A stretch of 64,000 nt of DNA from Paractinoplanes ferrugineus (GTDB taxonomy: Bacteria > Actinomycetota > Actinomycetes > Mycobacteriales > Micromonosporaceae): contig NZ_BOMM01000052.1 in NCBI RefSeq assembly GCF_016862195.1, forward strand, positions 124,001 to 188,000. The letters are read 5' to 3'. Of the stretch, positions 1 through 64,000 are shown piece by piece (positions within the stretch are counted from its first letter, which is position 1; each line of letters starts with the position of its first letter). Below the pieces are notes generated by a model. It had not been told where the DNA came from. It did no database searches and worked only from the letters and a program-made list of their open reading frames with translations. A program made the translations under genes and the position numbers.

Positions 1-1020
1 TCCGGCGATGAAGTGCGCGAGGATCGCGTCCTGCTGATCTTTGGTGTAATGCAGCTGCTGGGAGACGACCTTGATCGTGGCCTCCGGCTTGCGGACCGTG
101 ACGCCGGCGGCGCGTTCCAGGTCGGCGACCGCGTGGGCGACGAAGTCGACGTTGAGGTAGGCGCGGATGGTGTCGATAGTCTGGGCGGTGATCAGGTCGA
201 GTAGCTTGCGCATCGTCTCGGCCGAGGGGTCGACGATGCCGTCTTCGTCGGTGATGCGGGCACCGATGTGGGTGCGTCCGACCGCGCCGCGTTCAACGGT
301 CTGGCCGTTGCGACAGACTTCGATGCGCAGCCACGGGGCCAACGAGTACCGGCCCTCCCCGGTTTCGGAGTTCTGCAGCAGGAACCCGCCGGAGATGACC
401 GGCAGGTCGCTGCCACGGCGCCCGTCGAACGGGCTGCGGTAGTTGCGCAGCAGTTCCGGTGCCATGACCTGCACGTCGGGGGAGACGAACCGCACGTACA
501 TGCGCCGGTCGGTCAGGTCGCAGGAGGCGATCTGCACCGCGACGCCGGCCTGCTCGATGCCCTTGATCGCTGCCATCAGCACGTCGAGGTTGTTGATACG
601 CAGGTACCGGTCGGACAGGAACGCTCGGGCGGTGCCGTCACCGCTGGTTGGGGTTCGGCGTAGGCAGCGCACCAGGAATCGGCGGTCGTCGCGTTCCAGC
701 CAGCTGTTGACGTTGGTGTCCAGCAGCGGCACGTTCTCGGCGGCCAGCCGGCGCAGATAGGTTCCGGGGATGTCGAGCTTCTTGGCGACGCCGCCCAGCG
801 CGACGTCGGACAGAGCGAAGCTACCCGCGGTCAGGTCCACACCCGCCGAGCTCAGGACCGGTGCGGTGCGGGCGATGATCAGCTTGCCGCCGTCGGCGTG
901 CATGGTGTCCGCGCTAGCGTAGACGTCCACCGACCGAGCATGTTGATCTCTGAGTTGGGTGATCAGGCTGTTCATACCGATGTGGCGGTTGGGTGCCACG
1001 GCGAGCGTCGGCTGAGCCAT
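1..1020 (-). CDS. DUF932 phage/plasmid-like protein (3' end beyond window)
   Basis: An open frame runs without a stop from an ATG at 1020 to the left edge, giving 340 visible residues. The central RAFLSDRYLRINN motif is the hallmark of the DUF932 family, found mainly in phages, plasmids and integrated elements; its biochemical role is not established. The protein looks soluble, with no signal peptide or membrane segment. The long GC-rich stretch upstream (1021-1442) holds one copy of a duplicated spacer element. The C-terminus is outside the window. The family call is from motif recognition and is fairly secure. Confidence 0.8.
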   Translation of the reverse strand, partial: MAQPTLAVAPNRHIGMNSLITQLRDQHARSVDVYASADTMHADGGKLIIARTAPVLSSAGVDLTAGSFALSDVALGGVAKKLDIPGTYLRRLAAENVPLLDTNVNSWLERDDRRFLVRCLRRTPTSGDGTARAFLSDRYLRINNLDVLMAAIKGIEQAGVAVQIASCDLTDRRMYVRFVSPDVQVMAPELLRNYRSPFDGRRGSDLPVISGGFLLQNSETGEGRYSLAPWLRIEVCRNGQTVERGAVGRTHIGARITDEDGIVDPSAETMRKLLDLITAQTIDTIRAYLNVDFVAHAVADLERAAGVTVRKPEATIKVVSQQLHYTKDQQDAILAHFIAG

Positions 1021-1099
1021 AGAGAGGGAGCCTTCCAGGCGGGACCGCCACCATCACGGTGGCGGTTGGCGGGCACGCCCACTGGGCCGTGGTCGGCCG

Positions 1100-1260
1100 G
1101 GGTGAGCGTGTGCTGGCCCGCCGGTGCCCGGGGCCGTGCCCGGCCGGCCGGGGCGGCAAGGCGGCAAGGACGAGAAGATCTGTGGCCGCAGGCCAAGATG
1201 TTCTCGGACCGCCTTGCGCCCGGCGCCGGGTCGGCCACCGTGCCCGGCCAGCACCGCCGC
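1100..1260 (-). repeat. Spacer repeat family 1, copy A (leader of DUF932 gene)
   Basis: This stretch and copy B (11986-12142) share long near-identical blocks, including a perfect 20-mer at 1191-1210 and 12073-12092, and the same ends (GTGCTGGCC and GCACCGCCG). Read on the minus strand, each lies directly upstream of a minus-strand gene. The core folds as a TGGCC/GGCCA hairpin whose 3-nt loop differs between copies (TGC here, TTC in B), which suggests selection on RNA structure. The rest of the 1021-1442 gap shows no convincing gene. Confidence 0.6.
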
Positions 1261-1442
1261 CCCCGCCTTGCCACCGACGAGGCACCGGAGAACCCGAGAA
1301 GGCGGTGGTCACTCACGAGGACTTGCTGGCCAGATGTACGTTTTCAACGGTGTTCAGCTCCCGTCACGGGCTGTGACCAGTGCACGGGTTGGCGATGGCA
1401 CTCCAAGCTTCCCTGCAACCCCGTATGTCTTCGATCGGCGGC

Positions 1443-2042
1443 TCAGGACGAGTGCAGCGCCGACGCTCCACGAATTGCGACGGCGCCGACCCGGGCCGGA
1501 AATCGTCCACTGCTGGTCTGCCACCCCGGATAGGACGATGGTGAGGGGTCGTCGGTGCGGGAGCGTCGACGCAAAACGCGGCTCGGGCGAGGGGGAGTCC
1601 CTGCCGGACAGTCGAGGTAGCGCTCTGAGCGCCGCCGGACGTAGTCGACCTGTGAGCAGTAGGCGACGTACTTTCCGTCCAGGACGATGCCGCCGAGTCG
1701 GTCACAGCAGGCGACCGACACGGGATACCAGCCGGTCACTGCGTAGGTGACGACGTGACCGCAGGACAGGTCGAGGTCGAACACGCAGCGTCGGCGCCGT
1801 TCCCAGGGGCCTTCCGGCGGTGTGTTCGCCTGCGTGCCACCGGCGTTCTGACAGGGCTGGCAGATCGGCCCGAGGTCGGCGTCGTAGCCGGCGTCGCAGC
1901 TTTCACACACGATCAGCAGGCAGCTGCGGCATTCACCGGAGGCGGTGGTGCTCAGGTCGGTGTCGCAGAAGCCGCACATGCCGGTCATGCATGCGGTGGT
2001 GTGCTGGCCGGTCCGGTGCTGATGACACGGGTGGTCAGCCAT
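1443..2042 (-). CDS. Cys-rich zinc-ribbon hypothetical protein
   Basis: About 199 residues. The N-terminal 75 residues carry repeated metal-ligand pairs (CGFCD, CRSC, CESC, CQPC) with intervening His, a pattern typical of a double zinc ribbon or treble clef. A second Cys cluster (LSCGH, ACC, YCSQ) follows, and the C-terminus is basic. Such proteins bind nucleic acid or protein partners; the exact role is unknown. An ATG at 2042 is preferred. A GTG at 2081 would add 13 residues but has no better ribosome site. It lies in the same minus-strand series as the phage/plasmid-type genes around it. Confidence 0.6.
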   Translation of the reverse strand: MADHPCHQHRTGQHTTACMTGMCGFCDTDLSTTASGECRSCLLIVCESCDAGYDADLGPICQPCQNAGGTQANTPPEGPWERRRRCVFDLDLSCGHVVTYAVTGWYPVSVACCDRLGGIVLDGKYVAYCSQVDYVRRRSERYLDCPAGTPPRPSRVLRRRSRTDDPSPSSYPGWQTSSGRFPARVGAVAIRGASALHSS

Positions 2043-2150
2043 GATGACCTGCGCTAACTGGCGCGGAACGTTCAAGGTCACGAGGCTCGCCTGTCTTGTT
2101 GGCGGGTGTAGCCAGACCGAACCGGCCCCGGGCAGGGGGCTGGTGGGTGG

Positions 2151-2645
2151 TCATGACGGGGTCTCGGTGAGGGAGGCCCTGGTGTGCAGGAATTCGCGGT
2201 ACGTGTGGTCGGCGACGTCGACGACCACGGCGAGGACCTGTCGCGGCAGATCGTCAGCATTAAGAAACACCCCGGAGAGCAGCTGGCCGGAGGCCAGGGT
2301 GATCCGGTCGGCGATGGTGACCATGACCAGGAAACCGCCGTCGCGGTAGTCGCCGCTGACGGTCGCCTCAATACCGACGGCGGTGACCGGTGCGGCGATG
2401 CGCAAAATCTGCTGCTCGCAGCAGTGGTCGATGAAGGCGGCGACGTCAGTGCCGAAGTCACGGCCGCGCGGGTCCATCAAGGCGAACAGAGTTGCCACGT
2501 CATCGGCGTTGGTGGCGTCGTTCACGAGTTGATCGAGCCTGGTCAGATCAGCCCAGACGGTCAGTTCAGGGGCGGCCACACGCGCCGCCCGGGTGTGGGC
2601 GCGCAGCCACGAAAGTGCCTTACGGACAGAGGGTGTGAGGGGCAT
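2151..2645 (-). CDS. Hypothetical protein, 164 aa
   Basis: Not recognised. The N-terminus is basic and helical, followed by a mixed alpha/beta segment rich in Val and Ala. There is no signal peptide, membrane segment or catalytic signature. The ATG at 2645 is preferred over an upstream ATG at 2678, because the longer form would read through the strong hairpin that ends the preceding gene. The arrangement (hairpin, then start) suggests its own promoter near 2650-2740. Confidence 0.55.
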   Translation of the reverse strand: MPLTPSVRKALSWLRAHTRAARVAAPELTVWADLTRLDQLVNDATNADDVATLFALMDPRGRDFGTDVAAFIDHCCEQQILRIAAPVTAVGIEATVSGDYRDGGFLVMVTIADRITLASGQLLSGVFLNADDLPRQVLAVVVDVADHTYREFLHTRASLTETPS

Positions 2646-2666
2646 GCGGACTCCTGAACATCGAAA

Positions 2667-2697
2667 CAGGGCGCCCACCGGATGGGTGGGCGCCCTG
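2667..2697 (-). terminator. Hairpin terminator of the ComM-like gene
   Basis: A perfect 13-bp inverted repeat (CAGGGCGCCCACC with its complement) around a 5-nt loop, 45 bp past the stop codon at 2742. There is no T tract, as is usual for terminators in high-GC actinobacteria. Confidence 0.7.
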
Positions 2698-2741
2698 ACA
2701 GACGGGATGAGTGGTGGCTTCGACGAGGTGGAGCCGGTGGA

Positions 2742-4259
2742 TCAGTGGGTGTGTCGCCCCGGGAGATAGAGGTTGACGGCGGTGTCGACGGCTCCCTTAT
2801 CGGGCTGCCCGGTGCCGTGCAGGTCGCTGACCGTCCACGCGAGCTGCAGAACCGCGCGGTACGCCCTGATGCTCAGCTGGCCGACATCGACCATGCGCCG
2901 CAGGTTGCTCGTGGCTGGCACCGGTAGGCGAAACGCGGGCTGCTGCAGGACCTCGAGGGGAACCTTTGCATTGGTGGAGCAGCCCTGCGGCGCCCACCGC
3001 TCGGCGGCAGCCGCTCGGGCCGCGACGACGCGCGCCGCGATCGTTGCGGACGACTCACCGTCGGAGGCGTCATCGGATGCCCCAGCGTCGATGCCGACGG
3101 TGATGGCCAGGCGATCGGCGATCGAGTGCAACTGGTTGCGGTAGCGCCGCCGGGCCGGCGCGCTGCACCCGCCGGTCCTGCTGTGGGCCGTCGAACAGGG
3201 GCACGGCCTGGACGTGGCGACTAGCTGAACGTCGGCCGGGAACGTCATGATGCCTCGAGCGCGAACCACCTGAACGATCTGATGATCAAGGGGCTGACGC
3301 AACGCGTGCAGGACCTCCGGTGCGAAGTCAGGAGCGTTGTGCAGCAGCAGTACGCCACGGTGCGCCAGGCTGGCGACGCCCGGTCGTCGTCCGCCGATCA
3401 TGGTGGTCACCGACGTCGCAGGCCCCGGCACCTGCAACGGCGGTCGCCGGAGCAGGGCGTCGACCTGGTGGCCCTCGGCGGCATACAGCGCACTGACTTC
3501 CACGGCCTGACGATCGTCAAGGTCCGGTAGCAGAGACCGTAGGCACTCGCCGATTAGCGGTACCGGAACCTCCGGTGCGACGGTGAGGTTGAGGTGGTGC
3601 CGGCCCGCGGCGGCGACCTCGAGGGCGAACCGTGCCGGCGACAACCACGGCGGCAGGAAGTCCGGGGCCGCTTGAGCTGCACCGTCACCTGCGCTTGCAC
3701 CGTCGGCATGCAGGGCGGGTAGCGCCGGTTCCATGCCGGTGGTGGCCCAGGTGACGAGTTCGGACAGGGATTGGACCGCGACCACGTGCATCCCGGGCAC
3801 CAGGATCGCGTGCCGGGCGTTGGCAGCTGGTACCACGACCGTGCGGTATCCCTGGTCAGCGGCGGTGGCGACCAGGGCGAGCGTGTCTGGGACAGGGCGT
3901 ACTGCGCCGTCGAGCCCGACCTCGCCGAGGAGCATCGTCTCGTTCAGCGCGGTGGACGGAAGGTGGCCGGTGGCGGCGAGGACCGCTGCGGTGACCGCCA
4001 GATCAGTGCTGGGATGCACCGGCCCTGACCCCCACTCCGACTCCGGCGGAGTGAGAGTGATGTGGACGTGGAGATCCGGCCAGGTCAGTCTGGTGTTGGT
4101 GATCCCGGCGTACACGCGGTCGCGCAGCTCGGGATAGGAGGTGCCGTCCTGGCCGACCGCGATCAGGCTGCGGCCCCCAGGCATCGCGCTGACCTGCACG
4201 AGCACTTCTCGGCAGACGCCACCGTCGGGCGTCAACGTTGCCAGGCTCAACGCGGTCAT
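2742..4259 (-). CDS. ComM/YifB-like protein with decayed ATPase motifs
   Basis: 505 residues with the ComM/YifB (Mg-chelatase AAA+) layout: an N-terminal Lon-like domain with LGEVGLDGAVRPV at about 111-123, an AAA+ core, and a C-terminal helical domain. Family members hydrolyse ATP to drive branch migration during natural transformation. Here the Walker A site is gone: residues 226-234 read TVAPEVPVP instead of the Gly-rich Lys-Thr loop. Walker B reads LLLHNAP (303-310) instead of the usual LFLDEAP. The CPC zinc-like motif (353-355) and the remaining fold are kept and the frame is intact, so this is probably a maintained pseudo-ATPase rather than a dead gene. DprA, its usual functional partner, lies at 9335-10303. 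Confidence 0.8.
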   Translation of the reverse strand: MTALSLATLTPDGGVCREVLVQVSAMPGGRSLIAVGQDGTSYPELRDRVYAGITNTRLTWPDLHVHITLTPPESEWGSGPVHPSTDLAVTAAVLAATGHLPSTALNETMLLGEVGLDGAVRPVPDTLALVATAADQGYRTVVVPAANARHAILVPGMHVVAVQSLSELVTWATTGMEPALPALHADGASAGDGAAQAAPDFLPPWLSPARFALEVAAAGRHHLNLTVAPEVPVPLIGECLRSLLPDLDDRQAVEVSALYAAEGHQVDALLRRPPLQVPGPATSVTTMIGGRRPGVASLAHRGVLLLHNAPDFAPEVLHALRQPLDHQIVQVVRARGIMTFPADVQLVATSRPCPCSTAHSRTGGCSAPARRRYRNQLHSIADRLAITVGIDAGASDDASDGESSATIAARVVAARAAAAERWAPQGCSTNAKVPLEVLQQPAFRLPVPATSNLRRMVDVGQLSIRAYRAVLQLAWTVSDLHGTGQPDKGAVDTAVNLYLPGRHTH

Positions 4260-4424
4260 GCTGTTCTCCGCGCCGGTCGGGTGCTGTGGTGCGCGGTTGC
4301 CGAGCTGGGCCGGCGCCCGGGTTGGGGATGGGTGAGAGGAGATGGCTGATCCGCGAGTGCGTCGCGGTTGTGGTCATCGATGGTGGTCAAGGACGGCCTC
4401 CGTAGCCAGTACGGGTCCCGGCCG

Positions 4425-4612
4425 CCGACCGTTGTGGTGGCTGCCGGGAGGGACGGCACGACCCGGCCCGCCCGGCGTGGTGCCGGGGTCAAGCCCCGGC
4501 CCGGGGCCTGGCTACCTCGGTGCAGTCGTTAGCCCTTGGGCCGACGCTGCGGGGCAAGCAGGCCGGTGGCTTGAAGACGGCCCGCGCGGGCGGGACCGTG
4601 CCTAGTCCCATC
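4425..4612 (-). repeat. Spacer repeat family 2, copy C (leader of ComM-like gene)
   Basis: This part of the gene-free stretch 4260-4811 resembles 13640-13850 (copy D). Shared blocks include AGGGACGGCACGAC, CCCGGCC, a GTGGCTTGA run, and CGGGACCGTGCC, in the same order and spacing range. Both copies lie upstream of minus-strand genes. Similarity is patchier than in family 1, as expected for a structured RNA or regulatory spacer. No gene is evident in 4260-4811. Confidence 0.45.
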
Positions 4613-4811
4613 CCGCGCAGTCGCCCGCACACGAGACGTTGCGGCCCGTGATAGTCAGAGACGGCCGTTCGGGAAGGCGTCACCGTGACACTCTTCCGGG
4701 CCGTCAGCCGCGAGGAGACCGTGCGCGGCAGTTTGGCCACCTTTGCTGGATGCGCGGACGGCAGGGTCACCGGTACGTTCATCTGCGAATGCTCGACGGC
4801 TGGAGGCTCTA

Positions 4812-5078
4812 GTGACCGCAGACGACGACGTAGACGACGGTCAGACCCGGGTGTGGCTGTGGGCTGGCCTTGCACCAGGTTCCCAATACCGGTTCGCTGC
4901 CATCGGCCCATACCCATCGTGGCAGGACGCGAAAGACGCCGCGGATCGTGCCCCGAACGTCCTCGATTTTGATGGGGAGATCCACTCCGCATGGCGTGTC
5001 GATGAAACCGAACCGACAGCAGACTGCAAAATCCACCGCATTGACGAAGGCGACGACACCGGCGATTGGTTCGGCTGA
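4812..5078 (+). CDS. Small acidic hypothetical protein
   Basis: 88 residues starting at a GTG with a clear GGAGG site 5-9 bp upstream (4802-4806). The protein is acidic, rich in Asp and Trp, with no membrane segment. It is one of only two plus-strand genes in the first 17 kb. No family is recognised. The ribosome site, composition and stop placement favour it over the overlapping minus-strand frame at 4809-5156. Confidence 0.55.
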   Translation: MTADDDVDDGQTRVWLWAGLAPGSQYRFAAIGPYPSWQDAKDAADRAPNVLDFDGEIHSAWRVDETEPTADCKIHRIDEGDDTGDWFG

Positions 5079-5280
5079 TCTCAGGGGCCGAGTAGTCCGA
5101 TCATCGTCATCACACAGTTTGCGCCAGAATCCGGAACTCGCGGACACGAGGTCCACCTACGATCGAGCGGTGTCAGAAGTGCTGTTCAATCGGTGTCCGA
5201 GGATCCGGAGACAGCCAGGTCGAGGACGCTCACGATGGGCGGACCACCGGTCTTAACCCCCAGCTGTCTGCCAGCGCGGT

Positions 5281-5466
5281 TCAACCAGCCGTGCAGCTGC
5301 CCCTCGGTACCAGCGAGATGAATGCCGTTCCGTCGTTGGTCGTCATGATCGGGTTCGTACCGTCACGATCGGGCTCGTCGACGTCCTTGGAGATGACGAA
5401 CGTTTCCGTTGCGTCGAGGACCGTGACGTCGTGTTGCGCCTCGACCCGTTCCAGCCTGAGCAACAT
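5281..5466 (-). CDS. Small hypothetical protein, 61 aa
   Basis: The short frame starts at an ATG with a good GGAGGA ribosome site on the minus strand. The protein is mixed charged and mostly beta-like, with no Cys or membrane segment. It faces the small plus-strand gene at 4812-5078 (convergent). Function unknown; the ribosome site is the main support. Confidence 0.5.
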   Translation of the reverse strand: MLLRLERVEAQHDVTVLDATETFVISKDVDEPDRDGTNPIMTTNDGTAFISLVPRGSCTAG

Positions 5467-5612
5467 GTCTTCCTCCGTGCAGATCTGAATAATCCGGTCG
5501 GGAAATTGGGCCTACGCTGCGGCGCTGATCGCTGCAGCTGGGCCGGCCGCAGAGCCCCAGGAGATCCTCCTGCCGAGTTTCGGTAGGCGGCGAAGATGCA
5601 GAACGTCCGCCG

Positions 5613-7778
5613 TTATGCCGGCGTGATGTCGAGCCGCAGACGCCGGCGTTCCACAGCCAGCAGTGCCCGCGCCGGGGTGTGCCAGCTGTCGTCACCGATG
5701 ACCGCGGTCGTCCGCCCGTCGAGCAGCGCCTGCAGAGCGGGAATCTGCTCGGCGTATTCGTCGCCGAGGGATTGCAGGTCAGCGCAGGCGCGCAGTGTGG
5801 CCTCGCGCATCTTCTTGGTCCAGGGGACGCGCTGGTGGCCCGCGCGGGGTGGTTGCCCCGCATTGGGGTGGCCATCGTGACCGGGCGCACCATAGTCAGC
5901 CATGCCGCACGAGCAGCCGCGGACATCGTCGGTCGGCAGGGGGAGTCGGCGGGCGCGGCCGTAGATCGGGCCTTCACACAGGTGGTAGCCGAGCCACACG
6001 ACCGGCGGGTGAACACCGGCGGCTTGCGCGAGCAGGGCGACTTTGTCGTAGTCCCAGGCCCGGCCGCCGCGTTGCTGGCGGTGCCCGGCGACTTTCGGAT
6101 GCGTCAGCGTGCGCCAGTAGTCCGGGTGGACCCCGGTGGAGGCGACAAGGTCCTTTTCGTCGGCGAAGCTGCCGGCGGTCAGGGCGTGTGGCAGCTGGTC
6201 GAGGAGCAGGTGGGCCAGTTCGCGGCGTACGGCCGGCACCGCCGGATCATCGGCGGGGGCGAGACGCAGGGCGCGGGACATGCTTGCTGGTGCGTCGGGC
6301 AGCTCGGGGAGGGCGGTACCGGCGGCGAGGTAGTCCAGCAGCACCGCGGCGAAGTCGCTGAGCATGTGCTCGAAGCCGCGGGTGCGGTCGTGATAGTCAC
6401 CGACGGGCAGCCACCGGCCGCCGCCGCGGTGCGCCACGCGGTGCGCCGCCTCGTGCAGCAGGACGAGCCGGGCCCGGTGCCGGCTGGTCAGCGCAGCACG
6501 GTGGATGGCGACGTCGCCGGTGCGCGGGTGGTAGAAGCCGTCGGAGCATGGTGACTCGTCGCTGTCGGAGTACACCCGGACCCGGTCCAGCGCGAACGCG
6601 CCGATCGCTCGCCGGACGAGCTGCTGCGTTTCGTCCAGCACCGTGCGCTCGGCGGCGGTGAGCTGCCGCAGGGGAACCCACGTCGTGGTGTCCCGGGTGC
6701 GTTCGTAGTGGCGCACTCGCCGGGTCCGGGCGATTTCGACGCCGAGACGGTCCATGAACGCCCACAGCTGTTCGTGGGGCAGACCTGAGGCGGTGAGTTC
6801 GGTGTAGCCCTTGTCGGCCAGGTCGAGCTTGGCTTCCTCGTTGCCCGAGGTGGTGAAGAAGCACAGGGCGGGCAGGTGGGTGCGCGCCCACGTCCGCCAC
6901 GCGGCCCGGGCGAGGGGCATCCGGATGTCGGCGAAGTATTGCTCCGGCTCGCGCAACTTCCCGCCGCCCAGCACGTGTTGGGTGAACCGGTCGATGACCT
7001 GCTGGTCCTCGCTGTTGGCGAGGATGGCCCGGATCGCGTCGCGCAGGGCGCCGGCTTCGATGACGGTGCGGTCGCGGTTCTGCAGGCCCTTGGCGTCCAG
7101 GGGCAGGTCGTAGGAGGCGAGCAAGCCCGGCATGGTCGAGACCAGTACGCCGCCGATCCACACCCGGCCTGGCGCTCCGCCGAGTACGCACGCGCCGTAA
7201 CCGGGCGGCTGCTGGTAGCCGGGCTCGCTCAGCGCCCGGAACCGGCTGGTGGCCTGGTCGGCGAGGTCCTGGGAACAGGCGACGGTGAAGACCGTGCCGC
7301 GGGTGCGGTCGCTGCGATGCAGGCGGTAGACGAGGACTTCGGTGCCGTCGGTGGATCGTGACGGCACGATGCCGTCGAGCAGCCGGCGGCGTTCGACGGC
7401 TGGGGTGAACCCGTAGCCGACGGTGTCGCAGCGCACCGGACCGACCTCAGGGGTGCGGGCCAGGACGAGGCAGGCGAGTTTCTTGCCTTCGCCGAACTGG
7501 CCGATCTGAGCGTCGGTCTTCGTCGAGTAACCCAGCACCAGTCCCTCTTCGGGGATGCCGGGGCCGTCGTCGCTGATGGTCAGGACACCGTCCGCCCACC
7601 AGATGCGGGCGGCGGGGTCCTCGTCGAGGGCGTTGGCGATCAGCTCGCACAGGGCGCGTACGGGTGTCCACGACTTCACGTATTCCGGTGAGATCGGGTA
7701 CGCCAGCGTGTCCACCGACTGGGCAACAGCGGCGGTCGAGTGATGATCCGCGACATCCGCGGGTGCGAAGTCGTCCAC
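5613..7778 (-). CDS. GHKL ATPase joined to an HEXXH metallopeptidase-like segment
   Basis: 721 residues. The N-terminal 100 residues form a GHKL (HSP90/MutL/TopoVI-like) ATP site: ELIANALDED at 45-54 (N box), DDGPGIP at 70-76, and GQFGEGKK at 93-100. A conserved-looking NRDRT lies at 234-238. A zinc-peptidase motif HEAAH sits at 442-446, with Glu470 a plausible third ligand. The C-terminal 200 residues contain a second Cys/His-rich patch (GCSCGMADYGAPGHDGH). GHKL-N proteins include phage rIIA-like and anti-phage ATPases, but an HEXXH segment in the same chain is unusual. The start at 7778 directly follows a terminator-bearing spacer, so it is probably transcribed alone. Activity is inferred from motifs only. 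Confidence 0.75.
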   Translation of the reverse strand: MDDFAPADVADHHSTAAVAQSVDTLAYPISPEYVKSWTPVRALCELIANALDEDPAARIWWADGVLTISDDGPGIPEEGLVLGYSTKTDAQIGQFGEGKKLACLVLARTPEVGPVRCDTVGYGFTPAVERRRLLDGIVPSRSTDGTEVLVYRLHRSDRTRGTVFTVACSQDLADQATSRFRALSEPGYQQPPGYGACVLGGAPGRVWIGGVLVSTMPGLLASYDLPLDAKGLQNRDRTVIEAGALRDAIRAILANSEDQQVIDRFTQHVLGGGKLREPEQYFADIRMPLARAAWRTWARTHLPALCFFTTSGNEEAKLDLADKGYTELTASGLPHEQLWAFMDRLGVEIARTRRVRHYERTRDTTTWVPLRQLTAAERTVLDETQQLVRRAIGAFALDRVRVYSDSDESPCSDGFYHPRTGDVAIHRAALTSRHRARLVLLHEAAHRVAHRGGGRWLPVGDYHDRTRGFEHMLSDFAAVLLDYLAAGTALPELPDAPASMSRALRLAPADDPAVPAVRRELAHLLLDQLPHALTAGSFADEKDLVASTGVHPDYWRTLTHPKVAGHRQQRGGRAWDYDKVALLAQAAGVHPPVVWLGYHLCEGPIYGRARRLPLPTDDVRGCSCGMADYGAPGHDGHPNAGQPPRAGHQRVPWTKKMREATLRACADLQSLGDEYAEQIPALQALLDGRTTAVIGDDSWHTPARALLAVERRRLRLDITPA

Positions 7779-7947
7779 GAAACAGTCTCCTTGAATGAGT
7801 CAGAGGCCGGTCTCCGGCCGTGCGCCTGGGCGCGGCCAGCGGCCAGCGGCCGGAGGAAGGGCGCAGCGTGAGGACCGGAGTTCGAGCACGCAGCGGTGAC
7901 CGGCGGCCGATGGAGGTGTCGGCGGCCGGACACGGGCGCGCCAGGAG

Positions 7948-7982
7948 CCGGTGTCTCAGCGCCGTGGGCGCTGAGACACCGG
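7948..7982 (-). terminator. Perfect 16-bp hairpin terminator of the DUF4192 gene
   Basis: A perfect 16-bp inverted repeat around a 3-nt loop (GTG), 10 bp past the DUF4192 stop at 7993. It is among the strongest hairpins in the window and also separates that gene from the GHKL gene. Confidence 0.8.
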
Positions 7983-7992
7983 CAACAGGCCG

Positions 7993-8937
7993 CTACCGGA
8001 AGAGGACTTCGAGGTCCGTGCCTTCGGGCAGCGGCCAGGGCAGCGTCGCGGGATTGATCCCGGCGGTGAGCACGGCACCGATCAGGTGCGACATGGTGTT
8101 GTCGGGCAGCGCGTGTACGGCCTTGGACAGTGCGGCCCAGGCCAGCGCCGGCTCGCTGCGCCGCCAGGCGTTCCAGGCGACCAGGTTCGCCGGTGCCGCC
8201 ACGCAGTGCTCGGGCACACGGCGGACCAGGTCGAGCCACAGGTTGTGCTGCCAGGTCTCACCCGTGGTCGCCACCCATGCCGCACTGCGGCCGTTGTTGT
8301 CCTGAAGTGCCACCGCCAGATACGCGACCTGCTCGTCGCTGAGCCGGTCGCCGGCGGACGCGATGTCCAAGCTGGTGTGCACGACGGCCACCGGATCCGG
8401 CAGGAGTTCCATCACACTGTTCAGGGCGGCGGAGGTGCGGGCTTGCGCGTCGGGGTCCGGCTCGATGAAGGAGTCGAAGTGCTCCCGCGAGGGCAGTGCC
8501 ACGCGGCCGCTCAGCGTCATCTCCGCGGCGATGACACTGCCGGCGGGATCCAGGACGGCGCCGTGCTCGGGTGTGCACGGGCATCCGCCGTTAAGGCAGA
8601 AGTACCTGCCGTCATCAACCAGCAGACATGCCTTGACGGTGACCGCCATGTGCAGCGAGTCCGCGAGCCCGATAAGGCGGTTGCGGTCCGACAGTGGTCC
8701 ATAGCCGACGATGAAGGCGCGGTTGGCGTCCGCGCGGGCGGCGGCGGTGCTGCTCTGGTCGATGATGAACTCATCCGGTGCCTGCCGGTCGACACTGAGC
8801 CCGCAGGTGAGGCGCCCGTCGCCGGTGACGAACACGACGACGATGCTGTCGTGAGGGTGGTGTCCCAGCACGTACGGGATGGTGGTGAGCAGGTCAGCCG
8901 GACCGTGAACGACTGACGGTGCAGGGTCGAGCACAGC
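7993..8937 (-). CDS. DUF4192 family protein
   Basis: About 314 residues. The N-terminus has the family signature (GPADLLTTIPYVLGHHPHDSI), and the rest is the usual alternating alpha/beta Rossmann-like body. DUF4192 is widespread in Actinobacteria and their plasmids, with no known function. The start is uncertain: a GTG at 8937 has AGGAG at a 10-nt spacing, while a GTG at 8943 is too close to that site and a TTG at 8988 would extend the protein by 17 residues. It contains a Cys cluster (CLNGGCPC) in the middle. Confidence 0.8.
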   Translation of the reverse strand, partial: AVLDPAPSVVHGPADLLTTIPYVLGHHPHDSIVVVFVTGDGRLTCGLSVDRQAPDEFIIDQSSTAAARADANRAFIVGYGPLSDRNRLIGLADSLHMAVTVKACLLVDDGRYFCLNGGCPCTPEHGAVLDPAGSVIAAEMTLSGRVALPSREHFDSFIEPDPDAQARTSAALNSVMELLPDPVAVVHTSLDIASAGDRLSDEQVAYLAVALQDNNGRSAAWVATTGETWQHNLWLDLVRRVPEHCVAAPANLVAWNAWRRSEPALAWAALSKAVHALPDNTMSHLIGAVLTAGINPATLPWPLPEGTDLEVLFR

Positions 8938-9334
8938 AATCACACTCCTGAGCGGTGTGGCAGGTGTCGCGACCCCGATCTGCGGCAAGCGCCTCGCCGG
9001 TGTCCCGCGATCGGGGAGAAGCCACCGATCGCGGGACCTTGGTCAAGGGCGGGCACCCGGGGGTCGCGCTGACCCCGTGCGTGGACTGGCCCTGACGGCC
9101 CGAGGCAGGCCAGGGTCCAGACCGGCCCGCACGCCCGCTGCCGCATCTCAGCCGGCGGTGATCGCGATGGCGGGTGGGTCGGGTGCAGCGCCCTTGCCGG
9201 CCTGGGACGGGGCCGGTACAAGCGCTTGCGGGCAGCGACGGCCACCGGCTGACAGCGACGTGCCGGACAACCCGCGGCATGGCTGGCATCCGGGCGGGAC
9301 CCGCTTGCCGATGCTGCTAGTGGGGGTGTTGGGC
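8938..9334. other. Gene-free spacer with 13-bp hairpin
   Basis: No convincing gene is seen. A perfect 13-bp hairpin (9002-9014 with 9025-9037) lies between the DprA stop and the DUF4192 start. It could end transcription from dprA or belong to the DUF4192 leader. The rest is GC-rich, with smaller stem-forming blocks around 9090-9115. Confidence 0.5.
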
Positions 9335-10303
9335 TCAGTAGCCGGCCCGGCTCAGCTCCGTGACGATGTCGCCGGCCGATGTCACCAGGCGGGCAGCCGG
9401 GTTGGCACGCAGAATGCCGTGGCAGCCCGCCGACACGGCAGAGGTGACCGGACCAGGAACCACCATCGCGGGGCGGCCCAGATCCAGTGCCCGGCTGATC
9501 GTCTGCACGGCTCCGCTGCGTGCCGCAGCCTCAACCATCACCGTGCCACCAGCGGCAGCGATGAGGCGGTTCCGGATGCTGAAGCGGTGTCGCAGCGGCT
9601 CGGTACCGGGCGGCCACTGGCTGACCAACAGGCCGTCAGCGGTGACCCGGTCGAACAGCGCGGAGTTGCCGGCCGGGTAAGGGTGGTCGACCCCGCAGGC
9701 CAGCACGGCGACGGTCAGGCCACCGGCGGCCAAGGCGCCCCGATGCGCGGCCGCATCAACGCCGAAAGCGCCGCCGGAAACGATGCTCCACCCCCGGGCG
9801 GCGAGCTCGTAGGCGAGATCGGTGCTGACCTGCACTCCGTACGCGGTGGCCGCCCGCGCTCCCACGACCGCCACGGACCGTGCGAAAGCCTCGCTCAGTG
9901 ACCGATCACCGCGAACCCAGAGACACAACGGCGGCGCGGTGTTCTGGGCGACCAGCCCGTTGGAGCCTGGTTCGAGCTGGGCCAGGTCATCCACTGGTGC
10001 CGGCCACTCGCTGTCGCCGGGCACCACCAGCCGCGCCCCGAGCCGCTGCGTACGGCGCCATGCCATCTGTGCGGAACGGCGCACGTCACCTCGAGCCGTG
10101 CGGGCCTTCACCGCCGCGCGCAGAGCCGGGTCCGCGATATCACCGGTGAGCAGGCGGTCCAGTGCCGTCGGTGCGCCGTGCTGATGAACCATGGACCAGA
10201 CCGTCGGGTGACCGGGCTCCGTCAGCAGAGTCAGGGCGGCACGGGCGATTCGGTCCGCCTCGTAGTTGGATCCGGGCGTTGAAGAGTTGGCGCGGTTGCT
10301 CAT
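9335..10303 (-). CDS. dprA: DprA-like DNA-processing protein
   Basis: 322 residues from an ATG at 10303 with a GGGA ribosome site. The Rossmann-like DprA core is complete: VAVVGARAATAYG, SGGAFGVDAAAH, ACGVDHPYPAGN, FSIRNRLIAA, and a VPGPV near the end. DprA binds single-stranded DNA and loads RecA during transformation; in mobile elements and some defence settings it also acts as a DNA- or nucleotide-sensing Rossmann protein. This copy sits among phage/plasmid-type genes with a pseudo-ComM 5 kb away, so it is probably an accessory copy. A frame extending to 10405 exists but its extra N-terminus looks non-coding. Confidence 0.85.
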   Translation of the reverse strand: MSNRANSSTPGSNYEADRIARAALTLLTEPGHPTVWSMVHQHGAPTALDRLLTGDIADPALRAAVKARTARGDVRRSAQMAWRRTQRLGARLVVPGDSEWPAPVDDLAQLEPGSNGLVAQNTAPPLCLWVRGDRSLSEAFARSVAVVGARAATAYGVQVSTDLAYELAARGWSIVSGGAFGVDAAAHRGALAAGGLTVAVLACGVDHPYPAGNSALFDRVTADGLLVSQWPPGTEPLRHRFSIRNRLIAAAGGTVMVEAAARSGAVQTISRALDLGRPAMVVPGPVTSAVSAGCHGILRANPAARLVTSAGDIVTELSRAGY

Positions 10304-10433
10304 CGAGTTGTCCCTTCGTGAACGCTTACGGAGGTGCTGCGGCCGTGTGAGGCCGCAGGCTGGAGTCGGATCGGTCTTCAGGAACCGAAAAGGGCTGCGT
10401 GGCAAGCCGAGAGAGGGGCTGCGGCTGCGGGGC

Positions 10434-10482
10434 GCGCCCTGCGACGCAGCAACTGCGGTCGCAGCGCTGCGTCGCAGGGCGC
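10434..10482 (-). terminator. 17-bp hairpin terminator
   Basis: A perfect 17-bp inverted repeat (10434-10450 with 10466-10482) around a 15-nt loop, about 30 bp past the stop of the hypothetical gene ending at 10514. Confidence 0.7.
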
Positions 10483-10513
10483 ACGCGACCGTCGGTGGTG
10501 TGTCCGGCTACGG

Positions 10514-10933
10514 CTACGGCTCGGTGCGCTGCTGATCGCTGCCGGAGGTCGTGCTGATCGTGCTGTCGGAAGCGGCGTGCACGTTCGACGGCGGCGCGAT
10601 GGCGCTCCAGCCGAGGCCATCGCACGCCAACCAGCAGACCACGGTTGGTGTGCGGACCCGCACGACGTCACCTACCGACAAGGACCGCAGCCGCTGAAGC
10701 CGATAGCGGCAAGCAAGCTCGAACGCCGAGGCGGTGTCGAGCGTCGGGCAGCTGTCCACCAGCATGTCCGGGTCGATGTTGAACAGGCAGAACGTCCACT
10801 CCGCGAGCTCCTCGGCCGTGGTGTTCTGCGGCAGGGCCCGGGAAAAAGCAAAGGCCGCAAGGAGCTGGTGTTCACGGCGAAAGGAGGTGAATTGGCCATC
10901 GGCGTTGTGGTAGACGGTGACGTGGAACATCAT
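10514..10933 (-). CDS. Hypothetical protein, 139 aa
   Basis: Starts at an ATG (10933) with GGAGG 7 nt upstream; a second ATG follows at 10930. The beta-rich N-terminus (HVTVYHN) is followed by helices, and the C-terminus has a short beta segment (VGDVVRV). No family is recognised. Its own terminator follows, and a 190-bp GC-rich spacer precedes it, so it is likely a single-gene unit. Confidence 0.6.
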   Translation of the reverse strand: MMFHVTVYHNADGQFTSFRREHQLLAAFAFSRALPQNTTAEELAEWTFCLFNIDPDMLVDSCPTLDTASAFELACRYRLQRLRSLSVGDVVRVRTPTVVCWLACDGLGWSAIAPPSNVHAASDSTISTTSGSDQQRTEP

Positions 10934-11119
10934 CAGGAGACCTCCACCCAAGGTGGTACTGGGAAGCGGAACAAGAGAGCTGGTTCGCGCGGGCAGCCGC
11001 TGGCGCATGGCCTCGCGGCGCGACCCCCGGGCACAGAAGGCTTTGCCAGGGCGGGCCGAGCTGCCCGGGACGGGGCGTCTCGAAGACGGTCACCCACGGC
11101 ACCCCGGCAGGTACGGCAG

Positions 11120-11764
11120 CTAGTTCGTCGCGCGTACGTCGCGGGCCCGCCGACGAGGCGCCGGCCGCTGGGGATAGGTCATGCCAGGCTCGAACAGCGT
11201 GACCGTGCCGCGCTGCTTCGCGTGGTAAAGCGCGATGTCGGCGTCGGTCAATGCGCTGGACCACGAGGTGGCGGCCGCCGCGTAGGCGACCCCGGCGCTG
11301 CCACGAACCTGTACCGGCCCGGTGCGGCTTTCGGTGACGATGGCGGCCACCGCGTACGTCGCGGCCTGCAACGCCTCCGCCGCGGTGCAGTCGGCCAGGA
11401 TCAGAGCGAACTCGTCGCCACCGAGGCGGCCCGCCCACCCGTGGTGCCGCGACGCGAGGTCGGCCAGGCGCGCACCGAGCGCGCTCAACACCCGGTCACC
11501 GGCGGGATGACCATGTTCGTCGTTCACGGACTTGAACGTGTCGAGATCCACGACGATCACGAACCGCTCACGGCCGTTGGCCGCGCTGTACGCCTGCTCG
11601 AGTCCGGCCCGGCTCAGTACGCCCGTGAGCCGGTCGCTGCGGACCTGCTCGGCCAGCTCGTCGTTCTGCCGACGCAGGACGCGAATGGTCGGCGTCGCGC
11701 TGAGCCGGCCAGCGACCGCGCCCAGCGCAGCTGCGGCAAGGCCGACAACCAGGGTCTTACGCAT
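11120..11764 (-). CDS. Short membrane-anchored GGDEF diguanylate cyclase
   Basis: 214 residues. An N-terminal hydrophobic helix (about 3-20) is followed by a complete GGDEF domain: DRLTGVLSR, DLDTFKSVNDEHGHPAGDRVL and RLGGDEFALI. It should make cyclic di-GMP from two GTP. There is no sensory domain beyond the anchor and no EAL domain. An inhibitory RxxD site is not obvious. Presence in a plasmid-like gene set is unusual. The upstream region (11765-12182) holds repeat copy B. Confidence 0.8.
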   Translation of the reverse strand: MRKTLVVGLAAAALGAVAGRLSATPTIRVLRRQNDELAEQVRSDRLTGVLSRAGLEQAYSAANGRERFVIVVDLDTFKSVNDEHGHPAGDRVLSALGARLADLASRHHGWAGRLGGDEFALILADCTAAEALQAATYAVAAIVTESRTGPVQVRGSAGVAYAAAATSWSSALTDADIALYHAKQRGTVTLFEPGMTYPQRPAPRRRARDVRATN

Positions 11765-11985
11765 AGGAACTGCCCCTCACGGTAGGCCCACCCCCGTGGA
11801 GCAGCCCTCGGGCCGCGCATGGGGCGGGAGGAGACATAGGTGCCAGGAGGCCGCCCGACTGGTTCCGGACCGTCGGTGATCACCCCGCTGGAGCCGGATT
11901 CGAGAGCCCGCTCGCGCCGCTGCGGCAAAAACTCCACGGGTTCGGACGTGCCGACCTGGACGGTCGGCAGCCGTCCACGCCGAGG

Positions 11986-12142
11986 CGGCGAGCGCGTGCT
12001 GGCCTTGCCGGCCGGGGCCGGCCCGGATCGGCGGGCGGCAAGCCATCGGGGACGAGGAGATCTCTGGCCGAAGGCCAAGATGTTCTCGGACCGGCTTGCG
12101 CCCGCCCCGGGCCGTGCCACCGTGCCTGGCCAGCACCGCCGT
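11986..12142 (-). repeat. Spacer repeat family 1, copy B (leader of GGDEF gene)
   Basis: Second copy of the element at 1100-1260, in the same orientation and also upstream of a minus-strand gene. It contains the shared 20-mer at 12073-12092 and the TGGCC-TTC-GGCCA hairpin. The remainder of the 11765-12182 gap shows no gene. Confidence 0.6.
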
Positions 12143-12182
12143 TCGTCTCTAGCGGCCCTGGCCGGACCGGTGCGCGACGCCG

Positions 12183-13070
12183 TCATGACGGCGTTCGTCG
12201 GGGCCTTGCGGGTACGGCGCGCTGAGCAGCACGGGCTGCGGTGTCGGCGGCCTGCCACGTGCTGAACCGGCGGCCGGCGATCCGCTTCAGAAACGCCGGA
12301 ATGCGGTTGGCCGACATCCCTACCAGCGGCGGGCCCAGCACAGCGAGCAGGTCGGACGCACGCTGGGAAGACCAGCCGGCCCGGTCGATCGCGTCCTCGT
12401 CGGGGAACACGTCGGCGACTCGGTCCACCCCCGGATTCAGCGAGTGGTCCTGAACGCCGCCGTAGGAGTACACCCAATGCAGATTGTCGGGCGGATCCGG
12501 CTCCACCAGACGCCGGAACCGGTCGATTTCCTTTGTGTAGCAATAGAAATTGACTCCCGGACAAGCCCGGCAGACGCCGGTCCAGGCGCGCAGGTAGTCG
12601 TCGGAGAAGAAGTCACCCGAGTCATGGATTCTGACCCACCGACCCGCGAACCGGGGCGTTTGCAGTTCATTGATCATCGCCTGCTGCCAGCCCGGCAGAT
12701 CATCGAGCACCAGGCGCAAGTTCGCCTGGTGGCGGCTGCGGACGACAGGCCACAGGTAGGCGCCGTGAAGGGCGTAGCAGACCTGCCGGCAGATACCCGC
12801 CGATGGACAGGTGTTGTAGGTGCGCCCGTCCGGAAGCCGCCCGGACCACGCCGGCAGGGTCCACGTCCACACGCCGATGTCCTTCAGCCGGCGGTTGCTC
12901 TGCGTCAGAAGCCTGGCGGCGCGAGGTGATCGTGCGTTAGAAGCTGCTGGTGAGTCGGACGGCCAGAGGGCCAGTTGGTCAGACGTCACGGTCCCGGCGG
13001 TCTTCGACGGTTCCCGCTGTCGTTGCCGGCGATCATCAGGGGCGCTGGTACGCCGCCGCGCAGCGCTCAT
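12183..13070 (-). CDS. GP88-like phage protein
   Basis: 295 residues. It matches the mycobacteriophage gene-product-88 family: a Cys cluster (NTCPSAGICRQVCYA), a long helix with RSRHQANL, RIHDSGDFFS, and FYCYTKE. The family occurs in actinophages and plasmids, with an unknown and possibly metal-dependent function. The start is an ATG at 13070 that overlaps the stop of the upstream gene by 4 bases (ATGA), implying translational coupling. The frame extends further upstream, but that part is the other gene. Confidence 0.75.
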   Translation of the reverse strand: MSAARRRTSAPDDRRQRQREPSKTAGTVTSDQLALWPSDSPAASNARSPRAARLLTQSNRRLKDIGVWTWTLPAWSGRLPDGRTYNTCPSAGICRQVCYALHGAYLWPVVRSRHQANLRLVLDDLPGWQQAMINELQTPRFAGRWVRIHDSGDFFSDDYLRAWTGVCRACPGVNFYCYTKEIDRFRRLVEPDPPDNLHWVYSYGGVQDHSLNPGVDRVADVFPDEDAIDRAGWSSQRASDLLAVLGPPLVGMSANRIPAFLKRIAGRRFSTWQAADTAARAAQRAVPARPRRTPS

Positions 13071-13606
13071 CGTTCCCGCAGCCAGCGACCGGTGCGTACG
13101 TCGATGCGCAGCACACTGTCCGCGTCTCGGTCGCCCCATGCCCCCCAGGCGATCTGGGACAGGCAGGACGCGACAGCGCTGTCGACGATCGCCAGGGTCG
13201 GGTCGTCCTGGTCGATGACGTCGCCGTCGGTCAAGGTCACCCGGCGTAAGAACCAGCCGGCGCTCGGATCGTCGCCGCTGGCCACGTCGTACGAAACGGC
13301 TTCGGAAACCATCGAGCGGATGAGTCGCCCGGCTTCAGCGATCGCTTCGGAAGCCCGAAACGACGACGTGACGATGTCACGGACGTCGCTATCGGTGAGA
13401 CCAAGATCGGTATTCGCCTGCTCAGCGATCTGGCGGGCGGTCGCGAGGTCGTCGCCCCAGAACAACGGTGATGCCAGCGGCCCGCTGCCGCGCATCGGGG
13501 TATGGCCCGGCTCGTCCTCAGTGACGACCGAGGGAATGAATCCGTTCTCGGTCTGCATGGTTGCATCGACGTAGAAGGCCCGTCGTTTACCGGTCGGCGG
13601 TGTCAT
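13067..13606 (-). CDS. Hypothetical protein coupled to GP88-like gene
   Basis: 179 residues from an ATG with GGAGG 5 nt upstream. Composition is acidic and helical in the middle, with a beta-rich C-terminus. No family is recognised. It is the first gene of a two-gene unit and overlaps the GP88-like gene by ATGA, so the two proteins are probably needed together. Confidence 0.65.
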   Translation of the reverse strand: MTPPTGKRRAFYVDATMQTENGFIPSVVTEDEPGHTPMRGSGPLASPLFWGDDLATARQIAEQANTDLGLTDSDVRDIVTSSFRASEAIAEAGRLIRSMVSEAVSYDVASGDDPSAGWFLRRVTLTDGDVIDQDDPTLAIVDSAVASCLSQIAWGAWGDRDADSVLRIDVRTGRWLRER

Positions 13607-13639
13607 GGCACCTCCAGAAAAGCGGAGGCCCGGCGGCGC

Positions 13640-13850
13640 GGTGAGGTGCCGTCCGGGCAGGGACGGCACGACATGACCCGGCCGGGTGCCGGCGGTGTCC
13701 AGCCCGTCCCGGCGCCCCGCTTCCCGCAACAACGCCCTACCGCTGTTCCACGGCCAGAGGTGATAGCGACCGACGACGACGCGGGGCGTTCGCCGGGCCG
13801 TGGCTTGATGACGTCAAGACCGGCCGGGACCGTGCCGCGTCCCCAGACCG
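13640..13850 (-). repeat. Spacer repeat family 2, copy D
   Basis: Partner of 4425-4612. It includes a 9-bp hairpin (GTGCCGTCC at 13646-13654 with 13661-13669) and the later CGGGACCGTGCC block. It lies upstream of the minus-strand pair 13606-12183 and in the divergent gap (13607-14114) shared with the plus-strand nuclease gene. No further gene is seen in the gap. Confidence 0.45.
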
Positions 13851-14114
13851 GCCGGTACCAACAGCCAGCCGGACCAACGACGGGGCGCGGGCCGGCCGGC
13901 TGGAAACCGATTGATCGGGCTGAGCTGGGCACGTCGGAAAGGATTGTCGTCAGAGTCCAGAGGCAGATGCCCAGGTCAGCCGAAGGGGCAGTTGTTCAGG
14001 ACCGGCACGGCAGGGGTTGGGTGCAGGACGGGAACGGAGGGTGGTCGCGGGTCAAACTGGCCGCCGTCCTTAACGCCGGGCGAGAATGTCGTACCCGGGC
14101 GTTACGGTCGGCCG

Positions 14115-15002
14115 ATGATCGGCTGGTTCGACACATGCGACCCACAACTGGGAGCGGAGGCGTACGCCGTCCTGATCCGTTCCGAACGGGATGCGGAGAA
14201 CACGGCGGGCCGGTGGCTGCACCGACTTGGGTACACCGATGCCGTCTTGACCGCGGTTGGCCACGACAACGGCATCGACGTGATTTCGGCCGGGGCGGTA
14301 GCTCAGGTGAAGCGGTGGCGAACAAAGCTGGTCGGCATCCGGGACGTACAGCGCCTCGCCGGCGCTGCCGAGCCGGGGCAGACATGCCTGTTCTTCGCCT
14401 CCTACGGGTACACGGCCGCGGCAAAGGCGTGGGCCGAACGCAGCGACCAGCGCGTTGCCCTGTTCATCATGCGTGACAATGGCACCCTGGTCGCCGTGAA
14501 CCAGTGGGCGTACCTGGCGTTGTGCGATGCACCAATCCGGTGGTGGTGCCCGAGCCGGCCGTGTACCCCATTGACGGTCAAGGACCTGGGCTGGCTAGTG
14601 GCCTTGCCGGCACTCGTGCTGCCGATGTCATGGATGCTGGTAGCGGCATGGTGGAGCAACGGCGCGCCCCGCACAGGTCTGCTGATGGCCGCACTGTTCG
14701 CTGGTATCCCCATCGTGCTTATCCTGTTGAGCCTGTCTGCGATCTTCGGGTCGGTGGGTGAAGGAGCAGCTGTTCTGGCGCGGTGCGCCCGGACCCGAAC
14801 GTTGGTACCCGTGAAACAAGCCCTGCAGCTTTTTCCGCTGCCAGCACCCAGCGGTGCCGCCCCGGAGCAGTTCCCGGGGATCTACCTCGACCGGGCGTCC
14901 CGCCGGCTCTATCGGCGGGAGCAGGCAGCAGTACGCCGACGCAGCGAACGCCGACGCGCATCGTTGCGCCGGCTCCGGCGTAAGCCGGTCGTCATCAGCT
15001 GA
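14115..15002 (+). CDS. Mrr-like restriction endonuclease with two membrane helices
   Basis: 295 residues. The N-terminal 115 residues form a PD-(D/E)XK (Mrr_cat) fold: a helix with AENTAGRWLHRLGY, then GIDVI and AQVKRW as the catalytic Asp and Gln-x-Lys. Two hydrophobic segments follow at about 162-185 and 193-215, then a very basic Arg-rich tail. Mrr-type nucleases cut modified or foreign DNA; membrane-anchored forms are seen in actinobacteria and are candidate defence proteins. The start at 14115 is preferred because residues encoded upstream look non-coding, although its ribosome site is weak. It converges with a PIN-like nuclease gene. Confidence 0.7.
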   Translation: MIGWFDTCDPQLGAEAYAVLIRSERDAENTAGRWLHRLGYTDAVLTAVGHDNGIDVISAGAVAQVKRWRTKLVGIRDVQRLAGAAEPGQTCLFFASYGYTAAAKAWAERSDQRVALFIMRDNGTLVAVNQWAYLALCDAPIRWWCPSRPCTPLTVKDLGWLVALPALVLPMSWMLVAAWWSNGAPRTGLLMAALFAGIPIVLILLSLSAIFGSVGEGAAVLARCARTRTLVPVKQALQLFPLPAPSGAAPEQFPGIYLDRASRRLYRREQAAVRRRSERRRASLRRLRRKPVVIS

Positions 15003-15228
15003 CGCAAACCGTTCACAGACTAAGTCTCGCCTGGAATGTGTCGCCGGCGGCCGCTCATGCCGAGATGTGTGTGGCCCACTGCAGATTCAGTTCGGCGCTG
15101 CTCTTTGCGCGTGGTTCAGCGGAGGGCAGGACGGCCCTAACCGCCCGAAACATGGTATGCGGTGCCATTCAGCGTTAGTCGCCATTGATTGCGTGGTAAA
15201 GACGCACAGCCGCCCGTTGCCGACAACT

Positions 15229-16431
15229 TCAGCCCGAACGCGGCAATAGATGTAGGACCTGGCCGTCTGGATTCGGCAGGATTGGGAGATCGTCGAGCCA
15301 CTGTGCCATCTCCCGTGCATTGGTCGGAAGATGTGCACCGAAGGTGCGCAATTCTAAGGAGCCGACGAGTGCGGCCCGTGCTTCCTTGTCGGTGAGGAGT
15401 GCGTCGCAGTAGGCGTAGGCAACTGCGAGGGCATCGATGTCGGCTATATCGTTGGTTCGCCATACTCGTGAAGGATTGCGATGATAGTGGGCCTTCATGC
15501 TGATGGCGACCTGGACCTGGGGCATGGCAGCCCAGAGGTTGATCATTTCTGCGGGTTCGAGGAGGTCGTGCCGTAGTCCATCATGTTCGCGCTGCTTGAG
15601 ATGGAGGACGAAGAGGGTCATCCACTCGTGGGCGACATCGCGACCAAAGATGAGATCGCGAAGGCGACCGCGTCGCCAGGCCGATTTGTCGTTCAAGATG
15701 GTTGAGGTTTCCAGCTCGAAATCCAGGCGGCTCTGAGCGCCGGTCGCGTAGATCTCGGGAGCATATCCGCGCTCACGAAGGTCGGCGATCTCGCGGTCTT
15801 GGGGGCCTTCGAGGAGCTTTCGTTCGCGAATATAGTTCATTTCGGCCAGGCGGTTTTCATATGCTTCGTCGCCGAGTTCTTTGCGGAGTTGGGGCTCGAT
15901 ATCGTTTCCGGCTTCGTCGACGAACTTGAACCCGCCGAGGTGGCCGAACGCCCAAAGGGCAGAGCTGTGTAAGAGCGGCATTGGGGCGTAGCTAGATGGG
16001 CTGTTGTAGATCTTGTCGAGGCCAGCAGCGATTTCCAGCTGGACCAAGAAGGGGCGGCCGAGGAGGTAGCCGAAGTTGGAAAGTTCCTCCATGACGTCGG
16101 CGACGTGGCCGCGCTGACGTGGGCTCGGCACAGCGTGCGCGACCTCCATGAAGTGAATGCCAGAGAGCGGGAACCTCGCTCGTCCTTCTGCCTTCGCGCG
16201 GCGAGCTGCGTCCAGGAGGTCTGCGTACCCGGGTAGCACGGCGATAGGTCGGCCACCCTCGCTCGCGTGGCCGGCCGCCGAACGGCTCGCCTTGGCCAGC
16301 TGGATGTAGTGGTTCAGGTCAAAGTAGACGAGCGGAACCGGAGGACGAGTGACACCCGCCCACACCAACTCCTCAGCGACCGTTGCCTTCAACATGACCG
16401 GGCAACCGTACGACCACCTCTTGGCCGACAC
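15229..16431 (-). CDS. PIN-like nuclease-fold protein
   Basis: About 400 residues. An early beta strand with YFDLNHYIQLAKA and a late DIADIDALAVAYAYCDALLTD match the scattered acidic residues of PIN-like ribonucleases. The middle is long and helical (about 130-290) and belongs to no domain I recognise. It is much longer than toxin-type PIN proteins (about 130 residues), and no small antitoxin gene is adjacent. GTG at 16431 is used; ATG at 16395 is an alternative. Base composition is slightly lower in GC than its neighbours, suggesting transfer. Confidence 0.6.
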   Translation of the reverse strand: MSAKRWSYGCPVMLKATVAEELVWAGVTRPPVPLVYFDLNHYIQLAKASRSAAGHASEGGRPIAVLPGYADLLDAARRAKAEGRARFPLSGIHFMEVAHAVPSPRQRGHVADVMEELSNFGYLLGRPFLVQLEIAAGLDKIYNSPSSYAPMPLLHSSALWAFGHLGGFKFVDEAGNDIEPQLRKELGDEAYENRLAEMNYIRERKLLEGPQDREIADLRERGYAPEIYATGAQSRLDFELETSTILNDKSAWRRGRLRDLIFGRDVAHEWMTLFVLHLKQREHDGLRHDLLEPAEMINLWAAMPQVQVAISMKAHYHRNPSRVWRTNDIADIDALAVAYAYCDALLTDKEARAALVGSLELRTFGAHLPTNAREMAQWLDDLPILPNPDGQVLHLLPRSG

Positions 16432-16559
16432 CTAGCACATTTCCATAACCAGTCCACGGTCTCGAGCCGTCTACGATCGCCAGCCAACGCACGGATCTGC
16501 CGCCGACAACGCTTCCCTCACCGCAGTGGACTAACGTGCAGGTCTTGGGGTGTGATCAG

Positions 16560-16820
16560 CTACGGCGTTGGGCTTCGATCTTCAGCAGAGGTCGGACGGA
16601 CAGTGAGCTCGCGCCAGCCGTGTTGATCGTTGAGTAGCTCATCGACGAGCTGCAGCGCGTCTTCCTCGGCCGGTGGTTGCCACGTCCGTGAGGTGCCCGC
16701 CGCGCCGCCCTCCCGTGCTTCCACGACGTACTGATCGCCTGCAGTGCGCAGGTACACGTCGCGCCGTTGGACGGGACCCCACCTGCCGTTCCACCAGTGC
16801 CGATGATCATCACGAGCCAT
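16560..16820 (-). CDS. Small hypothetical protein, 86 aa
   Basis: Starts at ATG 16820. The sequence starts rich in Trp, Arg and His (HWWNGRWGPVQRRDVY), then a beta hairpin and a helix ending near LVDELL. No known domain. Composition and the intact frame support a real gene; no clear ribosome site is visible. Confidence 0.5.
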   Translation of the reverse strand: MARDDHRHWWNGRWGPVQRRDVYLRTAGDQYVVEAREGGAAGTSRTWQPPAEEDALQLVDELLNDQHGWRELTVRPTSAEDRSPTP

Positions 16821-17027
16821 GTAGTGATCGTACGCATGTTCGAATGGAGGCGCATGCTCTACGGGTCGAAGTCTCTAGACGATCTGACGGCTGGCGGGTG
16901 TTGGTAGCAGAGCTGGCGGGAAGCTCTGCTGCCTACGTGCTGGGCACCCCTGGACCGCATTCAGCAGCACGATGGCCGCTCATGGCCGCGGCATTGGTCG
17001 GGAGACGCAAAGACCGCGGCGGAAGTC

Positions 17028-17705
17028 TCAGGCCCAAATTGCGGCATAGACACCATTGCCGTTGTCTTCCGGCGGACTGGGGCTGCTGTAAGCCTCGCCA
17101 GTTGCTCTGCGATGTGCGGTCCAGGCGATCGCTGCTGCGTCGAAGATGTCGTGGGCGGGTGCTTGACCGGCAGGGCCGAGATTGTCCGGGACATCGATAC
17201 CGTTGCAAGCTAACAGCTGACGTCGATGGTTCTGCCCGGCCCAGGTCTTCCTAGCGTGCTCTAGCGGCTCACCGGCCATGGTGCGGAAGGAAAGCTCCGG
17301 GTGTGCCTCAAACAACAGGGTGGGATGCCGTTGCCAGAGGGTATTGGCCTCAAGCACCTTGCGGCGCAGAGACCATGCCTGCCGGTTGAGCCCCTGGCTG
17401 GTCAACTCACGACACCGCTTGTTCGCGGCAGCAAAATTTGGTTCATTCCATACCGGCTCCGGCGGGATCCGGGAGACGCTGCCGCGGCGCGGGCCGAGCT
17501 GTTCCGCCACGAGCGCGTCTGCGACCCGCCACCGGTCGGGCATCATCCCGAGGGGAACGTCGACGCCGATCACCGCCGCGCCGGAGCCGTTGACGACGAC
17601 CTCGTACAGCGTGGTCGCGAGTATGGCCCGGGCGAAGGCGCCGTCGTGCAGTTCAACGGCGACCCAGCCGAGAGCGTAGGCATCGACACCGATCACCCGC
17701 GTCAA
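17028..17705 (-). CDS. DUF429 predicted RNase H-like nuclease
   Basis: 225 residues. VIGVDAYALGWVAVEL at the N-terminus, VIGVDVPLGM, and FEAHPELSFRTM are DUF429 signatures; the fold is RNase H-like with conserved Asp and Glu residues. Function is not established, but a nuclease role is predicted. Its ATG overlaps the stop of the HTH gene upstream (ATGA), so the two are co-translated. Confidence 0.8.
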   Translation of the reverse strand: MTRVIGVDAYALGWVAVELHDGAFARAILATTLYEVVVNGSGAAVIGVDVPLGMMPDRWRVADALVAEQLGPRRGSVSRIPPEPVWNEPNFAAANKRCRELTSQGLNRQAWSLRRKVLEANTLWQRHPTLLFEAHPELSFRTMAGEPLEHARKTWAGQNHRRQLLACNGIDVPDNLGPAGQAPAHDIFDAAAIAWTAHRRATGEAYSSPSPPEDNGNGVYAAIWA

Positions 17706-18010
17706 GGACGCGTCCGGAGCCGGGTGGGCAAGGCGGCCACGGTGGCGGCTGCCTCGGCCGAGACGGGTGGTCTTTTCCTTCTCGTGATGTTGGTCGATGC
17801 GCCAGCGTCGGCGAGGCGTTTTTGCATGAAGCCGTAGGATGCCTCGACCAAGGACGCCATCTGCCGGATCGTCAGCCGGTCTTGCTCGTAGAGCTTCTTC
17901 AGCAGCGTCAACTCCTTCTCGCGGTCGCTGCTGGTCAGCGACCGGAACTTGTCGGTGTACGCGAAGCGATGCCGTCGGGCAGAGCGGTGCTGCTGTACGT
18001 CAGTGGGCAT
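17702..18010 (-). CDS. Small helix-turn-helix protein
   Basis: 102 residues. The core LTIRQMASLVEASYGFMQKRLADAG is an HTH typical of small actinobacterial DNA-binding proteins that carry SYGFVH-like recognition helices. The C-terminus is basic and Pro/Arg-rich. It probably binds DNA and regulates its own pair with the DUF429 gene. Confidence 0.65.
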   Translation of the reverse strand: MPTDVQQHRSARRHRFAYTDKFRSLTSSDREKELTLLKKLYEQDRLTIRQMASLVEASYGFMQKRLADAGASTNITRRKRPPVSAEAAATVAALPTRLRTRP

Positions 18011-18141
18011 GCCGGTCCTCTCGGGGTCGGTGGTGGTTCGCAGCAGATGTAGGCGTTGTGAGGCTGCACGTCAGCCAGTGGCGATGTGGTGCAATTCGCT
18101 GCTGCATCGGGTCGAGATGCCGCGGACTCAAGGCCGGCAAG

Positions 18142-18477
18142 TTAGATGGCGGGACCCGAGGGTGGACATCGCGAAGCCACCATGTTTTCGAGCTGGTCCA
18201 AGGCAACGGCTACTGCTTGTTCGTCGCCCGCAAGTTGTTTCTGGACGCTGAGGATTAGATCGCCGGGCTCGACGCCGACAACGTCCGCGATGGCATAGAT
18301 CCTGCGGCGTGGCGGTAGCGGATGTCCTTCGGATGCGATGGCCAGCAGGTATGGCTGCAGGTTCGCCGGGTCGGTGAGCCGGTCCTCGAGGCGTTTCGTC
18401 CAGCTCCATACGAGGTCGGTCCTTCCCGTTGCCGCCAGGCTGGTGGCCGGCGCTGGTTCAGAGGGTGAGTTCGGCAT
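18142..18477 (-). CDS. Hypothetical helical protein overlapping the EEP gene
   Basis: 111 residues from an ATG at 18477, 20 bases inside the 3' end of the EEP phosphohydrolase gene, so probably co-translated with it. The middle (RRRIYAIADVVGVEPGDLIL) looks like a small HTH or CAP-like helical segment. No family is recognised. A frame extending to 18552 lies wholly within the other gene. Confidence 0.55.
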   Translation of the reverse strand: MPNSPSEPAPATSLAATGRTDLVWSWTKRLEDRLTDPANLQPYLLAIASEGHPLPPRRRIYAIADVVGVEPGDLILSVQKQLAGDEQAVAVALDQLENMVASRCPPSGPAI

Positions 18478-19381
18478 AGACGGCGATGTGGTCAGATGCC
18501 TCGTCCTCGGTTGCGCCGGCGGGCAAGGTGCGGAAGGTGCCGGCGGCAACATGCGGCCGCATTGCGTCGTTGGCGATGAGGTGGTCGATCGTGAGACGGA
18601 TTTCGCCGGTTTTGTCGACGACGGTCGGTTCGATGGCGGCGGTTCGGCCGCTGGCCTGCCATGCGAGCTCGGAGACTAGGTGGTAGCCGATGCTGTCCTC
18701 GCGCCTCGCGCGGTCGGGGTTCCAGTGGCCGACGAGGCTGTCGAGCGCGTCGGTGGAGTGGACCCATCGTCCGTCGATTTGGCGAGCCTTGCGGCGTCGG
18801 ACCAACGGCGTGCACAGGTCGGGTTCCCACCCCGGGTAGTGATCGCCGGAGGGTTGTTCGTTGAGGTCGCCGCCGAGGATGACGGGGGTCGGGTCTTTCG
18901 CCCACCGATGGAGGCGGCTGGCGGCCTTGACGCGTGCGTCCGGGGATTCGCCGGGGAAATGGTCGACGGCGGCGATCAGTTCCCGGCGGCGCCCGGTGCC
19001 GTCGCGGCTATCGAGGACGGCAAATCGGCAGATGTTGATCTGGTCGGTGAACGGGTCAGGGTCGCTGCGGTCGATGAAAGACCGTGGGATGAGGCGACTG
19101 GTGTCGTAGAAGATCGCCGGTGGGATCGGTCCGCGGTCACCGCGACCGAGCAGGGCGGCGAAGGGGACGCCGAAGACGTCGGTGATGGCTTCGGCGGCCT
19201 GGTAGAGACCGATGTTGCCTGATGCTTCGTAGTGCTTGGCCTCGCAGAACAGGATGAGGGCCGGCGGGTTCGGCGCGCGGGTGAGGGTGTTCTGCAGGCC
19301 TTTGAAGTGGTGGCGCTGGGTCGCCTTGTCGAAGCCGCCACCTTCGTAGTTGTAGGTGATCGTCGGGAGCAGGATGGTCAC
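18458..19381 (-). CDS. Endonuclease/exonuclease/phosphatase (EEP) family protein
   Basis: 307 residues. The full EEP active-site series is visible: CEAKH at 46-50 (metal Glu), GGDLNEQPSGDH at about 174-185, TIDHLI, and a terminal SDHIAV (catalytic Asp-His). Family members hydrolyse phosphodiester bonds in DNA, RNA, lipids or nucleotides; the substrate here is unknown. It starts at GTG 19381 after a tandem hexamer spacer. Confidence 0.8.
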   Translation of the reverse strand: MTILLPTITYNYEGGGFDKATQRHHFKGLQNTLTRAPNPPALILFCEAKHYEASGNIGLYQAAEAITDVFGVPFAALLGRGDRGPIPPAIFYDTSRLIPRSFIDRSDPDPFTDQINICRFAVLDSRDGTGRRRELIAAVDHFPGESPDARVKAASRLHRWAKDPTPVILGGDLNEQPSGDHYPGWEPDLCTPLVRRRKARQIDGRWVHSTDALDSLVGHWNPDRARREDSIGYHLVSELAWQASGRTAAIEPTVVDKTGEIRLTIDHLIANDAMRPHVAAGTFRTLPAGATEDEASDHIAVYAELTL

Positions 19382-19410
19382 CTTGAGGTCCCTTCGGTAA
19401 CTGTTGGTTG

Positions 19411-19440
19411 ATGCGGATGCGGATGCGGATGCGGATGCCG
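19411..19440. repeat. Tandem hexamer repeat (ATGCGG)
   Basis: Five head-to-tail copies of ATGCGG/ATGCCG in the 143-bp gap between the MFS stop and EEP start. Simple-sequence repeats of this kind upstream of a start can vary in number by slippage and change spacing in the promoter. Confidence 0.7.
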
Positions 19441-19524
19441 ATGCTGGCTGGTGCGGGCGATCTGCGTAGTCGGTTTTCGGTCGCGTCGCCGCGTTGGTGG
19501 CTGACCCCGTGGTGGTGTGCCCGC

Positions 19525-20856
19525 TCAGGGATGGCAGCCGTATCGAGAGCTTCGACGGTGCTCATCGGGCGGCGGATTCCAGATGACCCGCCAGCTGGGG
19601 TAGACGGCCGCCGCGAGAAACCCGGCCGCGCATATCCAGAGCGCTGCACTCAGGCCGACGCAGGCGTTCAGCACGGCGCCGGTGATGCCGCCGGCCGGGA
19701 TGCCGATCCACGCGGCGGCCCTGCTCAGGATGAAGACGCGGCCTCGCAACTCCGCAGGGATCCGTTCGAGCTGGACGGCGTCGGCGAGCGGGCTGAGCAG
19801 CCCGGAACCGAGCCCCGAAACCGCGAACACGGCCAGGACCGCAGCGGGTGGAAGACCTACGGCCAGAGCGGCGAACCGGGTGGGACCGGAGATGATGGCG
19901 GCAACCAAATAGGTGCCACGGCGCGGCAGACGATAGCCGGCGTACGCCGCGAGCAGCGCCGTGCCGATCGCGGCGGCGCCGGCGATGCTGATGGCCGCGC
20001 CGATCACCGCCGGGCTGTGGCCGCCTGCGCGGGCCCATAGCGGCAGCAGTATCACGAGCAGGGCCTCGTCCAGCCAGTTGGTGACGCCGTACATGACCAG
20101 CAGCGAGGTGAGCGAACGGTCGTGGAACAGGAAACGTGCACCGTCGGCGAGTTCGCCCCAGTAGCCGTGGCGTGCGGCCGCCGGCGCGCTGCTGATGTAG
20201 GTGCGGGCGAACAGTGACGCGCTGGCGAACAGGGCGGCGACGAGCCAGAGCGGGCGTTGGCCGCCCACGACAGCGATCAGCAGCCCGGCGAGTGCGGGGC
20301 CGAGCGTGGTGGCGCAGCGCTCCACGGTGGTCATCAGGCCGGTTCCCCACTGCGTGGGCCGCGGCACGGTGCTCGTCACCTCGGCGAGCACGGCGGTTTT
20401 CGCCGCCGCCGACGGGCCCTGCGCGGCACCGACCGCGGCCATGACCGCCACGATCAGCCACAACGGCGGTGACCCGGCCGCAGCGAGCAGTAGCATCCCG
20501 GCGGCACAGGTCAGATCACCGGCGACCGCGATCCGGGCGGCGCCGACTCGATCCAGCAGCGGGCCCGCGAACAGCTTGGCGAATAGAATCGGCGTGACCT
20601 GTACGGCGCTGACCAGTGCGGTCGCGGTCGGGCTGCCGGTCTCGGTCAGGACCAGCCACGGAACAGCGACCAGCAGGATCCGCTGCGCGGTCAGCGCACA
20701 CGCCGCCGCTGCCAGCAGGCCGGCCAGCCCCGCCGTCTGGGCCTGGCTGTCGGCCCGCGACGGCTGCGTCCCACCGGCGCTGATCTCCGCCGACCGGGCT
20801 GCTGGCGCCGGTAGGTGGATGCCCAGGAACCAGCGGACGGCGGACGGCGTGCTCAC
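19525..20856 (-). CDS. MFS transporter
   Basis: About 443 residues with 10-12 hydrophobic helices and the MFS loop motif (AGPLLDRVGAARIAV) between helices 2 and 3. It resembles drug-efflux-type members of the superfamily. The GTG at 20856 is the likely start, since residues encoded upstream are Ser/Pro-rich and not membrane-like, and they overlap the preceding gene. It could export the product of the linked modification cluster (inference). Confidence 0.8.
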   Translation of the reverse strand: MSTPSAVRWFLGIHLPAPAARSAEISAGGTQPSRADSQAQTAGLAGLLAAAACALTAQRILLVAVPWLVLTETGSPTATALVSAVQVTPILFAKLFAGPLLDRVGAARIAVAGDLTCAAGMLLLAAAGSPPLWLIVAVMAAVGAAQGPSAAAKTAVLAEVTSTVPRPTQWGTGLMTTVERCATTLGPALAGLLIAVVGGQRPLWLVAALFASASLFARTYISSAPAAARHGYWGELADGARFLFHDRSLTSLLVMYGVTNWLDEALLVILLPLWARAGGHSPAVIGAAISIAGAAAIGTALLAAYAGYRLPRRGTYLVAAIISGPTRFAALAVGLPPAAVLAVFAVSGLGSGLLSPLADAVQLERIPAELRGRVFILSRAAAWIGIPAGGITGAVLNACVGLSAALWICAAGFLAAAVYPSWRVIWNPPPDEHRRSSRYGCHP

Positions 20857-20929
20857 GAGGCTGTGCCCGGTGGTGTGAGCGACGGCGTGGGCGCCGTCGC
20901 TGCCGTGGCGATGTCGCGCTGGCCGGTCG

Positions 20930-21886
20930 TCATCGCTGCTGCACCGTGGCGGTGTGATCTTGGGCGACGTACAGGGTGTAGGACAGGACGGTGGGCGCGG
21001 TGATACCCAGCTTGCCGGGGTCTCGCAGGGCTGTCTGTTCGTGGGCGAGCAGGTTCCCGCTGGTCGGGTCGATGAGGAGCAGATCGCGGCTGGCACCGTT
21101 GTTGCTGGTCGCGGCGACCGCGAATCCCGGTCGTCCGGCGCGGTCGGTGACGGTGCCGTGATAGGTCAGGCTGTCGGTGTCGGCCAGCACGTTCAGCAGA
21201 GCAGCGCGGGCCGCACGCCCGGGGACTTGCCACTGGTTGAGGTCGGCAACTGCTTGCAGCGCGGCGTGCGGGCCTGCCGCCAGCGCTGTGATGCTGTTCA
21301 GGCGGTCGTGAGCCAGGCGCGCATCGGCGGGCATCGGTCCCGGGGTCACCGGGCTGGCGCCGGGCGGATAGATGTCGTCGGTCGGCGGGTTCTCGGCGGC
21401 CGGGGTGCGCGTCGTGACCGCGATGGCGCGCCCGGAGCCGTCGGCCGCTAACCAGTGTTCGTATTGCAGCAGCGCGGTGGTGAGCGTGGCGCGGCCGCCT
21501 GCGGCGCGGGTATCGATCACCCACTGCCGCATTTGCACGTAGTCGTACCGGCCACTGGTGTCGCAGGCGCCGGCAGTGATGCTCTTGGCCAGAGCGCGAA
21601 GAGGGGCAGCGGCGGGACGCGCGGTTCCCAGAGGCGCCGGTGCCACGACCGGAGCCCGAGCGGCCTCGCGTAGCTGCCGTGGAGTGAGCGGATCAGGCGG
21701 TGTGCAGGCGCCAGGCTCGGCAGACGCGGTCGCCGGCGGTGGCCCGATCAGCGTGTCGGTGAGCGCAACGGCCGGCGCAGAGGACGTCAGCGTCCGGACG
21801 ACCAGAACAGTGAGCAGAACCAGCGTGGCCGCGCCCGTGGTGGCCAGGTAAATGCGGCGGCGGGAGGAGCGCGGTTGCTGGGTCAT
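20930..21886 (-). CDS. Membrane-anchored CU044_5270-like protein
   Basis: 318 residues: a short basic N-terminus, one membrane helix at about 13-34, a Pro/Ala-rich linker, then an extracytoplasmic domain with WLAADGSGR. The pattern resembles the actinobacterial CU044_5270 family, often found beside sigma factors, though none is adjacent here. The ATG at 21886 has an AAGGA ribosome site. Function unknown. Confidence 0.55.
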   Translation of the reverse strand: MTQQPRSSRRRIYLATTGAATLVLLTVLVVRTLTSSAPAVALTDTLIGPPPATASAEPGACTPPDPLTPRQLREAARAPVVAPAPLGTARPAAAPLRALAKSITAGACDTSGRYDYVQMRQWVIDTRAAGGRATLTTALLQYEHWLAADGSGRAIAVTTRTPAAENPPTDDIYPPGASPVTPGPMPADARLAHDRLNSITALAAGPHAALQAVADLNQWQVPGRAARAALLNVLADTDSLTYHGTVTDRAGRPGFAVAATSNNGASRDLLLIDPTSGNLLAHEQTALRDPGKLGITAPTVLSYTLYVAQDHTATVQQR

Positions 21887-22129
21887 GGACAATTCCTTCT
21901 GGCTGGCATGGATGCGACAACGGTGAGCAGGGGAGGTGCGGTGTACCGGCGTGGTGATTCCGCCGAGCGGTGCGCGATCGGGCGAGGGGTGCCCGTTCGT
22001 CCGAGCAGTTGCCGGCCCTGTTCAGGCCAGAGGTCCCAGAGGGCCGCCTTCGTGCCCATGGCCGACGCTGACACGGGCCGGCGGGCGCTGCAGGTCCGCG
22101 CTCAGGACACCAGGTTTCTTCGCCGGCCG

Positions 22130-22702
22130 TCAGTGCTCGAGCCGCAGATAGGCAGACGGCAGCACCAGACCGCTCTGTTCCCTACCTCCGGGCCGCCTGC
22201 TCTCTGCGCGAATGGCCTGGATCCAGGCGTCGGCGTCCGATGGTGGGTGTGGCATCCCCTCGAACAGCAACGTCAGGGCCTGCTGAGGGGTATAGCCCGG
22301 TCCAGGCCCCATGCCGCTGAGGTAGAGGTGGTTGCCGAGGACTAATGCCACCGCCAGCTGCAGGGGACCTGGCCATGTGCTGCTCGGGTCGCCGTCGTTG
22401 TGGGCCATGGCCCAACGGCAGTGAGCTGCGACTGTCTGGCCGAATGAGTCGAGCTTCGACACTGCGGTGGCTGTGGGGTTGGCCGGCTCCTCGGCAGGGG
22501 GCTCCTGGGGCGGCGCCGGGTGCATTTTGAGATGGCTGGCCAACACACTGACCACCCACGTCGCCGGCACCCGGCGGCCCTCGTCGAACCCGTGGGACTC
22601 GGTGAAGTCCGGATGCAGATCGCACCCCACGGAGATCGAATCGCTGCCGATCAGCAAGTAGGCGGCGTCGGCGCCGGCAACGGGCCTCGATCCGGTGCTC
22701 AT
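22130..22702 (-). CDS. Hypothetical protein, 190 aa
   Basis: Soluble and Pro/Ala-rich with His and Asp scattered through it. No signal peptide, membrane segment or known motif. The ATG at 22702 has an AGGT ribosome site; the longer frame to 22876 overlaps a terminator-proximal spacer. It lies between the protease and the CU044-like gene on the same strand. Confidence 0.5.
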   Translation of the reverse strand: MSTGSRPVAGADAAYLLIGSDSISVGCDLHPDFTESHGFDEGRRVPATWVVSVLASHLKMHPAPPQEPPAEEPANPTATAVSKLDSFGQTVAAHCRWAMAHNDGDPSSTWPGPLQLAVALVLGNHLYLSGMGPGPGYTPQQALTLLFEGMPHPPSDADAWIQAIRAESRRPGGREQSGLVLPSAYLRLEH

Positions 22703-22918
22703 CGCGCACCTGCCGGATTCGCGGCGGTCCCGAGGCTGGTGGGTTGCCTCTCGGTCGCTGTCGTCTCTGATCGGTTTGTCATGCTGGGTTCCCGTTCGTG
22801 ATGAATGCCAGTTGGTGACTGAGGCTGAGAGGATCCGTGGCCGCGACGGTGGCTGCGGGCCGGTTGCTGCGGACATCTCCAGATGAATCTGTGCCTGCTA
22901 GCGCGGGCTGGGCTGCCG

Positions 22919-22962
22919 AGGGCGGGGTGCCCCGACCGGACGGCGCTGGGGCACCCCGCCCT
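22919..22962 (-). terminator. 15-bp hairpin terminator of the protease gene
   Basis: A perfect 15-bp inverted repeat (22919-22933 with 22948-22962) a few bases past the protease stop at 22970. Confidence 0.75.
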
Positions 22963-22969
22963 GCAAGGG

Positions 22970-23863
22970 TTAGCCGGCGAGACCCCAGAACCTCCGAGCG
23001 GCTCTGGGGTCGACGTGCCGGGGCGAACGCGGTGTGTGTTCGCCGGCCAGCTGCCGGCCGATCCACCGCGAGTAGTAGACGAAGTCCGTGTAGACCAGCG
23101 GCCCGGTGCAGGTGCTCTCGTCGGTGCCGCGGCTGGCACCGCCGAGGACCACCCACGAACGACCGCGCCGGCCCAGCGCCGGGCCGCCGGAATCACCGAA
23201 GCAGGCCTGGCCGCCGTTGGCGGCCGGGGCAACGCAGAGCTCACCGGCGGTGATGCCGGCTGTCGCGCACGCGCTGTGGGCGGTCAGCCGGGTGTCGAGC
23301 TGCTGCAACACCGCGGGCGGCTCGGTCGCCTCGTAGAAAGTCTTGCCCCAGCCGAGCAGGCGAACCTTCTGGCGGGCGCGTACCCAGTCGGCGAGCGGCA
23401 CCGCGGTGATGCGCAGACCGGCGGGGATCGTCACGTTCACCACGGCGACGTCGGCGAACGGGTCGTCGCCGGTGCCCCAGTCCCAGGTCGGGAAGACCTC
23501 GACCCGGGTTGCCTGCAGAGTGGTGAGCTGGTCCAGGTGCGTAGAGCCGGCCTGCACCTGCACCGTGGAAGCCGGCATGGCTGCACCGGTGTCCAGGTCG
23601 CTGACGCAGTGCGCGTTGGTCGCCACGCCGATCCGGCCGCGGTCGGTGACGAAACTACCCGTGCACCGGGCGACGCCGAGCCCGGCGTAGGTGGTCAGCA
23701 GCCGCGCCGCGAACGAGTAGTTCTCGGTGGCATCGTTACCGCCGATGATCATGACCCCAGGTTCGTCGCCGGCCGCCGCGGCCGGCTGCGAGCTGAGAGT
23801 CACAAGGGTGGTCAGGGCCAGACCTGCGGATGCAATGCCGGCCAGCCATGTACGTACGGTCAC
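22970..23863 (-). CDS. Secreted trypsin-like serine protease
   Basis: 297 residues from a GTG with an AAGGA site. A signal peptide with a hydrophobic stretch (about 6-24) ends at an AAAA site near 30. The mature chain begins at IIGGN (39-43) and has the catalytic His85 (NAHC), Asp138 (FADVAVV) and Ser225 (GDSGGP). It should be secreted and cleave proteins. It is probably activated by removal of the short propeptide before IIGG. Confidence 0.85.
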   Translation of the reverse strand: MTVRTWLAGIASAGLALTTLVTLSSQPAAAAGDEPGVMIIGGNDATENYSFAARLLTTYAGLGVARCTGSFVTDRGRIGVATNAHCVSDLDTGAAMPASTVQVQAGSTHLDQLTTLQATRVEVFPTWDWGTGDDPFADVAVVNVTIPAGLRITAVPLADWVRARQKVRLLGWGKTFYEATEPPAVLQQLDTRLTAHSACATAGITAGELCVAPAANGGQACFGDSGGPALGRRGRSWVVLGGASRGTDESTCTGPLVYTDFVYYSRWIGRQLAGEHTPRSPRHVDPRAARRFWGLAG

Positions 23864-24004
23864 TACGGTCCTTACTGATGGAGGGGTTGGGCCCAGGCAC
23901 GCCGGTCGCACGCGTGGGCTGCCCCGCTGCCGGCGGCAGCGGGTCGACAAGGTGCTGCGCAGGAGGGGTGATCGTTACCGCGCCTAGCGCGGCCGGGGAG
24001 GGCT

Positions 24005-25684
24005 TCACGACGCCGGCCCGGGTGGCGGTGCGGGAGCATGGGACGCGTCGAGCGGGTCGCTGCCGCGGTAGTAGCGGCGTGTGGGTGCTTCGGGCCAGCC
24101 GTCGACGTACTGCCGGTGGGTGATGTTGCCGATCAAGGGGGGCCAGTTGTCGTTGTCGGTCTCGACGGTGGTGCCCCAGTCGCCGGCCTCGGTGTAGAAG
24201 TCCCAGGGGCTGTTGTCGGTGAAGATCATCAAGTCGTGTCCGGTGTGTTCGGTAAGCATCCGGATCACCGCGGTCGTCGCCGTGGGATGGTCTGCCGCAA
24301 GCTGCCGGCCGATGGTGATGGCTGCGCCGGGCGAGGCGCTCACGCGACCGAGCACCACGTCGAGCCGGCAGGTGAGGCAGACAAGGCTGACTTCGCCGTC
24401 GACGGGTTGCTCTGCCGGCGCCGGCCTTGCACCGCCGAAATGCGTGATCGAGGACTGGCCTGGCCAGCCAGTGAGGTAGGCGTCCAGGGTGATCTCGGGA
24501 GCGGGGTCGGTGCCCGGCTGACTGATCAGGTCGGTGGGCGTGACGGCGTACTTGCGCCAGGCGGGCGAGACCTGGGTGAGTACCCGCAGCTCGTGGCCGC
24601 AGTGGTCGCTGAGCAGTCGCCACATCGCTCGGCTGACAGTGCGGTGCTGCCACGCGGGTCTGCCGGCAGTGATGATGGGCACCGATAACGTGTCGGGCAG
24701 GTCGGTGCGCACGACGGAGGCGCCCAGGCGCAGAGCGATCCGGCAGGTGTCGCAGACCAGCCAGACGTTGCTGCTGGTTGGCCTGGCATGCAGCAGCTGG
24801 CGGTGACGCAGTGTCTGAGCATGAGCACTGAGTCCATACAGGACTCCGTCCAAAGACAGGGACGGAGCGCCCTCAGCAGGTGCGGCCGGGTGAGCTCCTG
24901 CCGCAGGCACTGATGCGGCACGGCTGCCGGCCGCGAGGGGGCTGTGATGCCGGGCGGGTGGCTCCCCGTGCAGCAAAGCGGAGAACCGGTGCCGATCGGA
25001 TGGTTCTTTGCGGGCATGCGTACACACGCCGCGGTGCGACTCGCGGATCCAGTCGGTGAGGTCGAGGGCCAAGGTGGCGAACAGTTCCCGGCCGCAGGTG
25101 CCAGCCGGTTCGAGCTGCGCTGCGTGCACGTCGAGCATCGTGGCGCAGAGATCATCGCGGCCACAGGCGCTGAGCAGTGCGACGGACACGACAAGGGTCG
25201 CCAAGAGGGTGAAGCGCGGTCCGTCATGCGATTCGGCGGGCATGCGCATGTGACGCAGTCCGGAGTGAGCGACGGCGCAGAAGCCCCGCTCGTGCACGCT
25301 GGCATAGGCGTGCAGGCCGTCGAGCACGTACTCCTGATCGGCTGGTGCGCGGCCGGTGTCGGCGATCAAGGCTGCGGCAGCGGCCGCCGTCCGGCAGGAG
25401 CCGTCGGCTGAAGGCAGTATCCCCGCGCGGATGGCGGCGTCAGCGAGCGCGGCCCGTTGGACCAGCAGGTCACCTGAAGGGCGCATCCGCTGGCTCGCCG
25501 CCGCGGCGTACTGCGCCCAGCCGCTAACCAGCGGGCTTGGTCCGCGTACGTTGGCGATCCAGTGCAAGGCTGCTTCGACGAGCCGGATCTCGTCAGGTGC
25601 GGACCTCGGGGCGTATCGTGCCAGCGCAGCGGGTGGGTTCTGGCCTCCGCTGGTTCCCGTAGCGAGGTGCGGCTGGCCGCTCAT
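24005..25684 (-). CDS. Hypothetical protein with a duplicated CxxC...HxxH zinc module
   Basis: 559 residues. The N-terminal 220 residues are Ala-rich and helical, with no recognised domain. Two copies of a module follow: residues 309-365 (Cys311, Cys314, His361, His364) and 434-484 (Cys436, Cys439, His480, His483), with matching flanks (WLVCDTCRI versus SLVCLTCRL, and CGHEL versus TGHDL). Each probably binds one zinc. The start overlaps the stop of the upstream methyltransferase gene by ATGA. Not recognised beyond this. Confidence 0.6.
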   Translation of the reverse strand: MSGQPHLATGTSGGQNPPAALARYAPRSAPDEIRLVEAALHWIANVRGPSPLVSGWAQYAAAASQRMRPSGDLLVQRAALADAAIRAGILPSADGSCRTAAAAAALIADTGRAPADQEYVLDGLHAYASVHERGFCAVAHSGLRHMRMPAESHDGPRFTLLATLVVSVALLSACGRDDLCATMLDVHAAQLEPAGTCGRELFATLALDLTDWIRESHRGVCTHARKEPSDRHRFSALLHGEPPARHHSPLAAGSRAASVPAAGAHPAAPAEGAPSLSLDGVLYGLSAHAQTLRHRQLLHARPTSSNVWLVCDTCRIALRLGASVVRTDLPDTLSVPIITAGRPAWQHRTVSRAMWRLLSDHCGHELRVLTQVSPAWRKYAVTPTDLISQPGTDPAPEITLDAYLTGWPGQSSITHFGGARPAPAEQPVDGEVSLVCLTCRLDVVLGRVSASPGAAITIGRQLAADHPTATTAVIRMLTEHTGHDLMIFTDNSPWDFYTEAGDWGTTVETDNDNWPPLIGNITHRQYVDGWPEAPTRRYYRGSDPLDASHAPAPPPGPAS

Positions 25685-26499
25685 CGGGAGTCGCCGGGCT
25701 TGGTGATGCCGGGGATGCGCGCGAGGGCGCCGTACATCGAGACGTGCTCGGGCGGTGGCATGGTGACGCCGGGATCGGGTCGCCAGTTGGTGATGACCTC
25801 GACACCCGGTTCCACAAGGTCCAGGCCGGTGAAGAAGCGGGTGAACTGCTCGCGGTCACGGGCGATGATGTCGTTGTTTTGTGCGACCAATGCCGCTTGC
25901 GTCTGGGCGTCGAGGAAGTCTGTGGTGGCGTGGGTGGCGGCCAGATAGCTGCCCGGTACAAGCCGGTCCACGAGTTGCTTGACGGCGGTGTAGGGCTGCT
26001 GGTCGTCGGACAAGAAATGCAGGGTGGCCACCAACATCAAGGCGACCGGTTTCGACAGGTCGAGAGTGCCGGCCAGCTGCGGGTGGCCGAGGATCCTGGC
26101 CGGCTCGCGTAGGTCAGCCTCGATGTAGGCCGTGCGCCCCTCGGGGGAGCTCGTCAGCAGCGCGCGGGCGTGGACCATGACGAGAGGGTCGTTGTCGACA
26201 TATACGACGCGGGCGTCCGGGGCGAGTTGCTGGGCGACCTCGTGGGTGTTGTCGGCAGTGGGCAGGCCGGTGCCAATATCGAGGAACTGCCGCACGCCCG
26301 CTGCGATAAGGATCCGCACGGCGCGTTGCAGGAACGCACGGTTTTCCCTGGCCGCTGTGCGGATGTGGGGAAACACTCGTTCGATGGCGTCGGCGGAGGC
26401 GCGGTCGGCAGCGAAGTTGTCCTTGCCGCCCAGCCAGTAGTTGTAGCGGCGTGCTGGGTGCGCCGTAGTGGTGTCTAAATGAGGTGCGTCGTGGGTCAT
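25681..26499 (-). CDS. SAM-dependent methyltransferase (Methyltransf_19/DUF574)
   Basis: 272 residues from an ATG at 26499 with GAGG. The N-terminal HPARRYNYWLGGKDNFAADR and the SAM-binding FLDIGTGLPT followed by VYVDNDP are typical of the actinobacterial PF04672 family, whose substrates are mostly unknown. It is coupled by ATGA to the zinc-module gene downstream. It is one of two methyltransferases in the transporter-containing series. Confidence 0.85.
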   Translation of the reverse strand: MTHDAPHLDTTTAHPARRYNYWLGGKDNFAADRASADAIERVFPHIRTAARENRAFLQRAVRILIAAGVRQFLDIGTGLPTADNTHEVAQQLAPDARVVYVDNDPLVMVHARALLTSSPEGRTAYIEADLREPARILGHPQLAGTLDLSKPVALMLVATLHFLSDDQQPYTAVKQLVDRLVPGSYLAATHATTDFLDAQTQAALVAQNNDIIARDREQFTRFFTGLDLVEPGVEVITNWRPDPGVTMPPPEHVSMYGALARIPGITKPGDSR

Positions 26500-26548
26500 G
26501 AGCTGCCTCGAAGTTGGTAACGGAGCGGAAGACGGTGACCGATGCTGG

Positions 26549-27352
26549 TCATGGCGCACCGGTGAGAAGCAGCCGCCACCAGCGATCGCGGCGCTCGTGC
26601 CATGGGCGGGCAGCTGCACCGGTAGTCGCGGAAGCGCCGAGCTCGGCAAGCGACGGCGGTAGCTGCCCGCGCGCGCAGATGTCGTCATGCGTGGTGCAGG
26701 CCCTGGTGAGAGTGGTGATGCCGTAGACGGCGAACTCCTCGCGTTCGGGCGTGCCCGGTTCGGGGAGGAGTAGTTCGTCGGCGAGCAGACGGGCCTCGGC
26801 GTCGTCATCGCGGCAGCAGGCACACAGCAGGGCGACCAGCCACACCAGCAGAGTCGCCCCGCCGTTCGCGTCTTCGGCGCTGTGGAACTGGCTGCGCCAG
26901 AGATTCAGCGCTCGGGTGGCGGTGCGGATGGCTTCGCCGCAGCGGCCCTGGACGTGCAAGGTCTGCGCGTCGCTCAGCACTTGCATCGGCGGGTTCGTAT
27001 CCGAGACGGCAGCGTTGTCGGGCGAACGGCGCCGGCCGGGCTCGGGTGCCAGGTCGCCTGAGTGGCCGGTAATGCGGGGTTCGCCGTGACGTGGGGACAG
27101 CGGCCGTGGTTGTGGCCGTGGCATGTTGTGGCCTGCGCGGATGCTGTAGTGCAGCCAGCGCAGGTCACCGGTCAGGGCGCAGTGCAGCGCGGCGGCTTCC
27201 AGCAGAACCCGGTCGTCGGGCGCCAGCTCCGGATCCAGTTTGCTCAGATGTAGATCCAGCAGGGCGACGGCGCCCTCGCGGTCTCCGTTGGCCAGTAGTT
27301 GGCGGGCCAGGGGGACCGATTCGGCCAGGGCCTGCTGCTCGTCGGGGGTCAT
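26549..27352 (-). CDS. Helical (TPR-like) hypothetical protein
   Basis: 267 residues rich in Ala and Leu helices, interrupted by an Arg/Pro linker near 75-120. The later part (DAQTLHVQGRCGEAIRTATRALNLW) looks like a TPR hairpin. It overlaps the preceding gene by ATGA. Together with that gene it may form a scaffold pair. Confidence 0.55.
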   Translation of the reverse strand: MTPDEQQALAESVPLARQLLANGDREGAVALLDLHLSKLDPELAPDDRVLLEAAALHCALTGDLRWLHYSIRAGHNMPRPQPRPLSPRHGEPRITGHSGDLAPEPGRRRSPDNAAVSDTNPPMQVLSDAQTLHVQGRCGEAIRTATRALNLWRSQFHSAEDANGGATLLVWLVALLCACCRDDDAEARLLADELLLPEPGTPEREEFAVYGITTLTRACTTHDDICARGQLPPSLAELGASATTGAAARPWHERRDRWWRLLLTGAP

Positions 27353-28122
27353 CGGCGGGCTCGGCTGCGCGCGGGCGCCCGGTAGGCGCAGATCTGCTGA
27401 TGTTCGCCGGCGTCGGCGACTGGTGTGGGGACCGCGATCATGTCCGGCTGGGGCGGGCTTACCGGCGTGGTTGCGGTTCCGGGGCGGGGGTGACAGGCGT
27501 CGAGCATCAGCCGGTACAGCTGCAGGACCGTGGCCACCGTCGGCGCGTCGTCGTCAGATGCTTTGGTGGCGGTCTGCCAGGCGAGGGTGATCTGGTCGAG
27601 GGCTTCGATACAACGGCCTTGGCGGTGCAGGCAGGTGGCGTGGGCCACGCGGGCCTGCTGGGCCTGGCCTGCCTGGCCTGCGTCGTGGTGCTGGATGATG
27701 AGCTGACCCCAGAGCTCGGCGGCCTGCTGGTGGTGGCCGGCGTCGTCCAGCACGAGGGCGCGGGTACGCGTCGCGGACAGCGCCGCGGCGGCGGTTGGGT
27801 GGCAGGCATGCTGGGCGAGTTGGCACGCGCGTCGTGAGATCAGGTCCCTGACGTCGTGTGGATAGTCGCGGTCGGCTGCCGCCTCGGCGGCGATGCTCAC
27901 CAGATCTGCGGCGTCGAAGCCGATGGCGAGGAGCTCGGTGACGAAGCCAGCCCACTGCGCGACGTCCGGATCGTGCTCGGCTAAGCGAGCGGTCGCGGCT
28001 GAGGTGTACGGCCGGTCGGTCGCGGCGGTGACTGGCCAGGGGTCCTTGCGTGCCGTGCTCGCGCCCGGGATATGCGCCGGAGTGCTGGCGGTCGTCGAGC
28101 GGGTGCGGCGAGAGCGGCTCAT
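27349..28122 (-). CDS. TPR-like hypothetical protein
   Basis: 257 residues from an ATG at 28122 that overlaps the membrane-protein stop by ATGA. The middle holds repeated helix pairs (about 110-190) with Ala/Gln/Gly-rich turns, as in TPR proteins. Likely cytoplasmic. Function unknown; position suggests a role with the transporter operon. Confidence 0.55.
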   Translation of the reverse strand: MSRSRRTRSTTASTPAHIPGASTARKDPWPVTAATDRPYTSAATARLAEHDPDVAQWAGFVTELLAIGFDAADLVSIAAEAAADRDYPHDVRDLISRRACQLAQHACHPTAAAALSATRTRALVLDDAGHHQQAAELWGQLIIQHHDAGQAGQAQQARVAHATCLHRQGRCIEALDQITLAWQTATKASDDDAPTVATVLQLYRLMLDACHPRPGTATTPVSPPQPDMIAVPTPVADAGEHQQICAYRAPARSRARR

Positions 28123-28427
28123 GGCGTCACCGCCACCGGCATGGCCGATACGGACGGCGCGCAGCGGGTGGCGAAGCGACCGTGGGCAACGGTGGCGCCA
28201 ACGGCGAACGCGATCAGGATGGCGGCAACGGCCACGGTGGTCCAGGCCCACCGCCGTAGCGGCTCGACGTGGTGTTGCCACCCGCTGCGCATATCGTCCG
28301 CGGTGGGACGAGCCGGGGCCGCCGTCTGCGCTGTGCGGCCGGTGGAGTTGAGCCATCGGTCGGCGCGGGTGTCATTGAGCAGCGGCTCGAGCCCGTAGCG
28401 CGTGGGACGCGGATTGACGGGGTTCAT
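28119..28427 (-). CDS. Small membrane protein, 102 aa
   Basis: One clear membrane helix (TVAVAAILIAFAVGATVAHG, about 63-82) with a Pro/Ala-rich cytoplasmic N-terminus and a short outer tail. It overlaps the ABC ATPase gene before it and the TPR-like gene after it, both by ATGA. It is probably an accessory subunit of the transport or signalling unit. Confidence 0.6.
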   Translation of the reverse strand: MNPVNPRPTRYGLEPLLNDTRADRWLNSTGRTAQTAAPARPTADDMRSGWQHHVEPLRRWAWTTVAVAAILIAFAVGATVAHGRFATRCAPSVSAMPVAVTP

Positions 28428-29941
28428 GCGACGGTCCCAGCGGTGCTGACGCCGAGGAGCTCGGCGAGCCGGGCCTGCGCGTCGGGCCGGGCGAGGACGG
28501 CGGTGGTCGCGGTGAACTCGATGTGGCCGCTGTCGAGGACGCTGATCTGGTCTGCAACGGCGCGGGCGAAACGCTGGTTCTGTTCCGCGAGCAGGACCGC
28601 GACCCCGTCGTTGGCGACACCGGTAATGACGGTGGTGAGCTGGTCGATGATCTGAGGGGCCAGACCTTCGCTGGGTTCGTCGAGCAGCAGCAGTCGCGGG
28701 CGCAGGAGCAGAGCTCGTGCGATGGCGAGCATCTGTTGTTCGCCGCCGGACATCTGTGCCGGGTACCGGCGTAGCTTGTTGCGCAGAACCGGCAGCATGT
28801 CGAGGATGTCCGCGACATCCCTGCCAGGGCCGTCCCCGGCGCCGAAGCGACGGCCGGCAGCGGCGGCCATGGCCAGATGCTCGCTGACGGTCAGGGCGGT
28901 CCAGAGCCGCCGTCCCTGGGGCACGAGGGCGACCCGGTGACGGGCGGTGCGGCTGGCCCGCAGGTCGGTGCCGTCGAGGAGGATCCGGGTGCCGGCGCGC
29001 GCAGGGTGCAACCCGGCGACGACGTTGATGAGGGTGGACTTGCCGGCGCCATTGAGGCCGAGCAGGGCGTGGACCGTTCCCGCGGAGACCGTGAGGTCGA
29101 CCTGGTCGAGAACCGGCGCGCCGTGGTATCCGGCCGAAAGCTGCTCGATGTCCAGCACCGTCGGGCGCGCACCCTTGCGGGGCGCGCGGGTGGTGGCTGG
29201 CGTGGTGTCGGCGAAGTAGGCGTCACGCACGAGTGCGTCGTTGCGGATCTGTTCGCTGCCGCCGGTGGCGACGTGCTGCCCAGAGGCCAGGACGGTGATG
29301 GTGTCGGCCAGGTCGAAGACCAGCGGGAGGTGGTGGTCGACCAGCACGACGGTGACCTCGGCGGGCAGGGCGCGAATGACCGCGGTGAGGTGGCTGATCT
29401 CGGCCGGGTCGAGGCCTGCGCTGGGCTCGTCGAGCAGCAGCAGTCGCGGGCGGGCGGCGAGCACGACGGCGATCTCGAGCAGGCGTCGTCGCCCGTACGG
29501 CAGCTGTCCCGCGAGGGTCGCGGCCTCGCCGGTCAGCCCGACTTGCTGCAGCGCGGCGGCGACCCGCGCGGCGCGCAGGGCGCGGTGTCCCGCCCGCTGG
29601 TGGACGGCGAAGGTGAGGCGCCGGCGGATGGCGAGGGCGACGTTGTCGGCGACGGTGAGCTGGTCGACGACGGCGGGGTGCTGGAAGGTGCGCCCGACGC
29701 CGAGGTCGGCGCGTGCGGCGGGGCTCAGCCGGGTGATGGGCCGGGAGTTCAAAACGATTCGGCCCTCGGTAGGGGCGAGGGTGCCGGCGATGAGGTGCAG
29801 CAGCGTGGTTTTGCCGGCCCCGTTGGGGCCGATGATCGCGTGTCGGGCGCCGGTGGGGATCGTGAGGCTGAGCGGGTGCAGGGCGGTCACCGCGCCGTAG
29901 CGCCGCGATATCTCGTCGAGGTGCAGCAGCACGGTGCTCAT
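28424..29941 (-). CDS. Fused LivG-LivF ABC transporter ATPase
   Basis: 505 residues containing two complete ABC nucleotide-binding domains. The first is LivG-type (GPNGAGKTT, FQHPAVVDQLTVADNVAL, LLLDEPSAGL). The second is LivF-type (GLNGAGKST, MSGGEQQMLAIARAL, LLLDEPSEGL). In standard branched-chain amino acid or urea transporters these are separate proteins. Fusion fixes a 1:1 ratio. The ATG at 29941 overlaps the LivM stop by ATGA. It energises uptake by the adjoining permeases. Confidence 0.9.
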   Translation of the reverse strand: MSTVLLHLDEISRRYGAVTALHPLSLTIPTGARHAIIGPNGAGKTTLLHLIAGTLAPTEGRIVLNSRPITRLSPAARADLGVGRTFQHPAVVDQLTVADNVALAIRRRLTFAVHQRAGHRALRAARVAAALQQVGLTGEAATLAGQLPYGRRRLLEIAVVLAARPRLLLLDEPSAGLDPAEISHLTAVIRALPAEVTVVLVDHHLPLVFDLADTITVLASGQHVATGGSEQIRNDALVRDAYFADTTPATTRAPRKGARPTVLDIEQLSAGYHGAPVLDQVDLTVSAGTVHALLGLNGAGKSTLINVVAGLHPARAGTRILLDGTDLRASRTARHRVALVPQGRRLWTALTVSEHLAMAAAAGRRFGAGDGPGRDVADILDMLPVLRNKLRRYPAQMSGGEQQMLAIARALLLRPRLLLLDEPSEGLAPQIIDQLTTVITGVANDGVAVLLAEQNQRFARAVADQISVLDSGHIEFTATTAVLARPDAQARLAELLGVSTAGTVA

Positions 29942-30969
29942 GCGGCTGCCCCCGGCCGATTGACCCGTCGTGCCCGCAGGCGCAGGACGGCGGGGCGTAG
30001 GTAGGGGACGGTGAGCAGGAGCAGGCCGAGCAGCAGCGGGCCGGTGCCGTCGCTGCCGGCCCAGTCCCGCACCACGACGATCGCGACCGCGGCGACCAGC
30101 GCACCGGTCATGGTGGGGAACCCGGCCAAGGCGGTGCCTAGGGCGGCGGCGGCGAATCCGGCGGCGGCGACACCGAAGCTGATGTCTGCGGGGGAGACGT
30201 AGGTGTTGATGGTGATCAGCAGGGCGCCGCCGGCCCCGGAGATCGCGGCGGCTGCCGCGTATCCGGCGCCGAGTTCGAGGGTGGCGCGGTGACCGAGGGC
30301 GGTCATACGTGGCTCGTGGCCGGCATGCGCGCGCAGTAGCAGGACGAGCCGGGACCGCATCAGCCAGGCGGTGCCGACGCCGACGGCGGCGAATGCGGTC
30401 AGGGTGTACCAGTAGATGACGGGTGTGCTGGTAAGGGGGTCTCCAGGCCAGAGTGTGACGGCCGGGGTGTGCCGGCCTTCGTCGCCGCCGGTCACCGAGG
30501 TCCAATGCACGGCCACGGCTACGGCCAGGCCTTGGATCATGACGGTGACCATGAGGAAGGTGACGCCGCGGGTCCGCAGCACGAACGGCGCGAGGACGGC
30601 GGCGGCGAGCGCTGCGGTCCCGGCCGCGGCGGCCAGGAGCGCCGGCCCGTTGGTGATGCCGGCGGCGGCGAGCAGGGCGGCGGTGTAGGCACCGATGCCG
30701 AGGTACGTGGTCTGCCCGAATGATGGCAGGCCGGCGACGGCGAGGAGTTGGGTGCTCATGGCCAGGAGGGCGAGCACGATCGCGGTCGCGGCCAGGGTGA
30801 TCAGATAAGGCCCGGTGAGAGCGGGCAGCGCTATGGCTGCCAGCGCGGCGACGGCGCCGAGAGCCCGGCGCGCGTGGCGCCATCGGCGAGCGGCCCGGTC
30901 AGCGGTGGCCCGCCGCTCTGCGGACCCGGTGGTGAAGGTGTCGGGGGCGGGGTTGGTCATGGTGGTCAT
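29938..30969 (-). CDS. livM: LivM-type ABC permease
   Basis: 343 residues with about nine membrane helices; the GLPSFGQTTYLGIGAYTAALL stretch is the LivM loop (the family has LxLGHGAFFGLGAY). It forms the membrane channel with LivH. It overlaps both neighbours by ATGA. Confidence 0.85.
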   Translation of the reverse strand: MTTMTNPAPDTFTTGSAERRATADRAARRWRHARRALGAVAALAAIALPALTGPYLITLAATAIVLALLAMSTQLLAVAGLPSFGQTTYLGIGAYTAALLAAAGITNGPALLAAAAGTAALAAAVLAPFVLRTRGVTFLMVTVMIQGLAVAVAVHWTSVTGGDEGRHTPAVTLWPGDPLTSTPVIYWYTLTAFAAVGVGTAWLMRSRLVLLLRAHAGHEPRMTALGHRATLELGAGYAAAAAISGAGGALLITINTYVSPADISFGVAAAGFAAAALGTALAGFPTMTGALVAAVAIVVVRDWAGSDGTGPLLLGLLLLTVPYLRPAVLRLRARRVNRPGAAA

Positions 30970-31838
30970 GCCGTGGCCACCGCCTGCAGGCCGTGGCGTC
31001 CCCGGATGATGAGGGCGGCGATCACGGCCAGGAGCAGCGAGAACGACGCGAGGGTGGGGAAGGTAATTACGCCGAGGGTCTGGATCATGCCGACGCTGAT
31101 CGCGGCGATGAGCAGGTTACGGATGCGAACCCCGGGTCCGGCGAGGATGAGCACGATCAGGGACAAGGTCAGCACGGTGCTGTCGACGCCGGGACCGGGG
31201 CTCAGGACCGGCGCGCCGAGCACTCCGGCGGTGACGGCCAGGACGGTGCCGACGGCGAGGGCGGCGGTGCGGATGCGGGCCGCTGACAGGCCGGTCGCGT
31301 CGGCCATCTGCGGGTCGTCGACGGCCGCGCGCAGCCGGATTCCGGTCAGACTGTGGTGCAGGATGGCGTGCATGGCGGCGGCGAGCATTGCCGCGACGGC
31401 GATGAAGCTCAGGTGGTAGACGGGGTAGCCGTGCCCGGCGACGCTCAGGTGCCCGTCCAGGATCGCCGGCCGTGGCGGTACCAGGGTGGTCCCGCCGGAG
31501 ACGCGGGTGAAGATCCAGGCGGCGATGAACCCGAGGCCGAGGGTGACCACGGCCTGCTCGGTGTGCCCTTTCAGGGGGCGCATCAGCACGCTCAGGGCGG
31601 CTCCGCCCAATCCGGCGACCGTGATCCCGGCGAGTACGGCGATCCCTAGGCTGGCCAGGGTGCCGTCGGTGAGCAGGTACGCCAGGTAGGTGCCGGCCAG
31701 GTAGGAGGCGCCGTGGGCCAGGTTCATGACGTTCATGACGCCGACGATCAGCGCCAGTCCGGCGGCGAGTACGAACAGCAGGAGCCCGTAGGCCAGCCCG
31801 CCGAGCGCGGTCACCGCGTAGGACGCCAGGGTGGACAC
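30966..31838 (-). CDS. livH: LivH-type ABC permease
   Basis: 290 residues of membrane helices with NLAHGASYLAGTYLAY near the N-terminus, the LivH signature. GTG start at 31838 with an AAGGAG site 8 nt upstream. First permease gene of the transporter; the methyltransferase gene precedes it by 34 bp. Confidence 0.85.
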   Translation of the reverse strand: MSTLASYAVTALGGLAYGLLLFVLAAGLALIVGVMNVMNLAHGASYLAGTYLAYLLTDGTLASLGIAVLAGITVAGLGGAALSVLMRPLKGHTEQAVVTLGLGFIAAWIFTRVSGGTTLVPPRPAILDGHLSVAGHGYPVYHLSFIAVAAMLAAAMHAILHHSLTGIRLRAAVDDPQMADATGLSAARIRTAALAVGTVLAVTAGVLGAPVLSPGPGVDSTVLTLSLIVLILAGPGVRIRNLLIAAISVGMIQTLGVITFPTLASFSLLLAVIAALIIRGRHGLQAVATA

Positions 31839-31872
31839 CGCGGCGCTCTCCTTTCCTGTGGTCGAAGCGTGG

Positions 31873-32688
31873 TTAGGCGGCGGGGCGGAAGCCGACGGTG
31901 GTGTGCATGGGCCAGCTGCGGGCCATGACCTTCGACGGTGTCTTGGGCGCTGTCATGGCGTCGCGGAGCAGGGCGAGCTGGTCTCGGGTCATGCCGGCGT
32001 CCAGCAGTGCCGGCTCGAGTTGGCGGCTGTTGGAGGCGTGCAGCGCCATGCCGGGCTCGCCGGCGTTCCAGAGCCGGTTGTAGGTTTCGCCGCGGATACC
32101 GGTCAGGCCGGCTTGGCGCATCACCGCGGGGACACGGCGGGCCCAGGTGGAGTCCATCCCGTTGCCTTCGCAGACGGCGATCATCGTGTGCTGGAACGCG
32201 GAGAAGACCTCACGGATCGGATCGGGGCCGTCGACGAACATGTCGTCGAGATGGTCGGTGGCCCAGTCGGAGATGACCATCGCGCCGCCTGGCTTGAGGG
32301 CGGCCGCCAGCTTGTGCAGGATCTGCTCGCGCTGGCCCAGGTGCATCAGCAGCAGCCGGGCGTGGATCAGGTCGAAGCTGTCAGGTTCTAGATCGGCGGT
32401 GACCAGGTCTTGCTGCCGGATCGTGATCCGCGGGTGGGTGGGCACGTGCTGCGGCTGCAGGTCGATCACGACAACGTGGCCGTCCGGGCCGGTCCGCTCG
32501 GCCAGTCGTGCGGCGACTGTGCCGGCTCCCGCGCCGAGGTCGGCGCAGACGGCCCTGGCCGGTAGAGCAAGGTCGTCCAGGACGGCGAAGGTGTGCGGGT
32601 CGAGGATGCCGGCGAGATGCTGGACCTGGTCGCGGGCGTCGCGGGTGCTGTTGTCGAAGGTGTATGCGGTGCTGGTCGTGCTGCTCAT
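31873..32688 (-). CDS. Class I SAM-dependent methyltransferase within the transporter operon
   Basis: 271 residues. CADLGAGAGTVAARLAER (SAM motif I), VIDLQPQ (acidic end of strand 2), and FDLIHARLLLMHL are typical of UbiE/small-molecule methyltransferases. The ATG at 32688 has GAGGACC upstream and lies 7 bp past the LivK stop. Insertion of a methyltransferase between a binding-protein gene and its permeases suggests it acts on the transported compound or a product made from it. Confidence 0.85.
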   Translation of the reverse strand: MSSTTSTAYTFDNSTRDARDQVQHLAGILDPHTFAVLDDLALPARAVCADLGAGAGTVAARLAERTGPDGHVVVIDLQPQHVPTHPRITIRQQDLVTADLEPDSFDLIHARLLLMHLGQREQILHKLAAALKPGGAMVISDWATDHLDDMFVDGPDPIREVFSAFQHTMIAVCEGNGMDSTWARRVPAVMRQAGLTGIRGETYNRLWNAGEPGMALHASNSRQLEPALLDAGMTRDQLALLRDAMTAPKTPSKVMARSWPMHTTVGFRPAA

Positions 32689-32695
32689 GGGGTCC

Positions 32696-33925
32696 TCAGC
32701 TCTGGGGGTTGAGCGTGGTGATGACGACGTTGCCGCGGGCCCGGCCGTCGAACTTGACCTGGCGCAGGAAGAACTGATCGTCGGGTTCGTGGTTGGCGTT
32801 GAACCGCCACAGCCCGCGCGGGCTGTTGAGCTGCCCGATCTTCGCGATCGCGGCGTTGATCGACGCACCGGTCGGGGCTGGGCCGGCTGCGGCGATGGCC
32901 TGGTCGAGCAGCAGGGCGGCGTCCCAGGCGGTGACGTTGTACAGCGTCGGGGCCTTGCTGTACTTGGCCTGGAAGTCCTGCACGAACGCGGCGTTGGCGC
33001 TGCCCGGGACGGTCGGGGCGTAGTTCAGCACGGTGTAGATCCCGTCGGCGGTGCCGGCCTCGGCGGTGAGAGCGTCGCCTTCGGTGAGGAATCCGGCCCC
33101 GTAGAGCGGGATGTTGCCCAGGCCGGAGTCGCGGTAGTCCTTGACGAACTGCACCGCGTCGCCACCGGCGTAGAAGCAGTACACGGCTTTGGCGCCGCTG
33201 CTGCGGACCTTGGCCAGGAACGGCTTGTAGTCCTTCGTACCCGGGAAAGGAGTCCAGGCGGTGGCGCCGTCGGGGTTGGCGAGTTTCCCGCCGGCCTTGG
33301 CGAAGGCGTCGGTGAAGCCACCCATCTGGTCCTTGCCGCCCTGGTAGTCCGGGCCGATCGCGTACACCGGGCCTTTGACCGTCTGGGCCAGGTACGGGGC
33401 GACCGCCGCGCCGGTCTCGCGGGACAGCCACGAGGTGTGCCATACGTACGAGATGTCGGCGAGGGTGGAGGGCCGCCCACCGGTGCCGATGAACGGCACC
33501 TTGCGCTTGGTGACCTCCGGGGCGATGGCCACGCTCGGCACCGCCGACGCGGTACCGACCAGTACATCGGCTTTGTCGGCGTCGAGCAGCTTGCGCGCCG
33601 AGTTTCGGGCGGTCGCCTCGTCGTTGCCTTCGTCGGCGGTCACCGTGGTGATGGTGTGCCCGCCGAGCTTGCCGCCGTGCAGGGCAAGGTAGAGATCCCA
33701 TCCCTCGGCCATGTCGTCGCCGAGGGACTTGTACGGCTCAGTCTTCGGCCAGATCAGTCCGATGGTGATCACGTTGTCGGTCTTGGCGGTGCTGTCGTCG
33801 AGGCTCGAGCCGGAGCAGCCCGCCGCCGCGGTGAGCGCCAGCACAGCCACGGTGGCGGCGGCCATGCGGGGCAGTCCCGCGCCGCGTGGCCGTAGCCGAG
33901 TTCGCCGAGGGGTTCGCGATGTCAC
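32696..33925 (-). CDS. LivK-type substrate-binding lipoprotein
   Basis: 409 residues. The N-terminal signal ends in the lipobox LTAAAGC, so the mature protein should be lipid-anchored outside the membrane. The body matches branched-chain amino acid/urea-binding proteins (ITIGLIWPKTEPYKSLG, VLVGTASAVPSV). The GTG start has AAGGAG. It supplies substrate to LivH-LivM. The ligand is not readable from sequence. Confidence 0.85.
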   Translation of the reverse strand: MTSRTPRRTRLRPRGAGLPRMAAATVAVLALTAAAGCSGSSLDDSTAKTDNVITIGLIWPKTEPYKSLGDDMAEGWDLYLALHGGKLGGHTITTVTADEGNDEATARNSARKLLDADKADVLVGTASAVPSVAIAPEVTKRKVPFIGTGGRPSTLADISYVWHTSWLSRETGAAVAPYLAQTVKGPVYAIGPDYQGGKDQMGGFTDAFAKAGGKLANPDGATAWTPFPGTKDYKPFLAKVRSSGAKAVYCFYAGGDAVQFVKDYRDSGLGNIPLYGAGFLTEGDALTAEAGTADGIYTVLNYAPTVPGSANAAFVQDFQAKYSKAPTLYNVTAWDAALLLDQAIAAAGPAPTGASINAAIAKIGQLNSPRGLWRFNANHEPDDQFFLRQVKFDGRARGNVVITTLNPQS

Positions 33926-34040
33926 GGTGTCTCCTTGTTCAGATGCGAGGGGTGGGTGGAACCGGGTACTTGTGGCTCGCGGGAACCGGGCCCTGCTAGG
34001 GGAAGCGTCGAAGTCCGTGCCATCGGTGTGGGGTCAGCGA

Positions 34041-34454
34041 CTACCGGCGTTGCTCGGGGCTCAGCGCGGCACGCACGGATTCGCCGAGCTTGAGCAGGTC
34101 CCGGTTGACCGCGCCCATGTCGGCCTGGGGTTGGGCCAGCGTCATGAGATAGGCGTTGCCGAACGGGCCGGCAATCATCACGAAGCCGATGCTCAGACGG
34201 ACACCGATGTCGGCGGCCGCGGCGGCGCCCAGCTGCTGCGCCAAGCCGATGACCAGCGATGCCATACCCGAGCAGATGGCAGCCAGGTACTCGGCCTGCT
34301 CCCGCGAGTCGACCGTGTCGCTGGTGCACAGCACCAGACCGTCGACGGACACCGCGACCGTGCGGGACGCTCCGAGGACCATCTGTTCGAAATCGGTGAG
34401 CAGGAAGCTCAGGTCAGGGCGAAGGCCGATCGGTGCGGTTGTCGCGGGGGTCAT
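34041..34454 (-). CDS. Roadblock/LC7 domain protein
   Basis: 137 residues; the core (DGLVLCTSDT, AAICSGMASLVIGLAQQLG, LSIGFVMIAGPFGNAYLMTLA) is the Roadblock/LC7 fold. In actinobacterial conservons such a protein sits beside a nitrate-type sensor kinase and a small GTPase. Here kinase and Roadblock are present, but DUF742 and GTPase genes are not. Confidence 0.8.
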   Translation of the reverse strand: MTPATTAPIGLRPDLSFLLTDFEQMVLGASRTVAVSVDGLVLCTSDTVDSREQAEYLAAICSGMASLVIGLAQQLGAAAAADIGVRLSIGFVMIAGPFGNAYLMTLAQPQADMGAVNRDLLKLGESVRAALSPEQRR

Positions 34455-34481
34455 GACACAACCAATCTGTGAGGATGGCGG

Positions 34482-36941
34482 CTATTTTGGGACGGCGAAG
34501 GCGTCGGCGGAGCCGGCGCCGAACGATGACCACTGCGCGACTGCCGCTTCGGGGTCACGCTGCTGCGGGATGACGGCCGAGGCAGGCGGTGGGTCATATG
34601 CGGTGCGGCCCGGTACACGGACCGGCAGGCCTCCTGCCGTGGTCGCCGCCTGTCGCGGCGGCGGTGGCTTGGCCGGCAGGAACTCCACTGTGACCGGTCG
34701 ACTGAAGACCTGATCTGCCGATGCTCCGGGGTTGAATAGGGGATGACCGGCAGCGACTGTGTCGTAGATCGGCGCGGCGGTTCTCGGCATCGGCCAGTCC
34801 GGCTGCGGGCCTTCGGCGACGGCTAGGCCCTGCGATGGCGTTGCGGCATCCACGGCCGTCGGCATGCGGGTCCGCGGGGACACCGCGGGCAGTTGCATGG
34901 TGACTTCGGGCCTGCTCATGACGGCGCGAGGTGCCGCAGGCGGGGGCGAGGGTGGCGGGGGCGGGGGAAGCGCGACGGGTTGGCGCCAGAACAACGGCGA
35001 CGGGACCGCAATCTCCACGCTGGTCCCGTCCTTGGCCAGCGAATTCAGCCGCACAGTGATGTCACGTCGTGTGGCGATCAGCCCGACCGTCGCTAGCCCG
35101 TAGTGGCGGGCGGTGAACTCGTCCAGGGTGAAGTTCTCGATCCTGTGCTGCATGTCCTGTTGCTGCTCGGCGTTCAGGCCCAGCCCGTAGTCGCGGATCT
35201 CCAAATACAGGCGGTCCTGTTTCGGCCTCGCCGTCACTTCGACCGGCCGGTTCTTCGCGGAGTACCGCAGCGCGTTGTGCAGCAGTTCCGCGAGCAGGTG
35301 GATCAGTTCATCGACCAGGTCCCCGGAGACCATGACTTCCAGCTCGACCTTGGCGTGTTCCACCCGCTCGTAACCCTCGACGCGGCCGACCGCGGCGGTG
35401 ACCACGTCCGTGAGTCGTACCGGTTCTTGACGTGGCCGTCCGACCCGGCCGCCGGCGAACAACTGCAGAGTGCCGATACTGCGCAGCAGTGTCGTGACCT
35501 GCTGGTCGAGCTGGAACAACCGCTGCAACCGCTGGGAATCCTCTTCCGACTTCTCCTGCACGTCCAGGCTCGCCGTGATCGCGTCGATACGACGCTGCTG
35601 CTCATACGCCTGCGTCTTGAACGCCTCGGCGACGATCTCGCGGTACTGCGCTTGTCCCGCCGCGATCCGCGCCGCGATGGCCAGGACGTCGTTGAACGCG
35701 GCGATGACAACGCCGATCTCGTCATGGCCAGGGACTGGCAGCGGCCGGGCTGCCACCTCGATCGCTTCGTCCAGCTCTTGGCGGGAGACGCCACGCTCGT
35801 TGAGCCGGCGCTCCATCGTGGGTAGCCGGCTCAACGCGACACCGGTCGCCTCACCGGCTGCCCGCACCAGCGGTGCTGTCATCGAGCGGGTCACCCACCA
35901 GCCGATCACCGCGACCGTCACCAGACACGTCAGCACCAGAATGCCGAGCACCAGGGTGTCTCGGCGCTGCCGGTCACGCTCGCGGGTCACCGCAGCCAGC
36001 TCTTCGCCGAGCAGCTGATCCTCGAGCTGGTGCAGTTGCTGCATGCGCGCGTTCATCGCGTTGACCCACCCAGCCGGCCGCACCCCCAGGTCCAGCGGCT
36101 GGGAGGCGTCGGTCTGCACCACCACGCCCTGCAGCCGCTCCCCAGCCAGGATCTGCTTGCCGCCCGGCTGGGACGTCAGCAGCGCCTGCCATACCGGCGG
36201 GGCGAGCTGCCGGAAACTCTCCTGGCTGTCGGTGAAAGCCGCGTCCGCGGCAATGACCTGCTGCTGTGCCGCCGGCGTCATTTCACCCGCACTGAGCGCC
36301 GGGACCACCGTCACCTGCAAAACACCGAGCGCCTCGATGCTCCGCGCCAACGTCGACACCGCCCGAAACCGGTCCGCGGTGCTGGAGTCGACGTCCGTCT
36401 GACTCAATGCCTGCCCGAACCCCAGCAGCCCGGAGATCAACGCCCCGTACCGGAACACCACCAGACTCTGCGTCGCATCCCTACCGCTGCGGACCTGCTC
36501 CCGCAACAACGGCAACGCTGCCAACTGTGTATCGAGGCGCCGCAACACCGTGGCCGGGCCCGTCGAGGTGTCCAGTCCGACTTCCGCCGCCACAAAGCTG
36601 GCGCGGGCACGGTCGGTGACCTCGCCCTGCTGCCGGTACGCCTCGATCGCCTCAGGGGAGCTGGCCTGCGCGAACACCAACGCGGCGGCAGCCCGCTCCC
36701 GCTGCAGCTGCTCCGACAGCCGACTGCCGGTCACCCCGACATCGACAAGCTGCCGGGCGACGCCCGTCTGCGCTGTGGCCGACAGGCTCGTCACCGCCGT
36801 GAACGCCGTTAGTGCCAGTACCAGCGCCACTGGAAGCGTCACCAGCAGCATCAACTTCGTACGGATCCGTCGGTCCGCCAGCCGTAACCACCGACGCCGC
36901 GTCGGAATTCGCGCCTGGCCCGGTACAACGGTGCTGCTCAT
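34482..36941 (-). CDS. Nitrate/nitrite-type sensor histidine kinase, phospho-acceptor His probably missing
   Basis: 819 residues: membrane helix at about 30-52, extracellular NIT-type helical sensor (to about 325), second helix near 330-350, HAMP region, coiled coil, then HATPase (LLHNALRYS, RDYGLGLN) and a long Pro-rich tail. In related conservon kinases the dimerisation helix reads LDHLATR. Here the matching segment reads LDQQVTT (about 475-482), so the acceptor His appears replaced by Gln. It may act as a non-phosphorylating sensor with the Roadblock protein. Its ATG overlaps the stop of the upstream frame by ATGA. Confidence 0.8.
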   Translation of the reverse strand: MSSTVVPGQARIPTRRRWLRLADRRIRTKLMLLVTLPVALVLALTAFTAVTSLSATAQTGVARQLVDVGVTGSRLSEQLQRERAAAALVFAQASSPEAIEAYRQQGEVTDRARASFVAAEVGLDTSTGPATVLRRLDTQLAALPLLREQVRSGRDATQSLVVFRYGALISGLLGFGQALSQTDVDSSTADRFRAVSTLARSIEALGVLQVTVVPALSAGEMTPAAQQQVIAADAAFTDSQESFRQLAPPVWQALLTSQPGGKQILAGERLQGVVVQTDASQPLDLGVRPAGWVNAMNARMQQLHQLEDQLLGEELAAVTRERDRQRRDTLVLGILVLTCLVTVAVIGWWVTRSMTAPLVRAAGEATGVALSRLPTMERRLNERGVSRQELDEAIEVAARPLPVPGHDEIGVVIAAFNDVLAIAARIAAGQAQYREIVAEAFKTQAYEQQRRIDAITASLDVQEKSEEDSQRLQRLFQLDQQVTTLLRSIGTLQLFAGGRVGRPRQEPVRLTDVVTAAVGRVEGYERVEHAKVELEVMVSGDLVDELIHLLAELLHNALRYSAKNRPVEVTARPKQDRLYLEIRDYGLGLNAEQQQDMQHRIENFTLDEFTARHYGLATVGLIATRRDITVRLNSLAKDGTSVEIAVPSPLFWRQPVALPPPPPPSPPPAAPRAVMSRPEVTMQLPAVSPRTRMPTAVDAATPSQGLAVAEGPQPDWPMPRTAAPIYDTVAAGHPLFNPGASADQVFSRPVTVEFLPAKPPPPRQAATTAGGLPVRVPGRTAYDPPPASAVIPQQRDPEAAVAQWSSFGAGSADAFAVPK

Positions 36942-37468
36942 GCACTCACCGCCAGCACTGTCGCCGTGTGAGATTCGGTGCCGGCGAAGCGGGACGGTGT
37001 TCCGTCCGGAATTTGCTGCGACTTACCTATGGCGCCGGCGCTGGTGAGAAGGTCGAGGTTGCCCGCCGTCTCACATGATCGAGCGTCGAGCAACGCCGTG
37101 TACCGGCGGTGCCACGGTTCCTGGCTGACGGCAGCAAGGCGTGCTGCGGTCCGAGCGGGGACACAGGGATATTTCAAGGCCAGGTCACATGCTGGGTTGG
37201 CGCACTGTGTCGCGTCGGATGACGACCGTTGGTGTCGCGACGTCATCTGGTGAGCAGTCCGCCACAACGATTGGTAGCGGATTGGCGGTGCAACTGTGTT
37301 CGCCGAAGCGGGGGAAGGCATGGATGAGGGAGTCTCTCGTCGGGAGGATCCGGGACGGGGACAGGCGGTGGTACTCCGGCCGGGCACGGCCGGATGCTGG
37401 GCCGGAGTACCACCGCGGGACTGCACGTCGCCGAGGAAAAGCTGATGGGCTGGTTGCTTCGGGTGCAT
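36938..37468 (-). CDS. Possible leader gene of the sensor-kinase operon
   Basis: A 176-residue frame starting at an ATG with a strong GGAGGAG site 7 nt upstream, whose stop overlaps the kinase start by ATGA as in the rest of this operon. These two signals support a real gene. Against it, composition is weakly protein-like and a perfect 16-bp hairpin lies within its first 35 codons. It may instead be a short leader peptide with an attenuator. Middle residues contain three nearby Cys (CANPACD, YPC). Confidence 0.4.
   Translation of the reverse strand: MHPKQPAHQLFLGDVQSRGGTPAQHPAVPGRSTTACPRPGSSRRETPSSMPSPASANTVAPPIRYQSLWRTAHQMTSRHQRSSSDATQCANPACDLALKYPCVPARTAARLAAVSQEPWHRRYTALLDARSCETAGNLDLLTSAGAIGKSQQIPDGTPSRFAGTESHTATVLAVSA
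37366..37415 (-). terminator. 16-bp hairpin near start of operon (possible attenuator)
   Basis: A perfect 16-bp inverted repeat (37366-37381 with 37400-37415) about 55 bp after the ATG at 37468. It could stop early transcripts and so control entry into the kinase/transporter operon, or end a small RNA that starts at the promoter module at 37664-37766. Confidence 0.55.
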
Positions 37469-37663
37469 CGGCTTCTCCTCCTTCGGTCTACGTCGCTTCG
37501 CGGGGGACGTTGCCGGTATCGACGTGCAGGAAGCGGATTCGCTTAGGACTAACCTCCGAGGCGGGCGGCACGTTGAAGCACGCCCGCCCCGGAGCGGCTA
37601 TGGAAGGCAGAGGTACGTGGCTTAGGTAAAGCAACTGCGGCAGGGAAGTGTGTTCTTGCCGAC

Positions 37664-37766
37664 TATGAGTGCTTGTGTGCCTCCACGATCACGCATCCCC
37701 AGCGGGGTGGGAAGGTCAGAAACGAGGGAATTGGAGGGGAATTTAAAAGGGAATGCTGAGGGGAAT
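37664..37766 (-). promoter_or_regulatory. Phased ATTCCC module, copy 3
   Basis: On the minus strand four ATTCCC repeats begin at 37766, 37754, 37742 and 37731 (12, 12 and 11 bp apart). ATGCGTGA begins 35 bp after the last (37696). These distances match copies 1 and 2 exactly. The ACTGTG/CACAGT dyad is degenerate here (TCGTG, GAGGCA, CACA). It points toward the sensor-kinase operon. The rest of the gap 37469-37907 holds a hairpin at 37561-37587 and the promoter of the Scr1-type gene; no other gene is seen. Confidence 0.7.
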
Positions 37767-37907
37767 CTTGCTTGTTGACCTGCGGAGACGCAGATAAGGC
37801 CCTGGTCAGCCGAAGATCACTGGCGGCGAGGTGACTACGCTATTGCCGTTGAAGTCTGCTAAGAATCTGGGTAGATGCACGCCAGACTGGTCATCGGAGG
37901 TGTGGTC

Positions 37908-38795
37908 GTGGCGCTCAGCCCGTACGTGTGCAGGCTGCGACTTGCCGAAGAAATGCTCGACGCCCGGCAACAGGCTGGCTTCAAAACGGAGGATCTCTCA
38001 CGCGAGACGGGAATTCAGCGACAGAAAATTAGTCACATTGAGACCGCTAAACAGCGGGTAGATCCTGGAGTCATTAAGCAACTCTTGGTACACCTCGATG
38101 TCCGGCCAGACCGACTGGCGAAAGTCATGGATCTGGCGAACGGGTCTGCTGAGCCGGGCTGGTGGGAGCGTTTCGACGACGAGATGGGCCCACGGCAGGC
38201 GCGTACCGCCGACCTCGAACAAGGTGCCAAACTCATCTGGCAGTATCACCCGAACCTCGTCCCAGGGCTGCTCCAGACGAAGAAGTTCGCCACCATCCGA
38301 GCCGATGCGGATAGGCGTGCAAACTCGCGCCGATTCTCGACGGCGCGCATGCTGGAGGCACGCACGCGCCGGCAGGCCATCCTTTCCGGGACGTCAGCAA
38401 CGCCTCTCGAGGTGATCCTCGATGAGGCCGTCTTGCATCGCCGTTCAGCACCCGCAGAGATCATGCACGAGCAGTTCGAGCACCTCATTGGCGCGGCACT
38501 GAACATGCGCTCGGTCATGGTTCGAGTTTTACCGTTCGAGGCGGAACTCAGCGAGCATTCGCAACCTCGTACAGCATTCTCACGATACACCTACCCCGAC
38601 CCCGAGGACCCGGCTGTTGTCGTGGTCGACACGAACGTTGAGGACCTCATCTTTCAAAACCGCAATAAGGATGACCGGGAAAAGGTAGCCGTTTATACCG
38701 ATCTCGCAGCCGAGTTGCGGCAGTCAGCCCTGAGCCCAGCTGATTCCATTGATCGCCTCGCCGCAGCGGCTGAGGCGTGCCTGAGTAGGAGATGA
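37908..38795 (+). CDS. XRE regulator with Scr1-type (DUF5753) domain
   Basis: 295 residues from a GTG with GGAGG 7 nt upstream. The N-terminal HTH (AGFKTEDLSRETGIQRQKISHIE) is followed by a DUF5753 domain (WQYHPNLVPGLLQT). Such proteins pair with a DUF397 partner in Streptomyces and relatives, as antitoxin-like or morphology regulators. The DUF397 gene follows by 1 bp. Confidence 0.85.
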   Translation: MALSPYVCRLRLAEEMLDARQQAGFKTEDLSRETGIQRQKISHIETAKQRVDPGVIKQLLVHLDVRPDRLAKVMDLANGSAEPGWWERFDDEMGPRQARTADLEQGAKLIWQYHPNLVPGLLQTKKFATIRADADRRANSRRFSTARMLEARTRRQAILSGTSATPLEVILDEAVLHRRSAPAEIMHEQFEHLIGAALNMRSVMVRVLPFEAELSEHSQPRTAFSRYTYPDPEDPAVVVVDTNVEDLIFQNRNKDDREKVAVYTDLAAELRQSALSPADSIDRLAAAAEACLSRR

Positions 38796-38796
38796 A

Positions 38797-39054
38797 ATGA
38801 AAGACGCATTGCAACCAGCATTCCAAAACGCCAACAACGAGACGGCCGATTCCGGTCAGCGGCGGCAGCCCGGGCAGTGGTTCAAGTCCGGCCGCTCCGG
38901 TGGCGGCTCGGACTGCGTCGAGGTCTGCTACCTCGAGGGCGGCGGCGTCAAGGTCCGCAACTCCAAGCGTCCCGACGCGGGAACGCTGCAGTTCACTGAC
39001 TCCGAGTTCGACGCGTGGGTGGGCGGCGCGAAAGATGGCGACTTCGACCGATAG
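38797..39054 (+). CDS. DUF397 protein (Scr1-partner type)
   Basis: 85 residues. WFKSGRSGGGSDCVEV and VRNSKRPDAGTLQFT are the DUF397 signature. AGGAG lies just upstream, and the gap to the regulator stop is 1 bp. It probably acts with that regulator as a paired antitoxin/toxin-like or sigma-modulating system. Confidence 0.85.
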   Translation: MKDALQPAFQNANNETADSGQRRQPGQWFKSGRSGGGSDCVEVCYLEGGGVKVRNSKRPDAGTLQFTDSEFDAWVGGAKDGDFDR

Positions 39055-39085
39055 CTCGCTGATCGCTGTCCGCCGGTCGTGACGG

Positions 39086-39118
39086 GCACGCCGGCGCCGA
39101 TCGATGGCGCCGGCGTGC
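39086..39118 (+). terminator. 13-bp hairpin terminator of the Scr1-type pair
   Basis: A perfect 13-bp repeat (GCACGCCGGCGCC and complement) around a 7-nt loop, 32 bp past the DUF397 stop. Confidence 0.75.
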
Positions 39119-39188
39119 GAGTGCTCAACCCCTGATGAGGCGAACGAGCGGATGACGAATCGCCGCGCGGCTCAACGGAGCCAGACCG

Positions 39189-39890
39189 TCAGGTCGGATT
39201 GGTCAGCTCGGTCACGGCCGCGACGACCTGCTGAGCGTTCAGGCTGTCGAGGATCGCGTCCGGTTGGTGGTGGGCCAGCTCTTCGCGAGTCACGCGGTGC
39301 GCGACGACAATGACGTGGAAGCCGGCATGGCGTGCGCAGGCGATGTCGTTCACCGCGTCGCCGATGATCACTGTGCTGCTCGGTCGCAGACGGCGACCGT
39401 ACACGGCCGAGAAGCGCTGCTCGACAACGGCTGGCAGGTCGAAACGGTCGCGAGCGTCGGACCCAAAGCCGCCAATGCGGAGGTCGAGGCCGTCGTCCAG
39501 GCCGGCCACCGTGAGTTTGATCTCGGCGGCCGACCGCAGGTTGCCTGTCAGCACGGTTTGGATAAAGCCGGCATCGTGCAACGAGCGGATTGTCTCCTGC
39601 GCGCCAGGATAGGGAGGTTGGTCGCGGGCCAGTTCGTCGCGTCCGTCAGCCATGACCTGGCTGAGTAGCTGGTGAAACTGCGGTATCCCTGCCTCTGCTG
39701 CTCCGCGTTCCACTCCCGACCTGATGGCAGTGTCGACCACGATCGAATCGTCCGTGTACCCGTGCACCTTCGCCTCGGGAAACACGACCGCGGACTCTGC
39801 CAGCTCATAGGTTCTGGAGATAGCGCGGCGCAGCCATCGCAGATCGGCAGGGATCAACGTCCCGTCGAGGTCCCAAGCCACAAGGTTCAT
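39189..39890 (-). CDS. HAD-family hydrolase
   Basis: 233 residues. WDLDGTLIP (motif I), LTGNLR (motif II), and GDAVNDI (motif IV) give a complete HAD phosphatase core. The ATG at 39890 puts motif I close to the N-terminus, as is usual; an ATG at 39917 would add 9 residues. It probably dephosphorylates a small metabolite. Divergent from the first XRE-TPR regulator. Confidence 0.8.
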   Translation of the reverse strand: MNLVAWDLDGTLIPADLRWLRRAISRTYELAESAVVFPEAKVHGYTDDSIVVDTAIRSGVERGAAEAGIPQFHQLLSQVMADGRDELARDQPPYPGAQETIRSLHDAGFIQTVLTGNLRSAAEIKLTVAGLDDGLDLRIGGFGSDARDRFDLPAVVEQRFSAVYGRRLRPSSTVIIGDAVNDIACARHAGFHVIVVAHRVTREELAHHQPDAILDSLNAQQVVAAVTELTNPT

Positions 39891-40084
39891 TCGCCTGATC
39901 GTAACGGTGCGATTCATGGCACAGCGAGCTTGTCGTGCACTGCTCGGCTGGGCTCCGCGTACTCGGCAGCTCAACAACTCGTCGGCCGGTGGTGTGATCA
40001 GGCGGGCGGCACGTCAGCAAGAGGCCGGAACTGCGTCGTTCGTGGCGCCACCGTCTGGCGCACGCCTGTGCCTACCGGTAGTTC

Positions 40085-40098
40085 GCCTACAGTGAACG
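40085..40098 (+). promoter_or_regulatory. Conserved upstream element of XRE-TPR gene 1
   Basis: GCCTACAGTGAACG, 50 bp before the ATG. The identical 14-mer precedes XRE-TPR gene 3, and related CCTACACTCA/CTTACACTCA elements precede genes 2 and 4. TACAGT fits a TAnnnT -10 box; the flanks may be the operator. Confidence 0.6.
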
Positions 40099-40147
40099 CT
40101 ACATAGCGCCCTTGGCCCACCGGTAGCGGCAGACGGCAGGAGACGGG

Positions 40148-41530
40148 ATGGAGAAGCCTCCCTATACGCCCAACAAACTCTTCAGAGACGCTCGAGTACG
40201 CCTATTCGGTACACGCGAGGCGCTTGCTGAGGCCGCGAATCAGCATTTAGCTGCGGCGTTTCTTATAACCGCGAACGACATCGGCAAGATTGAACGGGGC
40301 GTCGTTTCCCATCCGCGGGCCCCGAGGCGAGCCGCATTGCGTAAGGTGTTAGAAGTCGCTACCGATGCGGAGATCGGACTCTTTGACACTCATGCTCGGG
40401 ATCTAGCGGATGCGGCCAGATGCGATAGCGACGGAAAGGATGCTGATATCGACCGTCGGACGTTGCTACGGGGCTCGGTGATGGGGGCTTCTCTCGGACT
40501 TGGTTCGTCTTCGTTCCGACAGGAACTAGCGCGCCCAGCCGAGCATCAGGAGGGTCCACGTTCGAGCCTTCCCGAAGCTGTCCGCATAGCGGTGCTTGCT
40601 GCAGACACACCCGCTGCGGAGAGAGACGTGGCCGGTATTCTTGAGGTGCAAAAGGCGGTTACTGAAATACATGAGGCATACCAGCGAGCCCAGTACAACG
40701 AGGCAGCTGCGTTAGTGCCCGCGCTGATGAGTGCGGCGTCATCTCTAGCGGCCAAGGCCCGACACGACGACCGCCACCTCGTGGACACGACTGTTGCCTC
40801 CGCACACCTGGCCGTTTCGAAACTGACACTCAAGTTCGGCGATGCCGAGCTGGCGTGGATAGCCGCTGACCGTGCTCGCGCCTGCGTGGTAGAGGCGAAC
40901 AGCTTCGCTCCCCTACAGGTTGCTCTTGTCTCCATCGGATGTGCGCTACTTTCTATGCCCGGTAGGGGACAGGACGCCGCAAGCCTCGTAGAACGCGGCC
41001 TGTCCAAAGTGACGCCACCGGGGCGTCGTGGCCCCAGAGAAATTTCCGCCCTCGGCGCGCTGAACCTGCTCGCCGCCGTCATCGCCGCTCGATTGGACGA
41101 TCGGCCGAAGGCGCGGGCGCACATCCGTGTGGCCAGGGAGTTAGCTGTCGACCTCGGTGGCGACCGCAACGAGCTATGGACCGCCTTCGGACCCACCAAC
41201 GTGCTTATCCACCAGATCGGCATCGCAGCCCGCCACGAACCCGAGCGCGCGATAGCCCTCGGCGAGAAACTCGACACCACTCGTTTGCATGTCGCTCTAG
41301 CCAGTCGTCGTAGTCAGGTGCATCTCGATCTTGCCTCAGCGTTTGGGCGGCAGCTGGGCGGGGACGCCTCCGCTGTCTTGCATCTGCTAGAGGCCGAGCA
41401 ACTAGCTCCGCAGCTGCTTCGGGTGCATCCGCCGGCGAGGTCGCTCATCATCAATCTGTTGGCACGTGAGCGGAGAGCCGCGACGCCAGGGCTGCGTGCT
41501 CTCGCAATTCGGGCCGGAGTAGCCGCATGA
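40148..41530 (+). CDS. XRE-TPR regulator, paralogue 1
   Basis: 460 residues. The N-terminal 75 residues hold a divergent HTH with the family-specific ANDIGKIERGVVS helix, then a Ser/Gly-rich linker and a helical TPR-like C-terminal half. Three paralogues occur in the window (45032, 47820, 49857). It overlaps the flavoprotein gene by ATGA, implying joint function. TPR tails in such regulators usually bind a peptide or small signal. Confidence 0.75.
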   Translation: MEKPPYTPNKLFRDARVRLFGTREALAEAANQHLAAAFLITANDIGKIERGVVSHPRAPRRAALRKVLEVATDAEIGLFDTHARDLADAARCDSDGKDADIDRRTLLRGSVMGASLGLGSSSFRQELARPAEHQEGPRSSLPEAVRIAVLAADTPAAERDVAGILEVQKAVTEIHEAYQRAQYNEAAALVPALMSAASSLAAKARHDDRHLVDTTVASAHLAVSKLTLKFGDAELAWIAADRARACVVEANSFAPLQVALVSIGCALLSMPGRGQDAASLVERGLSKVTPPGRRGPREISALGALNLLAAVIAARLDDRPKARAHIRVARELAVDLGGDRNELWTAFGPTNVLIHQIGIAARHEPERAIALGEKLDTTRLHVALASRRSQVHLDLASAFGRQLGGDASAVLHLLEAEQLAPQLLRVHPPARSLIINLLARERRAATPGLRALAIRAGVAA

Positions 41531-42066
41531 CAACGAACAAATCCCGTCGCGTCCTACACCTGGTCGTCTGCGCGGCGCCGCCCTCTCAGAGCATTACCGA
41601 ACTGATCGACCTGCTGCACGCGGATCTATGGGACGTGTACGTCATCGCCACCCCGACCGCAATGACGTGGATTTCGCAACTCGAGATCGAGCAACGGACC
41701 GGCCGACCGGTTCTACATCAGCAGCGACATCCAAACGCGCCGAAATCCCTGCCCATCGCTCACGCTGTCGCCGTTGTTCCAGCAACATTCAATACTATTA
41801 ACGCCTGGGCGAACGGCATCAATGACACCCTTGCTCTGGCGATCCTCAACGAAGCGCTGAGCGCCAAGGTCCCCGTTTTCGCTTCGGTGTACGCCAAGGC
41901 GACTCTCGTATCACACCCCGCGTTCGCTGAGCACCTCCGACTACTGCGCTCCGCAGGCGTCAGGTTCACCGATGTAGAGGCACTACGCCCCCAGGTACCC
42001 AACGACCCCTTTCGATGGCAATCTGTCATCGAAGTCTTACGGAATGTATCGCTACCGCAGCTCTAG
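41527..42066 (+). CDS. Flavoprotein (HFCD/PPCDC-like)
   Basis: 179 residues. HLVVCAAPPSQS at the N-terminus, then VPATFNTINAWANGINDTLALAIL, resemble the FMN-binding site of phosphopantothenoylcysteine decarboxylase-type flavoproteins. It probably carries FMN and acts as a decarboxylase or redox sensor. Coupled by ATGA to the regulator gene. Confidence 0.75.
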   Translation: MTTNKSRRVLHLVVCAAPPSQSITELIDLLHADLWDVYVIATPTAMTWISQLEIEQRTGRPVLHQQRHPNAPKSLPIAHAVAVVPATFNTINAWANGINDTLALAILNEALSAKVPVFASVYAKATLVSHPAFAEHLRLLRSAGVRFTDVEALRPQVPNDPFRWQSVIEVLRNVSLPQL

Positions 42067-42170
42067 CCGGCGTCCTCCCGATTGAATAACCTCCTTAAGC
42101 CCGCCGAACACCTACGGAGTTCGTCTTTTGACGCGTTCGACTCCACACCTCGCCATGCGGCCCCTCCTAA

Positions 42171-43068
42171 AAGCTCCTAACACGATCTGTTGAATCGATG
42201 TTGATCAGCGCAACGAGGTGAAGATCAGTCTCGTTCGCTCGGACATGAGCAAGGCATGGATCGTCGAGGATGACCTGTGGGACCTGATCGAGCCGTTGCT
42301 GCCGCCGTGGCCGGGCAAGTCGCCTGGGCCACGGCCGGTGCCGGACCGGCAGTGCCTGCAAGGGATCTTGTTCGTGCTACATACCGGCATCGGCTGGGAA
42401 GACCTGCCGCAGGAGCTCGGCTTCGGCTCGGGAATGACGTGCTGGCGCCGGCTCAAGCGGTGGACCGATGCGGGTGTGTTCGACCAGTTGCATCAGATCC
42501 TGCTGGCCCGGTTGAACGCGGCGAACCGGATCGACTGGTCGAGGGCGGCGATGGACGGGAGTCACATCGACGCCAAAAAGGGGGCGCCGGAACAGGTCCG
42601 TCGCCGGTCAACCGCGGTAAGCCCGGCAGCAAACACCACTTGATCTGCGACGGGAACGGCACCCCGATCTACGTGCTCACCTCGAGCGCGAACGTGCCCG
42701 ACATCAGCCGTGCTCTGGACCTGCTCGACGGCTACCCACCAATCGCAGGCCGCCGCGGCCGACCCCGACGCCGCTTCACGACGCTAATGGCCGACAAGGC
42801 CTACAGCAGCCAAGCGTTCCGCCAGGCCTGCCGCGAACGCGGCACCGAACCGATCATTCCCAAGCCCAGGACCAGCGGGATCAAAGGCCTGGGCAAGCTG
42901 CGCTACGTCGTCGAACAGACCTTTGCCCTGCTCCACCAGTTCCGTCGCCTGGCCGTGCGCTGGGAACGCCACCTCGACATCCACGACGGCTTCGTCAGCC
43001 TCGCGTGCGCTCTGATCTGCTGGCGCCGACTGATCAACTGGACCGACCAGAGATCGTGTTAGGAGCTT
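42171..43068 (+). mobile_element. Intact IS5-family insertion sequence
   Basis: An 898-bp element. The 18-bp terminal inverted repeats AAGCTCCTAACACGATCT (42171-42188) and its complement (43051-43068) are perfect, and TAA target duplications flank both ends (42168-42170, 43069-43071). Perfect ends and duplication suggest a recent insertion. It sits between the flavoprotein gene and the asparaginase gene, ending 13 bp before the asparaginase start. Confidence 0.9.
42218..43062 (+). CDS. IS5-family transposase, two frames joined by -1 frameshift
   Basis: The first frame (42218-42643) has the N-terminal domain (WIVEDDLWDLIEPLLPP) and ends its shared part at MDGSHIDAKKG. The second continues as TGPSPVNRGKPGSKHHLI, VLTSSANVPD, MADKAYSS and the YVVEQTFALLHQFRRL block with the catalytic Glu. 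They meet at A5G5 (42575-42584), a typical slippery site, with a -1 shift. This is probably programmed, as in many IS5-type elements. GTG 42218 or ATG 42245 may start it. Confidence 0.8.
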
Positions 43069-43081
43069 TAAGGAGACCTTC

Positions 43082-44113
43082 GTGTCTTTTGTTCAGAGCG
43101 CCACGGCACCGCGAGTCGCCGTTGTTGGTCTCGGCGGCACGATCGCGATGGCTCAGGGAAGTAGTGGGGGCGTCATCCCCAGCTTGTCCGCGGAGGACCT
43201 CGTCGCCGCCGTCCCGGGACTTGCCGGCCTCGGCGTCGACCTGGACGTGCACAGTTTCTGCAGTCGGCCGGGCGCGTCACTAACGGTCGAAGACATCTTC
43301 GAGTTGTCAGACACCCTCATGCGGCGGTTTACCGATGGTGCCGTCGGCGCTGTGATCACGCAGGGCACCGACACGATCGAGGAGACGGCCTACCTGCTGG
43401 ACCTGCTCAATGCCGCCGGCTCGCCGATCGTCGTCACCGGGGCAATGCGTAACCCCACGCTGGCCGGAGCGGACGGTCCCGCCAACCTGCTGGCTGCCGT
43501 CACCGTCGCCGCGAGCCCGGACGCACGCGGGCTGGGCTGCCTCGTGGTGCTCGCCGACGAGATTCACGCCGCAGCTCGGGTCCGCAAAAGTCACACCACG
43601 AGCCCTTCGACGTTCGTTTCGTCGAACGGTGGACCGCTTGGATACGTGGTCGAGGGCCACGTACGCCTCGTCAACCGGCCGGCGCACCACTACCGCCCGG
43701 CCACACCAGACCGCGGGCGGCCGTTGCCGCGCGTCGGGCTCTACTCCGCGACCCTCGGCGACGACGGCAGCCTCCTGCCCCTGCTGGCCAGCCAGATCGA
43801 CGGCCTTGTCATCGCCGCGTTCGGCGTCGGCCACGTCCCGGAGACGTGGGTAGCCCACCTTGCGGAGATCGCCGACAGGATCCCCGTGGTGCTCGCTTCC
43901 CGTACCGGCGCTGGGTTCACTGCCACCAACACGTACGGATTCGCCGGCTCCGAACGCGACCTGATTGCCAGAGGTCTCATCCCCGCCGGGATCCTCGACC
44001 CATACAAAGCCCGCCTGCTCTTGCAGGTCCTCCTCGCTGCCACGGACGACCGCGCATCACTGACGGCGGCGGTCGCCGCGGCGACCGGAAACACAGGATC
44101 AGGAGCAGAGTGA
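43082..44113 (+). CDS. L-asparaginase
   Basis: 343 residues. GLGGTIAM with nucleophile Thr20 and TQGTDTIEET (93-102) are the two asparaginase motifs; GAMRNPT and GADGPANL follow. There is no signal peptide, so it is cytoplasmic. It hydrolyses asparagine (possibly a related amide) to aspartate and ammonia. The GTG has AGGAG at 43071-43075, immediately outside the IS end, so the insertion has cut any upstream transcript from this gene. Confidence 0.85.
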   Translation: MSFVQSATAPRVAVVGLGGTIAMAQGSSGGVIPSLSAEDLVAAVPGLAGLGVDLDVHSFCSRPGASLTVEDIFELSDTLMRRFTDGAVGAVITQGTDTIEETAYLLDLLNAAGSPIVVTGAMRNPTLAGADGPANLLAAVTVAASPDARGLGCLVVLADEIHAAARVRKSHTTSPSTFVSSNGGPLGYVVEGHVRLVNRPAHHYRPATPDRGRPLPRVGLYSATLGDDGSLLPLLASQIDGLVIAAFGVGHVPETWVAHLAEIADRIPVVLASRTGAGFTATNTYGFAGSERDLIARGLIPAGILDPYKARLLLQVLLAATDDRASLTAAVAAATGNTGSGAE

Positions 44114-44379
44114 CTGATCCAGGCAAGGATGGTGTTGCCGGAGCGCGAGCGGGAAGTCGCTCAATGGCATGCCGGGCAAGGCCACCACAAACTACGTGGG
44201 CACGGCCTGTTAGCCACGGGAGCGACTGAGGTCGTCGCGCGGTGTCCGGTGGCTTGCGCACTGGTGGCTGCCAACTGGTGTGCGAAGATCCCCGGGTAGG
44301 CGCGGACATAGTCCACCGAGCGGCAGAACGAGTAGCCCGGCGGTTCGCACCGTCTGGGGGAGACGCTTCAACGAAAGGC

Positions 44380-45039
44380 ATGCAAGTAGTGATCAGGTCG
44401 GTCGTTTTCGATGTCGGCGAAACGTTGATTGACGACACCAGAGAGTTCAACGCCTGGGCCGACTGGATCGGTGTACCTCCGCATACCCTCTCCGCCCTGA
44501 TCGGGATCGTCGTTGCGCAAGGACGTGACAATGCTGAAGCGTTCCAGTACGTGCAGCCGGGTTTTGACCTCATCGCCGAGCGCGAGCGTCGCGAACAGGC
44601 CGGCGTTGGCGAACAGATCGACGAACACGACCTCTACCCCGACGTCCGTCCGGCTTTGACCGAGCTGCGCCGGCGCGGCGTGTGGGTCGGCGTCGCCGGT
44701 AACCAGACTGTGCGGGCTGCCCAGCTCCTGCGGGGACTGGAACTGCCGGTCGATGATCTGGCTACGTCGGGTGAATGGGGTGTAGCCAAGCCTGCGGCTG
44801 GTTTTTTCAAGCGGGTAGTCGAGTTCGCCCAAGGCGACGCGCACGAGATCGTCTACGTCGGTGACCATCGCGACTACGACGTGAAGGCCGCCCGCGACGC
44901 CGGCCTACAGGCCGCGCTGATCAAGCGCGGACCTTGGGGTCGGCTGTGGGCCGACGACCCGACCGTGAACGAGAGCGCAACATGGGTGATCGACTCGCTG
45001 GCCGAACTCCCCGATCTGGTCAGGCCACCGCTCAGCTGA
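44380..45039 (+). CDS. HAD-family hydrolase
   Basis: 219 residues. VVFDVGETLIDD (motif I), VAGNQT (motif II), AKPAAGFF (motif III Lys) and YVGDHRDYDVKAA (motif IV) are complete. ATG 44380 has a weak GAAAGG site; GTG 44389 is an alternative that matches typical family starts. It converges with XRE-TPR paralogue 2 and overlaps its 3' end by 8 bp. The gap 44114-44379 shows no gene. Confidence 0.8.
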   Translation: MQVVIRSVVFDVGETLIDDTREFNAWADWIGVPPHTLSALIGIVVAQGRDNAEAFQYVQPGFDLIAERERREQAGVGEQIDEHDLYPDVRPALTELRRRGVWVGVAGNQTVRAAQLLRGLELPVDDLATSGEWGVAKPAAGFFKRVVEFAQGDAHEIVYVGDHRDYDVKAARDAGLQAALIKRGPWGRLWADDPTVNESATWVIDSLAELPDLVRPPLS

Positions 45040-46417
45040 TCTCAGCGGATATGCGGGTCCATCGGGCGAACTCCAGGACTTGCGGAGTCACCGCACGCTT
45101 GTCGAGCAGGCGGGTTACCACTTCGCGCACCTGTGGATGAAACCGGGTGTGCTCAGGCGCGACCGCCCGTGCCTGGAACAAGGCGATGACGGCCGCGTTG
45201 ACTTTGTCGAGCTGTGCCTGGGCACGCGCGACGTCGATGTAGAAGTGTGAGCGGCGCTCGGCCGACAACTTCTCGGATGGGTCCCAGTCGCGTGACACAC
45301 GCAGGGCGGTGTCCGGGTCATTTGTGTCTACGGCAAGGGTCACTTCGTGGATGCGCACCGATGAGGGGCCGAAGGCGGTGCCGTTGTACTCGCCTTCGGT
45401 TACCCGGGTCGCCCACTGCGCTGCCTCGGCCAAGTGATCACGGGCATGCTCGAGCTGCCGCGCCTGGCCGGCGAGAACGCCGGCTCGCATATGCAAGGAG
45501 CCGTACGCGGCGCTGCTGGCGGCGTCCGTGTCTGGATCGAGCCGCTCCGCTGCGCGCTCCAGCAGGGTTCGGCCGAGGTCCGGTCGACCGTTGGCGAAGA
45601 ACAACTCGCCGCGTACGTACGAGGCAGTGGCCAGAACTACCTCATTCCCGGACTGACGTGCGGCCTCGGTCATCATGCCGATGAGCCGGGCGGACAGGTC
45701 GTAGCGGCCGGACTTGTCGGCTAGCGCGTCGGCCGCCCGGTAGGTCTGGGCCAGCAAGGCGGCCACCACGACTCGGCGCTGCCCTTGCCAGAACGAGTAT
45801 GCGCGATGCAGGTCATCAAGCAGATCCGAAAGCACCGCGCACAGACGCATGTAGTTCGACGCCAGTCGCAGTCGCGTCACCCCTGCGACGTCTGCCGTCA
45901 AGTCTGCGACGGGACGCAGCGGACCGTCGGGTGGTAGGTCGGCGGTGTCCAAGGCCGCCCTGATGGCAATGAGCCCGGCAGCCGGCAGCTCCAACGAAGC
46001 CCCAGCGGCGAGCGCTTCCCCACATTCACGTTGGTCATCGATCGGCGCGGGATGCGGCGACGCCAGCGTGTCGTCGCCCTCGGTGCGGGATCGGATGGCC
46101 TGGAGGGGCTGGGTGCTGTGCATCTGGTCGGTTGGTCGGATCCTGCGGTTCATCAGGCCAATTTCCGCATCCGTTCTCACGTTCAAGATCGTGCGGTAAG
46201 CCTGACGCCGACACTTACGCGGCCACGACACGATTCCGCGTTCGATCTTGCCGATGTCGCTGGCGGAGACCGGCCCATCATGATCACGCGGGTCCATAAC
46301 ATCGTTGACCAGGTCCGCGAGTTCTTCTCGCGACATGGGGCCGTCGCCGTGGGCAGACTTCAGGCGGAGCCGGGCCGCGCGGAAGAGGTCGTTGGGATGC
46401 CGTCGCGATGAAGTCAT
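45032..46417 (-). CDS. XRE-TPR regulator, paralogue 2
   Basis: 461 residues. Its HTH region has an insertion (GDGPMSREELADLVNDVMDP) absent from paralogues 1 and 3 but shared with 4, then SASDIGKIERGIVSW. A long TPR-like half follows. The ATG at 46417 with AGGGG is chosen by analogy with paralogue 4. It is divergent from the alpha/beta hydrolase gene and convergent with a HAD gene. Confidence 0.75.
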   Translation of the reverse strand: MTSSRRHPNDLFRAARLRLKSAHGDGPMSREELADLVNDVMDPRDHDGPVSASDIGKIERGIVSWPRKCRRQAYRTILNVRTDAEIGLMNRRIRPTDQMHSTQPLQAIRSRTEGDDTLASPHPAPIDDQRECGEALAAGASLELPAAGLIAIRAALDTADLPPDGPLRPVADLTADVAGVTRLRLASNYMRLCAVLSDLLDDLHRAYSFWQGQRRVVVAALLAQTYRAADALADKSGRYDLSARLIGMMTEAARQSGNEVVLATASYVRGELFFANGRPDLGRTLLERAAERLDPDTDAASSAAYGSLHMRAGVLAGQARQLEHARDHLAEAAQWATRVTEGEYNGTAFGPSSVRIHEVTLAVDTNDPDTALRVSRDWDPSEKLSAERRSHFYIDVARAQAQLDKVNAAVIALFQARAVAPEHTRFHPQVREVVTRLLDKRAVTPQVLEFARWTRISAEIS

Positions 46418-46456
46418 GGCCCCTGTCATCAACACTTGGCGGAAGCGTATGAACCA

Positions 46457-46466
46457 TGAGTGTAGG
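46457..46466 (-). promoter_or_regulatory. Conserved upstream element of XRE-TPR gene 2
   Basis: CCTACACTCA on the minus strand, with TACACT 42 bp before the ATG, the same distance as at paralogue 4. It is a variant of the CCTACAGTGA element of paralogues 1 and 3. Confidence 0.5.
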
Positions 46467-46616
46467 CAATCGACCCGGATTCCAAGAGCCACCAAATTCG
46501 CAGGCACGCGTGGGGGCCTACGGTGGTCACTCAACGCCCGATGTGATTCGAAAGTTACCGGCTCGGCGGCGGTACCCTACCGTCGCTGACCTGATCGCGG
46601 CTGGAGGACACCGGGG

Positions 46617-47447
46617 ATGAGCGACAACGACGACGTGAGCAAGACTGCGCTGACCAGCTTTCGAAGCGCCGATGGCCTGCTGCTGCGCGGCTCCTTTGAC
46701 TCGCCAGGGACACGCCTAACCTCCAGCATCGTGCTGGTCCACGGTGGCGGTGCCACCCGGGAGGAAGGCGGCTTTTTCACCCGGCTGGCGGGAGGTCTCG
46801 CTGAGCGCGGGGTGGCGTCGCTGCGGTTCGACCTGCGTGGCCACGGAGAAAGCGCAGGCCGGCAGGAGGATCTAACGCTGTCGGGTGTCGTGAACGACAT
46901 CCACGCGGCGGTTACGGAGCTACGTCGCCTCGCTGGGGACGTTCCGGTGAACGTTCTGGGTGCCAGTTTCGGCGGCGGAATCTGCGCCTACTTCACGGCG
47001 CACTACCCAGACGACGTCGCAAAGCTCGTCCTGATCAACCCCCTCATCAACTACAAGAAGCGCTTCGTCGACGACAAGCCCTACTGGTCGAACGACCAGA
47101 TCGACGAGGTTGCCGGCCTCGAGCTCAGTCAGAACGGCTTCCTGGCCCACTCGCCCACCTTCAAGCTCGGGCGCCCCCTCCTCAACGAGGTCTTCTACCT
47201 ACGACCAGACCAGGCACTCGGACAAATCCTCGCCCCCACGTTGGTGTTGCACGGTACCGCCGATACGTTCATCCCAGTGGAGAGCTCCCGCGAACACGTC
47301 ACGAGGATCCCCGCCGATACCCGGCTGATCGAGGTCGATGGGGCACAGCACGGCATCGCTGTCCACGATGACCCGGGATACTCGGATCCGCAGACGCAGG
47401 CGTGGCAGGCGGCGGCCATCCAAGACATCGCTGATTGGGTGGTATGA
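46617..47447 (+). CDS. Alpha/beta hydrolase
   Basis: 276 residues. LVHGGGATREEGG (oxyanion region), GASFGG (nucleophile Ser), HGTADTFIP (Asp), and GAQHGI (His) complete the triad. There is no signal peptide. It could be an esterase, lipase-like or acyl-cleaving enzyme. It is divergent from XRE-TPR paralogue 2, which may control it. Confidence 0.85.
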   Translation: MSDNDDVSKTALTSFRSADGLLLRGSFDSPGTRLTSSIVLVHGGGATREEGGFFTRLAGGLAERGVASLRFDLRGHGESAGRQEDLTLSGVVNDIHAAVTELRRLAGDVPVNVLGASFGGGICAYFTAHYPDDVAKLVLINPLINYKKRFVDDKPYWSNDQIDEVAGLELSQNGFLAHSPTFKLGRPLLNEVFYLRPDQALGQILAPTLVLHGTADTFIPVESSREHVTRIPADTRLIEVDGAQHGIAVHDDPGYSDPQTQAWQAAAIQDIADWVV

Positions 47448-47482
47448 ACACGGTGTTGGTGTACAACACGGTGTTGGTGTAG
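47447..47482. repeat. 18-bp tandem repeat with internal palindrome
   Basis: Two adjacent copies of an 18-mer (AACACGGTGTTGGTGTAC, 17 of 18 identical), beginning right at the stop of the hydrolase gene. Each contains the palindrome AACAC-G-GTGTT, so it looks like a paired operator rather than a terminator. The rest of 47448-47819 holds the promoter element of paralogue 3 and no gene. Confidence 0.65.
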
Positions 47483-47758
47483 TCGCGGAGCAAGTTATTG
47501 CTGACTCGCTCTCGGAACTTGCCATGTTGGAGCGTGCCCAATTTCTGGTCCCGCCCCACACGGCGGCTACCCGCCGTCCCGATGGAGACTCGGCCGTGCC
47601 ACTGCCTCCCACGACTGCGCAGTAAGCTGATGTGACGCCTTCCGAGGTTCCTCGATGTTGGGTCGACGCGGTCCAGGCCGTAGCCGCGGTCGAAGGCCGC
47701 GGTCACATCTCTTCTGGCGACGATTCGTGAACGCGGCCTCGATTGTGACGTGACGGTG

Positions 47759-47772
47759 GCCTACAGTGAACG
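47759..47772 (+). promoter_or_regulatory. Conserved upstream element of XRE-TPR gene 3
   Basis: The identical GCCTACAGTGAACG seen at paralogue 1, 48 bp before the ATG. A flanking GTGACG...CGTCAC dyad spans it. Confidence 0.6.
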
Positions 47773-47819
47773 TCACCCAGCGGCGCCAACCGCCACGGCA
47801 GCAGAGCGCGGGAGATGTG

Positions 47820-49172
47820 ATGGCGAATCCTCGGTTGACGCCGAATAAGCTGTTCAAGGATGCCCGGGTACGTCTGTTTGGCAGTCGTGAAGCACTCGCA
47901 GACGCCGCGAACGCCCATCTCGGCGCGGCGTTCATTCTCAATGCAAACGATATTGGAAAGATTGAGCGTGGTGTGGTCACATGCCCTCGGCCACCTAGAA
48001 GAGCCGCTCTGCGGTTGGTTCTGCATGCCAACTCAGACGCCGAGCTGGGTTTCTCCGGCAAACAGTCTCCGACCTTACCCGCCGACGAGAACGTACCATT
48101 AGAAGACTCGGCGGCGGCCACAGCTTCTGCGGGCAGGCTTCCGGTAATGCGTCGCAACGCGATCAGCGCGGCTCGGGATGCCGACGAGCGGATTGAGGCC
48201 AGAACGTCGCTCGAAAGCGCGTTGGATCCGCTGGAACGGTTAGCGGAATTAACCGACTCGACAGTTACCGACCAAAGGTTGGAAAACGTTGATCGTATGC
48301 TCCGCGGATTTATCGAGGAATATGAGACGGCCGGACCGCATGATGTTATCCCACGCGTTCGTCGTCAACTCTCCTGGACCAACGCCGCCCTTTCTGGCTA
48401 CGAACGTCCACGTCACATAGAGTCACTTTACAGGCAAAGCGCGCGGCTGACGGGAATGCTTGCGTACATGGCAGTGAATCTGAGGAGGTTCGCGTTAGCC
48501 CGCGCTTACTGTGTTGAGTCGTTCGGCTTGGCCGAGTTCATTGGAGATATGGACTTGCAGGCTTGGGTCCGCGGGACCGAGAGCTTCTGCGCATATTATG
48601 AGGGCGATTTTAAGCGAGCGTATGAACTGGCCGTTGATGGCGAAAAATACGCTCGGCAAGGTCCACAGTCAATCCGGCTGATTATCAACGGTAAGGCTCG
48701 GGCTCTGGCGAAACTTGGTGATACACACGAGACCCGGCGCGCCATTGACAAGGCGTTCGCGATTGCCACCAGCCATGGCATCAAGCGCGGCATGTCGCCG
48801 TGCCTTTCCTTCGACGCGTATAGCGATGCGCGAACTATGGCTAATGCTGTGACTGCTTATTCCTCGCTTGGTCTGCCAGTGGAGGTGAACGAACTTCTAG
48901 TGGAACTTGCGCCAACGGTTGACGCATCGGACTCAGTTTGGAGTAGGTCACTTGTTCGCTTAGATCGCGCGAAGGTTCTACTGGCTGCCGCAGCCCCAGA
49001 GCCAGAAGAGGCGACTATTCTTGCAGCGCAAGCTCTGGATATCTCTGCGGAACGTCCCATAGCGTCTGTACTGATTCGGGCGCGTGAGATTCTCGCCGGT
49101 GCGGAGCCATGGCGAGATCTTGATACGGTCCGTCAGCTCGGGGAGACGCTCAAAGAATGCGAGGCTCGATGA
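47820..49172 (+). CDS. XRE-TPR regulator, paralogue 3
   Basis: 450 residues from an ATG with GGGAG. The HTH half (PNKLFKDARVRLFGSREALADAA, NANDIGKIERGVV; here split) is very close to paralogue 1, while the TPR half is clearly divergent, so sensing specificity probably differs. GC content is lower than in the flanks. It overlaps the 2H phosphodiesterase gene by ATGA. Confidence 0.75.
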   Translation: MANPRLTPNKLFKDARVRLFGSREALADAANAHLGAAFILNANDIGKIERGVVTCPRPPRRAALRLVLHANSDAELGFSGKQSPTLPADENVPLEDSAAATASAGRLPVMRRNAISAARDADERIEARTSLESALDPLERLAELTDSTVTDQRLENVDRMLRGFIEEYETAGPHDVIPRVRRQLSWTNAALSGYERPRHIESLYRQSARLTGMLAYMAVNLRRFALARAYCVESFGLAEFIGDMDLQAWVRGTESFCAYYEGDFKRAYELAVDGEKYARQGPQSIRLIINGKARALAKLGDTHETRRAIDKAFAIATSHGIKRGMSPCLSFDAYSDARTMANAVTAYSSLGLPVEVNELLVELAPTVDASDSVWSRSLVRLDRAKVLLAAAAPEPEEATILAAQALDISAERPIASVLIRAREILAGAEPWRDLDTVRQLGETLKECEAR

Positions 49173-49825
49173 AGACTCACCCGAGCCGTTACGACGATGA
49201 TTGGTCGCGATTCAGCTCGTTGTCACGGATGGTCAATCACTGGGATAGACCTGGATGGACATCGGGAAGATCTGCCTACTATTGGTATATGACGTTTGAC
49301 TCGCCATCCCTGGTGGGACTTGCGACCGAATGCCAATCGAAGTTTGTTCCAGATGACTTTGATATCGTCGAGGCTGACTGGCTGCACCTGTCAGTGATAA
49401 AGCTGGCATGGTCGGATGAAACAGCGATGGGCGAGGTTTCTCAAGTCGTCCGTCGTGCGCGTTCCGCATGTGAAGTTGTTGAGCCCTTCTCGCTCGATGT
49501 GGGTCCATTGGCTGGCTCGGCTGGCGCGATTCGATTCAGTGTCACGCCTTGGGAGCCGGTCGTGGACCTGAGAGTTCGGCTCGGCAACGCAAACTTGCCG
49601 CGTCTGGAACCGACCTCAACGAGCCCGTTCCTGCCGCACATTACTATCGCGTACAGTAATCAGGTTAGGGCCGCTGGTCCGGTAATTGCCGGTGTCGCCG
49701 AGGCGAAAAATGTCCCGCAGGTGCGGGTCAACATCGGCGACGTTGCTCTCGTAGAGGTGCGACGCCATGGTCACTCTTACAAATGGAACACGGTTGAGCG
49801 CATCCCTCTGGCAGGCAACGGTTAA
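49169..49825 (+). CDS. 2H phosphoesterase (2'-5' RNA ligase-like)
   Basis: 218 residues. Two His-x-Ser/Thr motifs, LHLSVIKL and LPHITIAY, define the 2H superfamily (LigT, cyclic phosphodiesterases). It probably acts on a 2',3'-cyclic phosphate or a cyclic or linear oligonucleotide. Coupled by ATGA to paralogue 3. In this setting degradation of an oligonucleotide signal or repair of cleaved RNA are both possible. Confidence 0.75.
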   Translation: MKTHPSRYDDDWSRFSSLSRMVNHWDRPGWTSGRSAYYWYMTFDSPSLVGLATECQSKFVPDDFDIVEADWLHLSVIKLAWSDETAMGEVSQVVRRARSACEVVEPFSLDVGPLAGSAGAIRFSVTPWEPVVDLRVRLGNANLPRLEPTSTSPFLPHITIAYSNQVRAAGPVIAGVAEAKNVPQVRVNIGDVALVEVRRHGHSYKWNTVERIPLAGNG

Positions 49826-49856
49826 GGGATGCATCAGTAACAGCAGTGCAGGTCGA

Positions 49857-51236
49857 CTATTGATTTTGCATCATTCTTATGAATGACTGGACCTCGGCTC
49901 GCTGCCGCCACGGGCTGAGTACGGTGCCCAACCGCGTCAGTTCCCGCACGGTTCGGGTCGAGCCGGCCGCGATCGCCCCAGGCATGATGGCCATGCCCAC
50001 CGACGCCGCCTCGACGGGGCGCGCTGCTGATACTAACGCTTGTGCATGGAGCGCGGAGAAGTAGGCATAATCGCGAGTAGAGAACGTGGTGGGCTTCAGG
50101 GCGGCTTCGTAGATTGCGGCGGCTTCCTCGGGCCGACCAGACTCGCCGTAGCAGATCGCGGTCTGCACCCTGAACAGCACGGCGTCGTAGTGTGCGGCCA
50201 GCGGGGTCTTATCTGCAGGTCCTTGCTCGAGCAGGTCGCGTGCTCTTTTGAGGGTGTCGTCGACGTCGGTGCGGCTCGACTGAAGCATGGCCAGGCCGCG
50301 GGCCTGCTGTTGTACGGCCTCGGCCATGACGCGGGCGGGTAACTGCCAAGGGCCGTCTTGGACGGCTTCAGCAAGACCAAGCATCCGGGTGGCATCGCGG
50401 GCGTCCCATGCCGATTGGCTCTTCTTGATCAGGATGTACCCGGGCATGGCGTAGTCGGCGGCTTCCATGGCCCACTCGGATGCCCGGTCGCGCCAGTAAT
50501 CGGCGGCTGCCGGATGTCCGGCGTCGCGGTAAAGCCAGCCGGTGAATTCCGCAGCTCGGGCGCCGACGCGAAGCAGCGGCCGGCGCACGGCCCATTTGAC
50601 CGATCGCGCGTTGCGCTGAACGATCGCCAAGATTCCCAGGGCGCCGGGTAGGGCGTAACGGGGCCCGTGGAGGCCGTCGTCAACGGCGCACCGGGTTAGC
50701 TCGTCGTCCAGAAAGCCGATGAGGGTCTCGTCGAGGTATCGGCGCGCGTCGCGGGCGACGGCGTCGATGCGGTCGAGGTCGTCGAGCGTCAGTGCCGGCG
50801 CGGTGATACCGAGGCCCGATCCGGGCTTCACCGTTATCGCGGGGTCTTCGATTGACTGATCGACCCGTACGGGTAAACGTGGCGCAGGGCTGGAGCGCTC
50901 AACGGTGGCTCCGGCCCCTGCGAGTGGCAAGGCGCCGGGTATCGCGTCGGTCGGCCTGATTCTCCGGTTGACCAAGCCGATCTCAGCATCCGTCTCCACC
51001 TTCAAGATGGTGCGAAGAGCCTGGCGTCGGTATTTCCGCGGGTAGGAGACGAGACCGCGTTCGAGTTTGCCAATGTCGTTGGCGGTGACAGGACCGTCTT
51101 GATCGCGTGGGTCCATGATGCTGTTGGCGAGGTCTGCCAGCTCTTCCCGCGACATCGGGCCGTCGCCCGTGGTCGACTCAAGACGCAGTCGTGCCGCGCG
51201 GAGCAGCAGGTTGGGCGGCCGTCGCGACGAGGTCAT
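49857..51236 (-). CDS. XRE-TPR regulator, paralogue 4
   Basis: 459 residues from an ATG with AGGAG. It shares the HTH insertion and NRRIRPTD segment with paralogue 2. The C-terminal helical half is divergent. It is convergent with the 2H gene and divergent from the PfkB operon, so it is the nearest candidate regulator of that operon. Confidence 0.75.
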   Translation of the reverse strand: MTSSRRPPNLLLRAARLRLESTTGDGPMSREELADLANSIMDPRDQDGPVTANDIGKLERGLVSYPRKYRRQALRTILKVETDAEIGLVNRRIRPTDAIPGALPLAGAGATVERSSPAPRLPVRVDQSIEDPAITVKPGSGLGITAPALTLDDLDRIDAVARDARRYLDETLIGFLDDELTRCAVDDGLHGPRYALPGALGILAIVQRNARSVKWAVRRPLLRVGARAAEFTGWLYRDAGHPAAADYWRDRASEWAMEAADYAMPGYILIKKSQSAWDARDATRMLGLAEAVQDGPWQLPARVMAEAVQQQARGLAMLQSSRTDVDDTLKRARDLLEQGPADKTPLAAHYDAVLFRVQTAICYGESGRPEEAAAIYEAALKPTTFSTRDYAYFSALHAQALVSAARPVEAASVGMAIMPGAIAAGSTRTVRELTRLGTVLSPWRQRAEVQSFIRMMQNQ

Positions 51237-51275
51237 GGCTCCTGTGATCACCACCGGGCGAAGTCTTGTGAGACC

Positions 51276-51285
51276 TGAGTGTAAG
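51276..51285 (-). promoter_or_regulatory. Conserved upstream element of XRE-TPR gene 4
   Basis: CTTACACTCA on the minus strand, with TACACT 42 bp before the ATG, as at paralogue 2. Confidence 0.5.
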
Positions 51286-51507
51286 GGCGTCTCTCAATAT
51301 CCGGGAACAGGGCTCACTGGGAGTTGCGTGGAGCTAGCCCGTCGTCATGACAGCCGTGGCCCAGCGGTGGCACGCGAGCGCATAGCGCTCTTAGGCATCG
51401 CGTCGAGTTGTGGAAGCCGTGACTCGGCTAAATGAGCCGTAACGCCGAGGGATGGCTGGCGGAGCAAGAGATAGCCCTGCCTGGATTTATGCAGGTCAGG
51501 GCAACTA

Positions 51508-51681
51508 ATTCCCGTTCAGATTCCCCTTAGATTCCCGTCTTTCTGGCCTTCCGCGAGACATCGCCATGCGTGACTGTGAGGTAACACAGTGAAGGGTTCT
51601 TGAGTCGAGGCCGGAACGTGGGCAGTCGAACCCACGGCGTGCTCGCCGCGCTAGCGGTGCCACTTTGGATCGGAGAACTCG
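51508..51681 (+). promoter_or_regulatory. Phased ATTCCC module, copy 1, and leader of PfkB operon
   Basis: ATTCCC repeats begin at 51508, 51520 and 51531 (12 and 11 bp). ATGCGTGA starts at 51566 (35 bp later), and a perfect ACTGTG-N6-CACAGT dyad lies at 51573-51590. A 91-nt leader follows, conserved with copy 2 (GCCGCG, CGGT.CCAC, ATCGG blocks), ending in the ribosome site. The rest of the 51237-51681 gap holds the promoter of paralogue 4. Phased heptamers 11-12 bp apart resemble SARP-type sites, but no SARP gene is in the window. Confidence 0.75.
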
Positions 51682-52794
51682 ATGAACACCGATGCCCAGA
51701 CCGCAGCCGACGCGACACCGGACGATGAGGGATACGGAAGCAATGCGCCCGCTGATGGCGCAGCCGCAGGCGCCGGTGCCGGCGGCGTCTTACCTGGTCC
51801 AGCCTCAATAGCCCCACAACTCCGGGGGCGCCACGTCCGTGCTGATAGTGCACATTGCAAGCGCGGTCCGGCTGCTCCGATGCTGGTCGTGGGCAGTGTC
51901 TCCTCCGACGATCTGACGCCACCGATCGGGAACAGCGTTCACACCATCGGGGGAGCTGGCCTGTACGCCGCACTCGGTGCCGCCGCCGTCTGCGACCGGC
52001 CGGTCATATTGGCTGGTGCCGTAGGCAGGGACATCGCCGTTGCCGCCACCGATTGTCTGCGCCAGCGCTCGGTCCACCCGGTGTTAGAGGCCGTCACCGG
52101 GCCGGGGCTGCGGTTCGCGATCCGCTACGACAGCGCGTGGAGGGCTCACTACACCGTCGACGGTGCGGCGGCAGAGGCGGCCATCACCTACCCGATGGTG
52201 AGCAGCGGATGCCCGCACCCGGCCGCAGTCCACCTTTGCCCAACCGGCCCACCGGAGATCCAACTAGAAATGGCTACCGCGCTGCGCGCCGAGCACGGCG
52301 AACAGCTGCCGGTGTCCGCCACCACCTTCGCCGCCCGGATCCGCAGCGACCGCCCTAGGGTGCTCGCCCTTTGGAGTTTGGTTGACGTGCTGATCTGCGA
52401 CGTGCAGGACCTGCTGCTGCTTGCCCAGCATCATGACCTGCGCAAGGCGCTGGAATGGGCCATACAGATCACCGGCCGGCGCGCCACCTGCGTGACCGAC
52501 GCCGCCCGTGGCGCTTACCTGATCTCCGACGGCACCGTCATCAAAATCCCTGCCTACCCGAGCGTCACGATCGACCCGACCGGAGCCGGAGAAAGCTTCG
52601 CGGGAGCGCTGGCCGCCGCCCAGCTGGCCGGGCACGGTCTGATCGCGGCGTCAGCGATCGCGGCGGCTGTCGCCTCGCTGACGGTGGAGAGCTTCGGAGT
52701 GGCTCGCCTCGCACAGGCGGATCCTGCCGAGATCGCCCGTCGTGCCACGGCGTTGGCCGGCGCCGCTTCAGACGGACGCGGCCATGATTTCTGA
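51682..52794 (+). CDS. PfkB-family carbohydrate/nucleoside kinase
   Basis: 370 residues. A 65-residue Ala/Gly-rich N-terminus precedes the kinase fold (MLVVGSVSSDDLTPP). The C-terminal anion-hole motif reads IDPTGAGESFAG (about 297-308), where the family normally has GAGD, so the catalytic Asp appears to be Glu. The ATG at 51682 and its first codons are duplicated at FolE (MNTDAQTAADATP versus MKANTETAVEAPP). It probably phosphorylates a nucleoside or sugar in the modification pathway. First gene of a six-gene overlapping operon. Confidence 0.75.
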   Translation: MNTDAQTAADATPDDEGYGSNAPADGAAAGAGAGGVLPGPASIAPQLRGRHVRADSAHCKRGPAAPMLVVGSVSSDDLTPPIGNSVHTIGGAGLYAALGAAAVCDRPVILAGAVGRDIAVAATDCLRQRSVHPVLEAVTGPGLRFAIRYDSAWRAHYTVDGAAAEAAITYPMVSSGCPHPAAVHLCPTGPPEIQLEMATALRAEHGEQLPVSATTFAARIRSDRPRVLALWSLVDVLICDVQDLLLLAQHHDLRKALEWAIQITGRRATCVTDAARGAYLISDGTVIKIPAYPSVTIDPTGAGESFAGALAAAQLAGHGLIAASAIAAAVASLTVESFGVARLAQADPAEIARRATALAGAASDGRGHDF

Positions 52795-53404
52795 TGGCCT
52801 TCTGGTCGCCGTGGAAGGGATCGACCGCAGCGGCAAGACCACCCTGGTCGCCGCGTTGACGGCCGCGCTGACGGCCGCCGGCATCGATGCGGTGGCGCGG
52901 TCCGAGCCCAGCCGCGGTCCGATCGGCGCGTTCTTCCGGAGCATCACCGTCGACACGTCCTTGCCGGCGACCGCCGCGGCGCTACTGTCAGCGGCCGACC
53001 GCCACGAGCAGCAAAGCGCGCTGCATATGCAGCTCACCAGGCATCGCGTGGTGCTCTCCGACCGGTACTACCTGTCAGGGCTCGCCTACCACCTGGCCGA
53101 GGGCATCGATCCCGCCTTCTACCGCAGCCTCAACGAAGGTATCCGCCGGCCCGACCTGTATCTGCACCTTGCCGTCGCGCCCGCGATCGCAGCGAACCGA
53201 GGCGAACCTCTGCAGGGCAGGTGGGAGCAGCCCACCTTCACCGCGACCCTCCCCGCTGCCTATGAACGGTGCATCGCACTGCTCAGCGAGAGCGAGGCAG
53301 CCCGATTCATCGACATCGACGCCGCCCAACCGTCAGCACACGTTCTCGGCGCAGCCATCGCCGCCGTCGAAGCTCTCGCCGTGGAAAGGAACCCGACACC
53401 GTGA
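52784..53404 (+). CDS. Thymidylate kinase-like dNMP kinase
   Basis: 206 residues. AVEGIDRSGKTTL (P-loop, about 9-21) and SDRYYLSGLAY match dTMP kinases; a DR-containing LID is less clear. It should phosphorylate a deoxynucleoside monophosphate to the diphosphate. Overlaps the PfkB stop by 11 bases and the FAD gene start by 4 (GTGA). As part of this operon, a modified nucleotide is a likely substrate. Confidence 0.8.
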   Translation: MISDGLLVAVEGIDRSGKTTLVAALTAALTAAGIDAVARSEPSRGPIGAFFRSITVDTSLPATAAALLSAADRHEQQSALHMQLTRHRVVLSDRYYLSGLAYHLAEGIDPAFYRSLNEGIRRPDLYLHLAVAPAIAANRGEPLQGRWEQPTFTATLPAAYERCIALLSESEAARFIDIDAAQPSAHVLGAAIAAVEALAVERNPTP

Positions 53405-54810
53405 CATCCCTGACCCTCCAGCCTCGCCGATGCGAAGTCCTGGTCATCGGCTCCGGGCCCGCCGGATTGTTCGCCGCCGATCAGCTCCTTCAAGCGGGCA
53501 TCAAGGACGTCGTGCTGGTGGAGAAAGGCCAGCCGATGCCGTCGCGGATCTGCCCGCCCGGGCCTGGATGCGACTGCAAGGTCTGTGACGTGCTCGACGG
53601 GGAGGGCGGTGCCGGGTCCTTCTCCGATGGCAAGATCACCCTGTCCGGGACTCGCGGCACGCACGGCCAGGAGCTCTTCACTGAAGACCAGGTCCGGCTG
53701 CTCGCGGTGGTGGATGCCGCTGTGCGGCGCTTTGTTCCCGACGGCGTCGACTACCCACCCGTCACCGTGCTCGACGCCCTGGCCGGCCACGACCAGGCAG
53801 GACTGAGGTTCGAAAGCTACCCGCTGCTGCACGTCGGCTCCGACGGCGTACGGCTCTTCGGCGAGCGCTTCGCCACCGACCTGCGCGAGCGAGGCGTCAC
53901 GTTCCTCACCGGCACCGAAGCCACCGAACTGGTGATCAGCGGCGATCGCGTCAGCGGAGCCGTGCTGCGCTCTCGCCGGTCCCGGCAGAGCTCGGCCATC
54001 GAGGCCGGCGCCGTGGTACTCGCCGCGGGCATGACCGGCACCCCGTGGCTGGAAGAGCAACTACGCGCCGCCGGCGTCACCCTGGAGACGGGTCCAGCGG
54101 ATATCGGTATCCGACTGGAGACGACCGCGGCGGCGCTGGCACCGTTCATTGACCAGTTCTACGACTTCAAGGTCGCCCACACAAGCTCGGCGGGGATCAT
54201 CGTGCGCAGCTTCTGTGTCAACGGCAACGGCTTCATCGTCAACGAATTCCACCGACCACTCGGGATTCGGGCGGTCAACGGCCACAGCTTCCTCAACCGT
54301 GCCAGCGGCCAGTCAAACCTGGCCATCCTGGCCACGATTGACGAATCGTTCACGGCCGACCCCAAGGCCTACGTACGCCAGCTCGCCCGCGACATCACCG
54401 CTGGCACCGGCGGCTACCCGGTCGTCCAGCCGCTACGAGAGTTCCTGCCCGACCTGTCCGGCGCGGCTGTCGCCCAGGGCGTCACGGCCACCAACCCCAA
54501 GACCCGCCCCGCCGCGCTGGACCAGCTTTTGCCGGCGGTGCTGCACGACGCGTTCGCCGGCTACATCCGCGCCCTGGGTGCCGTCCTGCCGCCGGTGCTC
54601 AGCCCCGACAGCCTCGTGTACGCACCCGAGATCAAGTATTACAACTACCGCGTTCCGATCGACACCGCGACGTGGGAGAGCAACGACATCGAGCGCCTGT
54701 TCGTTGTCGGAAACGCGGCTGGCTACACCGCCAGTCTGTCGGCGGCTGCTTTGTCCGGCATCATCGCCGGCCGGGCCATCGCCGCTTCTCTGCCCACGTC
54801 CCCGAGGTGA
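53401..54810 (+). CDS. FAD-dependent oxidoreductase
   Basis: 469 residues. GSGPAGLFAADQLL (17-30) binds FAD; a Cys-rich segment (CPPGPGCDCKVCDVLDGEGGAG) and FSDGK follow, a pattern seen in COG2509-type flavoproteins. The C-terminus has VVGNAAGYTASLSAAALSG, the second FAD contact. It probably oxidises or reduces a ring or side chain in the pathway. GTG start coupled by GTGA. Confidence 0.75.
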   Translation: MTSLTLQPRRCEVLVIGSGPAGLFAADQLLQAGIKDVVLVEKGQPMPSRICPPGPGCDCKVCDVLDGEGGAGSFSDGKITLSGTRGTHGQELFTEDQVRLLAVVDAAVRRFVPDGVDYPPVTVLDALAGHDQAGLRFESYPLLHVGSDGVRLFGERFATDLRERGVTFLTGTEATELVISGDRVSGAVLRSRRSRQSSAIEAGAVVLAAGMTGTPWLEEQLRAAGVTLETGPADIGIRLETTAAALAPFIDQFYDFKVAHTSSAGIIVRSFCVNGNGFIVNEFHRPLGIRAVNGHSFLNRASGQSNLAILATIDESFTADPKAYVRQLARDITAGTGGYPVVQPLREFLPDLSGAAVAQGVTATNPKTRPAALDQLLPAVLHDAFAGYIRALGAVLPPVLSPDSLVYAPEIKYYNYRVPIDTATWESNDIERLFVVGNAAGYTASLSAAALSGIIAGRAIAASLPTSPR

Positions 54811-54812
54811 CC

Positions 54813-55757
54813 GTGACTTCTGCAGCAATGATCCTGGCCTTCGACGTCGTCCCCGACCTGGAGGCGACCATGGACATTCAGATCCCCGCCCTGGCCTGGC
54901 AGCCTGCCGGCCTCGGCCGGTGGGAACGCACCTACTACCCCCAGGGTGAACCGGTCGTCGTGCAGGTCGAACGCGACCACCAGCGCCTGCTCTTCTCCTA
55001 TCAGGCCAGCCCCGACGACGCCCGACTGATCGGCGATGCGCTGACCGCGGCATTCCCCGCCGACAAGCAGATCGACAACCTCGACCTCGACGGCCATCCT
55101 GTCCTGACTAGCCTCCGCGCCCGCTACAGCGGGGTCATCGTCATGACCACCCCGGCGTTCGAAGCGCTCGTGTTGACCGTCCTATCGCAGAACAGGTCCG
55201 GTGACACCGTCCGGCAGGTCTTCCCGAAACTGGCCGCCGCCTGCCACGGCATCACCGCCGAGCGTATCGCCGCGATACCCGTCGCCGAACTGGCCGACCT
55301 GATCCGCTCCGCCGGCCCGTACAAGGCAGCCCGACTGTCCGAGGCCGCGGCCACCATCGCGACGCTCGGCGACGCCGCCTTCGAGCAGATCGTCCGTCAG
55401 CCCGCACCGCAAGCCCTGACCTACCTGGAAGCGCTGCCCGGGGTAGCGCACAAGACCGCCGCCTGCGTGCTCGTCTTCTCAGGCGCCACCACCGGAACCC
55501 TGCCGGTGGACACCCACTTGTTCCGAGTCGTCGATCGCCTCGGCCTGGCCACCCACGACGGCCGCAACAGCAAGAGCGTCGCCGCGAAACTCATCAGCAC
55601 CCTGCTGGAATACGGCCCCGACGTGGCCCCGGCCCACTTCATCTTCCTGCTCGTCGGCCGCACCACCTGCACCGCCGGCACCCCGAACTGCGCTGACTGC
55701 TTCCTCGCCGAGGAATGCGGTTACGCCATCGCCCGCATCGAGGAGGCATCACGATGA
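54813..55757 (+). CDS. HhH-GPD DNA glycosylase with Fe-S cluster (Nth-like)
   Basis: 314 residues. An extra N-terminal domain of about 110 residues precedes an EndoIII-type core: LPGVAHKTA with catalytic Lys214, PVDTH with Asp233, and a 4Fe-4S loop Cys286, Cys293, Cys296, Cys302 (C-x6-C-x2-C-x5-C). It should remove a base from DNA and cut the strand. Linked to a modification operon, it may process or correct the modified base, or act at sites of base exchange. Confidence 0.8.
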   Translation: MTSAAMILAFDVVPDLEATMDIQIPALAWQPAGLGRWERTYYPQGEPVVVQVERDHQRLLFSYQASPDDARLIGDALTAAFPADKQIDNLDLDGHPVLTSLRARYSGVIVMTTPAFEALVLTVLSQNRSGDTVRQVFPKLAAACHGITAERIAAIPVAELADLIRSAGPYKAARLSEAAATIATLGDAAFEQIVRQPAPQALTYLEALPGVAHKTAACVLVFSGATTGTLPVDTHLFRVVDRLGLATHDGRNSKSVAAKLISTLLEYGPDVAPAHFIFLLVGRTTCTAGTPNCADCFLAEECGYAIARIEEASR

Positions 55758-56584
55758 TCAACCTCGCCGTCATCGCCAGCGTCCCGCACCTGCACGACCT
55801 GTCTGCGCTCGGCTCCATCGACATGGCGCTGACCCACCTGGTCCTGACCAACGACGACTACGCCGACTATTTCCTCGCGCGGTCACGGGCTGGGGTGCGG
55901 ATCGTGCTCGACAACAGCGCCTACGAACTGGAAGCCGACACCGGCAAGGGTCTGAACGCCGGTGCCGTCCTCGCCGCAGCCGAGCGGATCGCCGCCACGG
56001 TGGTCATCTGTCAGGACGTCCTGTACGACGGCGCCGCCACCGTCGCCACCACCCGCTCCTTCCTGACCGAGGCAGCGGGCACACCGTACGAACTGATGGC
56101 GGTACCGCAGGGCCGTACCCGGGCCGAGTGGCTGGACTGCTATCGGCGCCTGGTCCAGATCCCCGGGGTGACCATGATCGGGCTCAGCAAGCTGTCCGTT
56201 CCACTCAGCTTCAACGCACCGGTCGCCGAGAGCCGCCTCGACTGCGTCAAAATCCTTTTACAGACGGGGGTTCCGTTACCGCTGCACCTGCTCGGCGGTG
56301 ACCGGTCGCTGCCCTGGGAACTGGCCGAACACCGCCACCGCGGCCATGACTCCGCCGTGGTCAGCAACGACTCATCTTTCGCGTTCTGGTATCCAGCCAC
56401 CGGTACACCCGTCGACGCAGGCGAAGGCCGGGCCGAGCGCGAAGCACCCGGAAAGCCGGACCTGATCTCGACCACCTTGAGCAGCGACGCCCTGGCGTTG
56501 GCCGCAGCCAACATTCGTATGCTGCGCGCCGCGGCCGGACTCAACACCGACGACCCGAACCACCGCGAGCGGCAGGCCGCGTGA
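55754..56584 (+). CDS. TGT/DpdA-like base-exchange protein
   Basis: 276 residues with a TIM-barrel pattern: IVLDNSAYELE (50-60), VVICQDVLYDG, MAVPQGRTRAEW and MIGLSKLSVP resemble the tRNA-guanine transglycosylase superfamily forms found in phages and dpd clusters, which insert 7-deazaguanines into DNA or RNA. It is shorter than bacterial TGT (about 370) and lacks its zinc site. ATG overlaps the glycosylase stop (ATGA), GAGGAGG upstream. Confidence 0.65.
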   Translation: MINLAVIASVPHLHDLSALGSIDMALTHLVLTNDDYADYFLARSRAGVRIVLDNSAYELEADTGKGLNAGAVLAAAERIAATVVICQDVLYDGAATVATTRSFLTEAAGTPYELMAVPQGRTRAEWLDCYRRLVQIPGVTMIGLSKLSVPLSFNAPVAESRLDCVKILLQTGVPLPLHLLGGDRSLPWELAEHRHRGHDSAVVSNDSSFAFWYPATGTPVDAGEGRAEREAPGKPDLISTTLSSDALALAAANIRMLRAAAGLNTDDPNHRERQAA

Positions 56585-56979
56585 TGCCGACCTCGACATT
56601 CATCCAGATCGGTGCGCAGGTGGACGGACTGCACCACTGGCCCGGCGCCGCCGCACCCGAGGAATACCTCGGCACACCACATCGCCACCTGTTCGTCGTC
56701 ACGGTGGAGCTGCAGGTCTTTCACGATGATCGCGAAATCGAGATCAACGCCGCAGCCCGATGGTTGACCGCATTGCTGCCCACCTTGGCCGACACGCCAC
56801 CAACGGGTGACGGTCCGATCGATTACGGGCCGCAAAGCTGCGAACGGCTCGCCGCCCGCGTCGCTGAGGCATTGAAACAACGCCACGGCGCCAACCGGGA
56901 CATCACCGTGACCGTTCTGGAAGACGGGCTGCTCGGCGCCGGGCTCACCTGGAAACCGGTTCCGGAGACGAGCCTATGA
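56584..56979 (+). CDS. QueD-like (PTPS fold) protein lacking the catalytic Cys
   Basis: 131 residues. LHHWPGA and TPHRHLFVV match the two His-bearing parts of the PTPS/QueD zinc site (His17 or 18, His33, His35). The catalytic Cys before the HxH motif of true QueD is absent. It probably binds a pterin-like or deazapurine substrate in a changed role. Starts at the stop of the TGT-like gene; last gene of the operon. Confidence 0.55.
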   Translation: MPTSTFIQIGAQVDGLHHWPGAAAPEEYLGTPHRHLFVVTVELQVFHDDREIEINAAARWLTALLPTLADTPPTGDGPIDYGPQSCERLAARVAEALKQRHGANRDITVTVLEDGLLGAGLTWKPVPETSL

Positions 56980-56987
56980 CCTGGCCG

Positions 56988-57491
56988 CTAAGCGAACACC
57001 GTGCGCCCTGCCGTAGGGATGCTCAGCATGGCGATGCCGTCACGCTCGAGCAGCTCATCGATCTCCGCCTGATCGAACTGGGCGACGCCCGCATCGTTAA
57101 GGATCCGCATGACCGTCGGGTGGGGACGCACGACCGCGGGGTCACCCTGCATGATCTCGCCGACCCCCTCGTCGGTGGTGGTCCGTGCGGGGAGCTCCAC
57201 CGGGCTATCGGCCAGGAACGCAAACATGATCACGTGGTAGGGGCCGTTGCGCGCTTGCCCGCGCATCTCGTACACGCCGGTCATGGTCACCTTGTCGATC
57301 CGGCACCCGGATTCCTCCAAGGTCTCGCGCCGCGCAGCGTCCGGCAGCGACTCCCCGAACTCGACCTGCCCGCCCGGCAACAGCCAATGTCCGGCGTAGG
57401 GGCCTCGCTCCTGATGGACGAACGTGATCGTCGCATCCGCGCCCGGCACGATCGCCAAAGCAGCTGTCCGCACCTTGTCGTAACCACTCAC
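56988..57491 (-). CDS. Nudix hydrolase
   Basis: 167 residues from a GTG with GGAGG 11 nt upstream. The Nudix box is complete: GGQVEFGESLPDAARRETLEESG. It should cleave a nucleoside diphosphate linked to another group, perhaps an unwanted modified or oxidised nucleotide. It is the only minus-strand gene between the two modification operons. Confidence 0.8.
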   Translation of the reverse strand: MSGYDKVRTAALAIVPGADATITFVHQERGPYAGHWLLPGGQVEFGESLPDAARRETLEESGCRIDKVTMTGVYEMRGQARNGPYHVIMFAFLADSPVELPARTTTDEGVGEIMQGDPAVVRPHPTVMRILNDAGVAQFDQAEIDELLERDGIAMLSIPTAGRTVFA

Positions 57492-57880
57492 CGGCTCTAT
57501 CGCCTCCACGCTGCGCGGCCCCGCCAAGACGCCGCTGCCTTACCGATCGGCCACTCTGCCGGTCGGCCCACGGCACGGTACACCCGCCGGCCCGCGCAGT
57601 CAGAAACCCGCTCGCAGGCCGGGCGACACACCACCCCAACGGTGGACGGCGCTGACCTCCGCCAGGCCGGGCCAGCCGCTGCTGTCGGCCTCCACCCAGC
57701 AAGGCCAGCGCCGTTCCCCTCGAGGACGACGTCCAGATGACCGCGGATTCACGACGGTGATGCGCCGTGCCAGCGACTTGGCCGCGTCACCGCTCCCTGC
57801 GCAACTGAGGCGGCTGATAGAGCCTCATCCCCGTCATCGGGCACTACACGCCCAGTGCAACCAGATCGAAGGGCGAGCGC
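57492..57880. other. Gene-free stretch between Nudix and sugar genes
   Basis: A 389-bp divergent intergenic region. No gene, repeat or copy of the phased ATTCCC module is seen; it must hold the promoters of the Nudix gene and the nucleotide-sugar pair. Confidence 0.5.
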
Positions 57881-58735
57881 ATGAAAGCCATCATCGCTGT
57901 CGGCGGCATCGGCAGCAGATTCTTCCCCATCGGGAAATCCGTCAGCAAAGCCATGATGCCTATCTTGAACAGGCCGGTCGTCGCCTACGCAATCGCCGAC
58001 TGCATAGCCGCCGGCGCCCACGAGATCGCGTTCGCCCCCACTCCGGGCGAGACCAGTAGACAGGTACAGCACTATCTCACCGAAGACCACGACCTGAAGG
58101 CGTTCTTCACCGCCCGAGGCTGGGACGCGAAATACGCCCCGCTCGCCGACCTGCACCACCAGGCCGAATTCACCTTTCTCGAACAGCCCCGCGACGGCCG
58201 CTACGGAACCGCGCTGCCCGTGATGCTCGCCGCCGAATTCATCGCTGACGACGACTTCCTCCTCACCGCGAGCGACGACCTGCTGCTCCGCACCGACGCA
58301 GGATCCGACCTCGCCGACCTCGCCGCCGCCCGGGCAGCCGCAGCGACACCCGGCGCGCTCGCCGCCGCCACCGTTCCGGGCGCGGACGCCCACCGGTACG
58401 GCGTCCTGAAGCCACGCCCCACCACCCACGGCCACCAGCTCCTCGACCAGCTGGTCGAGAAGCCCGACACCTACGATCAGCCCACCGCCTACATCAACAT
58501 CAGCCGAACCCTTCTCCCCGCCTCGGCGCTGGACTACTTCCTGAAGCTGAAACCGGCGGCGAACGGCGAATACCAGGCCACCGACGCCATCGATGCGTTC
58601 GCCCGCGACCATGACGTGCTGATACACCAGGTCACCGGGCAATACCACGACTGCGGCAGTCCTGCCGGCTGGCTCGCGGCCAACAACTCCGCAGCCCAGG
58701 CCCAAGGACTCAACCTGGCACCGACACCCCAGTAA
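57881..58735 (+). CDS. Sugar-1-phosphate nucleotidyltransferase (GalU-like)
   Basis: 284 residues. GGIGSRFFPIGKSVSKAMMPI is the UTP-glucose-1-phosphate uridylyltransferase start motif; a metal-binding SDDLLL and a late VEKPDTY follow. It should make a UDP- or dTDP-sugar, the substrate for the dehydrogenase gene 211 bp downstream. Good AAGGGCGAG site. Confidence 0.8.
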   Translation: MKAIIAVGGIGSRFFPIGKSVSKAMMPILNRPVVAYAIADCIAAGAHEIAFAPTPGETSRQVQHYLTEDHDLKAFFTARGWDAKYAPLADLHHQAEFTFLEQPRDGRYGTALPVMLAAEFIADDDFLLTASDDLLLRTDAGSDLADLAAARAAAATPGALAAATVPGADAHRYGVLKPRPTTHGHQLLDQLVEKPDTYDQPTAYINISRTLLPASALDYFLKLKPAANGEYQATDAIDAFARDHDVLIHQVTGQYHDCGSPAGWLAANNSAAQAQGLNLAPTPQ

Positions 58736-58946
58736 CTACACAAATGCCGCCCGGCCTGGCGTGCACCCGGGCCGACACCAGGACCTTCACCGGCGACTCG
58801 AATCCGTGCAACGTCGAGTTCGCATCCCGGCGGCGAAAGCGCGTCGAACCGGGTTGGGCTGATGTCGCAACGCAGCGGACCACCCCCACGATCATCGGCC
58901 CGAAACCTTCGCACTGCCCACCGCGCTGAACCTTGAGAGGAAGCAC

Positions 58947-60263
58947 ATGCAGAACCAGCACCTCCCGACTGTCGGCGTCGTCGGACTCGGCTACGTCGGG
59001 CTCACCCTCACCGCCGCGCTCGCCGACAAGGGTTACACCGTGCACGGCGCCGACATTTCACCCACCGTCATCGCCGCCTTGTCGCAGGGCCGCTCGTACA
59101 TCTTCGAACCCGGCGTCGATGACGCGCTGCGGACCCACGTCGGCCGAGGCATTCACGTCGGCACCAACCTCCCGCAAGACACCGTCGACGTGGCGGTGAT
59201 AAGCGTGTCCACCCCGGTCGACGACACCACCCACCGTCCGTACCTGGACAACCTCACCGCTGCTGCCCGCACGATCGGCGCCACCTGCCGGCCCGGCACC
59301 CTCGTCGTGGTTCGCAGCACTGTCCCGGTCGGCACCAGTCGCCGCCTGGTCCTTCCAGAGCTGCGCGCCGCCTGGGGCGACCAGGTCCGGTTGGTGATGG
59401 CACCCGAGCGCACCATCCAGGGTCAGGCACTGCGCGAGCTGGTCGAGCTGCCCCAAGTGATCGGCGGGCTCGACGAACAGAGTCTCCGGCTCGGCATCGC
59501 GTTCTTCGACGGCTTGGCCAGGACCGTCGTGCCGGTCTCCAGCATGGAGACCGCGGAGATGGTCAAGCTGTCCAACAACTGCCACACCGACCTGATCTAC
59601 GCGTTTGGCGCCGAGATCGCGCTGATCGCCGAGCAGAACGGCCTTGACCCCCTGGAGGTCATTCGCGCAGCCAACGTCGACTACCCGCGGCCCGATCTGT
59701 CCAAGCCCGGATACGTCGGCGGGGGCTGCCTCTCAAAAGACCCCTACATCATGATCAACAGCGCGGGCACCTACGAACCGTTCCTGGTCGGGCGGGCCCG
59801 GGAACTCAACGAGCATCTCCCCGCGCACGTCGCAGACACGATCGTCCGGATGCTCCGCGAGGCCCGCGGCGAGACCCGAGGTCTGCGGCTGGCGGTGCTC
59901 GGGTGGGCGTATAAGGGCTGGCCGCCCACCGACGACATGCGCGGCGCCGCGATCGAGATCATGATGCCGATCTTCGCGGCCGCCGGCATTACGGTCCTCG
60001 GCCACGACCCCATGGTCCCCGCCGACGTCATCCGCAACTACGGCGGCGAACCAGTCAGCCTCGACAAGGCGCTCACCGACACGGACGCCGTCCTGGTCAC
60101 CAACGACCATCCCGACTACCGCGCCATCGACATCACCACGATGCTCGGCGACGCCCGGCCCGCCTTGATCTACGACTCCTGGCGCAACCTGAACGCGGAC
60201 ACGATCACCGGACTCGGCATCCGCTACGCAGGACTCGGCTACGTGCCGGCGGCAACTGCATGA
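58947..60263 (+). CDS. Nucleotide-sugar 6-dehydrogenase (UDP-glucose or UDP-HexNAc type)
   Basis: 438 residues. VVGLGYVGLTL (NAD site), TVPVGTSRRLV, KLSNNCHTDLIYAFGAEIALIA, and GGGCLSKDPY with the catalytic Cys are complete. It oxidises the sugar C6 alcohol to a carboxylate with two NAD. RBS GAGAGGAAG. With the nucleotidyltransferase it should supply a nucleotide-linked uronic acid. Confidence 0.85.
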   Translation: MQNQHLPTVGVVGLGYVGLTLTAALADKGYTVHGADISPTVIAALSQGRSYIFEPGVDDALRTHVGRGIHVGTNLPQDTVDVAVISVSTPVDDTTHRPYLDNLTAAARTIGATCRPGTLVVVRSTVPVGTSRRLVLPELRAAWGDQVRLVMAPERTIQGQALRELVELPQVIGGLDEQSLRLGIAFFDGLARTVVPVSSMETAEMVKLSNNCHTDLIYAFGAEIALIAEQNGLDPLEVIRAANVDYPRPDLSKPGYVGGGCLSKDPYIMINSAGTYEPFLVGRARELNEHLPAHVADTIVRMLREARGETRGLRLAVLGWAYKGWPPTDDMRGAAIEIMMPIFAAAGITVLGHDPMVPADVIRNYGGEPVSLDKALTDTDAVLVTNDHPDYRAIDITTMLGDARPALIYDSWRNLNADTITGLGIRYAGLGYVPAATA

Positions 60264-60508
60264 CGAGCGTGCCGATGGCCGCCGTCGACTTCAGTGGCCT
60301 ACGAACTAGCGACGCAACTGTCCGCTGACGATCTGTGAGCCCAGCCCGCCATGACGGCGGACGTCGAGAACGACAGGAACGCCAGCCCTGCGTGCTGGCC
60401 CAGCAGCGCCAGGAGGCAGCCAAACTCCCCGGTATCGAGCGACCGTCCCGATCTACATACGAGGCGCAGACGCAGCTTCAACGCGGGTCGTGCAGGTCGC
60501 GGGGATTG

Positions 60509-60680
60509 ATTCCCCTCGAAATTCCCCTTGAATTCCCCAGCGGGTGGTCTTCCCCGACGAAACACGATGCGTGACTGTGGAGTGACACAGTGAAGGCTTC
60601 GAAATCGGGTCAAGGCGGGAACTGCCGAGCCCAATACATGCCCGCCGCGTTGACGGTTCCACCTATATCGGGAGGGGTCA
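60509..60680 (+). promoter_or_regulatory. Phased ATTCCC module, copy 2, and leader of FolE operon
   Basis: ATTCCCC repeats begin at 60509, 60521 and 60532 (12 and 11 bp). ATGCGTGA starts at 60567, and the perfect ACTGTG-N6-CACAGT dyad is at 60574-60591. An 89-nt leader conserved with copy 1 precedes the start. All internal distances match copy 1. The remainder of the 60264-60680 gap shows no gene. Confidence 0.75.
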
Positions 60681-61373
60681 ATGAAGGCCAATACTGAGAC
60701 CGCAGTCGAGGCGCCGCCGAACCTAGCGAGCCGCGAGCGCACCGAGCCTCCGGACAGTGCCCGGGCCGGCACGGCGGCGCTGGCGATGCCTGGCGCTGGT
60801 CTAGCTACCACGCCACTCGAGGTAGAGGACACTCTTGCCGCCAAGGCGGCGGCGCAGATGTTCGCCGCGCTCGGCGTCGATCTTGACCGGGAGCACCGCC
60901 TGGCTACGCCGCAGCGGTTCATCCGCGCATTGAGAGAGATGCTCACACCGCCACGGTTCGACCCGACGTCGTTCGAGAACGCTGACGGCTACGACGAGTT
61001 CGTCGTCGTGGAGGCGGTGCCGTTTTTCAGCCTCTGCGAGCATCACGTCCTGCCGTTCGTCGGCACGGCCACCATCGCTTACCTGCCGGACGCCCGGATC
61101 GTCGGGCTGTCCAAGATGGCGTGGGTGGTCCAGTTGTTCGCCCGGCAGTTGCAGGTGCAAGAGCGGATGACCGGGCAGATCGCCGACTGGATCGGCGAGC
61201 ACCTGCAACCACGGGGCGTCGGGGTGCAACTGCGCGCGGAACACCTCTGCATGAGCCTGCGGGGAGCGCGCGCCACCGGAGCGGTCACCACAACGACGGC
61301 GCGACGCGGCGCACTCCTCGACGACCCCGAACGGCGCGACGAATGGCTGCGATTCCTGGCAGCCACCCGCTGA
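60681..61373 (+). CDS. folE: GTP cyclohydrolase I
   Basis: 230 residues with an unusual 48-residue N-terminal extension similar at its start to the PfkB protein. FSLCEHHVLPFVG (zinc Cys119, His122) and RAEHLCMSLRGA (second Cys) are the family motifs. It converts GTP to dihydroneopterin triphosphate, the first step of 7-deazaguanine synthesis. RBS GGAGGGG. Confidence 0.9.
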   Translation: MKANTETAVEAPPNLASRERTEPPDSARAGTAALAMPGAGLATTPLEVEDTLAAKAAAQMFAALGVDLDREHRLATPQRFIRALREMLTPPRFDPTSFENADGYDEFVVVEAVPFFSLCEHHVLPFVGTATIAYLPDARIVGLSKMAWVVQLFARQLQVQERMTGQIADWIGEHLQPRGVGVQLRAEHLCMSLRGARATGAVTTTTARRGALLDDPERRDEWLRFLAATR

Positions 61374-61416
61374 GGGTCGGGCGATCCGTTCTTCTCTGCG
61401 GTGAAAGGAAACCACA

Positions 61417-61800
61417 GTGGGACACACGATCGGCAAGAGCTTCACCTTCGAGGCAAGCCACCAGTTGCCTGGTCTGCCGGAAGGCCACAAGTGCGGGCGC
61501 TTGCACGGCCACAACTACTCCATCGAGGTCACGCTGGCCGCTGACGGACTCGTCGAGCCGGGATTTGTCACCGACTTCGGCGACCTGGCACCGTTCAAGA
61601 GCTACCTGGAGGAAACGTTCGACCACCGTCATCTGAACGACGCCATGGTGACGGCGCCGACCAGCGAGAACCTTGCCGAATGCCTGGCAGGATGGTTCAT
61701 CAGCAATGTTGAGCCTGAGATCCCGGGCACTCTGGTCGCCGTCCGGGTCAGCGAGACGCCGTCGTCGTGGGCCGAATATCGGCCGGGTCGAGAATCATGA
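61417..61800 (+). CDS. queD: 6-carboxytetrahydropterin synthase
   Basis: 127 residues. FEASHQLPG with His15, HKCGRLHGHNY with Cys26, His30 and His32, and FDHRHLND are complete, so it should be active. It makes 6-carboxy-tetrahydropterin from the FolE product. GTG start with AAAGGAAA. Confidence 0.9.
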   Translation: MGHTIGKSFTFEASHQLPGLPEGHKCGRLHGHNYSIEVTLAADGLVEPGFVTDFGDLAPFKSYLEETFDHRHLNDAMVTAPTSENLAECLAGWFISNVEPEIPGTLVAVRVSETPSSWAEYRPGRES

Positions 61801-62510
61801 CCACCTCCACGCCCGGCCAATCGCGCGTGCTCCAGGTCGCCGAACTGTTCGGCCCGACGTTTCAGGGCGAGGGTCCTTCCTGTGGACAGCGTGCGCTTTT
61901 CGTACGCCTCTCCGGCTGCAACCTCGACTGCGGCTGGTGCGACACCCCGTACACCTGGGACTGGGAACGCTTCAGCCGCGACAAGCAGACCGTTGACATG
62001 CCCCTTGCCGCAATCGCCTCCTGGGCGGCCGGCCTTGACACAGACCTGATAGTCATCACCGGCGGCGAACCCATGATCCAACATCGGCGCCTGCGGGAAC
62101 TAGCGGCCGAACTGGTTGCCGGCGGGCACCGCGTTGAGCTGGAGACCAACGGCACCATTGCGCCGGACGCAGCGCTGCTCGAAGTGATCAGCGCCTTCAA
62201 TGTGTCACCGAAGCTGAACGGATCCGGTATCCCTGAGCAACGCCGGTTGCGCCGCCAAGCGCTGGCTGCCTTTCGTGACTGCGGCAAGGCCGAGTTCAAA
62301 TTCGTCATCACCGGCCCGGCCGATATCGAGGAGCTGGTACAGCTACAAACCGAGCTGTCCCTGCAGCGGGTATGGGTCATGCCGGAGGGCACCACCGAGG
62401 CGTCAGTCCTCGCCGGCCTGCGAGAGCTCGCCGAGCCGGCCCTGACCCACGGCTGGAACCTCACCAGCCGTCTACACGTGCTGCTGTGGGGTGATGAACG
62501 TGGCCGCTGA
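61797..62510 (+). CDS. queE: 7-carboxy-7-deazaguanine synthase (radical SAM)
   Basis: 237 residues. GPTFQGEGPSCGQRALFVRL and the Fe-S motif CNLDCGWCD (Cys41, 45, 48) plus VITGGEP are the QueE signature. It forms 7-carboxy-7-deazaguanine (CDG). ATG overlaps the queD stop by ATGA. No QueC follows in the window. Confidence 0.9.
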   Translation: MTTSTPGQSRVLQVAELFGPTFQGEGPSCGQRALFVRLSGCNLDCGWCDTPYTWDWERFSRDKQTVDMPLAAIASWAAGLDTDLIVITGGEPMIQHRRLRELAAELVAGGHRVELETNGTIAPDAALLEVISAFNVSPKLNGSGIPEQRRLRRQALAAFRDCGKAEFKFVITGPADIEELVQLQTELSLQRVWVMPEGTTEASVLAGLRELAEPALTHGWNLTSRLHVLLWGDERGR

Positions 62511-62991
62511 CGTGCCCCCGATCATTCTGCCCTGGCACGACCTGGCCGCGACGATCAAGGAAATCGCCGCGAAGGTACGCGACGACGGCAGCCCCGACGT
62601 GGTGGTGGGCATCCTGCGCGGAGGAATGGTTCCCGCAACCGTGTTCGCGCACGCCCTTGCCGTGCGCACCGTCCGCGCCGTAGAGGTCCTGCACACCACC
62701 AGCGACACCCTGAACGCCGCCAAGACCGAAGCGCCGCAGGTAGCGAACCCCGCCAGCCTCGGCGATCTCGCCGGCCGCGACGTCCTCGTCGTCGACGACA
62801 TCGCCGGCTCCGGCGGCACGATGGCCTACTCAACAAAGCTGGTTACCCAAGCCGGCGCCACCCGCGTCCGCAGCGCTGTCTGCATCGTCAATGCCGGCAA
62901 CTGGCAAGGCCCGCAGACTCCCGAAGAGACGCTGACCTACATCGGCACCACCGTCGAAGGATGGGTGATCTTCCCGTGGGAAAATCAATGA
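62494..62991 (+). CDS. Phosphoribosyltransferase
   Basis: 165 residues. VVVGILRGGMVPA and DVLVVDDIAGSGGTM (PRPP-binding loop) place it in the xanthine/hypoxanthine phosphoribosyltransferase-like group. In the deazapurine antibiotic pathways a comparable enzyme joins the base to ribose phosphate. It overlaps queE by 17 bases, so CDG or a relative is a likely substrate. GTG 62491 is another start. Confidence 0.8.
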   Translation: MNVAADVPPIILPWHDLAATIKEIAAKVRDDGSPDVVVGILRGGMVPATVFAHALAVRTVRAVEVLHTTSDTLNAAKTEAPQVANPASLGDLAGRDVLVVDDIAGSGGTMAYSTKLVTQAGATRVRSAVCIVNAGNWQGPQTPEETLTYIGTTVEGWVIFPWENQ

Positions 62992-63839
62992 CCACCGCCA
63001 TCACCTCGGCCCCCGAGGGGGACGGCGCACTCAGTACAACCCGACCGGGCACCCCGATGATCGGCCCGTACTCGATCAACCAGATGGACGACTTCTACAC
63101 CGCCATCCCCACGGGCGAAGTCAAACCATCGGGCATCATGAACCTGGCCCAGCGGCTCTACATCGCCGAGCGCTGCCCAGCCGGGGCCAAGGTGGTCGAC
63201 ATCTGCTGCGGCCGAGGGCTGCAACTGCCGACGCTCTACCGGTACGCGCCCGGGTTGCAGCAGTACGTCGGGCTGGACCTGGCGGCCGGCAACATCGCCG
63301 AGGCTCGCGCTCGCATCGCGCACCTCGATGCTCACTACGGGCTGCAGCGGTTCCCGATCGAGTTCGTCGAGTGCGACGTCTCTGATCCGTGGCCTACTGC
63401 TGCGGTAGGTGACGGTTTCGACGTCGCCGTCTACACCTCCGCGCTGGAGCACCTGCCGCGGGAACTGGCGATCGCCAGCCTCCAGCATGCCGCGGCGGCG
63501 CTGCGACCTGGCGGAGTCCTCTACCTGTCGACCCCGGAGACGCCCGGCCTGGCGCCGCGGCCGCTGCAATACCGGGTGCACGTCTACGAATGGAACAGTG
63601 CCGAACTCGAGCCGATCCTGGCCGAGTGCGGGCTGGTAGTGCAGGAGAAGGTCGGCCTGCTGCCCCCGTCGCCCGACGAGACATCCGCAGCGCTGGCTGA
63701 GGAATTCGGTGAGGGCGCCCGAACGTGGTACCAGCGGCTCCGCGAAACCGTGTCACCTGCGCTGCTGGACACGGTAGCTGCTGCCGCAGTCCCGCGGGCG
63801 GCGACGGAAATGCTGTACGTATGCCGGCGCCCGGCCTGA
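62988..63839 (+). CDS. Class I SAM-dependent methyltransferase
   Basis: 283 residues. VVDICCGRGLQLPTL (SAM motif I), YVGLDLAAGNI, and FDVAVYTSALEHL fit a UbiE-type enzyme. Coupled by ATGA to the phosphoribosyltransferase, last gene of this operon in view. It may methylate the deazapurine carboxylate or ribose. The remaining 161 bp of the window show no gene. Confidence 0.8.
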   Translation: MTTAITSAPEGDGALSTTRPGTPMIGPYSINQMDDFYTAIPTGEVKPSGIMNLAQRLYIAERCPAGAKVVDICCGRGLQLPTLYRYAPGLQQYVGLDLAAGNIAEARARIAHLDAHYGLQRFPIEFVECDVSDPWPTAAVGDGFDVAVYTSALEHLPRELAIASLQHAAAALRPGGVLYLSTPETPGLAPRPLQYRVHVYEWNSAELEPILAECGLVVQEKVGLLPPSPDETSAALAEEFGEGARTWYQRLRETVSPALLDTVAAAAVPRAATEMLYVCRRPA

Positions 63840-64000
63840 ACCGCTGAAGGGCATGGATGCGGGTTCGGGGCGCTCAACGACGTCGGAAAGACCTACCCGA
63901 ATAGCAGGTCGCCACCCCCGCCGGTTGACGACTACCGCCGTGAGACTGCACCACGTCGACCACCTCCATCACACCCGCGGCGAACCGCATTGCTAGCCGA

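Follow-up and report, generated by a model that had tools for sequence, protein, structure and literature searches.

A Paractinoplanes ferrugineus locus with two 7-deazaguanine gene clusters, probably under one operator, and a possible short-DpdA route to a nucleoside or nucleotide

What becomes of the 7-deazaguanine base whose synthesis is encoded, without QueC, on the chromosome of Paractinoplanes ferrugineus? FolE, QueD and QueE together lead to 7-carboxy-7-deazaguanine (CDG), and genes for all three lie in the window studied here, a stretch of 64,000 nt (assembly GCF_016862195.1, contig NZ_BOMM01000052.1, positions 124,001-188,000, forward strand) of the 9.4-Mb genome. Family matches and one predicted fold bore out the gene content proposed by a sequence-only reading: every gene named there was present between 51682 and 63839, all on the plus strand except the Nudix gene (Table 1). 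PfkB, dNMP kinase, FAD enzyme, glycosylase, DpdA, QueD-like and Nudix genes constitute module 1, while FolE, QueD, QueE, phosphoribosyltransferase (PRTase) and methyltransferase genes constitute module 2. That reading had closed the locus at 63839, too early by about 7 kb, as module 2 continues beyond the window with radical SAM, DegT, two kinase, HAD, SAICAR-like and exonuclease genes. Judged from its genes, the locus looks built to make an altered 7-deazaguanine and to join it to a sugar-phosphate. The nearest known relatives of its enzymes include proteins of viruses with the same kind of genes. For the scanned part of the window, which takes in little of bases 1-37000, a prophage origin is improbable: no virion gene was found among the scanned proteins, nor any close relative of the TGT-like protein in viral contigs.

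Table 1. Features of the P. ferrugineus locus (window coordinates).
Feature	Coordinates	Strand	Evidence
Upstream region, module 1	51511..51681	+	alignable with 60512-60680; local alignment score 51; exact common 13-mer
Inverted repeat ACTGTG-N6-CACAGT, module 1, within TGACTGTGAGGTAACACAGTGA	51571-51592	+	pattern search
PfkB-family kinase	51682..52794	+	PF00294 E 1e-19
dTMP/dNMP kinase-like (dNMPK1), ATG start	52784..53404	+	NCBIfam TIGR00041 104 bits, above cut-off 83
FAD-dependent oxidoreductase	53401..54810	+	FAD_binding_2 PF00890 E 1e-15; PF21688 E 7e-9; start inferred, frame open from 53269
HhH-GPD DNA glycosylase, endonuclease III-like	54828..55757	+	PF00730 E 2e-14
Short DpdA/TGT-type transglycosylase	55754..56584	+	fold; without Pfam match
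Cys-less QueD-like protein, DpdL-like	56581..56979	+	phrog_17812 E 2e-15; phiST gp040 27%; without Pfam match
Nudix hydrolase	56988..57527	-	PF00293 E 1e-13
GalU-like nucleotidyltransferase (candidate member of system)	57881..58735	+	NTP_transferase PF00483 2e-24; galU TIGR01099 E 2e-39, below cut-off
Nucleotide-sugar dehydrogenase (candidate member of system)	58947..60263	+	UDPG_MGDP_dh_N PF03721 2e-35; TIGR03026 290 bits, above cut-off
Upstream region, module 2	60512..60680	+	alignable with 51511-51681
Inverted repeat ACTGTG-N6-CACAGT, module 2, TGACTGTGGAGTGACACAGTGA	60572-60593	+	pattern search
GTP cyclohydrolase I, FolE	60681..61373	+	PF01227 E 9e-55
QueD	61417..61800	+	PTPS PF01242 E 8e-29; TIGR03367 84.5 bits, below cut-off 89
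QueE	61797..62510	+	Radical_SAM PF04055 6e-11; TIGR03365 E 1e-27; best QueE model 97 bits, below cut-off 206
Purine-type phosphoribosyltransferase	62491..62991	+	Pribosyltran PF00156 E 1e-22; PDB purine PRTases E 3e-14
SAM methyltransferase	62988..63839	+	Methyltransf_23 PF13489 E 4e-13; frame open from 62961

The lack of QueC held when the search was carried past the window: QueC gave no match in the whole genome, while the same search was positive in 12 of 14 control genomes. Canonical TGT gave no match either (control positive in 14/14). Some other cluster-bearing genomes (G627, G760) encode a full QueC elsewhere, so that preQ0 is a possible substrate there. Besides, three of six module-2 loci (L053, L054, L057) contain a QueC-like ORF, each with FSAGLDS as read by eye, and two of the six a SAICAR-like gene.

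The assignment of the 276-residue TGT-like protein to the DpdA/TGT superfamily found support in its predicted model (pLDDT 94.6), a TGT-type barrel whose best structural matches were DpdA 7ui4 and TGTs. Three aspartates (D53, D88 and D206), which may correspond to the catalytic TGT residues, are invariant across 26 aligned sequences, and direct reading found no CxCxxC motif in any of the 276 residues. Among solved structures its nearest relative is thus 7ui4, which acts on DNA as a preQ0 insertase. Neither the protein nor profiles A1, A4 and A6 gave a useful match in sequence-based PDB searches. A single-protein scan of the genome contigs detected no relatives, and a profile scan gave four loci; against viral contigs, one search confirmed none and another gave two at 36-37% identity. 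As for its neighbours, the PfkB-family kinase has GAGE in place of the GAGD motif, and the glycosylase matches endonuclease III in the PDB (E 7e-16), with an Fe-S cysteine pattern and an N-terminal extension.

In viruses, a kinase-sized P-loop gene lies beside or near short DpdA in eight of nine loci, L031 being the exception, whereas none of six control loci with a 9g-type DpdA has one at the same spacing; in the control phage CRB2, a P-loop ORF lies 2.4 kb from DpdA. The phage relatives sit among replication genes, and phiST and immuto carry a MazG-like or NTP pyrophosphohydrolase gene. Among bacteria, a kinase-sized P-loop gene was found in all five type-B clusters, a Nudix gene in six and a DNA glycosylase in five of the seven type-A loci, while Streptomyces chartreusis has a minimal version of the cluster, without a kinase, adjoining an MFS transporter. 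The Cys-less QueD-like protein belongs to phage family phrog_17812 (E 2e-15), pairs with phiST gp040 and is DpdL-like; DpdL is reported, in a 2023 paper on DpdL and DpdA3, to remove the carboxylate of CDG. This family adjoins the short DpdA, gp042, in Cellulophaga phage phiST, is in near mutual exclusion with QueC across 13 viral records, and aligns weakly with QueD in hhalign. A partner family, fam4, occurs in seven distinct genomes with an invariant ExExK that we presume to resemble that of CYTH/triphosphate-tunnel enzymes, a likeness which searches did not confirm; fam4 was not found in P. ferrugineus by a search in which an empty answer means little.

Do the two modules act together? Both operons share an upstream region with the inverted repeat ACTGTG-N6-CACAGT, and the exact copies of a 13-mer, the alignment and the inverted repeat together argue that they are probably under one common putative operator. 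This gives substance to the co-regulation that had been claimed. A candidate regulator for the two repeats lies at 49857-51254. The repeat pattern was itself derived from these two sites; allowing up to two mismatches, the 13-mer had four matches, as many as in 27 of 100 shuffles and thus not above chance. A 10-base piece of the repeat near the Nudix gene of M. echinofusca is likewise about what chance predicts. Synteny, on which the sequence-only reading had staked its proposal, was found elsewhere: module 1 in Micromonospora, and module 2 (FolE, QueD, QueE, PRTase, radical SAM, DegT) in conserved order in all six further genomes inspected out of 12 matching, which also upholds the PRTase as part of a deazaguanine operon. 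The two modules, however, lie apart in genomes G677 and G738, where either has a FolE, a QueD and a QueE to itself, and therefore do not form one unit; this rules out a single pathway tied to the present gene order. Of the proposal that the two operons are one system, co-regulation is probable; the clusters are separable. Module 2 is present in 10 of 354 family genomes without type-A DpdA, and both modules occur together in 3/5 (P 4e-4; P 0.006 without P. ferrugineus; kinship not corrected for). The suggested uronic sugar fared worse: it relies on the GalU/UGDH pair, and a GalU relative was found in one and UGDH in none of 22 other loci searched.

Known systems resemble the locus in part. Phage cassettes of the phiST type bring short DpdA, a P-loop gene and the Cys-less QueD-like protein together with FolE, QueD and QueE in a single run, and the record contains no QueC. 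Genes for PfkB, FAD enzyme, glycosylase, PRTase and radical SAM/DegT are missing from that run; DpdA identity is about 25%, and the present locus is chromosomal. Bacterial dpd islands (dpdA-K) share a chromosomal DpdA-type protein with deazaguanine genes, yet here QueC for preQ0 supply is missing and the DpdA is short. PADLOC on ten cluster proteins found none of the known dpd restriction genes and, of dpdB-K, returned only a chance-level DpdF match (E 0.007) on the PRTase. Cadeguomycin is 7-carboxy-7-deazaguanosine, the nucleoside expected from CDG without QueC. No UbiD-type protein, the family of the tubercidin decarboxylase, was detected among the scanned window genes and the module-2 continuation. 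Toyocamycin and tubercidin clusters, whose pathway is treated in a 2025 review (PMC12648386), share FolE, QueD, QueE and a PRTase, here in one operon by position, and a HAD phosphatase; unlike toyocamycin clusters, the P. ferrugineus locus lacks QueC and instead encodes the TGT-like protein, kinases, and radical SAM and DegT enzymes. The same review counts cadeguomycin with those nucleosides whose gene cluster has yet to be identified, so that none was available for comparison. Literature searches, by title except for passages of PMC6884629, PMC11888242 and PMC12648386, gave no description of this gene combination.

Tentatively, at somewhat less than an even chance, we favour two 7-deazaguanine clusters under one operator in which short DpdA exchanges the base of a free nucleotide. 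Short DpdA would take the guanine from a guanosine nucleotide, dGMP being the likeliest, and put in its place either CDG or the 7-deazaguanine that the Cys-less QueD-like protein would produce from CDG. The PfkB and dNMP kinases would phosphorylate the resulting nucleotide to its di- or triphosphate, and the Nudix hydrolase and endonuclease III-like glycosylase would exclude it from the dNTPs and the DNA of the host. In module 2, the PRTase would attach the same base to PRPP. The 7-carboxylate may be amidated by the SAICAR-synthetase-like ligase, whose normal substrate, CAIR, is similar to a CDG nucleotide, and the radical SAM and DegT enzymes may change the sugar. The end product would most likely be a natural product, either a nucleoside or a nucleotide of deazaguanine. 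The kinase and Nudix linkage is our reason for favouring exchange at the monomer level; we also counted in its support the missing QueC, the TGT fold, the P-loop and Nudix/MazG genes, synteny, co-occurrence, the common inverted repeat, the S. chartreusis version and the SAICAR- and QueC-like genes. Against it we counted 7ui4 being a DNA enzyme, L031, CRB2, the kinase-less S. chartreusis cluster, the weak hhalign result and QueC in G627 and G760. Besides, DNA modification would account at least equally well for a DNA glycosylase that looks intact.

Chromosomal DNA modification is the main rival, doubtful on balance yet to be taken seriously: once DNA has been replicated, DpdA would insert CDG or 7-deazaguanine into it, the glycosylase would edit or restrict, and the kinases would supply or recycle nucleotides. 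A fold whose closest match is a DNA preQ0 insertase, the recurrent glycosylase and the phage relatives among replication genes agree with it, but exchange on DNA would leave the kinase and Nudix linkage unexplained, no known dpd restriction gene was found among the ten cluster proteins scanned, and the operator is common to the PRTase-bearing module 2. It is unlikely that the modules are independent pathways, module 2 leading to a PRTase-based nucleoside and module 1 to something else with only the FolE-QueD-QueE set borrowed. Their separation in G677 and G738 and the genomes with module 2 and no type-A DpdA speak for this; the common upstream region with its inverted repeat speaks against it, as does co-occurrence above chance, uncorrected for kinship. 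Very improbable is RNA or tRNA modification by a divergent TGT, which could draw on the TGT fold and the genome without canonical TGT, but the protein lacks CxCxxC, its nearest phage relatives sit in deazaguanine clusters of the DNA type, and the kinases and glycosylase would have no role.

Beyond nucleotide-level exchange in P. ferrugineus, it is conceivable, if slightly less probable than the favoured reading, that short DpdAs in general are (d)GMP base-exchangers rather than DNA enzymes, whose partner dNMP kinase leads to a modified dNTP, and that actinobacteria adopted the cassette for nucleoside pathways without QueC, perhaps cadeguomycin-like ones, in which Nudix and glycosylase protect the host. 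If true, this would explain how some phages could replace G wholesale. The locus links the camouflage of phage DNA with the marking of bacterial DNA and with deazapurine nucleosides, three fields handled separately so far. If short DpdA acts on nucleotides, the entry of deazaguanine into DNA would not be confined to the time after replication, a simple enzyme for modified dGTP would become available, and the locus would offer a candidate gene cluster for QueC-free deazaguanine nucleosides.

The 129 contigs of the genome add up to 9.41 Mb (completeness 100% by computed estimate), and the window covers bases 124001-188000 of contig C52. From 51682 onward all genes lie on the plus strand, with the exception of the Nudix gene. 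The pfkB-to-QueD-like operon makes up module 1; the folE operon (module 2) continues past the window. Three of the five module 1 junctions are overlaps of 4-11 nt and one is a gap of 17 nt; the fifth rests on a FAD gene start inferred near 53401. Upstream of the locus, GC content falls to 57.5% in 48001-50000. The neighboring 465-residue protein shows 26-29% similarity to cluster-near proteins of loci L018, L055 and L056, and the appearance of its N-terminus makes it a candidate regulator.

Features of the locus and of related loci
Feature	Position	Strand	Remark
Lower-GC gene pair upstream of the locus	47766-49825		468-residue protein without Pfam match; 2'-5' RNA ligase-like protein
465-residue protein	49857-51254	-	no Pfam match
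Inverted repeat, module 1	51571-51592		89 nt ahead of the pfkB start
PfkB kinase, first gene of module 1	51682-52794	+	GAGE replaces the family's GAGD, also in two relatives (L022, L018)
dTMP-type kinase, FAD oxidoreductase, HhH-GPD Fe-S glycosylase		+	module 1, in this order
TGT-like protein (short DpdA)	55754-56584	+	module 1
Cys-less QueD-like protein		+	last of the module 1 operon
Nudix		-	between modules
GalU-like gene, nucleotide-sugar dehydrogenase		+	between modules
Inverted repeat, module 2	60572-60593		87 nt ahead of the folE start
FolE, QueD, QueE, PRTase, MTase		+	module 2 in the window, in this order
Radical SAM, DegT aminotransferase, two thymidylate-kinase-like genes, HAD phosphatase	L001		module 2, first part of continuation
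SAICAR-synthetase-like gene, DEDD-type exonuclease, nitroreductase-like gene	L001		module 2, then
fam4	L022:7173-8399	-
fam4	L025:15433-16650
fam4	L018:11381-13108
Annotated phosphoribosyltransferase, Flavobacterium phage immuto	L034:5843-6238		in deazaguanine cluster, as in module 2

By homology, the locus enzymes lead from GTP to 7-carboxy-7-deazaguanine (CDG). The sequence-only reading had both operons lacking QueC, and this held far beyond 64 kb: PF06508 had no match in the entire P. ferrugineus genome (control positive in 12 of 14 named genomes), so that CDG, the QueE product, is the last classical intermediate expected there. Canonical TGT (PF01702) had no match in this genome either, with the control positive in 14/14.

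Searches across actinobacterial and phage genomes recovered clusters related to module 1, including that of locus L022 (FolE, QueD, kinase, QueE, PfkB, dNMPK, FAD, HhH, DpdA, QueD-like) and a cassette in Cellulophaga phage phiST. DpdA at ≥58% identity over the matched part occurs in seven distinct genomes (type A): the window's own, G738, M. qiuiae (L018, G677), M. echinofusca (L020, G627), a Micromonosporaceae MAG (L019, G591), S. specialis (L021) and a S. chartreusis plasmid (L003). By tblastn, the QueD-like gene adjoins DpdA in six of the seven, and Nudix is present in six, the exception being the MAG, where the contig ends; glycosylase and FAD genes were found in five, the dNMP kinase in four and PfkB in three. 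In M. echinofusca the FAD match is shortened and the glycosylase split over two frames; in S. specialis the DpdA match is partial and the QueD-like gene split over two frames. The S. chartreusis cluster consists only of QueD, QueE, FolE, DpdA and Nudix, with an adjoining MFS transporter. A full QueC elsewhere in G627 (2e-60), outside the DpdA cluster, and partial QueC-like matches in G677 and G738, none inside that cluster, speak against a general QueC-free rule.

Five further genomes (type B; L025, L026, L028, L029, L030) combine FolE, QueD and QueE with a distant short DpdA. Downstream, all five carry a family whose PNP match is weak at best and, about 1.9 kb past the DpdA start, a thymidylate-kinase-like gene (Pfam run on one); MTase and fam4 each occur in four, DUF2797 and Nudix each in three. 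The QueD-like family was found in none of the five; in one of them, G760, full matches to QueC occur at two other places. The partner family fam4, present in seven distinct genomes beside both DpdA cluster types, has no Pfam match and an invariant ExExK, as in CYTH/triphosphate-tunnel enzymes.

Relatives were also detected by tblastn in 18 phage records, including Weizmannia Youna2, Chryseobacterium MA9V-3, Cellulophaga phiST and Bacillus BSP7. The phiST cassette runs QueD, QueE, FolE, MazG-like, gp040, P-loop gp041 and gp042 (DpdA), and gp040 resembles the window's QueD-like protein (27%, pair E 1e-11), which itself matches phrog_17812. We compared nine viral loci with profile-confirmed short DpdA (L004, L005, L006, L031-L036) with six carrying 9g-type DpdA (L037-L042; 9g plus five chosen among 30 matches listed of 226 records). 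A P-loop ORF of 156-189 residues directly adjoins short DpdA in 7/9 and is separated from it by two genes in immuto; none lies near the short DpdA of L031. At these positions the controls have none (8/9 vs 0/6, Fisher p 0.0014), and anywhere within 5.5 kb the counts are 8/9 vs 1/6 (p about 0.01, own arithmetic), both values overstating independence because phages are related. In CRB2, one of the controls, a 185-residue P-loop ORF bearing a terminase small subunit annotation lies 2.4 kb from DpdA; in 9g there are two, both at distances of more than 8 kb. Nucleotide kinase is the annotation in immuto and Vibrio D479 only, the other phage ORFs being identified by the P-loop pattern. PMC6884629 (2019) considers it possible that certain phages produce a modified dGTP for use by polymerase, and describes a further DpdA subfamily, DpdA2.

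Alignment of the QueD-like family (A4) showed that three His (H18, H34, H36) and Glu 114 are kept at the positions of the QueD zinc ligands and substrate Glu, and that QueD's catalytic Cys and its Asp-His pair are missing; hhalign relates the family to QueD weakly, with a probability of 22% and E 1e-3. Among 13 viral records, which were selected through DpdA or QueD-like searches and hence are no random sample, eight have the family, seven of them without a QueC match and one (Vibrio D479) with a partial match that covers 69 of 210 positions (E 6e-9, above the Pfam cut-off); QueC is present in each of the remaining five, which are without the family (Fisher p 0.005). A phage CDG decarboxylase was reportedly named DpdL in 2023, with 7-deazaguanine said to occur in phiST DNA. 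The Cys-less QueD-like family is spread among phages (PA5oct, Bakedbeans, ACP17, Roos, MA9V-3; L043, L044, L045, L046, L033); in Bakedbeans and MA9V-3 it occupies the C-terminal portion of a longer ORF.

Module 2 is separable from module 1. Relatives of its radical SAM protein (E up to 1e-50) occur in 13 of the 354 genomes of the family, P. ferrugineus included, and in all six examined of the other twelve, FolE, QueD, QueE, PRTase, radical SAM and DegT follow in the same order. MTase is present in three and the SAICAR-like gene in two, G029 and G044, which are of the same genus and share the gene run at 47-87% identity. A QueC-like ORF with FSAGLDS lies 3' of DegT in L053, L054 and L057 (L055 and L058 covered in part, L056 left out), and PF06508 matches it at about 1e-12 in both of the genomes that were scanned. 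The post-DegT position thus seems to hold either this enzyme or a SAICAR-synthetase-like ligase (L001, L055, L056), the L001 protein scoring 138 bits against TIGR00081, below the cut-off of 190. This replacement suggests that the ligase may act on the CDG carboxylate.

Are the operons, then, one system? Type-A DpdA occurs in 5 of the 354 family genomes, module 2 in 13 and both in 3 (P 4e-4, or 0.006 without P. ferrugineus; kinship uncorrected). Within the window, about 150 bp of upstream sequence is common to both operons and includes TGACTGTG-N6-CACAGTGA, whose ACTGTG-N6-CACAGT core is a perfect inverted repeat with the next outer base pair mismatched. Across 19 loci (403,476 bases), only these two window sites matched the pattern exactly; with ≤3 substitutions there was one extra match, compared with 0-3 per set in mononucleotide shuffles. 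No relative among the 19 loci has the element, which is therefore known from P. ferrugineus only. Co-regulation, as originally proposed, is thus probable. Co-occurrence and the common upstream element speak against two independent pathways, yet the modules are separable and, in G677 and G738, lie far apart, each with its own FolE, QueD and QueE, and so do not form one unit.

As a working scheme, CDG would be trimmed and exchanged for the base of a nucleotide, which would then be phosphorylated, and Nudix and glycosylase would give protection; module 2 would perform PRPP-dependent loading followed by tailoring. All glycosylase copies read retain the Lys of the endonuclease III type; the enzyme also keeps the Fe-S Cys pattern, with a VDTH motif in the window and L022 and VDVH in two others, and its best PDB match is endonuclease III. 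It is the best single argument for DNA involvement, whether DNA is the target or what is being protected. For the short DpdA the proposed substrate is putative, as are the function of the QueD-like protein and the end product. In summary, the two 7-deazaguanine clusters are real and conserved, and a single regulatory element links them; one of the two is a cellular relative of a phage cassette.
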